Below, piece after piece: positions 1 through 64,000 of a DNA stretch of 64,000 nt. Position 1 is the stretch's first letter. Each line of letters starts with the position of its first letter. The notes beneath the pieces were generated by a model. The model saw only the letters and a list, made by a program, of their open reading frames with translations, made no database searches and was not told the DNA's origin. This stretch comes from Hyalella azteca (lineage: Eukaryota > Arthropoda > Malacostraca > Amphipoda > Hyalellidae). The position numbers were made by a program, and so were the translations under genes. The DNA is taken from the NCBI RefSeq assembly GCF_000764305.2, contig NW_025936571.1:310001-374000 (forward strand), given 5' to 3'.

Positions 1-35
1 GGGCAATGCTGGAGCTGAAGCGAGCCCAACAAAAG
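1..35 (+). CDS. VWC protein, exon end (partial)
   Basis: Reads AMLELKRAQQK in phase 0 and ends at the donor GTGAAT at 36. The Ala/Glu/Lys/Gln style continues into the next exon. Confidence 0.6.
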
Positions 36-3000
36 GTGAATATTAAAAAATATAACTCAGTACTCACTGCAGTGAGTGACAGAGAGCGCATTTTCTAGTC
101 GGCGAAAACTTGAGGTCACGGACGGACAGACGGACACACAGACAGACAGACAGACGGACATGGCGAGCACAATAGTGCATTTTTTCCATAAATGAGAAAA
201 TGCGCTAAAAAGAATTATTTGTTTTTTTTTAGTACAAAAATTCGACATAGAGGTTCTATAATATATTTTTCGATGATACTCGACTGCTTAACTTAACCCT
301 GTCACGAGTAGACATAGAGATATGAAGAAATTCTAAATTTTGAAACCAGTCTAAAAATTATTCAATTATATGATGTATTTACTCCATGAATTTTCAAACT
401 TTTTGAACATTGGAGGAGTGAATTGCAATTCAATACTCCATTAAATACGGTCACTATGCTTAAAAATTTTTCATATAATATAAATTCAAATATTTAATTG
501 AAAAGGGAATTCTCTCGCCCAACCTAAATCAAATTTCAAAATGTTACTCTGATAGAGAGAATAGATATTACTTTTCCATCTCCTAGAAAATTGCGGAAAA
601 AGCGCCAATTTCATTGTCTTAGTCAAACTTTCATTAAAACGATAATATTTCAATTCTTTGGCATGGCAGAAGAGGAATGTGAATGGAGGAATGTGAATGG
701 AGAGAAGGAATGCATGTGAATGGAAGCTGATTAGACAATTTACTGTGTCGGGTCTTTTTCGGAAGGTCGCTTAAAGTGATCATAAATCGTAACTTTCCGG
801 CTAAAAGGTTAAGATATATATATTTTAAGGCTGCATTATATCAATCGAAGACTAAGAATTGTAAAAAGACATGCTTGATTGTATTTTGAAATTGTTTATT
901 ATAGACTAGAGCGTAATAGCTACAAGTTTCTCAATTATATTAGTTAGTAATTATAATAGTATATTACATCAATTATACTAGTTTCTCGTCATTCAAAAAG
1001 TTTAGAATTTTTTTATTAAAATAAAGTTATTATTTATTCTTATGGAATGAGCCCCAAAAATTATCAATGTGTCAAATGTATCAATCAATAAGGTTTTATT
1101 TATTCTTATAGAATGAGCCCCAAAAATTATCAATGTGTCAAAGAAAAGTCTAATTAAACTTGAATTTATATCCAGGCTTCGAACCGGCAAACGGCAGCGG
1201 AGAGAGCCCAGGCTTATTATGCCCGCCACGGCATTCAAGGTCAGGGTGAACAAAAGGTGAGTTTCTAGTATTTTAGGCATCAAGATCAAGTTTGAATAAA
1301 TTGTAGTTTAAGAAATACGTTCGCATAAAAATGGCGAATTTATCATTTTTTCGCTCTCAAAAGTTGTTTTACTTCAATTAAATTAATTAAATCAACAGAT
1401 CCCTCAATTAAATTAACAATTAAACAATTAAATTAACAATTATAGTAACAATTAGATTAATAGATCCCTCAATTAAGTTACTATAAACATTTTAATTTTA
1501 TGATTTTCATAGGCTCATAATTGCTTTCTTCTGTTTTTGGCTCCGATGAATTCAGCTTAATTGCACTAAAGGTATAACTGAGCAGCTGAACCGGTGCAAA
1601 TGCATTGCATTTTCAAGAACGATGTAGTACTTCAAAATAACAAAATTTAAAAGTTATTTTTGACTCAAGCTGATAGATTTATATGCATTACTTTGATCCA
1701 AAAAAAATTGATAAGCACATATAAAATTGTATAACATTGGTACGTCAAAAGCCCAATTTCCAAACGAAATTGATTATTGACTGTAACAGGAGGAAGAAAA
1801 GCCCGTGACAAAGAGATACAAGCCTCGCATCAAGTCTCCTTCAAGTGTTCTAGAAGAACGAAGGCAGCTTCAGCAGCAGAAACAAGAAGCAGAGGAAAAT
1901 ACGAAGCGTGAGGAAGAAGGTAAAAAACAACCCAGTAATAAAGATTCTGCTATAACCTCTTACGCATCGTCCATCAATTCCTCAGATTCAAACGAGAGCC
2001 AAGGAAAAGTTAAAAGGCCGACCAACAACCGAGTGTTTAGCCTGCGACGTCCCTCATTCCCTAAAAAACGTGACGGCTTGAAAAAAGACGAACAAGAGGG
2101 TACATTGCAGCCCAAAAATGAGCCACAGGAAGAAGAACATGCAACGAATAAAAAGAAAAAGGAAAACCCAACAGATGATGATCCAGATCAACATCGGCAA
2201 ACGGATCAACATGAGGAAGTTGATACTAGGCAGCTAACAAAAGATCCCGTACAATCAAAGGAAGATCAGCCACAAGATGAAGAACATTTACCGGAGAAAG
2301 CTCAGCCATCTGTGCAAGAAGATATAAAAATTATTATTGAATCAACTGATCCAAAATCCGACGTTGATTTGGAAACAAAAGAGAAGGCATCAATAGTTGA
2401 ACACGAGCCTCTCAACCCAATTGTTGAAGGTGAAACGAGAGTAGATGACAAACCAATTGAATTGAATACCTCAAAACGAATTGTTGAAGAAGAAATTAAA
2501 ATTGTTGACTCGCGAGTTGAATCTGACCCAATAATTGAAGAAAGCGATACGATCAGTTCTGGTTCCAATGATCGTCAGAGTGAACAAAAACAGCAAACCG
2601 ATGATGCCAGGAAGAAAATACTAGAAAAGAGACAGCAAACGATCGCCCTCCGCCGCAAGCAAGAGTCCGAACAAAATGCAAACTCTAAAAGCGACCGAGT
2701 TCTTGAAGACAGCAAAAGTGCAGACGAAACTTCACCAGTTGAAGTAAGAGCAATTGCCTACATATATATTCTGAAATAAAATATTATTATTTTAAGGTGA
2801 ATTTATGAAACTTGTAAAATGTCTATAATTAACTTCAGGAATACATGAAACGAAATATAATAAAAATATTGCCCTATTTTAAAAGTAAGAGTACACGAGT
2901 TCATTTATAATTCTCTTCAAAACACCATTTATTTTTATGTCATTTACATCAGATACAATAATATGAGATTGTTAAAAATAGTGAAACAACATGAATCATT

Positions 3001-6000
3001 CAGCAGACCAGATTATTAATTTAAATTTGGATAATTCAACACTAACTTCTGAGAAGTACTACAAGATTTGCCCATGAAATCCTTCCTATTAAAAGTACCG
3101 TGTTGTAAGTCCTCGTGATAAGAGAAAGAACATTTGACCCCTTGCTTTACCTGTCAATGAAGAAAAAATAGGTAGGGTTTCTGTAACAGTTGAGCAGATG
3201 ATATGGGAGGCTTTCTTTTCCTGTTACATTAAAATTTGCATGTAACAGATTAATTAATGAATCATTCTGAGTGTGCATAAACTGTTCATTATTTCGGTAT
3301 TCGGTAGTAATTTGGCAGCCTAATGCAGCCATCTTCCAAAAAAATATAACTCAGTACTCACTGCAGTGAGTGACAGAGAGCGCATTTTCTCGTCGACGAA
3401 AACGTGAAGTCACGGACGGACGGACGGTCATGCAGACAGACGGACGGACAGACAGACGGACATGACGAGCACAATAGGGCATTTTTTTCAATAAATGAGA
3501 AAATTCGCTAAAATGAAAAATGTGACAGTTTGTGTGTGCATCTACTTTTTTTACCGTATCAAATGAGAGATGGAAAAGTAAAACCGAAAATTTCCAACAT
3601 GAATTTTTCTGATACGGAAATTTTTCTAGGAATTAGCTGAAGTTGAAGTTCGGGGTTCAGAGGCTTCTCCACCGTTGAGAATTGGCTTCAAGCGACCAAC
3701 CATCAAGCGACCATCAATTGCATCCACAAATCAAGAGGTACAATTTAAATTTATTTTAGTTTAATTTTAAAACACTTTAGTCATGTTCAGCCTCATGCGC
3801 ACTATTATATACCTTAAAGTGCAATTTCATATCAATGATTTATTTAATTTTCATATCGTATGATTTACGGCGCGTATGTTAATGCTATTGATAGAAATTT
3901 TAATGGAAATAATCATTATAATCAAGAAGACATAATTTAATTTTGAAAAACTTATTTTCTTAAAAACAGACAACAAAGCTAACTGAAGAAATTGAGGCTA
4001 GCGTGGCTCCAAAAATTACTGTGGACTCGAGAAGACAAAGGCCCTCGCTTTTCCGATTTAAATCGTCAGGGAAGGTGAGTGCAAAACCCCCAAATAATAT
4101 ATTTAAAAAACTGATATGAGTACATAACCTTTGTTTCCCCAATATGACAGTAAAAGATACGCAACATAGAGTCCCTTTAGCAGCAATTATCACATTTTAA
4201 ATAAATAGAAATTAGTGTAGAAGAGATAAATAAATTTGTAATCATTTTCTTTCAGACCGGTGAACAGAGTCGCGCTTCTTCAAAGTACAAGAACTCAGGA
4301 AGATCTGATCGACCTATTCGAATAAACACTTCGCTACAAAAGAATGAAAGTCAATCCATGACTGAAATCCCAAGAACAACTTCCGTTGAAGAAATTAATA
4401 CAATGAAAAGTTCTCTGGAACACCTTCAGTTCCTAGAAGAAAATCCGAATGAGAAATACAAATTTGAAGACTCTTTAATCGAAGAAGTGACGACAAGCCA
4501 CCCGCAAGGTTCAACCACAGACGAAGAAGCAGTTGAAGATCAGGAAACTGGCGACGGACCTACTCCAGCGTCTGAAAATGTGCACAGCAGCACTTTAGTA
4601 CATGGTTTCACTGACATTGCAAACACCAACGTAATGTCTGCTTTAGAAGCATTAATCAATGCCAAAAATAATGCTGAAAATGATGATTCGATCACTACCG
4701 CTGAACTTGAAGCAAAAGAAAATCCCACAACAACCGATTTCGATGGCTTTTCGACTGAACTACCAGCAATAAAAAACAACGAAGCTGGATACAACATGGA
4801 AGAATATGATAGACAGACAGAAACAGTTGCAAATGAAGAAAGTGCGACTACTACCTCAATATTCTACTCAACTTCTACTACGTCACGTCCTTTCAGAGAC
4901 TCGTTATACAATCGAAGACCTGGAAATCGGCTTAAAGAAATTATGGAAAGGAGAACTGCATCCACTTCACCAGCCACCACACCATCAATTCCACCGTCAA
5001 GTAGTCCATTATCCACTATAATACCAGTGGATGAAATAATTGAAGGAAACGATTACGTTACTGGTGAATCTGATCAGTCGGTTACCGAGATTAAATCGGT
5101 CGACAACTCCGTTACATCAACACCGCCCACGTTGGAAATTAGGGAGTCCGACGAAGTTTCAGCTTCTCCGATTCCCGTTGATGCTCTCAATGTGATTACG
5201 GTAACCACGCATCCTATCGAGTATCGCTTAGCTTCAAGTGAAGGAGAAGGACATGATTCACTTTCAAGTCACGATACATTTGAAAATGATTCCCTAAATT
5301 TAGCTGATCAATTTGAACGAATGAACATAATTGGTCAAACCATAAGCCAGAAAACAAATCCTTCAGATGACAGTAACGTGCAAGATTATGGAATTTTAGG
5401 TGCCATCAAAAACGTAGTTGCAGCTACAATGGGAACGAGTCAGCCTGAATTTAAACCTTCAGACAATGCAACTCAAGCTGGAACGATAGACAAAGATCTG
5501 ACGGACATATATGATGCGTCAAATGGCAATCCTGAGTTGGAGAATGAACCTTATTACTATTCTGACGACTACGAGACCGATGCCAGCACAACTATTTCAC
5601 CAATTGTTGATATTAATGTCGATCGTCTCATGCAGTCCATAGTTCCGTTGATAAATAGTGAAAAAAATGAGACTAAACATTTGATCAACCCAGAATTGAC
5701 GGTTTCCAATCTCGACGAAATTTCTGAAGGAATGAAAATTTTAAGGGATGGGTTTTACTATCCAGCATCACAAGAAGCATCGCAAACTTCTGTTTCGAAA
5801 CAGCCCGAACATGCTTTCACCAAACCCGATTCCTCACAGAAAAAGATAAAAGATGCCACTGTGGTAGATTATCAGGTATCTACAGGACTATCGGTTAAAG
5901 ATGCTTCAAAAGCTAGTGAAGTTACATTCGATCCAACAGATATTGCTATTAACCAAGTGAGAACTGATCGCAAGAATATATTAGATTCTAATGAGAACTC

Positions 6001-8895
6001 TGGCATTCAAGAGATGATCATAGAAAATGATGATCCCAATGGACCTCCGCTGACACTAATTGTTAGGCCAAATTCGGGCCGAATTGACGTTGGTGACCAA
6101 GATACTTTTGATATCAGCGTTTCCTCCTCCCTATATACTGAGCCTTCATCCTCAAAATCTGTGGTGACAAGAGGGCAAGTTTTGCCGGACGTTGTAGAAA
6201 ATAATAACGGAGGCCACAATTCTGCGGAACCAATGAATAAAAATAGTGGTGGCGACACCAGAGCTCGTACTTCACCTTCTACGAGTTTGGTGGATGAAGG
6301 CACGGAGAACAACGAAAGGACGGCTGTGGGAATCGGTCAAGTTATCCCTGTTGATCTTAATCATGAAGATCCTGTAGAAAACGGACATAGTCAAGGTATT
6401 CACACCAAGGTAGAAGATAAATATTTAGAAGAAGTTACTGATGATAGAGATTTACCTGAAGTTATTCACGATGAAAAAGAAAATATTCCGGCAAATAAAG
6501 AAAAAGAGAGAGAAGGATTGCCTGTAAACGCTACGGAAGATAAGCGAACGGTTCCGCAGTCGGAAGAATCAGCCCCTTCGGTGCCGTCCTTTTTCGGTGC
6601 ATTGTTGGACATCTTTACCCGACCTGAGAGACCAAGACCTGCAAGACCGGAGAGGCGAGACGACGTGTCTCTTAATGAGACCGAAAAAGAGCAGCTCAAT
6701 GATCGAGAAGAAGGATCAAACTTTCCCCGAAGGCCAAGGCCCCCAGTGTTTAGGCCGCAAAAACCTAACCATCAGTACCGACCATTCAGACCTGATTTCC
6801 GACCACCTCCTCCCAACAGACTTCGTCCTGGGTTCCAAATTCCAGGAAACGATAGAGGACAATTTGGTCAACACGACGGTCGTCCTCTACGTCCTCCTGG
6901 TCTCCGACCGAGTCCGGATTATGATGGGCAACCATCATCATCATCATCACATATGATTCATAAAACTCATTTAGGGGTCAACGATCCTATGCAGCCACTT
7001 CCTAATGTACCAAACTTTGGAATGCTACCCCCTGCTCCTTTGGACGCATCAAACATCAGTTCTGAATCATTTGATAACTCACAAACCGAACAACCGGTTA
7101 CCGAAGTTGTGCAAGAAGACACTAAATTCGCAGAAAATTTTGTTGAAAAATTTAAACCCAGTACATCTGAGCAAAGTTCAACACCACCAGCATCGAACCC
7201 AGAAGAAACAAACGGGGGATCAAAAGTTAATTCATCGATGCCACCTGTGATTGCCATTGATGGTTTTCTTGAAGATTTCATAAATCAGCTCGATACAGAC
7301 AAAAATAAACAAATAGAAGCTATTAAAAAAGACTCCTTAGCACCCACAGATGCTGTTTCACCTCTCCCGACTAGTCATGTTGAAACTGACTCACCAAATG
7401 TGGTTGATCACATAAATTCTGAGAGAGGCCCCGACACTCCAAATGATGTCAACTCTGAAGATGTCAACCAACCTATCACTGAAAATCTATTATCCTTCGA
7501 AACCGAACTGCCTAACGTACAAGATGAAAGCAACATTATCGCTCCATCAGTATCTAATGCCTCTGAATACAGCCCCTCGGTCATCGAGTTTATACCTAAA
7601 ACTGCCGTAGACTCTAAAGTAGAGACTCAAACTTTAATGCCGTCATCAACGACACTTCTAAACGGATCCGATACAAAGCCTTCTTCTGATGCAGATATAG
7701 AAGCTTTTGCTCCAAAAGTAGACAACAAAGCTTCATCTAGCCAGAATACTAATGCAACAACTACTTCAGACGTGGTAGAAAATATCGGCAATGAGCTACA
7801 ATATGACGAGTATGATAGTGAGGGCTCGAGTGAATATTATGACTACGGTGATTACAATGACTCTTCTCAGAATTCAACAACCGAAGCTTCAATGGGTGAA
7901 AACCAAGGAGCCGCTTTTGAAAATACAACGACACATACTTCCCATAAAGAAGATTCTTCCGTTGTTCAACATGATTCAACTGGCGAAAATGGATCCCTAG
8001 ATCAAAGTGGACATGCAGTTGATAGAAAACCAATCACTGACCAAATGCACGATTTTCACAGTGGAGTTCCAGTGCAAATGATTGGCGATGTCACTACTTC
8101 CATTGAAAGCCAAAATTTCCAACCGGATTCTAAGAACAATACCAGTCCACCACCCCATCTGCATGAAGTCTCTGACGGCAGTTTTGTCGGTTCCAAATTT
8201 TCCGATACTGATGATCGCGAAGAACCGAAGCTCACTGTAGTTCTTCCAGGTTCCAGACCTGTTGTACCCTTCGTTCGGCCATCGCCTCACAAGAAACAAC
8301 CTACAAAGTTTAGCCTGGCCAATCGACTCAATAAAGATAAATTTTCTGATGTTATTTCCCCACCCTTAATCGAAACAGGATTCCAAGCTTTGAAGCCAGA
8401 TTCGGAAACTGAAGACTTGCACGAAAGTGATGATGAAACTCATACCAGGCCTACAGGACAAGACTCTGAATTACCACCATCTCTACCCAATTTGCAGTGA
8501 GTAGAAAAGTACGATATGCTTTTACACAAACTAATCCAAAATGGATCCAAGCGACTTTGAGCTGTATAAATCGAATAACTTCCAGGCCATTCAGTAAGAC
8601 TCGGATTTGAGAATCACGGAACACAACCCCTTAAAACCAGGGAACAATAAGTTCTTGCAAATATCCTCACATTAGTCATTTTCCACTTCGTAATTCTACC
8701 CAAAGTGATTTCTTTCTTTATTTTATATTGCTGTAACAGAAATAACTCCATCTCCAGAATCATCCCATTTGTCGCGGCGGATGCTGTTAAAAAAGCTGAA
8801 GACAATGTTGCTGATGAGTCATCTCCACTCGGTGCAGGGTCTGATTTTACAGATCCGTCTGGTTAGTGAACACAAATGAAATGTAATGTTATTTC

Positions 8896-8945
<50 letters not shown>

Positions 8946-11900
8946 ATTATTATTATTATGTTATGCTATTGTTGCGATGTGTGAATTTCATCATAGCTAC
9001 TCCGATTAGATCGCTAAAATATATTATTCACGAATATAGATTTTTTGAGTATATGAATGGAGCTGATTACTTTAATGCATTAAATTTATAAGCATCATAA
9101 TATTATTTTCAATTGTCTAATAAAAATGCATTTGTGCTATTAATATACCATAAAAAGATAAACATCTTTTTGCAGGTGTCATTCTTATTGATTGTGCAGC
9201 ACGGAACTTTGAAAATACCTGCAGATAATCATTTTAATATAAATAATTTTTTTTCTTTTCCAGCTGCATCGATTCCAGGCCAGCATGGTAAGTTCTCAGG
9301 CACAGTGGCGTCATTATAGGCCTATTTTAAGGGGGTCTCCATTCCCATAAAATTTTATTAAGATCCCTTATATAATTCATGTTTACTTATTAGGACTGTA
9401 ATCAGAAAAAAGCATGCAGACTAATTCAATATAATGTGTCCTGAGAATAATTTGAAATATATACGAATTCAGTCAGTCGTTATTACCTAAAATATTATTA
9501 CAAACCTTAGGGTTTAGCCAAAGGTAGAAACAAATATAAAGATTTCGACAACTGCAATATATTTTTAATTTTTGTTTGCATTCAATGCACATGATATATT
9601 CACAAATTCCTAATTAGAGTTCAGAGTCACCGTTCAAAAATTCGACAACTACAATAAAATTGTTGAAGGCCATTTTATGAACTTTTTTATCTACCAGAAT
9701 CCAGTAGTTTTCCAGTTGATTTAGTCACTTTTTCCAGTTGTTTCGGTAGTTGCTAGTTCTGGAAAATTCCATTTTAAATCAACAGCATGAAAATTCCGTT
9801 TTAAAAAATTACTACTAAAGTGCTCAATTTTTATTTCCGTTAGTTTTATTTACATTTTATGCACCAAAGTTTCTCGACCATCTGTAAACTTCAATTGCAA
9901 TACTTGTTTATTCATATTCCACAACCTTGGGCCCTCTATCTCGTTGAATTCTTTTCTATACGCGTTACCATAATATTAATCTATTGATCGTTTTATCAAT
10001 CATTTCCATAAAATGGTTAGATACAAAAATGTCAATCATTTTATAAAAAATTAGTTTTTGATGCGATAAAATTTCATTCAAATGCACTTTTTTCGTCATA
10101 AAGAGCTTTGCCGGAGTGGAGGCCAGCTACTCGGTGAAGGAATAGCCGTGAATTTCACGGGCGACCCTTGGTTAGAAATGGTCAGAAACAAAAATAAGTC
10201 AAACTTTTTGTAAAAAAATTGGTTTTTGATGTGATAAAATTTCATTCAAATGCATTTTTTCATCATAAAGAGCTTTGTTGGAGCGGAGGCCAGCTACTCG
10301 GTGAAGGAATAGCCGTGAATTTTACGGACGACCCTTGCCAGTCATGCCGGTGCTACTTCGGCCAACTCATTTGCCGCACGCAGGAGTGCCAAGAAGTGCC
10401 TAGCCTGTGTAGAGCTGTCGACCAGCCTGGAGAATGTTGCCCGCTAATCGTCTGTGGTGGGTGTCGTTTTTCTTAATAAAAAATACTTGCTGTATCAAGC
10501 CAGAAGTAATATATTATTTTATAAACACTGGTGTTGTTTATAAATAAATTATGGGCGTATCTTACTAAAGATATGAATCATTTTATATATTAATGAATAT
10601 AATCAATAATTTTATTGCTTCTAGGATATAATCAGCATAGGATACTTAATTCTAATCATGAAATGTACAAGGGGACTTTCAGATCATTTGAGTGATTGAT
10701 GCCCATGGAACTCCGAAAGCTAAACTTACGAGCAGAAATAAATTCAAACGAAATTACGCATAAATATGAGTTGCAAATGATTTTTTAATTTCTAAACATT
10801 CTAATCATTCATTTTCTTAACATTTATTTTCTAAACATTTATATTCTAAAAATTTAGATAAAAAAATTTCCGGGATAGCCGACAACATATTTTGAATTTC
10901 CTTTTACGCAGTTTTTAGCAACAAAAAAAAACTTTATCTATTACCAAAATAGAACCACTTTTCTGTGCCATTACAGAGCACGAACTCAGAGCAGAGGAAC
11001 CGATCCCAACTGATGAAATTATCGATTCATCGTACGACGACTATCCGGATCACCCAACCGACTACGCCGAAGAATCCGACGATACTCGAAAACGTATTTC
11101 AGAAGCTGAAGTTGACCGCATTTCAAGTGCTGGAATAAGATCTCCTGAGGCTAAACAACCTCCTGCTTTACCTTCTAAACCCACACTTTCTGATGGGTTA
11201 ATGCCACCAAAGCCTTTAGTAAGCAGCGACGAGAAACCACGACCGCTAGTGCCAAGCCGACTCTTGACGATCAAAACTCCAATTTCAAGGCATCCTTCAT
11301 CCATTGATAGATCTGATTTGCCTCCTATTCGCCGCAAACCATCTGTTGTTGGAACAAGACCAACTTTGCCTTTCATCCAACGTAATCGCCCTGGAGAAAG
11401 GCCGACATTTTTGCCTCCACGAAAATCTTCTCTCGACCTTTCTTCGCCAACGAAACTTCTTCAGGCAGCCACAGAATCAGCAGTTTCCGAATCCACAACA
11501 GAACCATCTAGATTAATCACAACCTATCGGCCTCTAAGCCTACAAAATGTTGTTTCCACAACTGCTGTCATCAAAGATTCCCCTCCAGTTTCTTCAGATT
11601 TTGCTTCGTTCTTGGAGAAAGTTAGCGGTGGTGGGAGCTTCAACCCAGACTTCTTGCTACCCAAACCCATCCAACCTACCACACCCCTTGAGTCTGGAGA
11701 GATAGAGAACATTCTGCTTCGAAACAACCTTCAATATGCTGATGTAAGTATCTAGGTAGTTCCGTATTAACTAATATAATTTACTTAATCATTATGAAAA
11801 TGATACAATCATGAGAATTGAAAAGTTGAGAAACTTGAATCACATTGTCCCTCCACGACATTTCAAGAAAATATTCATGCATCAGACCATCCGTAAATAA

Positions 11901-13463
11901 CTCAACTCCACTACTTATCGATTCTTATTTTTCTTTCCACTATATACATACTTAGCGATTCTTATGTTTCGTTACGCCCCTGCGGAATGTTTTATCACAT
12001 CAATTTGAGAGGACATTGAAGTTTCATTTGTTTTTCTTTTTAGGTTCGTTAGATCCATCTCGTATAATGTCCCATCTCGCCTTTGTTTTACTCAAAAATG
12101 CGACAACAAAATATTTTAAACCTCATTAACCCTTCGAGTTCTTGAGGTTTATCAGTGCAGTTTACTTTGATATCGATTCAAAACGTGTGAGGAAAATTTA
12201 TTCTTTTCTATTGGCAAAGATAAAAAGTTGAAATTAACTATCAGTGTCAGTGCTACCATTGCATCTCAATATTTTTACGGACACAAGTAATTTCATGCTT
12301 AGCGAAACCCTAGGATGAATAAAATATACAAATTAGTATTATAATATCATCTGAACTCATTTGGCTTCAAGTTTGCATCCCACATTTGTTATCTTAAATT
12401 CGTGATTTAAAATCAACTAGAACGAAAAAAAATCATTTAGAGATCTTTAAACTCATAAAATTTTTTCTTCAGAATTCTCGAGATGCCACCAAGCCTAGGA
12501 CGACGGCCAAGCCGATCTTGCCCGACATCCCTGACGAGGTCAAGTCCCAATTACCCCTGGGCATCGATGCCATCCTGGCCTCTGGTGAGTCTGGACTTAG
12601 TATATACAATGCTTTCAAGCTCTCTATTATTATGGCCAGCTATATCACTGTTAGAAAAACGGTGAAAAAACGGTCCCACTGGCGTTCTAGTGGCCGGTCG
12701 CCCCGTGAAAATAAACTGTTTCGCCGTTTTTATCAGGTGTTTTACGGATTTCTAGTGTTAAATTAGAATAAAAACGGCGACACGGTGTTTATTTTCACGT
12801 GCCGACCGACCACTGAAACGCCGGTATAATACCGTTAACGGTAATTTTTCTAACATTGTAAATGTTGGGAATGCCGGCTACATGTTGGGAATGTAAACGG
12901 CTAATTTAAATAAGGAATAACTCAAACCCAGAAGAAAATCTTCCAACTGAAATAATCGTATGAAAGATAAGAATTTTCTACTGCTTCATCATCGCCAATT
13001 ACTTCGGCTTGAATGTACTGTCAAACTTATCATCAGACAACGAGCTGGCTATCACCATGACGTTTAAATTTGCTTGACCATTTCCTTATAAATTCTACAT
13101 GTGCTTCAATAAATTGAAGTCTTATCTCCGATAAATTTATAAATCATTATTTAATTTGGCTAAGGACATTTTGAAAATGAGAAATTTTTGGGGGACCCAC
13201 TTGTAAGTCGATGTACTAATGTTGTCACCAAATTCAATGGGATTCTATACATTTTAAAATATAACCTCTTTAGTTTTTTAATTTAAGTTTTCCAATTTAA
13301 GAATGAAAATAATGTTTTCTTGTCAACAGGGGCATTCCAGCTGTCCGGCTGTAATATTTACGGCAGGGAGTACGTGGTCGGGGACAGCATCAGCGAACTG
13401 TCAGCTCCTTGCAAGGCGTGTCGGTGCACTCCAGTCGGCGTCCAGTGCCTCCCTATCTGTTAA
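1..13463 (+). CDS. Ser/Thr/Pro/Glu-rich protein with C-terminal VWC modules (3' part of gene)
   Basis: About 2,290 codons are visible in 12 spliced coding exons: 1-35, 1176-1256, 1790-2743, 3630-3737, 3970-4074, 4256-8496, 8740-8861, 9264-9287, 10271-10456, 10977-11743, 12473-12584 and 13330-13463. All junctions are GT-AG and phases match. The protein is mostly disordered: a basic/Gln-Glu N-terminal part, a giant acidic Ser/Thr-rich exon with a Pro/Arg-rich patch, then a ten-cysteine VWC module and a terminal half module. VWC domains are typical of extracellular matrix and BMP-binding proteins, and the overall plan recalls arthropod tenectin-type mucin-like matrix proteins; that assignment is inference. 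The start and any signal peptide lie left of the window. Candidate poly(A) signals AATAAA are at 14403 and 14877. Confidence 0.75.
45..211 (+). mobile_element. Palindromic dispersed element, copy 1
   Basis: Family plan: A-rich start AAATATAACTCAGTACT, 16-bp palindrome ACTCACTGCAGTGAGT, GAGCGCATTTTCTC, palindrome TCGTCGACGA, variable GACGGACA/GACA core, hairpin GCACAATAGTGC, and end GAGAAAATGCGCTAAAAA (inverse of the earlier GCGCATTTTCTC). This copy has all parts, with the TCGTCGACGA block mutated. Confidence 0.85.
1030..1141. repeat. Two-copy duplication
   Basis: GAATGAGCCCCAAAAATTAT plus CAATGTGTCAAA occurs twice, about 63 bp apart, in an intron of the VWC gene. Confidence 0.8.
1176..1256 (+). 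CDS. VWC protein, 27-codon exon
   Basis: Preceded by ATATCCAG and followed by GTGAGT. Phase 0 at both ends; reads ASNRQTAAERAQAYYARHG and on, ending GEQK. It links in frame to the exons on each side. Confidence 0.7.
1790..2743 (+). CDS. VWC protein, 318-codon low-complexity exon
   Basis: Acceptor CTGTAACAG, donor GTAAGA, phase 0/0. Begins EEEKPVTKRYKPR. Rich in Glu, Gln, Lys and Asp with RRQLQQQKQEAEE-like coiled-coil character at the start and near the end (ARKKILEKRQQT). No conserved domain recognised. Open reading continues 36 nt past the donor, which is incidental. Confidence 0.75.
3338..3513 (+). mobile_element. Palindromic dispersed element, copy 2
   Basis: All blocks present; end mutated to GAGAAAATTCGCTAAAA. 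Confidence 0.85.
3630..3737 (+). CDS. VWC protein, 36-codon exon
   Basis: Acceptor TTTTTCTAG, donor GTACAA, phase 0/0. Encodes a basic stretch with the internal echo FKRPTIKRPSIA. Confidence 0.65.
3970..4074 (+). CDS. VWC protein, 35-codon exon
   Basis: Acceptor TAAAAACAG, donor GTGAGT, phase 0/0. Reads TTKLTEEIEASVAPKI, ending FRFKSSGK. Confidence 0.65.
4256..8496 (+). CDS. VWC protein, giant 4.2-kb exon
   Basis: Acceptor TTTCTTTCAG. Encodes about 1,413 residues of acidic, Ser/Thr-rich, N-glycosylatable, presumably disordered sequence. A Pro/Arg-rich patch (PRRPRPPVFRPQ, RPDFRPPPPNRLRP) lies at about 6730-6930, and an acidic Tyr cluster (EYDSEGSSEYYDYGDYND), a possible tyrosine-sulfation site, at about 7806-7860. 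The open frame reaches a TGA at 8498, but the sequence there is TTTGCA/GTGAGTA, a strong donor. Splicing at 8496 (phase 2) joins in frame to 8740, so the TGA is probably intronic. Intron-retaining transcripts would end at this TGA without the VWC modules. Confidence 0.85.
8740..8861 (+). CDS. VWC protein, 122-nt exon
   Basis: Acceptor CTGTAACAG, donor GTTAGT; CA+A restores Gln and the exon ends in phase 1. A second acceptor, CATCTCCAG, at 8749-8757 keeps the same frame and would remove six codons (NNSISR). Confidence 0.6.
8894..8960. repeat. (ATT)n microsatellite
   Basis: About 20 ATT units in the intron after the exon ending at 8861. The poly-Tyr frame through it is not a gene. Confidence 0.95.
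9264..9287 (+). CDS. VWC protein, 24-nt microexon
   Basis: Acceptor TTCTTTTCCAG, donor GTAAGT; phase 1/1, adding AASIPGQH in frame between the neighbouring exons. Confidence 0.6.
10016..10175 (+). pseudogene. Truncated tandem copy of the VWC exon
   Basis: The intron tail and first half of the VWC exon (10180-10347) are duplicated just upstream. The copy keeps ATAAAGAGCTTTG and the GGQLLGEGIAVNFT segment but changes CWSGG to CRSGG and breaks off after GDPW, losing all later cysteines and any donor. It cannot encode a VWC fold. Confidence 0.7.
10271..10456 (+). CDS. VWC module exon
   Basis: Phase 1/1, 62 codons, one complete von Willebrand factor C module. Ten cysteines in VWC spacing: ELCWSGGQLL, then CQSCRCYFGQLIC, CQEVPSLC, and the closing GECCPLIVCG. 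Acceptor is the weak CATCATAAAG; donor GTGGGT. A truncated copy lies just upstream at 10088-10175. Confidence 0.8.
10457..12472. other. Introns around the linker exon
   Basis: The sequence between 10457-10976 and 11744-12472 is AT-rich with no coding signal or recognisable element. Confidence 0.5.
10977..11743 (+). CDS. VWC protein, Pro/Ser linker exon
   Basis: Acceptor GCCATTACAG, donor GTAAGT; phase 1 in, 0 out. Acidic start (SSYDDYPDHPTDYAEE), then Pro/Ser/Arg-rich linker. No conserved domain seen. Confidence 0.7.
12473..12584 (+). CDS. VWC protein, 112-nt exon
   Basis: Acceptor TTTTTTCTTCAG, donor GTGAGT; phase 0 in, 1 out. Reads NSRDATKPRTTAKPILPDI, ending GIDAILASG. Confidence 0.7.
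12650..12854. mobile_element. Foldback MITE-like element
   Basis: A 205-bp near-palindrome. Termini GTTAGAAAAA and TTTTTCTAAC are inverted, and the arms containing GTGAAAATAAAC and GTTTATTTTCAC pair around a loop of about 35 bp. It lies in an intron 65 bp past the donor at 12585. No coding capacity. Confidence 0.7.
13330..13463 (+). CDS. VWC protein, last exon with half VWC module
   Basis: Acceptor CTTGTCAACAG, phase 1. Reads GAFQLSGCNIYGREYVVG, then CKACRCTPVGVQC, ending LPIC and TAA at 13461-13463. The pattern fits the N-terminal subdomain of a VWC module (six cysteines); the second subdomain is absent. Confidence 0.75.
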
Positions 13464-15637
13464 AACCTCATTTAAAAACATGCTTCATTTTCCTTGCGTC
13501 TTGAAATAAGAAAATTAGGTTCATGAACCATAAACTTCATAAACCTAAATGTTATTTACCTCATGAGCTTGTTGCTGAAAACTTTATTGAATTAGCAATC
13601 AGATATCCATGTTGTGCGCAGGCCTGTTAAAAACAAAAAATGAAATTTGCCCCTTGTCTTCTCATGGGTGACTCTTCCTCCAAAGCCTTTGTTTATAAGT
13701 ATCAACCATGTTGCTATCGGTAAAATTTATGTAATATTTTTACAACAGTTCAAAGTTTTGAAATGTAATCTCATTTGTTGAATGTTAACGATGTGATATG
13801 ATGCAGTGCCTTAAATCTTGACAATACCAACGGTGTTGCACAATCTGTATCTGTTGACGGTACATTCGGTATTATCTTAGATCCATTATCTGATACCCCT
13901 TATCTTCATAGTGCAACAAGCGAGCCAGTTGGTTAGATTTTGTGGTTTCTAAACCAAAACGACTGAATATACATTTTTCTAAAAAATAATTATAAATCAG
14001 CACAATGTTTGTCACGCTCTCCAAAATTCAGTAGCTTTTGAGTGCTCTTAACTTATTTCTAAGAAATGTGGAATGTATCCCAATAGTGTTCTATGTAAAT
14101 AATTTAAACGTATATTTAAGTCTTTAAAATTAAGTTTGTGCATAAATAGGTGATACGGGAAATCAAGAATCACCTGTATGCGCAAGGGCATTAATATGTA
14201 AATAGATACATCAATATTTTCTTCTTTATTGGCTGTTTTTAATGGTCTATGTAAATTTCCATTTCACATCAGACCGTCAATTATTTCAGTTACTGCACTT
14301 TAATAGTATGTAATAAAAGTCAACTTTGTGTAATTAAGCATTGGCTTAATTTGTAATCTTATTTGGTCCATTTTCATACGTTGAAATTTTTTCAGACGTT
14401 GAAATAAATAAAGTCTCATCAGTACAGACGCTTACTTTACATAAATTGTAATGAAAATAATGTTAAAACTTTTTTTTAAATTCATCTTTGTCTAATGAGT
14501 AGACCCCACAGGTTTTGGAGCATGTATTTCAAGGATAAATTTCTATAACATTTCAAAGCTTCAAATTAATATATTATACTTAGCACTTCCAGGCCACTTC
14601 AAGGCAGTTCAAACTTTCAAATTTTATTGAAAATTATTCAAGAATCTTGGAACTTATAACAAGAATATTTCTTAAACATTTATATTATTATTGATTTTGT
14701 GATGAGCTTACAAATCGTCATGTTATTCATTAAATGTTTCAAAGCTTCATGGAAAGATTTTAGTTTAACATATTGATTTGATAACTCTGCGGATTTGGAA
14801 AAAGTATATATCGTTCAGAAAATGCTTAGAATTTAAGAAAATTCTACATTTCCCTCGTACATTTATGTGTTCAACAAATAAAAGTGTTACCCAGTCCGTC
14901 CATGAACCCATATACCTATAATACGATAAGTTAACTTTAAGTTTTATTCAAATAAGAACGATAATGGAAACAATGCATCAAATGTTTGTGCATGTATCTT
15001 TGTATTTCAGTGATCAATAGTAAAATTTATCATTAAAATAATTGTGGTTTAATCATTTAAGTCCAACAGTTGAATTAGTTATGAGAGAGGCTATGCTCCG
15101 GCTGAAGCACAAGTAAATAAATAAACATATTGCTAGTTATCCGTACTATTTTAAAACGCCGAATTAACAACATTGGCGATCTCCGAATTAAATATTATCA
15201 TACACGGAGCCGCAGACACATATTTTAGTACATTGGAGTTTATCTCGATAATTCTGAAATCTCTAAAAATCAAATTTAGTATTGGATTTATTGTCAGAAT
15301 GTTGAAAATGGCCTTCACTTAATTAAATGTTAAACGTCGTCCATTTCATAGTTAATTTGTTGGCAGTTTTTATATTATTTTTAAATGATCACTCATATTT
15401 TCAATCACAAACAATATGGAATGCAAAGCAATAGGACTAAGAGCTTTCCAAAATATAAAAATCTGAATTTATCGGCGATAAAAATGAAAACCTTTGAATT
15501 TCAAAGCATAGAAGAACATATTTATGTAAGTTATGTGAGAAACTAAATTAATGCAATGTATGATTTCTAGTGCACCAAAACTGCTGTATTTATATCTTAG
15601 TCCAGCCATCAAAGCCATTCAGCCAGCACGGCAATGG
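13464..15637. other. Convergent intergenic region
   Basis: Lies between the 3' ends of the VWC gene and the CRAL-TRIO gene. AT-rich. Candidate poly(A) signals are AATAAA at 14403 and 14877 for the plus gene and TTTATT at 15287 for the minus gene. No ORF, RNA gene or repeat family recognised. Confidence 0.5.
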
Positions 15638-15789
15638 CTAGTCGACGTTGAGTTGGCGGAAGGATCCCTCAATGCCGAACAGGTCGGATGAAGTTTTGGG
15701 CTTGCCAGGCCTCTTGCTTTCATCCACCTTGTACTGTTCGTCCTCCTTCAGCCACTGCTTGCGTGCCTCGACTCTCTTCAGCCAGTGAC
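15638..15789 (-). CDS. CRAL-TRIO gene exon 6 (stop)
   Basis: Acceptor TTCTACAG. Completes Arg, then HWLKRVEARKQWLKEDEQYK and a tail SSDLFGIEGSFRQLNVD typical of arthropod family members, ending TAG at 15638-15640. Confidence 0.88.
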
Positions 15790-18700
15790 CTGTAGAAGAA
15801 CGTTATATTATCTTTATTTCATGCATGAATTTTTATCCTATCTGAAGTATCGATAGTCTGCAGCATCGACACAATAAAACAAATCGACAGTTACAAATTA
15901 TCTGCAGTTGATATAAAAAATATAGTACTAATAACTGTTATTAGGGGATATATTTTTATATATTAGGGGATATACTTGTTATTAGGGGAGATCAAAAAAA
16001 TATAACTCAGTACTCACTGCAGCGAGTGACAGAGAGCGCATTTTCTCGTCGACGAAAACTTGAAGTCATGGACGGACAGACGGACAGACAGACAGACGGA
16101 CGGACATGAATAGCACAATAGCGTCTTTTTTTCCATTAATGCGTTAAAAAGAAGAATTTGAAATTGTGAAATAGAAGCGCCTTGACTACAGTCTCTGAGC
16201 GCCACCCTTTGACATCCTATACCAAATTGAGCTCTTCATATAACATTCTAAAGATATTTTATTCGTATTCATTCATGTGTCTCATGTGAGAACCAAAAGA
16301 CCAAGCTTTGAGCATACAGTGTACTTCGCATCAAAACGCTGCCACTAGGTAATTACGTCATCTTCTCAAGGCCGTTAATACCGTTCATTTGAGAAATTTT
16401 TCACCTTGTATTCAATAAAAAAATATAACTCAGTACTCAGTACTCACTGCAGTGAGTGACAGAGAGCGCATTTTCTCGTCGACGAAAACTTGAGTTCACG
16501 GACGAAAAGACGGACAGATAGACAGACAGACGGACATGGCGAGCACAATAGTGCATTTTTTCCATAAATGAGAAAATGAGCTAAAAAGAAAACAGGTGAC
16601 ACTGACCGCTTCTTTTGAAGTTGGGAACCTTTTCCAAACCCGCGATTAGTCCAAACTTCACGAGTTGGTTCAGCAAAATAGGTTTTTTATAGTGGACATC
16701 TTTTCACTACAATGCAATGATATTTTCCACGATATGTTCTGAATAAGACAATAATAGCGCACAATACTTACGAGTTATGTCCTCTACGGTGCCGTTGGTC
16801 CCGCCGTATTCTTTAGGCAGCAGCGAAGGCGGGATATGCTTGTGCAAGCTACTCAGATCGCTGCCGTGGATGTGAATCTGTATGTAAAAATTATATTTAT
16901 TGAAACAATAAAGCCGTTCGGCCATCAGCAATAACAAAAAATATGAATTTACGGCAACAAAACTTTTCAAGACGTGCAACGACAACCACGTGTAGAGATC
17001 TTAAAGTAAAAATTAATGTTTTGAAATTTGCAAAACGAGTGAAGATTATGTCGGATATTTGTGTTGTGAAACGTCCCGAACAAGAAAAAATATAAATTAA
17101 ATTTAATGAGGATCCGTAAAAACAGAAGTGCACTGGCTGCTGCAAAAACAATGTTGAACCAAACCAACTTATTTCCCTTTAGCAAATAAATTTGCGGAGG
17201 TAAAAAAAATATACTGGCAACTGTATCAACAATCGAAAAAATATGATCTAAAATCAGAAAATAATACAACGGGATGAACAACTAAACAAATGAAGGTAGC
17301 GGATGCCATTAGGAAAAAATTTGGAGCCCCAAACAATACAGCTTCTGACACTAAAAAAATTCTGAAGATATGCAGCCCGAAAATGTACTAAGGCTTGCAG
17401 GCAAGATATGTAAAGTGGTATTTAAAAAATCGTTTCATGAAATAATTCATACATTTTTTATGCGTCTATGAGTTTTCATTTGCATTTCTGTTACTCGGTA
17501 CGTGGGAGAAAAATACATCCGCCAAACAATGTGAATTGAATAAATAATTACCACGTTTTTCTTAGCTCGCTTTCGTGTCTGTGATGATCAAATCTTGCAA
17601 TACTTAATTTCAATTTTGAATTCAACCACTATTTCTAATTATATCAGCAATACACTTATCAAATGTTCAATGAACCATCATATTCATCATATCAAGTAAT
17701 CACCAAACAATTAAATACATATGCGCCCCACATTTTTCGTTTTAGATGTTGTAAAATATTTTAACTGAAATACAAAAGACCAAGAGAATGAAAGCAAACA
17801 GAGATCAGTAGCTGCCGAAAAATTATTTTCTACTTATGAGTCCACATGAAAAACGTGGTCTTTAAAAATTTTTTTTATACATTTTATTAGATGTAATTCT
17901 CAATATCTTGTGCGTAAAGAAGTTACCGTCCGAAATATTTTTTGTCGTCTTTATTTGTAAGTTTTATCGATGTTTTCAGGTGGAAAAAAAATATTTGTTC
18001 TAAAAACATTCCTTCTCTTAAAAAAACTTATAAAACTAATGGATCAAACAAAGGAATCGACCTCCTAATTTCAACCGCAGGCGGAGAAATTAATGAACCT
18101 ATATTCGAGAGTATCACCCGCTCCTTCCTATTCTCCTTCACGAAAGACGTACCTCCTATAACACAGTGACATATCCCTTTCTCTATTTTATCATTCATGA
18201 AGGAATTCATAAGTTCCTAAATTTTTGCATCTTCTCCTTCATGAAAGACATCATATTTTACACAGTCTTACCCTCTTCTTCCTCTTCTCCTTCATGAAAG
18301 ACTTCCTATAATGTAACGACTCGCTCGCCCTCTTCTCCATCTTCTCCTTGATGAAAGACTTCCTATACTATAGCATTGACTCACCCTCTTCTCCATCTTC
18401 TCCTTACCTCTTCTTCATCTTCTCCTTCATGAAAGACTTCCTATACTATAGCAATGACTCACCCTCTTCTTCATCTTCCCCTTCGTGAAAGACTTCCTAT
18501 ATTGCAATGACTCACCCTCTGCTTCATCTTCTCCTTCATGAAAGACTTCCTATACTATAGCAATGACTCACCCTCTGCTTCATCTTCTCCTTCATGAAAG
18601 AATTCCTATACTATAGCAATGACTCACCCTCTTCTTCATCTTCTCCTTCATGAAAGACTTGAAGATGTTGAACACGGTGTCGAATGCTGCAGGAGTGTTG

Positions 18701-21700
18701 ATGTAGTGCAGGGCCTTCGGACGCATCGGGTAGCCATCCTACGGAAAACAGCCAAAATTTTGCAATATATTACAAAACAAAATATTAAATTCAGCCAGTA
18801 TTTTACAATATTTTATAGTGCACAATATTACAATACAATATTACAATTTGTTTTACAACATTTTACAATTCACAATATAGCAATTAAGCCTGTTTTTTAC
18901 AATATTTTATAATACACAATATAACAATACAAATTTATAGACACAGTTCTAAAAATTAAGTGCTCCATGTTACTTCATTTTTAAATAATGCAACTTTTCG
19001 AACGAAATGTCACCATTTTTTGTGAAACTACTCTAATTTTGAAGTGGTAAAATTAACTTCATTATGACATGCAAACAATTTTAAAATGGCGATCATTACA
19101 ATGAAATTATTCAAATAATATTATGATTTATTTTTCAATATCTATCAATTAGGAATTAATATATCAAAATTATATTAGAGATCAACTTATGTATACTTAA
19201 ATTTAATCATATAATAGAGAGCTTTCTATTCGCTCATTAATTTTTTCCTATTTTGTACCACATAGCGCATTGAAAGCAGATATTCTGAGCTGCAGATACT
19301 CGTGGCCATTTTAGCCAAGTTTTAAAGTCTATAAAATTCATTTCACTTAATCTCATGCTCGCTAAAGACCCTAAACTGGATTATAAAATTGAGCTTAAGA
19401 TCTAAAACGAATTAAAAGAAGTGCTGAACAAAAACTTTATCATATTTGTGATCCGAGAACCAGCATCTGCATTACCGCTTTTCTATATAGACTATTTCAG
19501 AATTCTACCTATGCACTATATAGAGCCTAGCACCAACATAGGCACTAGCTTCTGAAGACTTGAAACTGCTTTACTATACGCACGAGCGACAAGGCTCGGC
19601 ATTCTCACCAAATCTGAACGCGCACATCATTGCTAACGCAAAATAATAATTATTTCACGGTATGCAAGTGGTGATTAACAATATGAAAGCCTCCAATGTT
19701 TGTCAAATTAGAGATGAACTTCATCCATTATTGAAATAATTAACCATCATATGCGAGTGAAGTAGCATGAAGTTGTCATGTGAAGAACAACATGTTTGCG
19801 AGAGATGTAAATATTCATCTCTAAAAAATAAGATACGAGCTGAGACAATTATTAAAATAAAAAAATACGAGCTCAAATAAGATAAGAGATCAGACAATTC
19901 ATTCAGTATAAGGAAAATAAACACAAAACTGTCTCAAAAATTACGTGGCAAAATACCGCCAGATTAAAATTTGTAAAAACGTTACCTGGATAATGGTGGA
20001 CATTTTCTTAATAATGGGCGCGGTCATCTGCGCGACATGCGCGAAAGTGAGCCCTTGTACGTCAATGACCATATTGACCACGACCACCGAGACCAAGTCA
20101 TCCTCCTCGAGCAGCACGTCTAATACGGTATACATGCACCGCGTCATGTCCCCCACGGACGAGTTACTGGGATCACGGAGACCCGGCCGACCGATCATGA
20201 TCCGGGCCCCGTTCGGGGCCAAAGTCCCGGGCAAGGTAGGCACCAAAACCCTGATTGTCCCATGTTTGGTTTAAATTAAACCCTACGATTTTCCTACGCA
20301 GTCAATTCTCATCCTTCCATTGCGTTCTTTCGCATCATTTCAGAATCATACATTCGTTATTCATCGAAGTGGCTTACAATCTTTTGCTTCAAAATTGGTT
20401 CATAGAATCTGATTTGCATTAGATTTCGGTTAATTACCTTGAGAAGTATTACTCTAATTTTCATCTGATACTCGTATTCTCATAATTATGTTGTTTTTCA
20501 ACATTTTTTAAATACTGGCGAGTTTTTTCGTGAATCAAAGTAAAACTTCAACAATAGTGTTAGAGGAAAGCGTTGCTATACATAACTAATCGGAGCTCTG
20601 TTAATGATTCTCAATAATTTTTTTGAAAATTCTATGCATACTCACAATAAATTATAAATCTTAAAATTTAATGAAAACTGAGCTTTTTCGACACCGTTTA
20701 AATCTTCCGTTCCAAAATAAATGAGGAAAATTAATCTTGGAGAATTTTAAAATAAACGCATAAAATAATTTTTAAAATGCTAACAAGAAAATGATTGCGG
20801 ATGGAATAACAGCTCAACAAGAAACTCAAAAAAAACGGAAAGATGAGATTAAACAAGAGAAAATGATCAATTTATAGAGTAATGCCAAAGAAGACGTACT
20901 GAAACTGGAAATCTAAAGTAAACTGTACTCTCCAAATTACCTCCATAAAAACCGATTTTCTAAAACAATTCAACACCTTGAATGACATTTTACCTGATAT
21001 TTAGTTGCCTAATGTGAAATTATTGCGATACATTGCGGAAGCTCATCTCTGAACTTACAAGTGCACCACAAACCCTTCAGCAACTTGTGAAGTATATTAG
21101 AAAAAATATAACTCAGTACTCACTGCAGTGAGTGACAGAGAGCGCATTTTCTCGTCGACGAAAACGTGAAGTCACGGACGGACAGACGGACGGGCAGACG
21201 GACATGGCGAGCACAATAGTGCATATTTTCCATAAATGAGAAAATGCACTAAAAATGATTATCCCAAAATTACGCTATTCAGAAAGATTCCATTTCTTAA
21301 CTGAAAATGCGACTTAAATTGAGTTCACTCATTAATCCAAGCCGAAACTCAAAGAATGAAGTCAGCAAACGGAATTCAGCAAATATTAAAGTAAATAATA
21401 CAATAAATTAGACAAATTAGACAAATTCTCGACTTTCATTGAGCTCGTTCGTGCCATCGTTTCTTGTAAATGTTTCAGCGTCGAAATAGTTTCAAAATCA
21501 AAATCGGTTGGCCATCTACTTATGGCAGAGAGAATTTCATTCAGGAACGTACTGCGAATGAATCATTACAGATCGGTACGAAGTGGCATCTCTATCGGCG
21601 TGTTCTCCGCTCCTAAACAGCCGGCGCCCGAGGCAGGAATAATGAGCGTCACGCGCTTGTCGCACTTTTTTCCATAGTTGACGCTTAAATGAATGAGAAC

Positions 21701-24700
21701 GACACACACACTCTACTAAAGGAACAAGTATTTTAACAAACAAATTGCCATTCTCCCATGCTTTATTTCTATATTAAAGAAGGTCTTGCATATCTAAAAA
21801 AACTATATAAAAACAAACTGGTCAATAATGTTTCCAAGAGAACGGAAATGTTCATCAAATTTCAAGCGCTGTCACCATGCACTTTCGTTCCGAATATTAT
21901 TAAAGAATGCCATATATAATTGGTCGAATTACCACACACGTGCAACGCAGCCTCTAATATATTTCCAGAATTCTTGGGGACTACTGAGTAGGAAGGTTTT
22001 ACTATGGCGAGCAGTAAAGCAAAAAGTAATATGGTGAGCAGTGAAGCTAAGAACCTGGGCTCACCCTGTCCCTTCTGATGATACTACCAAGTGACTGCGG
22101 ACTGAACGGTAGACAACTCAAACGAACGGTTAACTGCTGAGAGTATCGCTTGTGTTTTGCGAGCAAGCAGCTATTGAGTCATTTCCAGCTTATTTTTTTA
22201 AGAGTGCACAGCTAAATATATGGCCCCCGTGACGACCATAACAACTAATGAGCAAGAGCAGGAGGCGTTTTTGGGCATATTTATCATGCGGATGACAGAC
22301 CTTCAAGATCGCAGTCCTCGTCCTTTCTCTGAGGCTGCAAAACGCCAATTTTTTTGTCGCTGTTCTGATGTTCGAGGCTCGGTCGTCTCAGAACGACGGT
22401 GTCATAAATTTGTTAAATGTTTCGTTAGAATTCGTTTTAAGCAAGCATATCAATTAATCTACATTAATACCCAGTTTGGAATTCTCGATGCGACCTAAGG
22501 CTGTCCTGCGCATGCTTACTCATTGGAACGTCGATTTCAGCCGCAAGTGCCATAGTAAAATAACATAACCCAGGAGTCTCATAAACCTCGCCATGCACGT
22601 AATATATCGTCAACGTTACCAGCAGGGTTAATTAACGGCGTTAATTTTTAAAATTACCCTCGCAGCGTAGTGATGTAACTCTCGGAAAAGGCAAAATCAA
22701 CGGAAAGAAGTTGGCACTCCAGTTACGAGGATTATTGACAATTAACATATACTGGTGATGAGACACCCCACACTAGTTCAAATTTCATGTTTAAAACATA
22801 GAAATTAAAAGTATCAAGCAGAAATTTCGGTACTGCGATTCCACTGCTCTATTTGTACCTGCATGAAAATGGCTGCCTTCATGGCGATAGTTGGTGTAAA
22901 AGCTGCCATGTGCGCTAACGTAGACCCTGCAGAGTCGTTGACTAAGACAATGCCTTTGATCGTCACTGACTCGTCTTCATATTCAAGTACATCGACGACT
23001 GTGGTGGCAAGACGCATGATATCGCTCATTGGGAAGCGATGCGGGTCAAATATTCCGAACCTTCCTAAAAGGATGGTCACGCCATCAGCAGTCTTCTGGG
23101 GCAGAGGCACGAATACGCTGCGGAGAAACGACCCTATTATGTCACCCTCCTTATTCAGTTGGTTATAACTCAGTATAAATGAAGCCTCACTATTTCATAA
23201 ATAGAACCAACCTACTAAAGAACAAAACAATCGCTAAAAGCAATATCAAAGGGAAAAGATGCTCCCATAATCCAAAATCGAATGGTTATTAAGAGGAAAA
23301 AAACGCAAAAAACGCTAACACCATGAAAAGCCGGAGACAGATAAAGAAGGGACCACAATAAAAGTGCACTCCAGTTTCCTCGAATGTCCCTAAATTTCTT
23401 CTACTTTATTGTTGTGGCGTTAATAAAGCCTTCAAGTTCTGAATAAAATCAGCACTAAGCAATCATTGAAACGAGGACCGTAACAAAGAGGAGAGTAAAA
23501 AAGAACAAAAAGAAATTGAAGAAATTAGTTGGGCAGAATTGGTTGTAAATGTAAAGGCATAGATTGAGAAGTTAAACTGCATACAAAATCCTTGATTTCT
23601 TCCGGGCAATCTCATTCTTCCTCATTCTACCCAAAAATGTTGACGGTTTTTTTAATGTAATCTAGCTATATGTATCTACAGTATATTCAAAGTTCATACT
23701 AGACAGGCAACGACAATTTCGTAGCGCAAATCAATTTTGCACTATTATTATTATTCATTGAACTACTATTATATTTTACTAAATTCGTATAAAACAAATA
23801 ATTTACGACAATCTTATACGGATTATCATTTGTACAAATTTTTGGGCAAATCATTTGCCCAAGTGACGACCGTTCAAAATTCTACAATGAACTTTGACAA
23901 TGAAACATCAGGATTAAATTGCAAGTCTAGCCCTGCAAATGAAGCCTCTTTCATCTACTTATTTCCTCGAACCTCTTTCAATTGAGCCTTATGATGCTAG
24001 GTCAATAACGACCCAAAGAAAAAAGTCTAATCAGGCACCATCGGATCAGGCAAAAAACTAAATGACAGACACATGGTTGTGCTCGTTTCTAAACTATCCT
24101 TATGAGGCCAGCAACCGGCATGACGTCATGCCTAGGTTACAAAACGTTATGCCGTTATTGCATGGTGTTATACTCAGGTGGCATGACGTACGGCATTAGC
24201 TACATAACGTTTTGCATTGCATTTATGTCATGGTTGCATGACGTTATGTCCTGGTTAAATGTCATTATGCTTTGGTTGTAACGTTATGCTTTGGTTGCAT
24301 TGCAATATGACTAGGTTACATGACGTTAGCCATGCCCTGAGGACATGACGTAATGCCTTGGCTCAATTACTTTATGCTGTGGTTGCATGCCGTTATGCCG
24401 TGATTGTACAACAACGGGGCTTAAACCCCATCATTAACTTCATTTCGAACCTCTTTTTTTCAGCCACACATAGAAGCGAACGCTTGTGTTCTCATAATAA
24501 TATTAGCCCCGTTATATCGTGATCTTCGTATCAAGCGATATTTTTTTACAGACATTGAATGATGTTAATAAAAATGAGATGATCATGTCAAAAATTAGTG
24601 GTCGTTTTTTAGGAAGCGCAACTCAGCGCTTCCTAGGCCTCTCCTTGACCGATGCAAATATAAATAATGTATCCACAATCTCAATGTGTATAAGGAATTA

Positions 24701-27700
24701 ATTAAGACATCAATTTAAATAGCCGCATATATGAATATAAATAATAAAGCTTCAAAGGCAACATGCCCTACCTGCCATAAAATCTTGTGCAGATTTCAGA
24801 TGCATTAATTATTTTATGTTTGAATAAAATACAGCTGCCGCAAAACATTATTTCCGATGTCAAAAGCTGCTCATATAAACGTAAATTTACTACCATAAAA
24901 AGTTAGACGGCAATTGCTACATTAGGAGGATCTGGATTTCAACACCACCGCACGAAATGTGAATTAATATCTTTAGATTGAGACGCCATATTTAATGCAC
25001 TGTCGCAATATCTTTGCTTCAGACGCGTAAATTACTCCTTTCAGATTGAGTAGACGCCCCTGCCACATGAGCATGCCTTCTAATTACAGCGCCGCCTTTA
25101 GACGCATAAGTTACGCCACCTAGGTTAAAGAGGCGCCCCTACCACACGACTACGTTCTCTGCTTCAAACGCCCTCTCTAGAAACGTAATTTATGCCACCT
25201 AGATTAAGGAGACGCGCCTGACACACGACTACGTTCTCTGCTTCAAACGCCCTCTCTAGAAACGTAATTTATGCCACCTAGATTAAGGAGACGCGCCTGA
25301 CACACGACTACGTTTTCTGCTTCAAACGCCGTCTCCAGACGCGTAATTTACGCCACCTAAATTAAGGAGACGCACCTGCCACACGACCATGGCTTTTTTA
25401 ACAAAAGCTGGCGTGAGCTGCATGGCGTGACCGGCAACCGCGCCTTGAATGTCGATCACTTGCACGATCCCCGTGACACTCCACTGCTCTTCCTCCTCCG
25501 CCATGACGCTCCCAATGAAATTCGAAGACTTCATCATGTCGTCGATGGAGTACTTGTTCGGGTCGTGAATTGCAGCGCGCACTATGATCACCTTGCAGCC
25601 CTTAGGGTCATGCCCATCCAAGGGTAGGGTAAAGCTGCACATGGCCATTTATTTTTACTAGCCTAGCATTCAAGAGGGTAGCTACTGTCTGAACTAACAC
25701 GTCAACCAATAAACGATTTTGTCCTTTTGCCAGAAAACCTTAAACTTTAGACCACTTTAGAGAAAACCTTAAACTTTACTCCACATTCAACAGGAATTAT
25801 TCTAACAAGGGATTTTTTATAAGTTAATTTTAATTGAGTACACAGGAATTTAAAAGCAAAGAAAACGCCAAGAAAATTCACCATATCGATATTGAAAACG
25901 TTTCGGAGTCCAGCTCCATCATCAGTTCGACTAAACTAAAAATGAATAAAATCACTTTAAAAGTCAAAATTCAAAGACAGACATAAAACCTAAACAAGAC
26001 CTAACATTATATCGAAATAAACAGGACGATATATCGATATGGTGAATTTTCTTGGCGTTTTCTTTGCTTTTAAATTCCTTGTGAACTTGCGATATAAGCA
26101 GACTAATGATATAAGTACTTGAGTACACAGTAAATGCAGTTCTTTTGAGTCATTTTTCATAAACTTTTAATGCATGGATTATCTCAAGAATGTTTTTATA
26201 GGGAAGATTTTATCAACACAATAAGTGTTGATCATTGGTTTGATCAGCATGAAGGTAGAATTGACGAAGTAAATACGGTGATTAAAAGATAAACGTCATT
26301 TGATTGTTGGTTTAAAAAGTAAAGTATTCACTCCTTAGTATATAAGAGCTCAGATGTTCGAAAATTTTTCATTAGCATTTACTTTTTCTGACCTCACTGA
26401 TGGGAAGGCTAGTCAATGGTTACACAAAATCCTTTGTGACAAGGAAGTTATAAACAGAGTTAGTAAATACGTACAACTTCACAAGAGTCAAATTTGCTGA
26501 ACTACAACGGAGAAGTAATTTTTGAGGAAAAAGCTATGCAAATAATTGAAAAATGAATCCAGATAGAAGTTTTAAATTGCAGAGCTAGAACAAACTATTT
26601 TAAAGCGATTATTTTGCGTGTGTAAGTCAGACTCCCCTTATCTTTTGCTGCTAGCAAAATACCACACATAAATGTAAGCCGACACATCGCAAACGAATAC
26701 AAACCAACTCGAACCACAAGACGGAAATAACATTAATATACTGAGAAAACAACTTTCTTTTATTAGGCCCAAAATAATTTTTTAATAGCGTAGTTTATTC
26801 AGAAGAAAATTATCATTGCATTAATAAATTTAATCAAATTTTAATAATCAAGCAAAAATTTTGCTATCAGCTCATCAATAAAAATTATTTTTCCTCATTG
26901 ATAGAGTTCGTCTATAATCCGGTAATTTCGTCTACAACTTGATCACGGTACGTTGCGTTTAAATTGTCCATCGCCAAAAATTTCTCTTTTTCCTGCAACC
27001 TAACACTACCCAAAGCGCAGCTTGCAATTCTGAAAAAAACTCTCATTAATCCTTTTTAGCGCATTTTCTCATTTATGAAAAAATGCACTATTGTGCTCGC
27101 CATGTCCGTCTGTCCGTCCGTCCGTCTGTCTGTCCGTCTGTCTGTCTGTCCGTCTGTCTGTCTGTCCGTGACTTCACGTTTTTGTCGACGAGAAAATGCG
27201 CTCTCTGTCACTCACTGCAGTGAGTACTGAGTTATATTTTTTTAGAAATTGCACACGTGTTGCGCGATGCTGGCTAGAAATGTCGTTTGCCGTACTGCGC
27301 GCTCGCACTACAGAATCTTGGCAGAAATTATTCACTATTGTAGGTGCCAAAATTTTACAAACCATTGACACTTTTAATGTAGATGCGGACATTCTTTCAT
27401 TGTATCTTTGTTAGTCGAAAGATGAATACATCAATTGTAAGCCGTATTTGTGTAAAAGCAACATTCTATGAGGCGTTTTTTAGAGCAAGTACCGCTTTGA
27501 CATAAAAAGCAACAAGTAAAATTTTCTTCATTTGAAAGTCCATAGTTTACTCCTCTGCATAATTATCGTTAATACTGAGGTATTACCGTAAATATCGTAT
27601 CTTGAGACCAGCTTTTGAATGTCATAGTCATAGAAGCTTGCCGCCTGATTAGACAACCTAATTGGACAATTTTGTAAAGAATACTTCGAGAAACAGCTGG

Positions 27701-30700
27701 AAAGTTTTCAGCTAAATTCTAAATCGTGAATCATCTGTTTTCATTCATGTTACAGTTCGCCTTCTACATCAGATTATATCGGGAATGACTGACGGTCTCC
27801 CACCGCATCACATTTGTGCGGTTATCTCTAAATGCCCTAGCCAATTTCCGCACCATTCTATCACTCATAACCTGTTCACCGTACACTTCATTCATTAGGT
27901 AATGAATGAACTAATTTGAAGTCTTGAGCACAGTGATCAATTTGAAGCCAAGCTTGAGCACAGTGATAAGCACGCACTTTGCAGTCGACGGGTTTCTCGA
28001 TAGGCGGAGAGCATTATAAAATCACGTAAACAGATATAAGCGGGGCCCAATGGTTCCATAATGGCGTCTGTGGCTTCCCAACAGATGTAGCTAGAAGGAG
28101 CGCATACGATAAACGGCAGCAGGTGCTGTGGCAGCGCAATTTAAAAACGGTACTTACTCTGCAACAGGCCTTTTATTTTACACAAGTAGTAGTAGTAGTA
28201 GTAGTGGAATGGTATGCTAGTGCTTCAGCTATCAAGCTATTTCGCACCGAAGGTCAAAATATAACATCGCCAAAGAGGCGGAAGGTCTCAATTATTCAAA
28301 ATCTAAAGTTAATCATCATCCACAAAGGGCGGAAAGTCTCAGATGTCCAGCCCGCTGCAGCTGGCTCGAAGGAAATAGCGTTAGCATCTCAAAGAGACGT
28401 AGTTACAGGTTTAAAGCAACAGAAACTGGCACTCGAACATGAGGTCGCTTACACAGGAAGTCGGCCGCCCGCACGAGAGAGACAGAGAAAGGAAATGTAA
28501 GGAATCCTACCTACATAATAACTTAATGCAAGGAACCCTACCTACATAATAACTTAATGTAAGGAATCCTACCTACATAATAACTTAATGTAAGGAATCC
28601 TGCCTACATAATAACTTAACCCCACAACTGAGACCTGCAGTCAGACACCGCGAGCTCAGCGGTGGGGCGCTCAGGAACAATCCCCCTAGGAGCGCGAAAT
28701 CCCATAGGACTTTGACGAGCACAGACACACGTCAGAAGTCCCCTATGAGGGGTATTTTGCACAATACGATCTAACCTGCATGAGAACGAGAGACTTTTTC
28801 GCCAGGGCAGGAGTCATCTGCAACACATGAGCGCCGGTCATTCCAGAACAGTCGATTATTTCTGCCAATCCGGCAATGGACATCTGTTCGCATTCGTCGC
28901 TCATGATGTCGAGGATGAGGAGAGCAGCCTTCGTAACGTCGTCCATGGAGTTTTTATGTGCATCGTAAGCTCCCATGCGACCCAGGATTAAGATAGTACC
29001 GTTGGGGTGAGGGGTTGGTAAGGGGAGGAACACACTGCAAACGAAAAAATGGGCCGCGGGCTCAACGAATTTCATTTTGAAAAGCCGCAAATTTGCACTC
29101 GCGAAATTGCGGATGTAGAGCGGATGTCTGCTTAGAATATTTTAACTGTGTTGTATGAGCGAGAATAAAAATTTCTGCATGTTTTTTGGCAGAATTAGCT
29201 CACTTATGGGACTGGAAACCTTTGAAAATCCAATAATCTGTAGCCTTGTGTTTTTTAAATAAATTTTATATCGAATTTAGATAAACTGGGAAACAGAAAT
29301 TTTTACTTCAAATATATAAAGCTTAGCAGTATTTACGTATCATAAACCTTGAATTACAATTCATCTACGGAGATGAAGTGTCAATTAGTTATGCAATGCA
29401 CCTGAAAGAATTATACGTGGGATGATCCTCGGGTATATTTCGAATTTTCAATCTCATCGTCGCAAACAGCAATTTCAATGCAAATCGTTGCAAATTAAGG
29501 TGATTTAAAAATGAAAAGTTATACCAAAAGTATTCAAATCAGTTAGCTTTGTGTTTCAAACGAAAAATTTGTAGAAACATAATAGATCCATTGATGTACA
29601 ATATCAGTTCACCCCAAAAAAACAGTCCTGAAGAATGAATAGATGAATCAAGCGGAATAAAGCTACCCGAATATAAAATTTCTTACAAAAATCAAATAGA
29701 TTGGAAGCTCGTGATCAATAGAAAAAGTATTAATAAACCTGGAAAATTCCCGGAAAAAGAAGAGTAAAATTATGAATCAATAAGAATTAATTTCCAAAAC
29801 CTAATTTTTAAACCTCTCTACAACTTAACAGCTTTAATTTAACCTTCTATAACGCTTGCCAGAAAGTATACTTTCTTAATAACATAAAACAGACGTCGGA
29901 AAATACACATGAAATTTAAAATCAATTGCGACCACCGAAAGCGACTTCAAATTTGGTAATAAATTTTGGAAACCATCAATTTCCTAGTAAACTGTAAATA
30001 GAACCTTGAATTGAACTCAACTCGTGACACGACACGAATACACGCAACGTGTACCAAAATTACACCAAACGTGTATCAGAATTATAATTCTGATACACAA
30101 CACTTATAATTCCGATACACCAACCGTGTATCAGAATAGTAAGTGTTTTGCTTCAGAATTACACGCCACGTCGAAAATTACGCACAATGAATTGCCGAAT
30201 TACTCGCAATGTGTTCCAGAATTGCACATAACTTATTCATGATCCACACTCAATGTGCTTAGGAATTAGACCCAAAGTGTTGCAGAGTTACAGCCCACGT
30301 TTTCCAGAATAACTGGCACTGTCTTCCAGAACAGCACCCAATGCACTCGAAAATTACAAGCAACGTGTTCCAGAATGAAACGCATAGTGTTCAAAAATTG
30401 CATGCAATATCTTCCAGAATTACGCGAAACGTGTGCCAAAGCAACACTAGCAACATGTTTCAGAATCATACGAATTGTGCTTGACAATAACACGAAACGT
30501 GTACCATAAAAGCACGCAACCTGTACCATAATAACACACGACCTGTACCATAATTACACGCAACGTATTCAAGAATTATGCGCAGCTGTACCATAATAAC
30601 ACGCAATGTGTACCATAAAAACACGCAACCTGCACCGTAATTATACGCAACGTATTCAAGAATTATGCGCAGCTGTACCATAATAACGCGCAATGTGTAC

Positions 30701-33700
30701 CATAACAAAACGCAACCTGCACCGTAATTATACGCAACGTATTCAATAATTCTACGCAACGTGCAACGAAAGTATACTTAACGTTTCCCGTGATTTTCTG
30801 TGATGAATTTCAGAATTACACAGAACGAAATAACCGCGACGTGTTCCAGAAACACTTGACAAGTACGACAAGCTGGACCATCGCGTACCCGCGAGAACAG
30901 GGCCTGGAATGCCAGTTTACAGTCTCAATTAATGACTGGGACCTTTTCTTACTCGGCGCTCATACACTTGCGGATTCCGAGTCACTCCAGAGCTGCTTGC
31001 GTCCTTTTCGCGCATAAAATGCGTGCGTTTCAAACTGTTGACATGGTTGGCATTACTTTCACATGAGGAAGCATCTTTAGTGAATGATGCATCGTACGAA
31101 AAATTAACAATGTTAACAATGTGTAGCCATCGGTTAAAAAACCGGACCACCGGTTTTCATAACATGTTGCATATATTATATTAAATTAAATCAATCAAAT
31201 GACTTCGAAGGGATGTGTGTAGAGTGACATGGCATAGATTTGTGAGGGTGTGCGTCTAAGACATTTAGAGATTTGCTTAGTTTGACATCGAAGAAAATTT
31301 CATGGTGAAAAATCGAGGAGGTTTTTGAGTTTTTGGGGAGAGACATCGAAAAGATTTCTCCTGCGATATCTTGGAAATATTTTTTTATGTGAGAAATTGA
31401 AAGGAATTTCGTGGATGAATATATAAGGAATTTGTACAGAGCGCTATCAAAAATATTTTTGAGTATGACATAAAAAGAAGTGTAGAGAGAAGCATATTAA
31501 CTATTGGTACGAAGAGACGAGAAAAGAGATCTTGAATAGTTCGTGTTGAATACAGAGAACATCATCGATCTTTGCGATCGATATCAGTTGATCAAAGTAA
31601 CAGTCAAGTATTTGTACCTACAGTGGGAATGATAAAGAATTAATAATCATTCCGATGGCAGTTTTGTGTTGATTTTATGCGACTATCAGATTATATATTT
31701 GAGAGATCCAAAAATCCAAACCGTGCTATCTTCAACTCGGTAGCACTAATGTTAATTAAAGATTACTATCAAATATCAAGGGCTCTTCTCACCAAAGTGC
31801 CAAATAGCTTAAAATTAAGTTCTGAATGCTATTCACTGAATAATAAGTCGCGCAAAAATCAAATTTCAGGGAATCTGACCTGCCAAACCGTCATGGCTTT
31901 TTTGGCAACGGCCGGAGTCATCTGAAGATTGTGCGCCAATGAACCTCCCGCCATGTCAAGGATTTGGGTGAAGCCAGTAATTGACAAAGTCTCAATCTCA
32001 TCGCACATGATATCGGAAATCATGTGAGTTGCTTTGAACACTTTTTCAATGCCCGTTGTATGGGGGTCGTGTCCGCAGGTTCTGATGATCACTATTTGGC
32101 GGCCTTGCGGATCAAGATCCGGGAGAGGCAGAAACAGACTGCAACAGATCAAATCGTGTTCTCAGTTACGGGTCAGTGTCAGTTAAGAGTTGCATGAACT
32201 GTAACGTATCTCATTTTAATTTCAGATTACGGGTTGAACTCGTTTAATGTTTCTGCATTGTGTAGCAACACAATTTATTGTGTTGATGTTATGTTTCAGT
32301 TGATTCAGTTCAGAGTTCGGGCCAGATTCAAAGACGTAGCACTTTGGTGAGAATTATGTGCAACAGCGTAATAGAATATGTTTCCATGTTCAGTCCAGTG
32401 TCTGCTAGATGAGATGAAGCGATTAATTAAATTTTATTCAACAAGCTCAATCAATTAAAAAGTTTAAATCTTATTCCAGTTGCAAATCAGTAACACATCT
32501 CGTAGAGATACGAATAAATTTACTTTTCCAATTCCTCGTGGAAGCAATTAATATTTTAAAATCAAAAGAGAAATTCGAAATTTTTCTCTTTTTTACGGGT
32601 GAAATGAAACATGCTCATGCAACGAAAATTCATAAAATCCTATATACAAGGTGGTCAATATTTATCGTTGAAAACTCAAATTTTTTTTCGCGGAATGACA
32701 CCTAATTAAAGATTGAGTAACACGAGTGAAATACAACTGTATATTAAATATATGATTTGTAGCAAAAATATTCACAAAATTCGCTTTCGATTGAAGTCAA
32801 TGGAAAGCAGGACAGACTACAGAAGTGACAAAATGCGCGTGCTTTGACATACAAGACCATTTGAATATCTTCAATAGATTCGCCTGTTCAAAAATTTGCT
32901 TTCGTTTATTTACAATTGCAGGTATAGTTAATTTTCCATTTTTAATAAAAATATTCGTTATATAGCTTCAGAAGTCATTTTACACTGGAAAATTATCAAA
33001 ATAAAACACTTTATTAAATCAATTGAAGCGATGTAAGCGATAAATGTAGATCACCCTGTACATTAGGACGATATCGAGTTCACGAATTATATCAAATTGT
33101 TCAACAAACATCGATTATGAATTGATAAAACCATGGTTCATCCGAACTTTTTCATGCGTCGCAAACAACATTGAAAGAGCGCTCCAGTTGAAGATTAAAA
33201 GCTTGAGTTGCTTTATTTAATTATTTTAATTTTTTAATTAAAAAAACTCGCCAGTCATTTAATTAAATTTTTAATCAATGAGATTTAGTGATTATAGCTA
33301 GGAGTCGTATGCACTGGTTTCGAAAATTTTCTATATCAAAATTTTAATTTTCAAATTTTCACTTACAAAATCTCAATTTAAACACCATGCAAGGTTTGCA
33401 TTAGATCTACTAAAAAGAGCAACGATTTTTTGCCACAGCTTCTCTTACATTTTTTGCACACATGTTTCACTATTATTTTGGATGTACTCATTTTTCAACT
33501 CAGATCATTTAATTCAATTATCAAGATGCGATGTGCTTCACACGCACCAAGCTCTGTTTCTTATACAGAATATTCAATCAGTTTTATTCACAGAATAAAT
33601 TCAGTTACATTCGCAGGATACGTACAATTTCATTCGCCGGATGCTTTCAGTTTCAATTGCAGAATGCTTCAGATTTCATTGAAATGAGGGGTTCAGTTTC

Positions 33701-36145
33701 ATGCAAAGTATTCGTTCAGTTTCGTATACACTATACATGATTCATTTGGTATTGTACACGTGTTACATCAAGTTTCATTTATTGCAGACATTCAGTTTGA
33801 TAAAATTTGAAGTAAAAAATCGTCAAGTTTAAATATTTAAATTTGATTTTTACACTCAGCCACATCAAATAAATTATGAGGGGTATAGATAAGAATATAA
33901 ATGAAGAAATACAAGGAAAAGCTACTTTGGTTCATTAGAGAGTATGATCATTAGAGTATGTGATGTTATCCCAAAAAATCATCGCAAACGATTTTATTAC
34001 AAATACAGGAAACAAACAACGCGCAATTTCATACTAATGACGTTGAGGTAATTCAAAGCTTAATCTAGTTTTTGTTCATCAATCAGTGTGGGAACTTTTA
34101 GTTCGTTTATTTTCATGATCTTTGGTAATAACATACTGCCATATCAAACACAATCAACAAATTGGATTTCATAATTTAACTTGAATAGGACAAAAAAATT
34201 GGTGCCGTTGTTATAGTGAAATGAATGTCAGCCTTTTGGTTCGGTTATTCATATCCAACGCCTTCGTATGAGTTGAGTGAATATATTAAATGATAAAGCA
34301 AATATGATTGGGTAAATAATTAAAAATAAATAAAGCACCCAGACAGTGTAGAAAATTACATGCGTGTACAGCAACATACCCCATCAGAATTAAACAGCTC
34401 TAATATTCATATACATACAGACGGCAAACACCAACAATTATGACAGATACACAGTAAAGCTCAATATACGCAAGTAATTGTTTTAAAACAGAGGAAATAC
34501 ACGAGTGTCTTCGTGTCATTATGGGCACAGAAATAAAAAATAAACGTAAGGAGTTTCAAAATGCATAAATAAACTCTGAAATTATTTTAAAATATCATAT
34601 TTTTCATCGCTATTAGCCAAAAATAAGCAAAAAATAAATTGAAGCTCAGATTTCGTTTAAATCGAGATTTTTGAGAAATAAACTATGTAACAAAAATTTA
34701 ATCAGTATTTCCGAACAATAATAATTTCTAATAGACTAAGAAAAAATGCAAACTCACCCCATCTGCAAAAGTTCGCGCATTTTCGGTTCGTCAGGATCGC
34801 GGTTCGCGAACCATTCTGGAACGGCGGTCTTACATGTGTAGAACATGTCCATTTTCTCTTTGGTTCTCTCCAAGGAGAACTTGCAGCCTCTCAAGAAGCG
34901 AAGAATGTTCCAATCATCTGCCAGAAAAATTAATGAAAATCAAGTATCACGACGCTTGAGAATTTAATCGAAAGAAATTTATTTCCAAAAGTTAAGCCTT
35001 TCGTGACTGACAGGACTTGTCGGTTCCAAATACCACTAGGTACGAATACCATAGACGACGGTAAATGTATCCAAGATGAAAGGGTTCAATTCTATTCTTA
35101 CTCAAGTTTCAAGTTATCATCTGATCGCCCCACCGAAAGAAATCGCTTTCTACGATAATGAAACTATTGAAAGCAGTTCCTTCAACATAGTTAATATATA
35201 ATATTCCCAAATAAATTTCAACTCGTCTATCCACCACTGATGCCTGTGATTCATTTTCATGTCTTTATTTTTGAGTTGACTAAAAATCAATTATTTACCG
35301 CCAATGGGAGCATATTTTTATTGAAAATCATTAAAGGGTTAAGGGATTATAATCCGTCAGAATCGCAGCCCAATAAATATTTTTATTTATATTAATTTTT
35401 TAAAATAAAACAAAATAAATTTATGATGAGAGAATTTAAAACTTGGACTTTCCCTGTGATGTTTAAAAGAGAATGTTTTCAAGTTCATAATTTGAAATAG
35501 GATCTTGATGATGGAAGCCTAGGTGACGGCATTCAGTTTGGAATGATTGAGTCATACAAATTCTAAACTGTTATTGCATCTCTATAGGACCTGTGTTTGA
35601 TAACTCAATATAAACTTTGACTCAACAGTATTTATGTTGACGTACCCATCCTAGCGTTGATATGAGGCTGCTTCTTGAGCCTGCATCTCTATAGGATCTG
35701 TCTCTGATAACTCAATATAAACTTTGACTCAACAGTATTTATGTTGATTTACCCATCCTAGCGTTGATATGAGGCTGCTTCTTGAGCCTGCATCTCTATA
35801 GGATCTGTGTTTGATAACTCAATATAAACTTTGATTTTACAGTATTTCTGTTGACGTACCCATCCTAGCGTTGATATGAGGCTGTTTCTTGAGCCTGCAT
35901 CTCTATAGGTTCTGTGTTTGATAACTCAATATGAACTTTGATTCCATAGTATTTATGATCGACGTACCCATCCTAGCGTTGATATGAGGCTGCTTCTTGA
36001 GCCACTTCCTGATGGCGTCGATGTCCTCCTGACGACGAGCTGGGTCCTCATTAAGCTCATCCTTAGCCTGCTGCTGCAGCTCGGGGCTCAGCGTGCAAAC
36101 GTACTTCTCGTACTTCTCCGGCATCCTGTAAGATCCAGGGCCCAT
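15638..36145 (-). CDS. CRAL-TRIO lipid-transfer protein with five alternative exon-3 cassettes
   Basis: Complete minus-strand gene: exon 1 (35968-36145), exon 2 (34758-34917), one of five exon-3 cassettes, exon 4 (18628-18738), exon 5 (16772-16877) and exon 6 (15638-15789). It yields about 314-323 aa, the usual size for alpha-tocopherol-transfer-protein/Sec14-like proteins. The CRAL-TRIO N-terminal helices carry the DDWNILRFLRGCKF motif; the domain then has GVFLPLP, DGYPMRPKALHYINTP and IHIHGSDLSSLHKHIPPSLL in family order, ending ELFGIEGSFRQL-like. Such cytosolic proteins bind a hydrophobic ligand (tocopherol, retinoid, phosphoinositide). The ligand here is unknown, and the cassette would set much of the pocket. 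Confidence 0.88.
15994..16150 (+). mobile_element. Palindromic dispersed element, copy 3
   Basis: First palindrome reads ACTCACTGCAGCGAGT; 3' end shortened to ATTAATGCGTTAAAAA. Confidence 0.85.
16416..16587 (+). mobile_element. Palindromic dispersed element, copy 4
   Basis: Full copy with an extra 8-bp CAGTACTC duplication at the start. Confidence 0.85.
16772..16877 (-). CDS. CRAL-TRIO gene exon 5
   Basis: Acceptor TTTTACATACAG, donor GTAAGT; phase 0 in, 1 out. Reads IHIHGSDLSSLHKHIPPSLL, then PKEYGGTNG, the canonical CRAL-TRIO end (LPxEYGG). Confidence 0.88.
18170..18660 (-). repeat. Tandem array derived from exon 4 edge plus donor
   Basis: Roughly eight units of about 55-58 bp run downstream (minus strand) of exon 4. 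Each carries the last codons of exon 4 (CTTCATGAAAGAC and CTTCTTCATCTTCTCC as read on the plus strand) and most keep the donor (plus GACTCACCCT). Units next to the exon are nearly identical; distal ones decay and have lost the GT. Confidence 0.8.
18628..18738 (-). CDS. CRAL-TRIO gene exon 4
   Basis: 37 codons, phase 0/0; acceptor TTTCCGTAG, donor GTGAGT. Reads DGYPMRPKALHYINTP, then FKSFMKEKMKKR, the conserved segment after the cassette. Its 3' end plus donor is repeated many times in the following intron. Confidence 0.88.
19986..20250 (-). CDS. Exon 3e cassette (longest, most diverged)
   Basis: 265 nt (two extra codons), acceptor CAATCAG, donor GTAACG. Reads VLVPTLPGTLAPNGARIMIG, then VIDVQGLTFAHVAQMTA, ending STIIQ. 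The run LVSVVVVNMVIDV is unusually Val-rich. Phases match the other four cassettes. It is nearest to exon 4. Confidence 0.82.
20251..22858. other. Intron between cassettes 3d and 3e
   Basis: Contains one copy of the palindromic dispersed element (21100-21255). A short open frame at 22220-22498 matches no family I know. Otherwise AT-rich. Confidence 0.4.
21100..21255 (+). mobile_element. Palindromic dispersed element, copy 5
   Basis: Full copy with a short GACGGACA core. Confidence 0.85.
22859..23117 (-). CDS. Exon 3d cassette
   Basis: 259 nt, acceptor CTCCGCAG, weak donor GTACAA. Reads VFVPLPQKTADGVTILLGRF, then VNDSAGSTLAHMAAFTP, ending IFMQ. The DxxG(x)SxAH region is retained but more diverged. 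Confidence 0.82.
24110..24415. repeat. Degenerate GGTTGCATGACGTTATG repeats
   Basis: About ten variants of GGTTGCATGACGTTATG at spacings of about 25-35 bp, in the intron between cassettes 3c and 3d. Confidence 0.6.
24980..25375 (-). repeat. Tandem array derived from exon 3c edge
   Basis: About five units of about 77 bp, each with a copy of the exon 3c 3' end and donor region (CCTGACACACGACTACG and AAACGCC blocks, plus strand). In the decoys the donor has become GCGCGT or GGGCGC, so it is inactive. Confidence 0.75.
25376..25634 (-). CDS. Exon 3c cassette
   Basis: 259 nt, acceptor ATGTGCAG, donor GTGCGT. Reads FTLPLDGHDPKGCKVIIVRA, then VIDIQGAVAGHAMQLTP, ending AMVVWQ. Its 3' edge and donor have seeded a tandem array at about 24980-25375. 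Confidence 0.85.
25841..26090. mobile_element. MITE with ~50-bp inverted repeats
   Basis: Near-perfect inverted arms (GGAATTTAAAAGCAAAG at left, CTTTGCTTTTAAATTCC at right), each running to ATATCGATAT, around a loop of about 140 bp. TTGAGTACACAG occurs at 25834 and 26119, possibly a flanking duplication. The loop side carries a hammerhead-like core at 25900-25926. Confidence 0.7.
27053..27245 (-). mobile_element. Palindromic dispersed element, copy 6 (minus)
   Basis: Full inverted-orientation copy with a long CCGTCTGTCTGTC core. Confidence 0.85.
27600..27990 (-). pseudogene. Decayed mariner-type transposase (HTH region)
   Basis: Minus-strand frames read IHYLMNEVYGEQVMSDRMVR, then GGRPSVIPDII in a shifted frame, then FPAVSRSILYKIV after stops. 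These match the helix-turn-helix region of mariner (Mos1/SETMAR-like) transposases in order. Frameshifts and stops show it is dead. It lies between cassettes 3b and 3c. Confidence 0.65.
28090..28470 (+). pseudogene. Possible transposase HTH remnant
   Basis: An open frame reads VLTLQQAFYFTQ, then a Val run from a (GTA)n microsatellite, then ASASAIKLFRTE and TSPKRRKV, resembling the N-terminal HTH of mariner-like transposases. No DDE region seen. Weak call. Confidence 0.3.
28500..28622. repeat. 31-bp tandem repeat
   Basis: Four near-identical copies containing CCTACCTACATAATAAC, about 150 bp beyond the exon 3b donor. Confidence 0.75.
28625..28735. repeat. Dispersed repeat (CTCAGGAACA family), copy 1
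   Basis: Shares GAGACCTGCAGTCA and CGCTCAGGAACA with 53662-53725, and the later CCATAGGACT part with about 56770-56840. Confidence 0.5.
28776..29034 (-). CDS. Exon 3b cassette
   Basis: 259 nt, acceptor TTTGCAG, weak donor GTTAGA. Reads VFLPLPTPHPNGTILILGRM, then IIDCSGMTGAHVLQMTP, ending LVLMQ. Same phases as the other cassettes. Confidence 0.85.
30020..30785. repeat. Degenerate minisatellite with higher-order structure
   Basis: Variants of ACGCAACGTGTACCATAAT repeat about every 25-30 bp. At 30530-30750 a larger unit of about 104 bp (with ATGCGCAGCTGTACCATAAT) is itself repeated. Lies in the intron between cassettes 3a and 3b. Confidence 0.7.
31880..32138 (-). CDS. Exon 3a cassette (CRAL-TRIO core)
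   Basis: 259 nt, acceptor GTTGCAG, weak donor GTCAGA. Reads LFLPLPDLDPQGRQIVIIRT, then ILDMAGGSLAHNLQMTP, ending AMTVWQ. Phase 2 in, 0 out, so it joins exon 2 and exon 4 in frame. It is the most 5' of five homologous cassettes and close to the family consensus. Confidence 0.85.
32645..33060. mobile_element. Tc1/mariner-type MITE
   Basis: Terminal inverted repeats CAAGGTGGTCAATATTTATC (left) and the inverted form ending AGATCACCCTG (right), each flanked by TA, as for TA-inserting elements. About 412 bp, no ORF. Confidence 0.65.
33550..33800. repeat. Degenerate ~30-bp repeats
   Basis: Variants of ATTCAGTTTCATT with GCAGAATG recur about eight times. No gene. Confidence 0.5.
34758..34917 (-). 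CDS. CRAL-TRIO gene exon 2
   Basis: Acceptor TTTTTCTGGCAG, donor GTGAGT. Starts by completing Asp (G+AT) to give DDWNILRFLRGCKFSLERTK, the CRAL-TRIO N-terminal signature, and ends MRELLQMG with the Gly codon split after GG (phase 2). Confidence 0.88.
35581..36005 (-). repeat. Tandem array derived from exon 1 edge plus donor
   Basis: Four units of about 107 bp, each including about 36 bp of exon 1 end (GCTAGGATGG in minus sense) and its donor. Plus-strand GACGTAC occurs at 35639, 35853 and 35961, with GATTTAC at 35746. The decoy donors keep GT. Confidence 0.85.
35968..36145 (-). CDS. CRAL-TRIO gene exon 1
   Basis: Encodes MPEKYEKYVCTLSPEL through KKQPHINARM and ends in phase 1 at donor GTACGT. 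The first in-frame ATG is at 36145 (MGPGSYR), but those bases fall in a MITE terminal repeat. The ATG at 36124 follows CTTACAG, an acceptor, and gives the family-like start MPEKYEKYVCTLSPEL; I favour it, with a separate 5' UTR exon upstream. Confidence 0.8.
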
Positions 36146-36286
36146 ACTTTCAAAAAAAGTTAAGAGATCGTAAGTTCATCAGCCAATCATTGACGGCCTT
36201 TCAAGCAAAATACACCAATCATAGACAAGAAAATAGAGCGTAAGCACTTACGCTCACTTGGCGACTTTCGAAAGTACGGCCCCAGG
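36135..36286. mobile_element. 152-bp MITE abutting CRAL-TRIO exon 1
   Basis: Inverted termini CCAGGGCCCATACTTTC and GAAAGTACGGCCCCAGG (imperfect), with an internal palindrome GAGCGTAAGCACTTACGCTC at 36236. It overlaps the upstream ATG of exon 1. A diverged relative lies at about 38000-38110. Confidence 0.7.
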
Positions 36287-39200
36287 TAATGTTTATTAAA
36301 TTATTATGTCATTGTTGAGGGAGGTCTCTGGATAACAAATAGGTTTGACCCTTAATGTCCGATGCGAAGTGATGTCGTTCTCGTCACGTTCGGTTGGATT
36401 GTATAACGTTTGCAGTATAGCACCACGACCTCGAATTTCTTACGTTCTTGTATCGTCTCAAAGCAACCTAGTTTTTCCGATGATTCGGTAAGAACCTTGT
36501 TTAAACATTGTCTATTTTGTACCAATGTCTATTTTGTACCGATGTCTACTCGTTTACTAGGTAATTGAAACAGCAGTTGATACATATACCACGATTGAAG
36601 TTAATGTCGTGTCCTATTTCAAACTGTTGCAGAAACCACTTCTGAACTAAATAAAGTTCCTGTGTCTGATCATCTTTCACTCTCGCCTGAGGAAGCACGA
36701 AGTTTCCTTAATAGTCATTTATAATATTTAATTTTCTCCAGCTAATTTCTTTTAATTAATTAATTAATTAATTAGTTAATTTCTTTTAATTAACTGGAAT
36801 TTGTGTGTAGAGTAGACGCGTCAGGAGTTTTGTGATTGCAAGAAATGAATACTGAGCCCGTGCACAGAGCATGACATACGCAAACTTCCAATGTCTTGAA
36901 GATCAAGTGGTATTTCAATTGAATTTATTAAGACAAGAATAGTATAAATTTGATTTAGTTAGCTAATTTTTTTACCTAGCTTTGTTTGAGTTGGTTATTA
37001 GAATCAATGTATCTAATTTCCTGGTATAGTATAGGGAGTGGAATGCTAGTTATTATGCTATTAGAGCTAAATAGTTAAGACATTACTAAACAAGTTAAAT
37101 AATTCGACTCGAAGTAGCGCTCGAGAATTTTGTGGAATTCAATGTGGTGTAAAAAAATGCGAGAATATTTATGTTTAACTGAATGCGGAATCTGACGGTT
37201 CAATAACATGAAACAGAAGTATTCTAAGATTATGCGGACAAAATAATACCTAATTACGGATAACCTGAGGTTTCAACAAGCCATTTGGATTCTTTTCCGG
37301 CGTAATTCAGGGTAAGACTATTCAACTGCATAATTAAAGTGACAGGATGCATTCACTTGAATGCAGTTACTTGATGTCGAAGCATAAAATTCCGATTAAA
37401 AAAAATTTTCAGGGTGAAGTAAGCCAGACTGGCTACCACACATGCAGTATGAAGAATAAAAATGTCATGAATAAAAATTATGAATATTGAAAAAATTATA
37501 AAATAAAAGGGAAAGTTTTTGGGAGGGCACATTGGCTCACTGTTCCATCTACTATCTCTATATAAAGAAATATTTATAGTTCAGCACACATGTTCACCTA
37601 AAAGAAGTTACAATCGTTATCAACCAATACCGATGGCTCGCGAGTTGGATGAGACTTCAACCTTCACTATGAAGAAACTTCATCAAGTTGTAACTCAGAA
37701 AGGAATTCGACAAATCTCTAGTATTTAATTTTCAATATGATCAACCGAAGCAATAAGCAGTACTCGACAGCTGGTCATTCATCGGCCAGCTGATAACTGC
37801 CCGTTGACTCAATCAGTGAAACAACAGACATCATCTCACGAACACTACACATCGAGAGCATAAACTTTCCGACGTGAGGATTTGGCAATAACTTTTTTGG
37901 TTGGACTGTACCGAGTACACCGTCCTAAGACTATCGACATTGGACGAGCAAAGGCAACATCCTAATCAATTGAAATTTTGTAAAGATACCTTTTTGGATC
38001 TTAGGTGCCATACCATCAAAAAGTCACGAGTTCTTAACCTTGTCAGCAAATGACTTGTGGCTTTTCAAACTAAAAACCCACCAATCATAGACGAGAAATC
38101 TGCCGATACGTTTACCTAGAAGAAGGTTTTTATATTACGGATTCAGTTTCACTCGTGCATTCGCTTCAAAATATTCTCGAAAAACTTTTCAGTTCGATAT
38201 TCAGCGTTGAATCTTTAAAGATACTTGCCTCGATCTTGCTGGTTAGAAAGTAATTCTTTTCTTGTTCGCCAGTAGCTCTGGCAGACTGACATATTTTCAA
38301 ATGTAAAGTGTTTCGAAATTTATTTAGTTATTACGATAATTATTATTATTATAATTATAACCTGACAAAGTCGGACTATGACAAAGTCGGATTTTCCGAC
38401 AAAGTCGGATTATGAATAGAAATATTATATTCAGATTCTCACCTGGTTTGGGTTGATTAGCTTATCCCGTTAGTTGGATTACGTAATGAATTAAATATCC
38501 TTGAAGACGAAGAGCGTAAATCTCCACCTCCACTTCTGACGGCTTCTAGACCACGAAGATCTGTTATGCCATGATGAAGGTATAAACTGATAAAGCCTAT
38601 CATATTTTGATTGTTATCTTTACGTGATAATAGCGACTGCAACAACTCAAGTGTAGCTTCAGCGCAATTCACCTTGAAGACTAGACAGAAGTTTTACCTT
38701 ATTCATGTTTATATTACATTTTTTTGACGTTGAATTCATGGCAGATGTTCCATTTATTACATTTAGATACAAATAGGAAATAATATTGATTTTATTCTAT
38801 TTATATTATATTTTAGGAGTATTCGTGTGGAATTCGTTCATAAACCTATGTACAGGGTTTTTAGAAATGGATATAATCAATTTACCGAGCGTCTCCTTAT
38901 AATTTTAGCTTCAAGCATACTATATTTTGCTCTCAAGCATATACTGTAAAGGATTTTCTTGCTGGCTAGTCTTTTGGGAACGTTTGCTGAACTATTCTAA
39001 GACGCATCATCATGGCACGGTAAAAAACGAGTATTCCATGATGTACAGTTTCTAGAAAGAAAATTACAAGAAAATACAGTACATAAAATATATATGCAAA
39101 GAACGATTCATGATATATACAAGAAATGACAACGTATGAACCAAGACAAATCAAATAAATATGAATCGGTATAGTCAATAATTCAAGTAATGTAATAAAC

Positions 39201-41890
39201 AAATCTAACTGACCGAATAGCTTGCGTTCCTTGGGTACTATACAGGCATCTATGATCAAACACTGAATGCTCTGGTGCATCAGAAATAAACTACGTCTAA
39301 TAGACCAATTCTACATCTTCATATTCCAGAGAAATGGAAAATGGCGGCTACACATACTATATATTAGCTTTCAAGCATACTATGTTTTCGCTTCCAATCA
39401 AACTATATTTCAGCTTTCAGGCATAATGTATATTTTAGCTTTCAGGCATACTATATTTTAGCTTCCAAGTATACCATATTTTAGCCATCAAGCATGCTAT
39501 ATTTTAGCTTGCAAGCATGCTATATAGTACAGGGTGACACAAAAAAAACAGAGCTCACTAAAAGTCTTATAACTCCTGAAATTTTATTCAGTTTGAAACA
39601 AAAATTCTATGGAATTACTGTATGTACAACCTATGTAGCCAACATCTGCAAAATCTCAATTCTATACCACAAAAACTCTTTGTTCTACAGCCGCTCAAAG
39701 ATATGTTCCAGATGCGCGCCCCGGCGCTGCAGGCAACCAGCATCAGGTATATGCACCAGCATCAGGTATATGCACCAGCATCCGGTATATGCACTAGCAT
39801 CAGGTATATGCACCAGCATCAGGTATATGCACCAGCATCAGGTATATGCACCAGCATCAGGTATATGCACGAATATCAGGTATGTGCACGAACAACAGGT
39901 ATATGCACCAACATCAGGTATATGCACTAGCATCAGGTATATTCACTTGGCATTCGGCCCATGCAATAATGCGTTGGACTAAACGAGTTTACCGCAACTC
40001 CAACCAAGCTTTCAATTCTGAAAACGAACCTTAAATAACCAGTGAATTAAAATACACTTCTATACCTATTGGATGTCAATTCCTCGACTAACGACTCGTA
40101 AGTTGGCAGTCTGACTCAAAAATCTTACGCCACATTAAATTTGTCGGCCGGCAGAAAATTGCCAAATTGCCACCGGCGGCTCAGGCCTGAGTGTGGAGCC
40201 CAGATAAACGCCCCTCCTTTTCTCCGGCAATTGAAATTTTTTGTTTTAGTTACCGCAGCATCGAAGAAACTTGGCATGTTCAGCAGCATCGACAAAATTC
40301 GGGAGCCAGAGTGAATTTTGGAAAAAAATATATATTCTGCATTGCACTCAAAAAAAATGCGAGTACATCCTCTTGAAGTAGATATTAATTTTTTAACGTC
40401 AAATTATTTTCGCAGATAATAGAATGGTAAATATTGAAAAATTCGGTAAGGTGTATCGTTATGATTTCCCACGTTTAGTCAGAACTTGACGTAATTCGGC
40501 ATCAAGTCTGAAATTAAAATTGAGCATTAATTAAGAATTAGGTTTGGCGTCAAAGTGAAAATGATATTTTAAAATGTTTCTTAAATAAAATCAGAAGTAA
40601 TTCATTTGCGTCAAAGCAAAATATATAAATGCTTTGGGTTTTGGCTGAAACACTCCACTTACCCGAGAGCAAATGTGGCTGTTATCCGCAGCAGCTTTAC
40701 AAGAAGTCTTTGAATTGACCAGCTATTTGTTCAACGAACCAATTGTTTGTTCATAGTCATCTCCCACCAAACATGCTATAAATTTATTTGAATTGCATAA
40801 CAAATGAAATTTTAAGCGTCGTAATTGAAATTTGCATTTTGGACAAATCATGTTTATTCAAAGGTATCTTTCATCTGTGTGCATCGATAATTGCACGAAA
40901 TGTTGCACACAGCGGTCATTGCTATCTATACGGTGACTGTTTTCGTACTTATACTCGTAAATTTTTTTTATTCATACAGTTTCTGGCAGATACTCAAAGA
41001 AGATCAGCCGCCAACAGCTCATTCATAGCCTCTCAAAACAGCCCGCTGGTCGTCATGGGTCTTCAGTCCGTGGCGCGCAGAGGTGCTGGCTGGTCGGAAC
41101 GCCGAAGAGTGGCGAACAATTGATGCCTTGTATTACTACAAACACGGGTTTGATTGCGTCTTCTAGGAATATGAATTTGTGAGCTCAACCGAATTTGTGA
41201 GCTAAATACCTATCAATTAATAATTTCAAGCAAAGAAGAATTTAGGATTTTATCCGGTTAATTTTGATTATGCTCTTGATGCGAGAATTATTATTATATT
41301 TATGAAGTTTTTAAATGATAATGACGCTGGTCTCCGAAACGTTTTCAGTAGAAATATAGTGAATTAACTTGATTTTTTCCTTTAGAGTGCTTGCGATTTG
41401 TACTAGCAAATGCAATAAAACCTTATATTTAAAAGCATTTTTTGGCAATCAAACTACACATTTATTGTTCCCTATACAGAAGACCAGTTCCTTACGATAT
41501 TTCAAGTTAAGTGGTCGACTGAATTATGTTCTTTATTTGTAACCCCGTATCGGGCATGGTAACGTCGCAGTCCACAAAATTACGAAACGAGAAAATTTAC
41601 TTCATTTTAACGTCAAGCAATTCTATCAAACAAGTAAAGCTTGCCAACCCGGAAATTCATTTCTTAAAAATTTTTACAAAATGTATCTGCCAGATTGAAA
41701 CTTTACATTTTACGGTAACAACCCCAACATGGACGAATCAAAATTATCTCTGCGGGAAACAAAATATCTTTACGACACAAGAAAGAGGAACTTATGTAAA
41801 AAAATTCGACCGCAAATATCCCCAAATATTGACAATGGGATGATTAGCAAGCCATTTCTGATCGCTTACTAATCTGAAACTACAATTCGA
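36287..41890. other. Divergent intergenic region
   Basis: Between the 5' ends of the CRAL-TRIO and SLC18 genes, so it should hold both promoters and 5' UTR exons; none can be pinned down. Contains ACAAAGTCGGATT repeats at 38365-38415, degenerate TTTAGCTTTCAAGCATACT repeats at 39355-39525, a lone TA-flanked terminus CAGGGTGACAC at 39530, and a 19-bp array at 39735-39950. Confidence 0.45.
39735..39950. repeat. 19-bp tandem repeat
   Basis: About eleven copies of CATCAGGTATATGCACCAG with a few substitutions. Because 19 is not a multiple of 3 and the unit lacks stops, it opens several frames at once; those ORFs are artefacts. Confidence 0.85.
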
Positions 41891-41894
41891 AGCA

Positions 41895-42200
41895 GCGTTC
41901 ATCTGCAATTTTATTTTTCTATGTTTCCAGGGATCAGGATTTATCATCATCATCATTACACTGGTTTTCATTTCAATTTTCTCGCTAAAGAAAAAACATT
42001 AATTTTATTGAATTAGCATTAGTTTTCAGCGATCGTCACGACAGCTGTCAACTGATCTGCAATTTTATTTTTCAATATTTTCAGGGGTCAGGATTTGTTT
42101 TTATTTTCACGCTGGTTTTCCTTTCAATTTTCTCGCTGAAGAAAAAACATAAATTTTATTAAATTATCATAAGTTTTCAGTGATCGTCACAACTGCAGTC
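41895..42200. repeat. Two-copy ~165-bp duplication before SLC18 exon 1
   Basis: Both copies have CTGCAATTTTATTTTTC, CTCGCTGAAGAAAAAACAT-like and GTTTTCAGTGATCGTCAC-like blocks. The second ends at the AG sites just before the start codon. Confidence 0.75.
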
Positions 42201-42212
42201 ACCGCAGCGTAA

Positions 42213-42324
42213 ATGCTAAGGCCGATGGAAGAAGGCACGTCGCGTAAGCGGTCGTCACCCACCGCCGTGGTCATGGTCGTCTACGCTGCCTTCGTCCTGG
42301 ACAACGTCCTCCTCACCGTCGTGG
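42213..42324 (+). CDS. SLC18 exon 1 (start, TM1)
   Basis: ATG at 42213 directly follows an in-frame TAA; a second ATG is at 42225. Reads MLRPMEEGTSRKRSSP, then VVYAAFVLDNVLLTVV. Phase 1 out at donor GTGAGC. Confidence 0.85.
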
Positions 42325-45300
42325 GTGAGCGTGTAACAGGGCGTGGGTGAGCGTGTAACGGGGCGTGGGTGAGCGTGTAACGGGGCGTGGGTGAGCGTGT
42401 AACGGGGCGTGGGTGAGCGTGTAACGGGGCGCGGCTGAGCATGTAACGAGGCGATGTAACGGGGCGTGGGTGAGCATGTAACGGGGCGTGGGTGAGCATG
42501 TAACGGGGCGTGGGTGGGCATGAAAAATACTTGAGCTTATGAATGTCCGAAAGCGCGGGAGCGTATTGAGTGTCATAGCGCTGTTAGGCGCCAGAACGAA
42601 GGAACGTCGATGAGCGTAGAGTGGCAATGGAGCTTTACTTACATCTTTTTTAGTGGAGCTTCACTTCCATATTTTTCAATTTACCTTTCGTAAAGGGAGG
42701 AATGGCTTGAGCCTTTCTTTGTTGAATCTTTCCATATATCTTTCAGAGTAATATCAACCAGCTCTCATTACTTAATGCACAGTGAATTCTGGAACGATGC
42801 CTTGATGAAACACGCAAATGAAAATATTTTCGAACTCGCAAAAAATTGAATTAGTAAGTAAATTCGGAAATAAGTATAATTTTCATACAAATATGTTCCT
42901 GTGCATCGTCTTCTGTAATTATATTGAGCTTTTTGACAAATAAAGCATTTGTTTTATACCAATTTTCAGTTCCAATTTTACCGGAAAACTTGGCTCGACT
43001 AGAAGCTGAGGACCGGCCAATTTTCGCCCTACCTGCAGTGGTGCTACACGAACCCAACATCCTAAAGACAGACATGGGCGTGGAAATAAATGAAGATATT
43101 AACCACGCAATCCATATCCCATCTAAATCATTGATCGACAACGTCACGAATAAGAAGAGGAATCGCCTTAGAACAAACATGTCAGATGTTCCTCGAAGGA
43201 AGACTCCGCAAACTGGTCGTAATTCCGACCAATCATTAGTAAACAGATATAGAGACTTCATTGAATTGAATTTTCCCAATGAAACAAAAATAAATGACTT
43301 GACATCGCTACGCCAAGCAAAGGCTTTGGAATCTCTTAAATTTAAAGAGAAACTTAATTTTTTAACTAAGAGAAACCACTTTCTGGAACCGTCGAAGAGA
43401 ACATCAAGGACCCCGCAAGAAATGACAAATAATAATACTGTACGAAACGTCGGCATAAACCACAAAGCCCAACACATAATAGTAGAAAATTCCACTATTA
43501 AATCACGGATTGCTACTACTTTAGACGTCACGCAGAAAGCAAGAAGAAGCGTTCGTTATCCGTTCTCTACGTCAGACGAAGACAAAGATGACGACGAAGA
43601 CAAAGATGACGACATGGATGAGGAGGTCGGCCTGGTGCTAGCCATCAGGTCGCTGGTGCAGCTCATGGTCACGCCCCTGGTGGCCAAGTGGAGCGCCAGG
43701 GCAGGCTATGCCAGACCCATGATCATCGGGGGATGCTTCTTGCTAGCGTCCACCCTTAGTGAGTCATGCATTTAGTTCAGTAAAGCTGTTATTTGATTTT
43801 ATGCGTATTGTAAAATTATGGCATAAACTATAATTATTAGTTGCTGATTAAGGCTTCATACATTTTGTTCAGTGAAGTTGTTATTTAATTTTAAGCGTAT
43901 TGTAAAATTCAGGCACTAACTATAATCATTAGTTGTTGATTAAGGCTTCATACATTTATTTTAGTTAAACTGTATTTTTTATTTTAAGCGTATTGTAAAA
44001 TTCTGGCATAAACTATAATTATTAGTTACTGATTAAGGCTTGATTCGCACCATACTGCCGGGCATATGCCACTTACGGATCGTTCTCCCTGCCATGCAGG
44101 TATTCATATGTTCAGTACCGTTTATTTGGTAAAATTCAATTATTAGGCTTTTAATTGCTTCTAGTAATTAATACATCGGAGAAATTGTTAATGTATCAAA
44201 AAATTATTTGTCAACCATATAATATCAGCTCAACTTGTATAGTTTTTTCGTCCATTTTCTATAATATTACCTATACATATATATTTTTAGGATAGGCGTG
44301 ATGTTTTCCAACAATGAATAGTTTAATAGTTCCACCCCTGAATTATTTTTATTTTCAATATGAGTAGTAATTCCATTTATTATCAATTTCATCTCTGTTT
44401 AACTGATGAACTTAATGTAACAACGTTGATTGTGAAGTCCCATATATGGCAATTAGTTTACACGAGACAAAATTACGAATATGAAAGAGTGAAAAAAATA
44501 CCATTCGAATACTTCTTTTGATAAAAATACACAACATGCCCATGAATATGAAATAGTGAATAAATAACATTTAAATACTTTTTAATAATTATGATAGAAA
44601 TACGCAGCATGCCACTCACGTCTCGATCAAAATATCGTTTGCGTTGAGAGTGGCTGGACCGCGACTGACATGACAGGTGACTTGCACAGGCAGGTGCTCG
44701 GGCAGGTCTTCTATTGCACAGGCAGGTGCTCGGGCAGGTCTTCTATTGCACAGGCAGGTGCTCGGGCAGGTATTCTATTGCACAGGCAGGTGCTCGGGCA
44801 GGTCTTCTATTGCATAAGAGAATATTGGACTGGACCGTGACCGGCGAGTGTCCGGCAGTATGGTGTGAACCAATTCTTAATATTGAAAGTAGATTTGGTT
44901 TCTAATCACCAAATAGATTTTGCACATCGATTAGAAAATTTGGTTGTTCAATGTTTGACTATGAATTCGGAATTATGAGATTAATATTATATTTAGCAGT
45001 TCAGACTAAGTAAATTAAGATTATATCGAAATAAAGAGACAAAAACAGCATGGGTTCGCGGAAATTTGACAATTTAATTTGTGATTGCATTCGGGACAAA
45101 TATTCAAATAAACCATGTCAACTACCGCAAAATAATTAGGATATCAGCATAGTTTGAATTTATTTGCGCCCTAAAATCATGTACAATTTCTTCGGTTTTA
45201 TGTGCAGCGTTTGCGTGCGCTCAGTCACTGACGCACTTGGCCGTGGCGCGCTGTCTGCACGGCCTAGCGTCCACCTGCCTCATTATCAACGGTGCGTTGA

Positions 45301-48300
45301 ATTGTTGATACGGTCTTGAATAACGGTGCGTGAGACAATAATAATAGTAAATAAAGTTGTTATTAACATTATTTAAACCAGTTATAACGGTACGTAAGTC
45401 TATTATCAACGGCACGTAAGCCTGTTATCAACGGTACGTAAGCCTGTTATCAACGGTACGTAAGCCTGTTATCAACGGTACGTAAGCCTGTTATCAACGG
45501 TACGTCAGCCTGTTATCAACGGTACGTAAGCCAATTACAATGCTTTTGTGTTTCTACAATTTTTTTTCATATTCTCATGCGTTCAATATTGGCAGGGTTG
45601 GGGTTGGTGGCCGCCAGTCACCCCGACGATGCGGCCCGGGGTTGCATGATTGGCAGGGTGCAGGGTGGGGTTGCGTTGGGGGTTGTGATGGGGTACCCCA
45701 TGGGGGGACTGCTGTACCACCTCACCGACTCCCCAGCGCCCCCCTTCGTCATCCTCGCTGGGGCCGCTGCGATGCTCGTCGGTGAGGTTAAAAAATAATT
45801 TTTTTAGTGGCATGATTTATTTAAATTCCACTATGATTAATTTAAATGATTAATTTAAATTTAGTAATTTGACTAATTAATTAATTAGTGGCATGATTTA
45901 TTTAAATTCCAGACGCAACGATTTATTAAACATTGCTCGTATCATGATTTTTTCCCCCATTTAAGGCGACACGGTTCCTTTTTCACTTCCATAATTTTGG
46001 AGGATCCATATGACATGATTTTTGTCAATTTTTCTGACAAGATTCCTTTTGTTTACTCCCATAACTTGCTGCAACTCTACGTGACACGATTTATTCTTTT
46101 TCCATGACTTTTAACTGTCTGTGTCACATAATTTTTTCATTTTAGGTGTAATGTTTTACAGTACAGGATGATTCACGGACATTTTCTGCTTTGTATTTAG
46201 AGATAAGCAGTCAGATATTGTTGGAAAAGGACGTAGAGTATTTCATATGAAAGATACAGTCCTGAAGTTTTGTGTTCTGCCTAGTCAGTTGCCGCTATGC
46301 ATTGGACAAGTGAGCAGCGTGCGTTTGCTGTCAAGACGTACTTTTCTAATGGCCGTTCCACTATCGCTACTCAACGAGCATTCCTTATATTTTGAAGAAA
46401 ACAAACGCGCAGTAACTGTCACTGCAGCTCGGTACACGCAGATGATTGATGCCTTTTTTTGCTGCGAACTTTGCTACGTTGAAAGCAACGTATTTCAGCA
46501 GGCAACGTACTTTGCTGCGTTGAAATAACGTTGAATATTAGTCCAGAATGAAAAGTGAATCAACGTCATTTTTCAACGACGTATATTTTGACGTTGTTTG
46601 AAAGTTGAAATCGCGTGAATACAGCGACATTCATGATAAAACATGTTAACCGGATAAAACCCTTTATAAATGCGCTGTTAACGTCATAACTCTCAACGCA
46701 ATTTCAACATTGAAACAACGTCGAAATGTGCGACGTGGAAAAAATGACATTATTCACTTTTAATTCTGGACTAATATTTAATGATATAATAATATCATTA
46801 ATAATATTTATTTCGGAATAATATTTAACGTTATTTATTAATATTTAACGTTGTTTCAACGTTGATTCAACCTGACATTGCTTGCTGGGAACATTTTGCA
46901 GAGCGCCTCATCTCCTTGACAGGCGTCTTTTTTGTCCGGCCCGATCCCCCCTGCTTTGGGTCCGAATGACTTTTTTCATTGGGTTATCATAAATCAATTG
47001 TTTACAATGACTGTCCAATTAAGGGCCTTACCTCATGCATTTGTAGAACAACATACGCCAAGCCATCGCCGTCATACCCGTCAATATGCTGCAGCGAGTT
47101 GAAAGGAACTTAAAAAATCTACTAACTGAATGCATTGACAATGGGAGCCGTCATTAGTCCGATGTCATTTTTAAAACTGAGCGATACAAAAATTCAGGTA
47201 TTTGTTTTTTAATTAAATTTATATTTTAATGATATCTTTACTAATTTTTTTATTGACCTTTCATATCAGGAAGTTTCCGTGAATCACCCTTGTATTTAGT
47301 GGAAATTCGACACGATTTTTGTCACTTCAGGATTCTTTCTTATTAAGTTCAATAAATATTAGAAGACCATGTAACATGATTTTTTTATTACAGGTGCAAT
47401 GATTCGGATACTGGAGCCATACAGAGATATGCAGGTGAAATATAGCCTGTTAATGTATTCCTTTAATTGAATTTGGGTATTATTTTCCATTGAAAAAATA
47501 CCTTCTCTGCAGCAAGATGATAAATTATATTCAGAGCGTTGACTAATATCACGAACAATCTCAATAAATGATACCTAGATTCTGAAACATTCATTTTTAA
47601 AAGATTGATGAAACATTTAATAGAATTCCAGTGCTTTACCCTTGACTTCAGCATTAAAATACCTCACAGTGACAATTTTCTTCTGCACGAGGAACACGTT
47701 TGCAAATGTAAAATTCAAAATTTCCAATTCTGCACCCTTTTTAGCGCATTTTCTCATTTATGGGAAAAATGCACTATTATGCTCGCCATGTCCGTCTGTC
47801 CGGTCCGTCTGTCTGTCCGTCCGTCCGTCCGTCCGTGACTTCACGTTTTCGTCGATGAGAAAATGCGCTCTCTGTCACTCACTGCAGTAGGTACCGAGTT
47901 ATATTTTTTTTCAATTGCCTCATATATTAATCGTATGATAAATATCATTGTTTTTACAATTGCCTCATATATTAATCGTATAATAAATATCATTGTTTTT
48001 ACAATGGCCTCATATATTAATCGTATGATAAATATCATTGTTTTTGAAATTGCCTCATATATTAATCGTATTATAAATATCATTGTTTTTACAATTGCCT
48101 CATATATTAATCGTATAATAAATATCATTGTTCTTACAATTGCCTCATATATTAATCGTATAATAAATATCATTGTATTTACGATTGCCTTTAGCATGAG
48201 CTCGGCAGCGGGCCGGACCAGCCCGGTCTGCTGCAGCTGCTGCTGGACCCGGTGGTGGGTGTGGCAGGCGCTGCCATCATGGCTGCCACTGCTGTCTTCC

Positions 48301-51300
48301 CCGTCCTGGAGACCTGCTTGCCATCCCATCTCAGGGCCACCGTCCATCCCGAGGTCTGTAGTCGGTGGTCGGGGTAATGTCTACCAAAATACTTATAAAC
48401 ATCTATTCCTATGAATTAACATGGTTTTCATTATTATTCAGAATTACTAATGATATAAAAATATAAAATATTCTGACCGATTCTAGCCAATAGGTTCAAT
48501 TTTCATTTAGCAGCAAAAACATTCAACGAACTTCTGAAAAACTACTGGCAACTGGCTGATTTGACCAGTCACCTGGCTGATTTATTTTCTGGATGTGTCA
48601 CCGACAGATATAATTAATCCGATGATTAATTTAGATTGAAACAATTATATCGAAAAGAAAGAAACAGTAGGACATCGAGGGCGAAAAAAAACAGTTTGTT
48701 GTACTTTGGGCACATAGCCTCCTCAATGTTTCTTCCTGAACCACCAGAGGTACATTTAATTGCACTGTACGTATGTATAGTAGGAACTATTAATATTCAC
48801 TAGTCACTCATCATTCAGTTTAACACATATTTGAATACCTCATTGGTCAAGGCCTCAAGTGTACTCATACCCATTGTTTTAATATAGTTCTGATTTCTAT
48901 ATGAATAAAGTTCATAATAAGATGACTATCTGATGTTCGAGACCGCAAAATACTGTGAATGTTCTGCGATGTTAAGAATCGGCGACAGGCCTACGGCCTA
49001 CTAAACGCTGAAACCGCTATTATTATTATTATTATGGTCTGGCTTCAATATCGTATCAGTCTCAATGTACCCGTCGAGCTGACACGTTCTAACTACCGCC
49101 GTAATGTACTGTAAGTTTTCTACCACGTACATGCTGACTTTAAATAATTGTTTGTTATTGTTATATTTGTGTTATGTTGATTAATTTTTAATGTCGGTTC
49201 TTTAAGTAACCGGACATTTTTTCGAATAAAGCTTGAATTGCCGAGTATTCCTTATTTCATAAGCCCATGTTCTAAATTAATGAAAGACGGACCGTAATAT
49301 ATTGTAACAATTTATTCTTTAAAGCCTGTAACAATATATTATATTGTAATAATTATATTGTAATAATATATTATATTGTAATAATATATTCTGTAAAGCC
49401 TAGTTAGTTAGAACCAAAGTTAGAACCACTGCCATTTTCACTTCATATACTCATCTTCTAAATTAATGAGAGACGAACTGTAATATATTGTAACAATGTA
49501 TTAAATTGTAACAATATATACTGTAAAGTCCAGACTTTAATTGAATCCAGGCAAACGATAACCATAAAAGTCAGAACCAGCGCCATATTCTCAGCAATAT
49601 TTCCTTAACAAAGAAGTTTTCTTCTACGGCCAGCGGTGGGAGCTCGGCGCTGTGTTCCTGCCCGACAGCCTCGCCTACTTCGCGGCGGCCACTTTCTTGG
49701 CAGGACCGGCGCAGCATTTCGGCCGCATCAGGGCCGCCGCGGCCGCCTGTTTGCTGGTTGCCGTCGCTGCGTTTTTGGTGAGATAATTTTAATGCGGCAA
49801 CAAGTTTTTTATAAACAGTCATCAAATAATTCGATCTCACATCAATTTTGGTGGGATATAATTAATGCGGTGATCTTGAAAATAATCATCAAATAATTTG
49901 ATCTGATAAAAATTTCATAGAGCTAACTTATCGAAAAATTATGGTCGCTCTGATATGTTGAATTTCTTAATACTTACGACAGTATTTTTTTCTGCGCTTT
50001 AATTTATTATTTATTATTTAATACAAGACCGATAATTATGTTCTTGGTGCCTATTAAAATTTATTTCGACCAGCATATTAATGATACAGCAGGATTTAAA
50101 ATTAATGATGCTACTACTGTTACCCGAATGATATTGATGGCAACTTAACAACAATTACTTTATTTATCTGGAACATAAAATTACCGCAGATCCCAGTTGC
50201 CAACAGCGTTGGGAAGCTAACTCTCCCACATGTGGGAGTTGGGGTCGGTGTGGGTGCTGTGGATGCCTCTCTGCTCCCCCTGCTAGCCTCCCACGTGGAC
50301 TCCCTCACCCCACAAGCGCACTACGCAACTATTTACGCAATCTCGCAGAGCGCTGTGGCACTTGCGTACTGTGCGGGTGATTAAACTTTAATGTTGTACT
50401 ACGTACCCTAACAATGTTGAGGTTAAATGATATTTTAAAAAGTGAGTAAACAATAAATTGCTGTGACAACTACGTTATAAAGAATATGGCTCTTCGTTCG
50501 GGGGATTGTTCAGAATGAAAACTCGTTGTGGATTGTAACGGTTTCTGAAAACAAAGAATGAACAATTTGAACACAAAGTTGAGGTTATTCGAAATTATAA
50601 ACAATAATCTGGGATTTACAATTTCCTTTGTTTGTGCAAAAACTTCAGCACTAGAGGACACAATACTATTCGCAAAATCTTCACAGCTTGCCTCAAAGTT
50701 GTTGCCTGAGCTCATCAACTCTGGTCCTACCTAAAAGGTCCCAACCTTATGTACACGGGAGAAGTATGTTCAGTAAAAAATTCTTTGCATACGGTTTGTG
50801 CAGCGTATTGGTATAAGTGGTCCCGAGATAGACTCATCCAAGTCGAAAGTTCGAGACCGGGGCCCGATTACGAACTTTCCTTGGTCTCAGTATGGAGGAA
50901 AAGCGTATACGACAGAGGTGGTACATCAGCATGACCGTGTGCGATACCAAACCGACCTCAGTCACATTTCGCAGAGATCGTTCATGGGTCTTAAAATTGA
51001 CACCTTTACATCGTCTATAGCCGATTTGTATTTTAAGGTTCACTGTCAATAATTTTTATATACTACTTTATAATTATAATTGTGCTTTGTAAAGTTCATG
51101 TTTACAATTCACGTTTTGATCGGTAATATGCAAGCTACTCTATAAAACTTTACAGTTAACTTCACAGAAGTCAGCCAGACAGTGGGCGCATTTAACCAAG
51201 CTAAAATAGTTGATATTTCATAGTATTATTCATCGACATTTGATGCTTATGACGAATATCGCAAAATAGTATTAGACTTTAACCCCAGGTTTATTCAATA

Positions 51301-53301
51301 ATATCGCAAAATAGTATTAGACTTTAACCCCAGGCTTATTCAATAATGCTAGTTGGAAAAACAGTATTAATAATGTAACGAGTAAGCCAGCTGCAGCAGT
51401 CAACGATTGATTGTTGGTCAAAAATTATCGATTGCAACTCGAAAAATTCTTGAATGTGATGGCGTAAATTAGCACAATTCCAGTAGAAGAGAAATTTCTC
51501 TATAAAAATGCATATACCAATGGATTTTGGCTGAAAATTATGGTCGTTTTATTACAAATATTGATTATTTATGCAACAAAAATACTGATTATTAATGGAA
51601 CAAAAATACTGATTATTAATGGAACAAAAATACTGATTATTAATGGAACATAATAATGATTCCCAAATTAAATAGTAATTATATATGAATCAAATCGTCA
51701 GGTCCCATGCTGGGCGTCTGGCTGACCAAACTCTTGGGCTTCCAGTGGATGATGAGGAGCTTTGGGCTCCTGAACATGGCGGCGAGTGCGCTTCTTCTGA
51801 CCTCGATGGCGCCGTGCCCCAACAACCTAGCCAAGGTTAACTACGGTGTAGTTAATAATAATATAATAATAGCGGTTTCAGCGTTTATTAAGCCGTGGGC
51901 CTGTCGCCGATTCTGAACATCGCAGAACATTCACAGCATTTTGCGGTCTCGAACTCGCAACTCACTGCTACAATTCTGCTGTGCTTAACCGCCCGGCCTC
52001 CTTGCCGATTCTGACCAGAAACTGGCGCACAGAGCTGGGATCGAACCCGCGCCTCTCTGCTCCAATCCTGATACTCTGAACTGTAACCACTGGGCCACCC
52101 TGCCTTTGAAGAAGATGGTGGTTTTGATGTGGTTGGGTTTTGAGTAAGATTTTACAGCAGCCTTCCCTCTTCCCTAATTAATTAATTGTCACGTCTAGTG
52201 GGGGGGGGGTTGGTATAAAGATTGTGAAGTTCAGATAGTTTATTGGGGTTGAAGAACGAAGACGCTGACCGACAAACACCCTTTAGCTGAAGTTTACCCA
52301 CGAGAAGTTCCACCTTTCAGTTCAGCTTTTTTGTTAAGTCACGTAGATCGAGAAACGTAAACAAACTCGTCATTCCCATGACGGATTGGTCGATTGGTTT
52401 GATCGCATTTCGGTGATTGGTTAATGCCCGTGACGTCACTGAGATCAGTGACGTCATAGGCGAAAAACAAGCTCCATCCGCGAAAATGAGCTTCTCACGG
52501 GTCAACCTTATCCTAGTTCAACCATGAACTACACCCTATTTTTCTATAAAGTATTTTCTCTTTCTCCCTGAATTAAAATTTTATTAATCACCTAATTACC
52601 GCAAATACACCCTATTATTTCCATGTTTAGTATTTTCTCTTACTCGCAGAATGTTAATTTTATTAATCAGCTAATTATCGCTACTTCACACTATTATGCT
52701 ATGTTGAGTATTTTCTCATTCCAGAATCAGTACAAATTTTCCAAGTATAGGATTCGAATTACGATTTATTTTTCGTGAGATGATATTTTAGTATGAAAAA
52801 AAAAAGAAAGCAATTGCAGTTTACAATATCCAATCATATCGTTTGACCGTCGAATGTAAACCATCATTATATTTTTTTAATATTTGTTCTACATCCAAAG
52901 CAAAATTATGCTCAATGCAATTTATTTGAAGCACGTATTTTTGATGACAAAACTGTCAAGAAAGTGAAATTTAGTACCTCTGGCTATGGTAGTTCGTGAC
53001 AATATTACATATGACATCGTTCTTCAGTGTTTTGGAATTTGTTCTCCAAGCATTGTTACGCAGCTATGAAGAAATATTAGAAATAATATAAAGTCGGTTC
53101 AAGTCTTACGATACAATCATTAATACATTAATAATCGATCACTTGATTATTAATAAATTTCATTATTACTTGGTGATGGTGACAGTTGCCTACACCCTCC
53201 AGGCCATCCTGCCTCGCGTGCCCAGCGCTGGAGAGGACGACAGGAGACGCGGCCACGACAAACTCGAGCTGAGCAGACTAGCCTACCAGCAGCTGCCTTG
53301 A
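42213..53301 (+). CDS. SLC18-family vesicular amine transporter (VMAT/VAChT/portabella type)
   Basis: Ten coding exons: 42213-42324, 42970-43758, 45208-45291, 45596-45781, 47394-47434, 48195-48353, 49634-49777, 50190-50376, 51702-51835 and 53203-53301; about 644 aa. It is a 12-TM MFS antiporter that loads neurotransmitter into synaptic vesicles using the proton gradient. SLC18 marks in order: FVLDNVLLTVVVPILP (TM1), QLMVTPLVAKWSARAGY (TM2), VARCLHGLAST, GVALGVVMGYPMGGLLYHL, VLETCLP, RWELGAVFLPDSLAYF and GAVDASLLPLL (TM10 Asp kept). Odd points: a first luminal loop of over 200 residues, IRS where VMATs have SKA in TM2, and AISQS where they have AIADV in TM11. It may therefore be a divergent paralogue rather than canonical VMAT. 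Confidence 0.88.
42320..42525 (+). repeat. ~22-bp array derived from SLC18 exon 1 edge plus donor
   Basis: Nine to ten units of CGTGGGTGAGCGTGTAACGG form. Each includes the last five exon bases and the donor GTGAGC (GTGAGCAT in the distal ones). The real donor at 42325 is the first of the series. Confidence 0.88.
42970..43758 (+). CDS. SLC18 exon 2 (large luminal loop, TM2)
   Basis: Acceptor AATTTTCAG, donor GTGAGT; phase 1/1. Starts VPILPENLARLE, then about 200 residues of basic/polar loop with no recognised domain and an Asp-rich end (DDDEDKDDDMDEE), then VGLVLAIRSLVQLMVTP and ARAGYARPMIIGGCFLLAST. Confidence 0.88.
43765..44045. repeat. ~107-bp tandem repeat after SLC18 exon 2
   Basis: Two to three copies with GCGTATTGTAAAATT, AACTATAATTATTAGTT and GATTAAGGCTTCATACATT blocks, starting just past the donor at 43759. 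Confidence 0.8.
44682..44815. repeat. 32-bp tandem repeat
   Basis: Four copies of CACAGGCAGGTGCTCGGGCA plus TCTTCTATTG in the intron. Confidence 0.85.
45208..45291 (+). CDS. SLC18 exon 3
   Basis: Acceptor TTTATGTGCAG, donor GTGCGT; phase 1/1. Reads TFACAQSLTHLAVARCLHGL, ending STCLIING; the Arg of VAR is conserved in the family. Confidence 0.85.
45281..45537 (+). repeat. ~21-bp array derived from SLC18 exon 3 edge plus donor
   Basis: The exon end ATTATCAACG with a donor recurs as TTATCAACGGTACGTAAGCC, seven or so copies at 45390-45530, with degenerate forms nearer the exon. Decoys read GTACGTAAG; the real donor reads GTGCGTTGA. Confidence 0.85.
45596..45781 (+). CDS. SLC18 exon 4
   Basis: Acceptor CAATATTGGCAG, donor GTGAGG; phase 1/1. 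Reads GLGLVAASHPDDAARGCMIG, then GVALGVVMGYPMGGLLYHL and FVILAGAAAMLVG. Confidence 0.87.
46162..47294 (+). mobile_element. Decayed mariner-type transposon with nested MITE
   Basis: TA-flanked terminal repeats: CAGGATGATTCACGGACA at left and the inverted TCCGTGAATCACCCTTG at right. Inside, frames read WTSEQRAFAVKTYFSNGRS (HTH start), then ENKRAVTVTAARYTQMIDAF, then RLISLTG and VYNDCPIKGL, then NIRQAIAVIPVNMLQRVERN, as in Tc1/mariner-like transposases. The central catalytic part is deleted and there are frameshifts and stops, so it is inactive. A second element interrupts it at about 46490-46890. Confidence 0.75.
46490..46890. mobile_element. Nested MITE rich in AACGTT motifs
   Basis: Inverted pieces CAGCAGGCAACGT and ACATTGCTTGCTG at the ends, and TATTAGTCCAGAATGAAAAG against the inverted copy near 46750-46780. 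No ORF. Inserted in the transposon relic around it. Confidence 0.6.
47394..47434 (+). CDS. SLC18 exon 5 (41-nt microexon)
   Basis: Acceptor TTTTTTATTACAG, donor GTGAAA; phase 1 in, 0 out. Reads GAMIRILEPYRDMQ, the linker after TM6 of the family. Confidence 0.65.
47738..47911 (-). mobile_element. Palindromic dispersed element, copy 7 (minus)
   Basis: Full inverted-orientation copy between SLC18 exons 5 and 6, directly adjoining the 45-bp array. Confidence 0.85.
47912..48190. repeat. 45-bp tandem repeat before SLC18 exon 6
   Basis: Six copies containing ATTGCCTCATATATTAATCG and AATATCATTG, ending at the polypyrimidine/AG of the exon 6 acceptor. Each repeats a TATTAAT branch-point-like motif. 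Confidence 0.85.
48195..48353 (+). CDS. SLC18 exon 6 (TM7)
   Basis: Acceptor GATTGCCTTTAG, donor GTCTGT (weak); phase 0/0, 53 codons. Reads HELGSGPDQPGLLQLLLDP, then AVFPVLETCLPSHLRATVHP; matches the LLRDP and MLEPxLP segments of VMATs. Confidence 0.8.
48930..49036 (+). mobile_element. Truncated tRNA-derived SINE (3' part)
   Basis: GATGTTCGAGACC (B-box-like), then GAATCGGCGACAGGCC, CGCTGAAACCGCTATT and an (ATT)n tail. Same 3' sequence as the fuller minus-strand copy at 51853-52107. Confidence 0.65.
49260..49550. repeat. AT-rich duplicated block
   Basis: Two copies of CTAAATTAATGAGAGACG-like sequence followed by GTAATATATTGTAACAAT repeats, in the intron before SLC18 exon 7. Confidence 0.65.
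49634..49777 (+). CDS. SLC18 exon 7 (TM8-TM9)
   Basis: Acceptor CTTCTACGGCCAG, donor GTGAGA; phase 0/0. Reads RWELGAVFLPDSLAYFAAAT, then FGRIRAAAAACLLVAVAAFL. Confidence 0.85.
50190..50376 (+). CDS. SLC18 exon 8 (TM10-TM11)
   Basis: Acceptor AAATTACCGCAG, donor GTGATT; phase 0 in, 1 out. Reads IPVANSVGKLTLPHVGVGVG, then AVDASLLPLLASHVDSLTPQ and YAISQSAVALAYCA. The TM10 Asp is kept; the TM11 Asp of VMATs is replaced by a Gln-containing SQS. Confidence 0.87.
50795..51055 (+). mobile_element. Candidate tRNA-derived SINE
   Basis: GCAGCGTATTGGTATAAGTG (A-box-like) and AGTTCGAGACC (B box) about 40 bp apart, followed by about 190 bp of unique sequence. Not the same tail as the dimeric SINE. Confidence 0.4.
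51555..51655. repeat. 24-bp tandem repeat before SLC18 exon 9
   Basis: Four copies of AACAAAAATACTGATTATTA, ending about 45 bp before the exon acceptor. Confidence 0.8.
51702..51835 (+). CDS. SLC18 exon 9 (TM12)
   Basis: Acceptor ATCGTCAG, donor GTTAAC; phase 1 in, 0 out. Reads GPMLGVWLTKLLGFQWMMR, then FGLLNMAASALLLTSMAPCP. Confidence 0.85.
51853..52107 (-). mobile_element. Dimeric tRNA-derived SINE
   Basis: In minus sense: GGCAGGGTGGCCCAGTGGTT (A-box region) and GGGTTCGATCCC (B box), then a second head with GGCCGGGCGGTTAAGC and GAGTTCGAGACC, then the shared tail CGCTGAAACCGCTATT with (ATT)n. Two tRNA-like heads in a row. Confidence 0.7.
52385..52456. promoter_or_regulatory. CCAAT/CRE cluster in SLC18 last intron
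   Basis: Three ATTGG (inverted CCAAT) motifs at 52385, 52393 and 52416, and two full CRE palindromes TGACGTCA at 52431 and 52449, 18 bp apart. It could be an internal promoter or enhancer, or promoter sequence from a mobile element. Confidence 0.35.
53203..53301 (+). CDS. SLC18 exon 10 (C-terminal tail, stop)
   Basis: Acceptor CCTACACCCTCCAG, phase 0. Reads AILPRVPSAGEDDRRRGHDK, ending LAYQQLP and TGA at 53299. An earlier AG (53185) would need a different donor in exon 9 to keep this frame. Confidence 0.6.
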   Translation, partial: AILPRVPSAGEDDRRRGHDKLELSRLAYQQLP

Positions 53302-53625
53302 AGCCTGCAGCACCTGCAGCAGCTGCCATTAAGTGTGCAGCACCTGCCAGCAGCTGCCATTAAGTGTGCAGCACCTGCCAGCAGCTGCCATTAAGTGTGC
53401 AGCATCTGCCTTAAAGTTTGCAGCACCAGCCAGCAGCTGCCTTTAAGAGTGCAGCATCTGCCACCAGCTGCTTTTAAGAGTGCAGCACCTGCCAGCAGCT
53501 GCCTTTAAGAGTGCAGCAGCTGCCTTGAAGCCTGCAGCACCTGCCATTAAGTGTGCAGCAGCTGCCTTGAAGCCTGCAGCACCTGCCATTAAGTGTGCAG
53601 CAGCTGCCTTCAAGAGTGCAGCTCT
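53285..53625 (+). repeat. Array derived from the SLC18 stop-codon region
   Basis: The exon end CCAGCAGCTGCCTTGAAG is echoed about nine times as CAGCAGCTGCCATTAAGTGT plus GCAGCACCTGC. It forms the start of the 3' UTR and is very rich in CAGCTG. Confidence 0.8.
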
Positions 53626-53661
53626 CCGACGTACTACCACCTAACAACTTTGCCCACCAAC

Positions 53662-53725
53662 GGAGACCTGCAGTCACACACCGCGGGCTGTGGTGGGCGC
53701 TCAGGAACAGCGCCTCTGGGAACTC
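53662..53725. repeat. Dispersed repeat (CTCAGGAACA family), copy 2
   Basis: Shares GAGACCTGCAGTCA, CACACCGCGGGCT and CGCTCAGGAACA with 28625-28735. Confidence 0.45.
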
Positions 53726-53734
53726 GACTTATCT

Positions 53735-53860
53735 GGCCCCCTTGTGGGGCCACACCAAGTGCATCGGGCTCCTCATTATTATGAGGGGCCACACCAAGTG
53801 CATCGGGCTCCTCATTATTATGGGGGCCACACCAAGTGTCAGTGCATCGTACCGATGCAC
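53735..53860. repeat. 36-38-bp tandem repeat
   Basis: Three copies of GGGGCCACACCAAGTGCATC plus GGGCTCCTCATTATTAT in the SLC18 3' region. Confidence 0.8.
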
Positions 53861-54099
53861 TGACCTGGTCGTCCGACAACGTTGTATATAATCATCTTGG
53901 TTCTACCACTTCATGTTACTCGTAGAAACGTGTTTTAGATCTACCCTGAGCGGCACTCGGAAGGAGATTTGATAAATATATATGTATAAATATGTTCTAT
54001 ATGGAGATTTGATAAATACCGCCTGGATGAAAGTGTGGCAAATGGAGCATACCTTCAAATACCTTTCATATATACTAGATAATAAAGACTACCGTTTTA

Positions 54100-56380
54100 C
54101 TTGGGTGGTTATCATTTAATATAGACTACATTTCGGAACGCGTACCTAAATTACTCCCTCTTAAGTTTGGGATCACACAATCGTTATAAAATACGTCAAT
54201 TTTCATATTTTTCTAAGATATAATGCAGAATAAAAAAGGCGCTACAAACGCAAAATAATTTTTTTCTAGAAATGGTAGTTCACAGCCAGGTGCCGAAGTG
54301 CGATTTTCATGTTTAAAAAAAATGCTTCCCTCTTCGTCGTTTTCATCAGGTATAATAACCGGAAATAATTATATTTCATTCATATTTATTACATTAGTAA
54401 ATCATGATAAGAATTCTTGAACTTTTCACAAACTCATTTGGGCAAAATTCTAAGCAAATATAAAAAATGAACTCCATTACTACTCAAACTACCGGTACTT
54501 CAAAAATAAGCTTTGAGTGTTGTTAGTTTACAACCAAGTTATCTATATCATGAAAAATGCAGTGTACAAGTTAAATATTTTGATATTTAGTATTCGAAAT
54601 AATTAACGAATTTGCAACGATTAAAGACTTTTTTTTGCATGTCGGCGGAAGTGAAACGGCAAACTGTGGTAGCGAAATGAGGATGCTAATTTGACGTTCA
54701 GTTTTTAAGATACGCATCAAAGATGAAGAGGATATAAATAAAAGGCTTTTTCGTAAAAAATTTACCTTCAGCACAAATCGGCGCAATTACAACTGCTTGT
54801 GATAAAAATAAAAATAATTTTGGAACTTGTATGAGAATGGCACCATCACTGCCCAGGAGAAGTAAACCCTATTTGATGCCAACTCGCTAATCAATCAGAA
54901 AAAAAGTTTAAACATTGAGGAGGCGCAGAAAATAAATATCGCTTTAATGTTGCTGCTTGTATAAGGAAGATGTCGACAAGTTGCTTCCACTCTAATAATA
55001 CTCGTGGCTGGTGGCATGAAGGCCATTCCACACCTAGATTCCTTCAGTGTAAATGCGTCTATTGCCTCTTGTTTTATATAGACTTACATCAGCCCAACCT
55101 ATGAATTACTTTAATTAGCGATAGAAAATAAATACAGACAATTGAGCGATAGCTGTAATTCAGCCCTTGTTGCACAAGTATTCCTGATGGAACTTTGAAA
55201 ATATATTACTGTATTAGAGGATAAAGCATGCACTAATTTAACAATGTCCTGACGACAGAAAAATTAATCTAAAATTATTCCACAATTACGGAATGAATTT
55301 AACCTAATCCAATTTCATTGCAGATAAATTACGATTATGCCTCCATTTCTTAATCCACATCTGAAAGGATTCTAAGCTAAACGCAAGTAAATAAGATTTT
55401 TCCATTCTCCTTCAGATTCAGCAGTCGAAAAAAAAATACGGCCAAATCGAAAACTAAGCGCTTGTATTTTCATTAGACGCCGGAGCAATTTCAGAAATAG
55501 AATTACAATTGATTTCACGCTAAGACGTTTCCAAAATCGATATAGCAAGGTAATTAGATTTATAAACTTTTTGTTGAACATGTTAGGAGAAAAGTCAGCG
55601 TTGTTGAACCCAAAATTTAAACTCGGCCGCCAGCTGAGCGCTCTAATAGTTTTGAAACTCTATCAATGAAACTCACTGAAGAGAATGCCAGTGAAGTTAA
55701 AAATTATAATTCAAATTATTACAGTAAAAAGTGAATATTAATCAAATTATTATTTTTGTCCAGTCTGATGAACAGACACTAAAAATTCTATCATCACCAA
55801 CGCGCTCATTTAATAATAACAAATATTAGAACAAGAAACCCGAAGAACGCAATTTAGGGCTCATTTGAATAATGGATTTAAAGCAAGAATACAGAACATG
55901 CAACATCTTTCGCATCAGAGGCAGCAATCGCAATTTAATTTCGTTAACAAACAAACGCTTCATCGTTGAACATGTAGAACAGAAAAAGATCATCATCCTA
56001 TTTAGTGATAACACAGCAGTCAAATAATTTTGTCTTATTACTGAGAATATCGATTTATCTCCATTTCGATACAGCGGAAACAATCGTGAAAAACTGGACT
56101 ATGGAGGATCCTCTATCATTCCAAATAACTCCGAAATAGAAAGCTGTACAATTGCACGCAAGAAATATATTTTAGAGGATAGAATGTATAGTCTAGTTGT
56201 TCACTATTGCTTCAGCTCATCATCAAGGTGGGAGGTTTCGATCTTCAATAAATTAGTTAAATCAAAGATGATCCCCCACCCGTAAAGAGCTTGGAGTCTC
56301 ATAACAAGCCTGCTGAACCTTGAGAAAGATGCAAAGTGAATGTTAAGGGAAAATTATGAATGAAGTGACAAGTAAAAAGT
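54100..56380. other. Intergenic region, SLC18 to GLYR1
   Basis: AATAAA near 54079 may end the SLC18 transcript. The rest is AT-rich with no gene recognised. Confidence 0.4.
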
Positions 56381-56439
56381 AAAAAAACGGGAGGAGGTCG
56401 CTAGCACGAAACGTTGACCACTAGCACGGAAAAAAAGGG

Positions 56440-56760
56440 AATTGCAGTAGATCCTGTCTGCATCCTAATGGGACCCACAGCTGAATTGCAGTAGATCCTG
56501 TCTGCATCCTAATGTGACCACACAGCTGAGTTGCAGTAGATCCTGTCTGCATCCTAATGGGACCCCACAGCTGAATTGCAGTAGATCCTGTCTGCATCCT
56601 AATGTGACCACACAGCTGAGTTGCAGTAGATCCTGTCTGCATCCTAATGTGACCACACAGCTGAGTTGCAGTAGATCCTGTCTGCATCCTAATGTGACCA
56701 CACAGCTGAGTTGCAGTAGATCCTGTCTGCATCCTAATGTGACCTCACAGCTGAAGCACA
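56440..56760. repeat. 44-45-bp tandem repeat
   Basis: Seven copies containing TTGCAGTAGATCCTGTCTGC, ATCCTAATG and CACAGCTGA blocks. It opens long frames on both strands that are not genes. Confidence 0.9.
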
Positions 56761-57223
56761 AGTCAAATATCGAGACGCTGGAGTGCTCAGAAAGAATGCT
56801 CCTAGTAACAAGAAATACCATAGGACTATTGATGAGCTACCGAATACCCTCCTGGAGAGAACTTGTAGGTTATGTACTGAATGTATGTACTGAAAACTTG
56901 TGGGGTATACTTTCAAATACTCAAAATTACAATCATTGGCTTCATTATTTCGAAAGCTCGTCAATAAAAATTAAAAAATTTCATGTTAATATAAGGACTT
57001 GAATTGAATTCCGTCACGGCATTAGAATTGAACGTCCTATTTTGACAAAGATTTCCTCAAACAACAGCAAAAACAAAGTCAACATAACCAAACACATGCA
57101 GAAATTATTGTTGGATCAGCGATACCCATTATACGTCTACGAAAACGAAAAAAATCATGTAAATCAGAAGCGCCAGATACATTTCACGAGCCCAATAATG
57201 TATTTTAAAGGCAGTGAGGACGT

Positions 57224-57423
57224 TTAGTAGCGGGTGCGGACGTAGACGCTGGAGACATCGTGCTCGCCGTAGCCAAGCTTCTTGGCGTGCTTGTAGAGCT
57301 CGTTGGTGGTGGCGGTGAGAGAGAGCGGCAAGTCGAGGCTGTCACCCATGGCCAGGCCCAAGCGGATGTCCTTCTGCATGTGCATCAGGGCTTGGTGTGT
57401 CGTGAAGCGGCTGTCGATGATCG
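57224..57423 (-). CDS. GLYR1: GLYR1 terminal exon
   Basis: Acceptor TGCGTGCAG; enters in phase 1 and ends TAA at 57224-57226. Reads IIDSRFTTHQALMHMQKDIR, then LGLAMGDSLDLPLSLTATTN and a C-terminal SSVYVRTRY. Confidence 0.85.
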
Positions 57424-60400
57424 CTGCACGCAACATTGTTACTTTAATTCAAGTCTTTAAAAACATGTAGGGTTCTGACGTAGCAGAAACCTCAAATTGC
57501 ATCATAAAGCTGTTACTTTAATGCAATTCTTTTAACACATGCAGGATTCTGACGTAGCAGAAACCTCAAATTGCATCCTAAAGCTGTTACTTTAATGCAA
57601 TTCTTTTAACACATGCAGGATTCTGACGAAGCAGAAACCTAAAATTGCATCCTAAAGCTGTTACTTTAATGCAATTCTTTTAACACCTGCAGGATTCTGA
57701 CGTAGCAGAAACCTAAAATTGCATCCTAAAGCTGTTACTTTAATGCAATTCTTTTAACACATGCAGGATTCTGACGAAGCAGAAACCTAAAATTGCATCC
57801 TAAAGCTGTTACTTTAATGCAATTNNNNNNNNNNNNNNNNNNNNNNNNNNNNNNNNNNNNNNNNNNNNNNNNNNNNNNNNNNNNNNNNNNNNNNNNNNNN
57901 NNNNNNNNNNNNNNNNNNNNNNNNNNNNNNNNNNNNNNNNNNNNNNNNNNNNNNNNNNNNNNNNNNNNNNNNNNNNNNNNNNNNNNNNNNNNNNNNNNNN
58001 NNNNNNNNNNNNNNNNNNNNNNNNNNNNNNNNNNNNNNNNNNNNNNNNNNNNNNNNNNNNNNNNNNNNNNNNNNNNNNNNNNNNNNNNNNNNNNNNNNNN
58101 NNNNNNNNNNNNNNNNNNNNNNNNNNNNNNNNNNNNNNNNNNNNNNNNNNNNNNNNNNNNNNNNNNNNNNNNNNNNNNNNNNNNNNNNNNNNNNNNNNNN
58201 NNNNNNNNNNNNNNNNNNNNNNNNNNNNNNNNNNNNNNNNNNNNNNNNNNNNNNNNNNNNNNNNNNNNNNNNNNNNNNNNNNNNNNNNNNNNNNNNNNNN
58301 NNNNNNNNNNNNNNNNNNNNNNNNNNNNNNNNNNNNNNNNNNNNNNNNNNNNNNNNNNNNNNNNNNNNNNNNNNNNNNNNNNNNNNNNNNNNNNNNNNNN
58401 NNNNNNNNNNNNNNNNNNNNNNNNNNNNNGCTGTACATCATACCGAGGAAGAAGGAGTTCTTGCGAATGGCCCAGAAGCAGCTATATAACACGTGTAAGT
58501 CAGCCTAATATAGCTGTAAGTCAGCCTAATACAGCTGTAAGCTGTAGCCTCTACAACAATTACCGAGGAAGAAGGAGTTCTTGCCCATGGCCCGGAAGCA
58601 GCTATATAACACGTGTAAGTCAGCCTAACACAGCTGTAAGCTGTAATAATAAGCTGTAACTACAACAATTACCGAGGAAGAAGGAGTTCTTGCCCATGGC
58701 CTGGAAGCAGCTCTGGCACTCGTCAAAGAGCGACCGGTCGCCGCTGGCGAGGATCACTAGCGTGCCGTTCTCTGCCTGCTCCCGGGACCCCTGGATCTGA
58801 GCCTCCAGATACCGTCCGCCTTTCGACATCATCGCCTGCACATAGTGGGTCATGAGACAGCTGTATCGCCTGCACTTAGTGGGTCATGAGACAGCTGTGT
58901 CGCCTGCACATAGTGGGTCATGAGGCAGCTGTATCGCCTGTTAATCTCAATGCACAAGAGGCAATGCCTATCAAACGCTGAAGCAGAAATGCAAACATTT
59001 TAAAAAGCTTGAAATTCTTGACATGAAATCTTATGAAATTACAATATGCTCACCTATTGATTTAGTCCTACCCTTGTATAGATTATATTCAGATAGTGAA
59101 ACATAAAATTTGGGCAAAGTTCAAGGCAATAAGTTAGTAGAAAAATAAATTCCAATAGATATAATGATATAAAAAATGCTATGCTACCAATAACGCTCGT
59201 CTCAAGCATTACAGTTTGATTACCGGTACTTGCCGTCAGGTCAAACAAAATACAAAGATATAACTCAGTACTCACTGCAGTGAGTGACAGAGAGCGCATT
59301 TTCTCGTCGACGAAAACGTGAAGTCACGGACGGACAGACAAACGGACATGGCGAGCAGAAGTGTGCATTTTTCCATAAATGATAAAATGCCCTCAATATA
59401 GCAGAATTATGTTACATGAATTCGTAACTAAATTTGAGGTAAGGCACTAAGCGTTGAAAGAAATAACTCACATCAGCGAGGTCCTGCGAGGTCTCAGCGT
59501 CGATTCCTGTCATCTCGACGTAGGCCTTGTCAGTCGACATCTCTTGCAGCACACCGCAGTTCCCGAACACCATCTGACATACACGCAGTGTGCTCCATGA
59601 CAAATGTTTTATACACTTAAATAATAAAAATAATTTGCGTCTTCTATGTGATACAGTGTGCTCCATGACAAATGTTTTATACACTTAAATAATAAGAATA
59701 ATTCGCTTCTTCTATGTGATGAATTGTGGTCCATGATAAATGTTTGCAGTAACTTAAATAATAAAAATACTTCGCTTGTTCAATGTGGCATTGAAGTCGA
59801 GCAATCCTTCTTCTTCGCTCGAATTGAAGTCATCATATTGTAGATAAACATCGTTAGCGTTTGAAAAAAAATTTTGTAATCAAGATATGCATCTTGTGTC
59901 AACAAAACATTTACTCAATTAGGACGTTTTTCATCCTAATTGAGGATTTCATCCATCAAAAATCACGCAAAATAATTGTCTAAGGCCGTGCGAAGTAGTA
60001 GGTAACGAATCCAAACCTATGGTTTATTTAGTTCATTTACATCTACACAGTTCAACGTCATCTACAAAGAAATTACATAAAAAATATAACTCAGTACTCA
60101 CTGCAGTGAGTGACAGAGAGCGCATTTTCTCGTCGACGAAAACGTGAGGTCACGGACGGACGGACGGACAGACAGACAGACAGACGGACAGACGGACGGA
60201 CGGACGGACAGACAGACAGACGGACATGGCGAGCACAATAGTGCATTTTTTCCATAAATGAGAAAATGCGCTAAAAAAACAGTGATATATGGAGAAACTC
60301 ACGTGCGTGACACCTTGCTTCTTAAATTGTGCATGAGAATTACATATCCCAGTGACAGGCAGATCAATTCCAAAGAACCTACAAGCACTGACTTGATCCT

Positions 60401-63400
60401 AGAGTTTCATCGATTCTTAGCATATATCTAGTAAGCAACCGCTAGAAACTCGCCATACTAGCGGTTATTTAAAGATTAGATTAGAGGTGGGATCGTATAG
60501 TTTCATATAATAAATTAAGCGCTTTGGTAACTAATATCAATTCACGATTGTACTATATCATGTGTAGTCTAGGACTCTTTAAAAAATTTCATCTCTCGAA
60601 GAATTGCACTTAGCAATGTAAAATTTGTACCAAACGTCAAGCGTACTACTAGTGTATATACTCAACAACTGCCATGCTTGTAACGCTAGTAGTTTTTAGT
60701 TAGGAAGCTAAATTATGAAAAATTATAAAAATGTATGTAGAACTAACAAGTTGAATTTTATCTGTTTGTGAATTTTTTATTGCATTGCATTATAATAGGT
60801 CCTGAACGAGTATAGAACAAGTCGGAGAGCCTATTAATATAAGATATTTTTTAATTGATGTTTTATTTTTTCTATCTTAAATTGGTATGGTTTTTTCAAG
60901 AGTCCATGACTATATAGGCAGAGTTAGCTGATAATATCAATAATCACGACTCGGAACTTACAGGCCTGTGCATTAGTTTCCACTAACATTCTTCATACAC
61001 TTCGAGAGTTAGATTGTGTTACATAGATAGAAGTAAACAAAAAAATATAACTCAGTACTCACTGCAATGAGTGACAGAGAGCGCATTTTCTCGTCGACGA
61101 AAACGTGAAGTCACGGACGGACGGACAGACAGACAGACAGACAGACTGACGGACGGACGGACGAAAAGACGGACATGACGAGCACAATAGCGCATTTTTT
61201 CCATAAATGAGAAAATGCGCTAACAATTAAAAGACGCACTGCATTTCTCATAAGCATCCCCCCTTTGGTGGCTAGCAGCCCCCGACTCACTTATGACAGA
61301 GTTCGTTTGTTCAGCTAAGGTATGTGGAGTGACAGCTACTTAAAATAGCACGGCACTTACTATTTACCTCTACAATTCTTACTTTACAACGAATACCACA
61401 GTTTCTGATGAAATTACTTCATATCCATAGTTTTCACTAATTCAACTATGGCATATCATTGACTGGTAAATTAAAGGTATCGTAAGATGCATGGTAAGTG
61501 ACAGCTACTCAAAAAAGCACGGCCACTAACTACTGCACTTCTTACCTTATAACGAATAACAGTTTCTAATGAATGAAACTCCGTCGTATCCATAGTTCTT
61601 AATAATTTAATTACAGCTTATCATTGACAGGCTTATTAAGCTATAATAAGATGCATGGTAAGTGGCAGCTACTCAAAATAGCACGGCACTTACTATTCAC
61701 CTCTACACTTCTTACTTTACAACCAATAACACAGTTCCTACTGAATGAAATTACTTGGTATCCATAGTTCTCCATAATTTAATTACAGCTTATCATTGAC
61801 TGGCATATTAAGGTATGGTAAGAAGCATGGTAAGTGACAGGTATGCATTGACTGACATATCATATATGCATTGACTGACATATCATATATGCATTGACTG
61901 ACATATATATGCATTGACTGACATATATATGCATTGACTGACATATCATATATGCATTGACTGACATATCATATTAAGGTATGGTAAGAAGCATGCACAT
62001 TACTCACATTCTTGGCGACCTGCGGGTCCGACACGCACGAGAATGTGATGTCGCACGCGGCGATCACGTCTGAAGGCGTCATGGCCTCCTCCGCCCCCAC
62101 GGCGATGAAGTCACCGCACTGCACATACAAAATAACCAATAGAATTTATGGTGTTAGTGTCATTTATATGAATGAGTGCTATTAGGTATATGAATTAGTG
62201 TTATTATATAAATGAGAGTTATTATATGAATGAGTGCTATTAGGTATATGAATTAGTTTTATTATATAAATGAGAGTTATTATATGAATGAGTGTTATAT
62301 GAATGAGTGCTATTAGGTATATGAATTAGTGTTATTATATAAATGAGAGTTATTATATGAATGATTATGCAGGTTCATTGAAAAACAATGAAGTCGTCGC
62401 ACTGCACACACACAATATATTCCTTATAAATTAGTATTCAGTGAGTAATCATCTGAATAAGTATGCAGGTCTATTGTAAAAGGTCGAGTCACGACAATGG
62501 TCGCATGCAATACTTTATAAAGTGTATACGTTGATGCTTGAAGTAAATTAGTAAGTTGCGTGTTTGTTAAATAACACGCAACTTAACATAAATAACATTT
62601 GTTATTTAATTTTTATTTTAATTGAAAAATAACGAAGTTATTTACTTTATTCATCTAGTGCATTGAAAAAGAAGCAATGAAGTCGTTATACAGTACCCAC
62701 AAAACAAACAATGTGTACTTCTAACACATTACGCATCACAGTGTTAGCAATAATGACGTCAATGAATGGATGGCCACTTTGCTATATACTATTTTTTGTT
62801 CTCACAACTATGGTCTTGTCACTCATTACGTAAGTCCCGAACATTTCATCAATGAATAAAGTACAGAAGCAGCACTTAATTACTAAGCAATGGAAATAAA
62901 GCGAACGCTTAAAAAAAATCAACTGGTGCGATGATGGAGGTTGATGAACGTTTCATTAACCATGGAGCTATGATAAATTAATACAATTCGAATTATGCCT
63001 CTATTAGTAATCCAAATATTTTATATTCTAAATAGTAATCCAAATAATCTGTTAGTAATCCAAATATTTTATATTCTAAATGGTAATCTAAATAATCTAT
63101 TAGTAATCCAAATAATACGTGAAATATTCCAGATGCGCACTGTAAATCTCGGGTTACTAAGTAGCAACAACGCATGAGATATTTCAGTATAAAATAAGGC
63201 GTAAGAAATAGAAGTTAATCCTACAGTAATAATAACATAAACTGCTGCAGTGGCCGAAAACAGCTGCAGAGGTTGCAATTACAACGGCAGCTACAACAGC
63301 AGTGCAACCAGTGGCCGCTAGACCGGTCCGAGCAACAACATAGGCGGCCGATATGGCAACAACAACAGTGCAAAAAAATGTAACAGAGTAGCAGCAACAA

Positions 63401-64000
63401 CAACAGCAGTAAGAAGGACAAAAGCAGTTCCTATTGAAACTACAGCGGAAGAAGGGGAGGGGGTGATGAGGGAGATGCGAAGGGAGGGAGGAAAGGTGGA
63501 ATGCAGCAGCTGGAGCAGCAGCATCATGTCATATTACAACAACTGCTTCCAATAATTCGGAATGCAGTCGCTACACCCGATACGATGAAAATTATATAGT
63601 TTTTTAACTCATCAACACTTCGTTAACTCGAACACATACCAAGAACGCGACGTTGAGATCGAATTGCCGGTGTGGAGGAGGACCATACAGACATGGAGGT
63701 GCAGCAGCCACCACCACCTCCACATCACCAACACAACAATGCTCAGTCTCGGTTATTTTTTGCTGCTCAGTTCAGTGCTCCACAGGATGTCGGAGAGTGT
63801 GCATGTGACTCGTGCTCAAGCAGTTTTCCTTCATGCAATAGCTCAATATTTACTGTCAACAAATTAAGATTTCAGCGAAACTACGCATAAACAAGTTCTA
63901 TAAGAGATCGTCTCGTAAAGAATACTTATGAAACGCTCACTGTTATACTATTTATTTAGTGTTGACATTGAGTGAAGAAAGATGGAGCTTGCCAACGGAT
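57224..64000 (-). CDS. GLYR1: GLYR1 (NPAC/NDF) 3' part
   Basis: Visible minus-strand exons: 62008-62118, 59472-59573, 58673-58835 and the terminal 57224-57423. They encode the beta-hydroxyacid-dehydrogenase-like half of GLYR1, a chromatin protein that in animals joins a PWWP domain to this fold and aids nucleosome transcription and demethylation. Diagnostic text: CDITFSCVSDPQVAKN, GGRYLEAQIQGS, CQSCFQAMGKNSFFLG and NELYKHAKKL. The family DMSTVD motif reads EMTGID here. The PWWP half and the dinucleotide-binding loop lie beyond 64000, and the segment after SFFLG (about 70-75 aa) is missing because it falls in the assembly gap. Confidence 0.82.
57440..57824. repeat. ~77-bp tandem repeat before GLYR1 terminal exon
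   Basis: At least five copies of a unit with GTTACTTTAATGCAATTC, CATGCAGGATTCTGACG and GCAGAAACCTAAAATTGCAT blocks. The array runs into the assembly gap, so its true length is unknown and it may have caused the gap. Confidence 0.9.
57825..58429. other. Assembly gap (605 N)
   Basis: Run of N between two tandem arrays. A phase 1/1 GLYR1 exon must lie here. Frames that span the Ns are meaningless. Confidence 0.98.
58430..58690 (-). repeat. GLYR1: Array derived from GLYR1 exon edge plus donor
   Basis: Three units of about 115-120 bp, counting the exon itself, each with about 40 bp of exon end (plus-strand CCGAGGAAGAAGGAGTTCTT) and spacers with AGTCAGCCTAATA. The middle unit keeps the donor (plus CAATTACCGAGG); the first reads ATCATACCGAGG. 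Confidence 0.85.
58673..58835 (-). CDS. GLYR1: GLYR1 exon
   Basis: 54 codons plus 1 nt; acceptor CTATGTGCAG, donor GTAATT. Reads AMMSKGGRYLEAQIQGSREQ, then LVILASGDRSLFDECQSC and FQAMGKNSFFL. Both edges have been tandemly duplicated. Confidence 0.87.
58830..58940 (-). repeat. GLYR1: Array derived from GLYR1 exon acceptor
   Basis: Three units of about 34 bp, each with plus-strand TCGCCTGCAC and TAGTGGGTCATGAG, i.e. acceptor GTGCAG plus the first exon bases GCGA. Confidence 0.85.
59257..59393 (+). mobile_element. Palindromic dispersed element, copy 8
   Basis: Shortest core; terminal block decayed to GATAAAATGCCCT. Confidence 0.8.
59472..59573 (-). CDS. GLYR1: GLYR1 exon
   Basis: 34 codons, phase 0/0; acceptor GTATGTCAG, donor GTGAGT. 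Reads MVFGNCGVLQEMSTDKAYVE, then MTGIDAETSQDLAD. Confidence 0.85.
59590..59775. repeat. ~79-bp tandem repeat upstream of GLYR1 exon
   Basis: Three copies with GTGCTCCATGACAAATGTTT and ACTTAAATAATAA blocks, starting just beyond the exon acceptor at 59574. Confidence 0.85.
60077..60278 (+). mobile_element. Palindromic dispersed element, copy 9
   Basis: Longest copy (about 200 bp) because of an expanded GACGGACA/GACA core. Confidence 0.85.
61038..61224 (+). mobile_element. Palindromic dispersed element, copy 10
   Basis: Full copy; first palindrome reads ACTCACTGCAATGAGT. Confidence 0.85.
61330..61840. repeat. ~165-bp tandem repeat
   Basis: Three copies with GACAGCTACT, AAAATAGCACGGCACTTACT and CTTATCATTGACTGGC-like blocks in the GLYR1 intron. 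Confidence 0.8.
61840..61985. repeat. ~23-bp tandem repeat near GLYR1 donor
   Basis: Six copies of TATGCATTGACTGACATATC, ending about 20 bp from the donor of the exon at 62008. Confidence 0.85.
62008..62118 (-). CDS. GLYR1: GLYR1 exon
   Basis: 37 codons, phase 0/0; acceptor TATGTGCAG, donor GTGAGT. Reads CGDFIAVGAEEAMTPSDVIA, then CDITFSCVSDPQVAKN. Confidence 0.85.
62150..62365. repeat. Tandem repeat upstream of GLYR1 exon
   Basis: Three copies with ATGAATGAGTGCTATTAGGT and ATGAATTAGTGTTATTATAT blocks, about 30 bp beyond the acceptor at 62119. Confidence 0.8.
62366..64000. other. GLYR1 intron, right edge of window
   Basis: No exon recognised. Contains TAGTAATCCAAATA repeats at 63003-63115 and a GCAGCAACAAC-rich stretch at 63240-63530 that opens short Leu/Cys-rich frames of no significance. 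Confidence 0.4.

What the first reader, a model, noticed from the sequence alone, without database searches (positions are those of the whole stretch)
19986..32138. Five-member mutually exclusive exon array in a CRAL-TRIO lipid-transfer gene
Seen: five minus-strand exons (31880-32138, 28776-29034, 25376-25634, 22859-23117, 19986-20250) encode alternative versions of the same 86-88-residue CRAL-TRIO segment. I see no extra copies of exons 1, 2, 4, 5 or 6 between them. Each cassette has AG before it and GT after it and fits exon 2 and exon 4 exactly. Known: this segment holds much of the CRAL-TRIO hydrophobic pocket. Inference: one gene makes at least five proteins with different pockets, in the manner of Dscam or Mhc exon clusters. 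I do not know of such an array in this family.
Basis: partly seen in the sequence, partly recalled or inferred. Interest (0 to 1): 0.88.

Follow-up and report, generated by a model that had tools for sequence, protein, structure and literature searches.

The report
Swappable lipid-pocket exon array in crustaceans
One crustacean gene for a fat-carrying protein holds five interchangeable versions of the exon that builds most of the lipid pocket, and shrimps, crabs, crayfish and lobsters show the same pattern of variants, so one gene can probably supply several carriers with different cargoes.

Summary
The window is from the amphipod Hyalella azteca. One minus-strand, six-exon CRAL-TRIO gene (36124-15638) carries five alternative third exons; no other full copy of the remaining exons lies in the window. 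All cassettes share phases (2 in, 0 out) and length 1 mod 3, so skipping or doubling destroys the frame. The B and D products are letter-for-letter NCBI isoforms X4 and X5; E's cassette is in X6. A and C were not seen as Hyalella proteins. In 12 malacostracan species, annotated isoforms share identical flanks and differ in this block. Trees place Hyalella cassettes among decapod ones and reject a Hyalella-only origin (p-AU 1.5e-12), so the array is probably ancient. A paralogue in the same genome has a single 259-nt exon 3. On alpha-TTP numbering the cassette covers residues 100-184: 12 of 22 ligand-contact residues and 77% of published van der Waals contact energy; the gate helix and four PIP-contact positions lie in constant exons. 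Pocket sites diverge more than other sites between cassettes (p=0.0007) but not within orthologue groups. Eight paper searches that bear on it showed no description. Untested: RNA reads, the exclusion mechanism, ligands.

The parts
35968..36124 (-). exon 1, coding part from ATG at 36124, donor GTACGT, phase 1
   Evidence: NCBI isoform X4 begins with it
34758..34917 (-). exon 2, constant, donor GTGAGT, phase 2
   Evidence: genome search
31880..32138 (-). exon 3 cassette A, 259 nt, 86 aa
   Evidence: groups with decapod, stomatopod and krill cassettes (support 93/90); no Hyalella protein with it among the listed hits
28776..29034 (-). exon 3 cassette B, 259 nt, 86 aa
   Evidence: spliced product identical to NCBI isoform X4
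25376..25634 (-). exon 3 cassette C, 259 nt, 86 aa
   Evidence: in the A/C clade; no protein match
22859..23117 (-). exon 3 cassette D, 259 nt, 86 aa
   Evidence: spliced product identical to NCBI isoform X5
19986..20250 (-). exon 3 cassette E, 265 nt, 88 aa
   Evidence: present in NCBI isoform X6
18628..18738 (-). exon 4, constant; holds the positions of the alpha-TTP gate helix and of four PIP-contact residues, donor GTGAGT
16772..16877 (-). exon 5, constant, donor GTAAGT
15638..15789 (-). exon 6, constant, ends at stop TAG

Best explanation
This is a cluster of five mutually exclusive third exons in one arthropod alpha-TTP/PINTA-like CRAL-TRIO gene of Hyalella azteca. Each mRNA takes one cassette between constant exons 2 and 4 (borne out for B and D by identical NCBI protein models and for E's cassette by a shorter model; inferred for A and C). 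The cassette builds three strands and the helices that hold most ligand contacts, while constant exons supply the N-terminal helices, the gate helix and the main phosphoinositide-contact positions (by alignment to alpha-TTP). The gene therefore makes one transfer chassis with exchangeable pockets (inferred). Products with no cassette, or with two, lose the reading frame (shown) and would be removed by nonsense-mediated decay (inferred). The array arose by tandem duplication of an ancestral single 259-nt exon 3 before amphipods and decapods, and probably stomatopods, separated (inferred from trees).
For: Exact splice sites, phases and lengths; single-copy constant exons; isoforms X4 and X5 identical to the B and D products, X6 with E; in 12 species, 91 of 111 same-species isoform pairs have an identical C-terminal part, and in 10 of the 12 species every pair shares at least 103 identical residues up to the cassette (exceptions are Hyalella X6, which lacks exon 1 and shares 55, and Homarus pairs between two loci, down to 30); 156 of 168 protein pairs with both flanks at least 93% identical have cassettes under 65% identical (biased by 90% clustering); full or nearly full open frames on 1.0-1.8-kb contigs, too short to hold kilobase introns, for several cassette types (species unknown); tree and AU test; single-cassette paralogue; pocket mapping and divergence test; alpha-TTP-like models for isoforms with B and E.
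Against: No RNA reads could be examined; NCBI X-numbered isoforms are computed models (recalled). No Hyalella protein with cassette A or C was seen. The scan for a docking site paired with selectors found nothing clear. A and C could be rarely used or silent. Isopod relatives look like separate genes rather than one array. Oratosquilla X3 has a shortened block. Phe165 and Phe169 of alpha-TTP, discussed as membrane-contact residues in PMC4487086, lie in the cassette, so the split between pocket and membrane surface is not clean.
Confidence: 0.88

Rival explanations
1. A tandem array of whole CRAL-TRIO genes whose other exons are diverged or missing from the assembly.
For: In the butterfly Heliconius melpomene most genes of this family lie in tandem (PMC5739039, passages). 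Other CRAL-TRIO genes exist in this genome.
Against: Sensitive searches find no other full copy of exons 1, 2, 4, 5 or 6 in the window. NCBI isoforms join different cassettes to identical flanks.
Confidence: 0.03
2. Only some cassettes (B, D, E) are used; A and C are dormant exons kept by chance.
For: No Hyalella protein with A or C among the listed hits.
Against: Both are open for 86 codons with intact splice sites and keep the positions shared by all five. A groups with blocks of annotated decapod and stomatopod isoforms and of proteins on short contigs.
Confidence: 0.15
3. The cassettes are alternative but all isoforms bind the same ligand; the variation is drift or serves only dosage or localisation.
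For: The fold is predicted unchanged for the two isoforms modelled. No binding data exist here.
Against: Pocket positions differ more than other positions between cassettes (0.826 against 0.571, p=0.0007) but not within orthologue groups (0.412 against 0.375, p=0.33), as expected if specificity differs and is then kept.
Confidence: 0.15
4. As a mechanism for the exclusivity (it does not compete with the best explanation): competing RNA pairings between one docking site and cassette-specific selectors, as in Dscam1.
For: Inter-cassette introns of 2.3-3.1 kb make steric exclusion by short introns unlikely, and no donor fits the U12 motif. One window at 19578-19601 beats three shuffles on the weakest of its four pairings (-23.2 against -22.7, -22.4, -21.4).
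Against: By mean pairing energy the same window does not beat all three shuffles (-24.4 against -25.3, -24.3, -23.9), and the upstream intron gave nothing better than shuffles. No second genome was available to test covariation.
Confidence: 0.35

Closest known systems
Dscam1 exon 4, 6 and 9 clusters (arthropods)
   Same: Tandem homologous internal exons, one chosen per mRNA between constant exons, old within the clade (PMC8042237, passages).
   Different: A CRAL-TRIO lipid carrier instead of a cell-surface receptor; one cluster of a few cassettes; no docking site demonstrated.
Muscle myosin heavy chain (Mhc) exon clusters
   Same: One gene does the work of a gene family by swapping segments (PMC3912159 and PMC2257972, search listing and start of abstract only).
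   Different: Swaps parts of a motor, not a ligand pocket.
alpha-TTP, CRALBP and PINTA CRAL-TRIO proteins
   Same: Same family and fold: alpha-TTP is the best PDB match by sequence and by structure.
   Different: No exon-swapping form of these appeared in the paper searches (most listings capped).
Butterfly CRAL-TRIO domain gene expansions
   Same: Same family, diversified by tandem duplication (PMC5739039, passages).
   Different: Whole genes are duplicated there; here only the pocket exon is.

Membership tests
Mutually exclusive exon cluster (criteria of Pillmann et al. 2011, PMC3228551, passages) | two or more neighbouring internal exons surrounded by further exons | tested here: met
   five cassettes between e2 and e4
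Mutually exclusive exon cluster (criteria of Pillmann et al. 2011, PMC3228551, passages) | similar length, same splice phases and reading frame, homologous sequence | tested here: met
   259, 259, 259, 259 and 265 nt, phase 2 in and 0 out, 28-44% identity
Mutually exclusive exon cluster (criteria of Pillmann et al. [quoted passage not shown]
   annotated isoforms hold one block each (Oratosquilla X3 has a shortened one of 45 residues); the skip and the A+B product break the frame, and all five cassettes have stops in the frame that a preceding cassette would impose; no reads available
Mutually exclusive exon cluster (criteria of Pillmann et al. 2011, PMC3228551, passages) | not part of tandem gene duplicates | tested here: met
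   constant exons single-copy in the window and in the scored genome hits apart from a gene on another contig and two partial matches
CRAL-TRIO (Sec14-like) lipid-binding family | match to PF00650 above the curated cut-off | tested here: met
   102.9-117.9 bits for all 5 isoforms against a cut-off of 22.6
CRAL-TRIO (Sec14-like) lipid-binding family | binds and transfers a hydrophobic ligand | not testable with these tools
   needs purified protein
Dscam1-type docking-selector exclusivity | docking site complementary to a selector near every cassette | tested here: inconclusive
   no clear excess over three shuffles in either flanking intron; no second genome to compare
Steric or U12-type exclusivity | introns between cassettes too short, or incompatible U2 and U12 sites | tested here: not met
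   inter-cassette introns 2258-3141 nt; 0 of 9 donors match the U12 motif (motif recalled)

The most novel reading that the evidence does not exclude
Malacostracan crustaceans carry an ancient pocket-swapping gene: one nearly invariant lipid-transfer chassis whose ligand-lining core is exchanged by splicing among several deeply diverged cassettes (five here, up to seven seen in one crayfish), each tuned to a different lipophilic cargo such as vitamin E, retinoids, carotenoids or lipid hormones. It would be a repertoire of small-molecule specificity made by mutually exclusive splicing, kept since before amphipods and decapods separated.
Probability: 0.6. Interest if true: 0.8.

Novelty: new member of a known kind. 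Interest (0 to 1): 0.66.

Why it matters
The best-known large exon arrays diversify adhesion receptors, motors or channels (recalled). Here the swapped block is the ligand cavity of a lipid carrier, while the gate and the main phosphoinositide-contact positions stay fixed. That gives a natural experiment in specificity: isoforms identical outside 86 residues, with related cassettes in crabs, shrimps and amphipods, so pocket residues can be tied to ligands directly. It also offers a contrast within one family: butterflies expand it by duplicating whole genes, malacostracans by duplicating one exon. Hyalella is a standard toxicity-test animal and several of the decapods are farmed (recalled), so carriers of vitamin E, carotenoids or lipid hormones would have practical interest.

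Tried and rejected
Tandem whole genes: rejected, constant exons are single-copy. Chance open frames: rejected, five mutually homologous exons with identical phases. Extra hidden cassettes: none found with two profiles. Steric exclusion and U12 incompatibility: not supported. Docking-selector pairing: 287 and 130 windows of the two flanking introns against four inter-cassette introns, repeats masked; best weakest-of-four energies -20.7 (upstream) and -23.2 (downstream) against shuffles -21.9, -22.9, -24.8 and -22.7, -22.4, -21.4; best mean energies -22.4 and -24.4 against -24.8, -23.9, -25.4 and -25.3, -24.3, -23.9; left open. Splice-site strength was only eyeballed and not used. A search with cassette C alone gave 5 candidates and no match. 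Other arrays in this genome: 10-kb stretches around 7 other CRAL-TRIO places plus L001 and L002 showed at most one cassette-like exon each at E 0.01 or less. Pfam scan of four other long open frames of the window: no family. Papers: ten searches were made; eight bear on this array and two were for other matters (27 for pocket residues, 70 for serpins). None of the listed papers describes it by title or abstract start, but five of the eight listings were capped (20 of 223, 20 of 462, 20 of 547, 15 of 1,726, 10 of 357) and the library lacks most subscription journals, so absence in print is not shown. Corrected on checking: I first counted seven Scylla cassettes, but P0124 has the same cassette as P0054, so there are six; a notebook entry gives cassette identity as 23-50%, which were counts out of 86, the percentages being 27-57% apart from recent duplicates.
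Full report
WHAT IS THERE. The window is a stretch of contig C1732 (310001-374000) of a 519-Mb assembly. The B splice product is letter-for-letter an NCBI protein named alpha-tocopherol transfer protein-like isoform X4 of Hyalella azteca, on a 607,013-base contig, so I take the organism to be this amphipod. The gene lies on the minus strand: exon 1 35968-36124, exon 2 34758-34917, cassettes A 31880-32138, B 28776-29034, C 25376-25634, D 22859-23117, E 19986-20250, exon 4 18628-18738, exon 5 16772-16877, exon 6 15638-15789 with stop. The five possible products have 314 (A-D) and 316 (E) residues, and all five score 102.9-117.9 bits against the Pfam CRAL_TRIO model, cut-off 22.6.

WHY EXACTLY ONE CASSETTE. 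Every cassette enters in phase 2 and leaves in phase 0, and its length is 1 mod 3. Leaving the cassette out, or splicing A to B, gives an early stop before exon 5 is reached, and each of the five cassettes contains stops in the frame that a preceding cassette would impose (frame 0). Introns between cassettes measure 2258-3141 nt and 0 of 9 donors fit the U12 motif, so short-intron steric exclusion and U2/U12 incompatibility do not fit. A scan for docking-selector pairing showed nothing clear above three shuffles. How the choice is made remains open.

ONE GENE, NOT A ROW OF GENES. Constant exons occur once in the window as full exons. In the whole assembly the assembled protein matches this locus (all five cassettes and exons 1, 2, 4, 5, 6), a diverged gene on contig C2178, and single pieces on C1909 and C4027 (21 candidates scored, so a lower bound). 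A Pfam-model search shows further CRAL-TRIO places on other contigs (17 matches in all). The C2178 gene has the same six-exon layout in 3.1 kb and a single exon 3 of 259 nt between AG and GT with the same phases, which shows what such a locus looks like without the array. Nine other CRAL-TRIO places looked at, this one among them, held at most one cassette-like exon each.

SUPPORT FROM OTHER SPECIES. The searches found 683 and 892 proteins and listed 120 each, 130 distinct. In 12 malacostracan species (Hyalella, Penaeus vannamei, Eriocheir, Cherax, Procambarus, Palaemon, two Macrobrachium, Scylla, Homarus, Panulirus, Oratosquilla) at least two annotated isoforms have identical sequences before and after this block and different cassettes. 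In ten of the twelve every pair shares at least 103 identical residues right up to the cassette; the others are Hyalella (X6 starts at exon 2, 55 shared) and Homarus (two loci or haplotypes, down to 30 shared between them). The part after the cassette is identical in 91 of 111 pairs; the other 20 are 8 Homarus pairs between the two loci and 12 Scylla pairs in which one model has another C-terminus after exon 4. Cassettes are 27-57% identical, apart from two crayfish pairs at 80-81% and one Scylla pair with the same cassette. Oratosquilla X3 has a 45-residue block. Distinct cassettes per species ran from 2 to 7 (7 in Procambarus, 6 in Scylla), lower bounds because the database is clustered at 90% identity and the lists are capped. 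Among all listed pairs with both flanks at least 93% identical, 156 of 168 had cassettes under 65% identical and 1 had 90% or more; clustering hides near-identical pairs, so this ratio is biased upward. Against: no Hyalella protein with cassette A or C was among the listed hits, and proteins of Armadillidium and Periplaneta differ in the flanks too, as separate genes would.

AGE. In a tree of 91 cassettes over 86 columns (midpoint-rooted), cassette E falls with 19 decapod and 1 unnamed cassettes (bootstrap 99, SH-aLRT 96); A and C fall in a clade of 22 with decapods, a stomatopod, krill and isopods (93/90, below the tool's mark of 95 for bootstrap); D falls in a clade of 35 (93/91); B stands alone. 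Forcing the five Hyalella cassettes together costs 106 log-likelihood units, p-AU 1.5e-12. So the E class, and with less support the A/C class, appear to predate the amphipod-decapod split. The alignment is short, and the tool warns that many forks cannot be resolved.

THE POCKET. The cassette aligns with residues 100-184 of human alpha-TTP. Of 22 ligand-contact residues named in PMC3496730 (Table 3 and text; passages read), 12 fall in the cassette. Of the summed van der Waals energy with alpha-tocopherol for the 20 residues with a value, 28.19 of 36.67 kcal/mol (77%) is in the cassette (Leu218, 0.03 kcal/mol, did not match in numbering). Ala156, whose change to Leu shifts selectivity in that paper, lies in the cassette and is Q, E, Q, L, M in A-E. 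The gate helix (198-217) and PIP-contacting Lys190, Arg192, Lys217 and Arg221 (PMC4487086, passages) map to constant exons, where all four stay basic. Arg59 and Arg68 also map to a constant exon but align with Cys and Glu here, and Phe165 and Phe169, discussed there as membrane contacts, map to the cassette, so the division of labour is not perfect. AlphaFold models of the B isoform (mean pLDDT 91.7) and of X6 with cassette E (83.2) are both closest to alpha-TTP (5mue, E 7.6e-21 and 7.7e-16; TM-score by target length 0.93 and 0.87).

SPECIFICITY SIGNAL. Using 54 cassettes of the 12 species over 86 columns, same-species pairs (107) differ at 82.6% of pocket sites and 57.1% of other sites (12 against 74 positions, one-sided p=0.00066). 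Within seven hand-picked groups (137 pairs from 43 cassettes) the figures are 41.2% and 37.5% (p=0.33). Against non-pocket hydrophobic positions (28) the excess stays (p=0.015). Limits: the groups were read off the tree, some have weak support and group E is part of an unresolved fork; cassette E was cut to 86 columns by removing two inserted residues; blocks of other lengths and the P0124/P0126 models were left out; pairs are not independent; and the pocket was mapped from a protein about 30% identical. This supports differing ligands but does not prove it.

LITERATURE. Eight searches that bear on the array listed no paper on exon arrays in this family; five of the eight listings were capped. 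NCBI's annotation already lists isoforms, so the proteins are public though I found no description. Against the published criteria for mutually exclusive clusters (PMC3228551, passages), the architecture criteria are met; the transcript criterion is met by annotated models but not tested on reads. The finding is a new member of a known kind, unusual for where it sits and what it swaps.

Noticed in passing
window 35575-36003, 25107-25387, 18228-18660: Minisatellite arrays start inside the 3' ends of exon 1, cassette C and exon 4 and repeat the exon end with its donor region (in the consensus of C's array the donor reads GC). 3 of 9 donors and 0 of 9 acceptors of this gene lie in tandem arrays, which cover 13.6% of the window (binomial P=0.11); suggestive only.
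   Followed up: partly
L003 / L009 (G000:C2178:234677-237801): Paralogous gene with the same six-exon layout and a single 259-nt exon 3, in 3.1 kb.
   Followed up: yes
P0069, P0070, P0071, P0074, P0077, P0080, P0091, P0125 (Armadillidium): Isopod relatives, five of them with blocks in the A/C clade, differ in the flanks as well, as if isopods lost the array or use separate genes.
   Followed up: partly
P0020 (Hyalella X6): The annotated E isoform starts at the ATG that opens exon 2, lacking exon 1, which hints at another first exon or an incomplete model.
   Followed up: no
P0108, P0124, P0126 (Scylla paramamosain): Isoform models with another C-terminus directly after exon 4, possibly intron read-through.
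   Followed up: no
window 4205-8497 (+): A 1431-codon open stretch that looks rich in Ser, Thr, Pro and acidic residues; not searched.
   Followed up: no
window 42858-43772 and 47839-48411 (+): Open stretches with membrane-like segments that look by eye like exons of a transporter gene; no Pfam match.
   Followed up: partly
P0046 and P0121 (Lepidoptera): Unusually long relatives (497 and 565 residues), perhaps fused tandem genes.
   Followed up: no
window 19578-19601 (-): Best candidate pairing window in the last cassette intron; beats three shuffles on one measure and not on another.
   Followed up: partly
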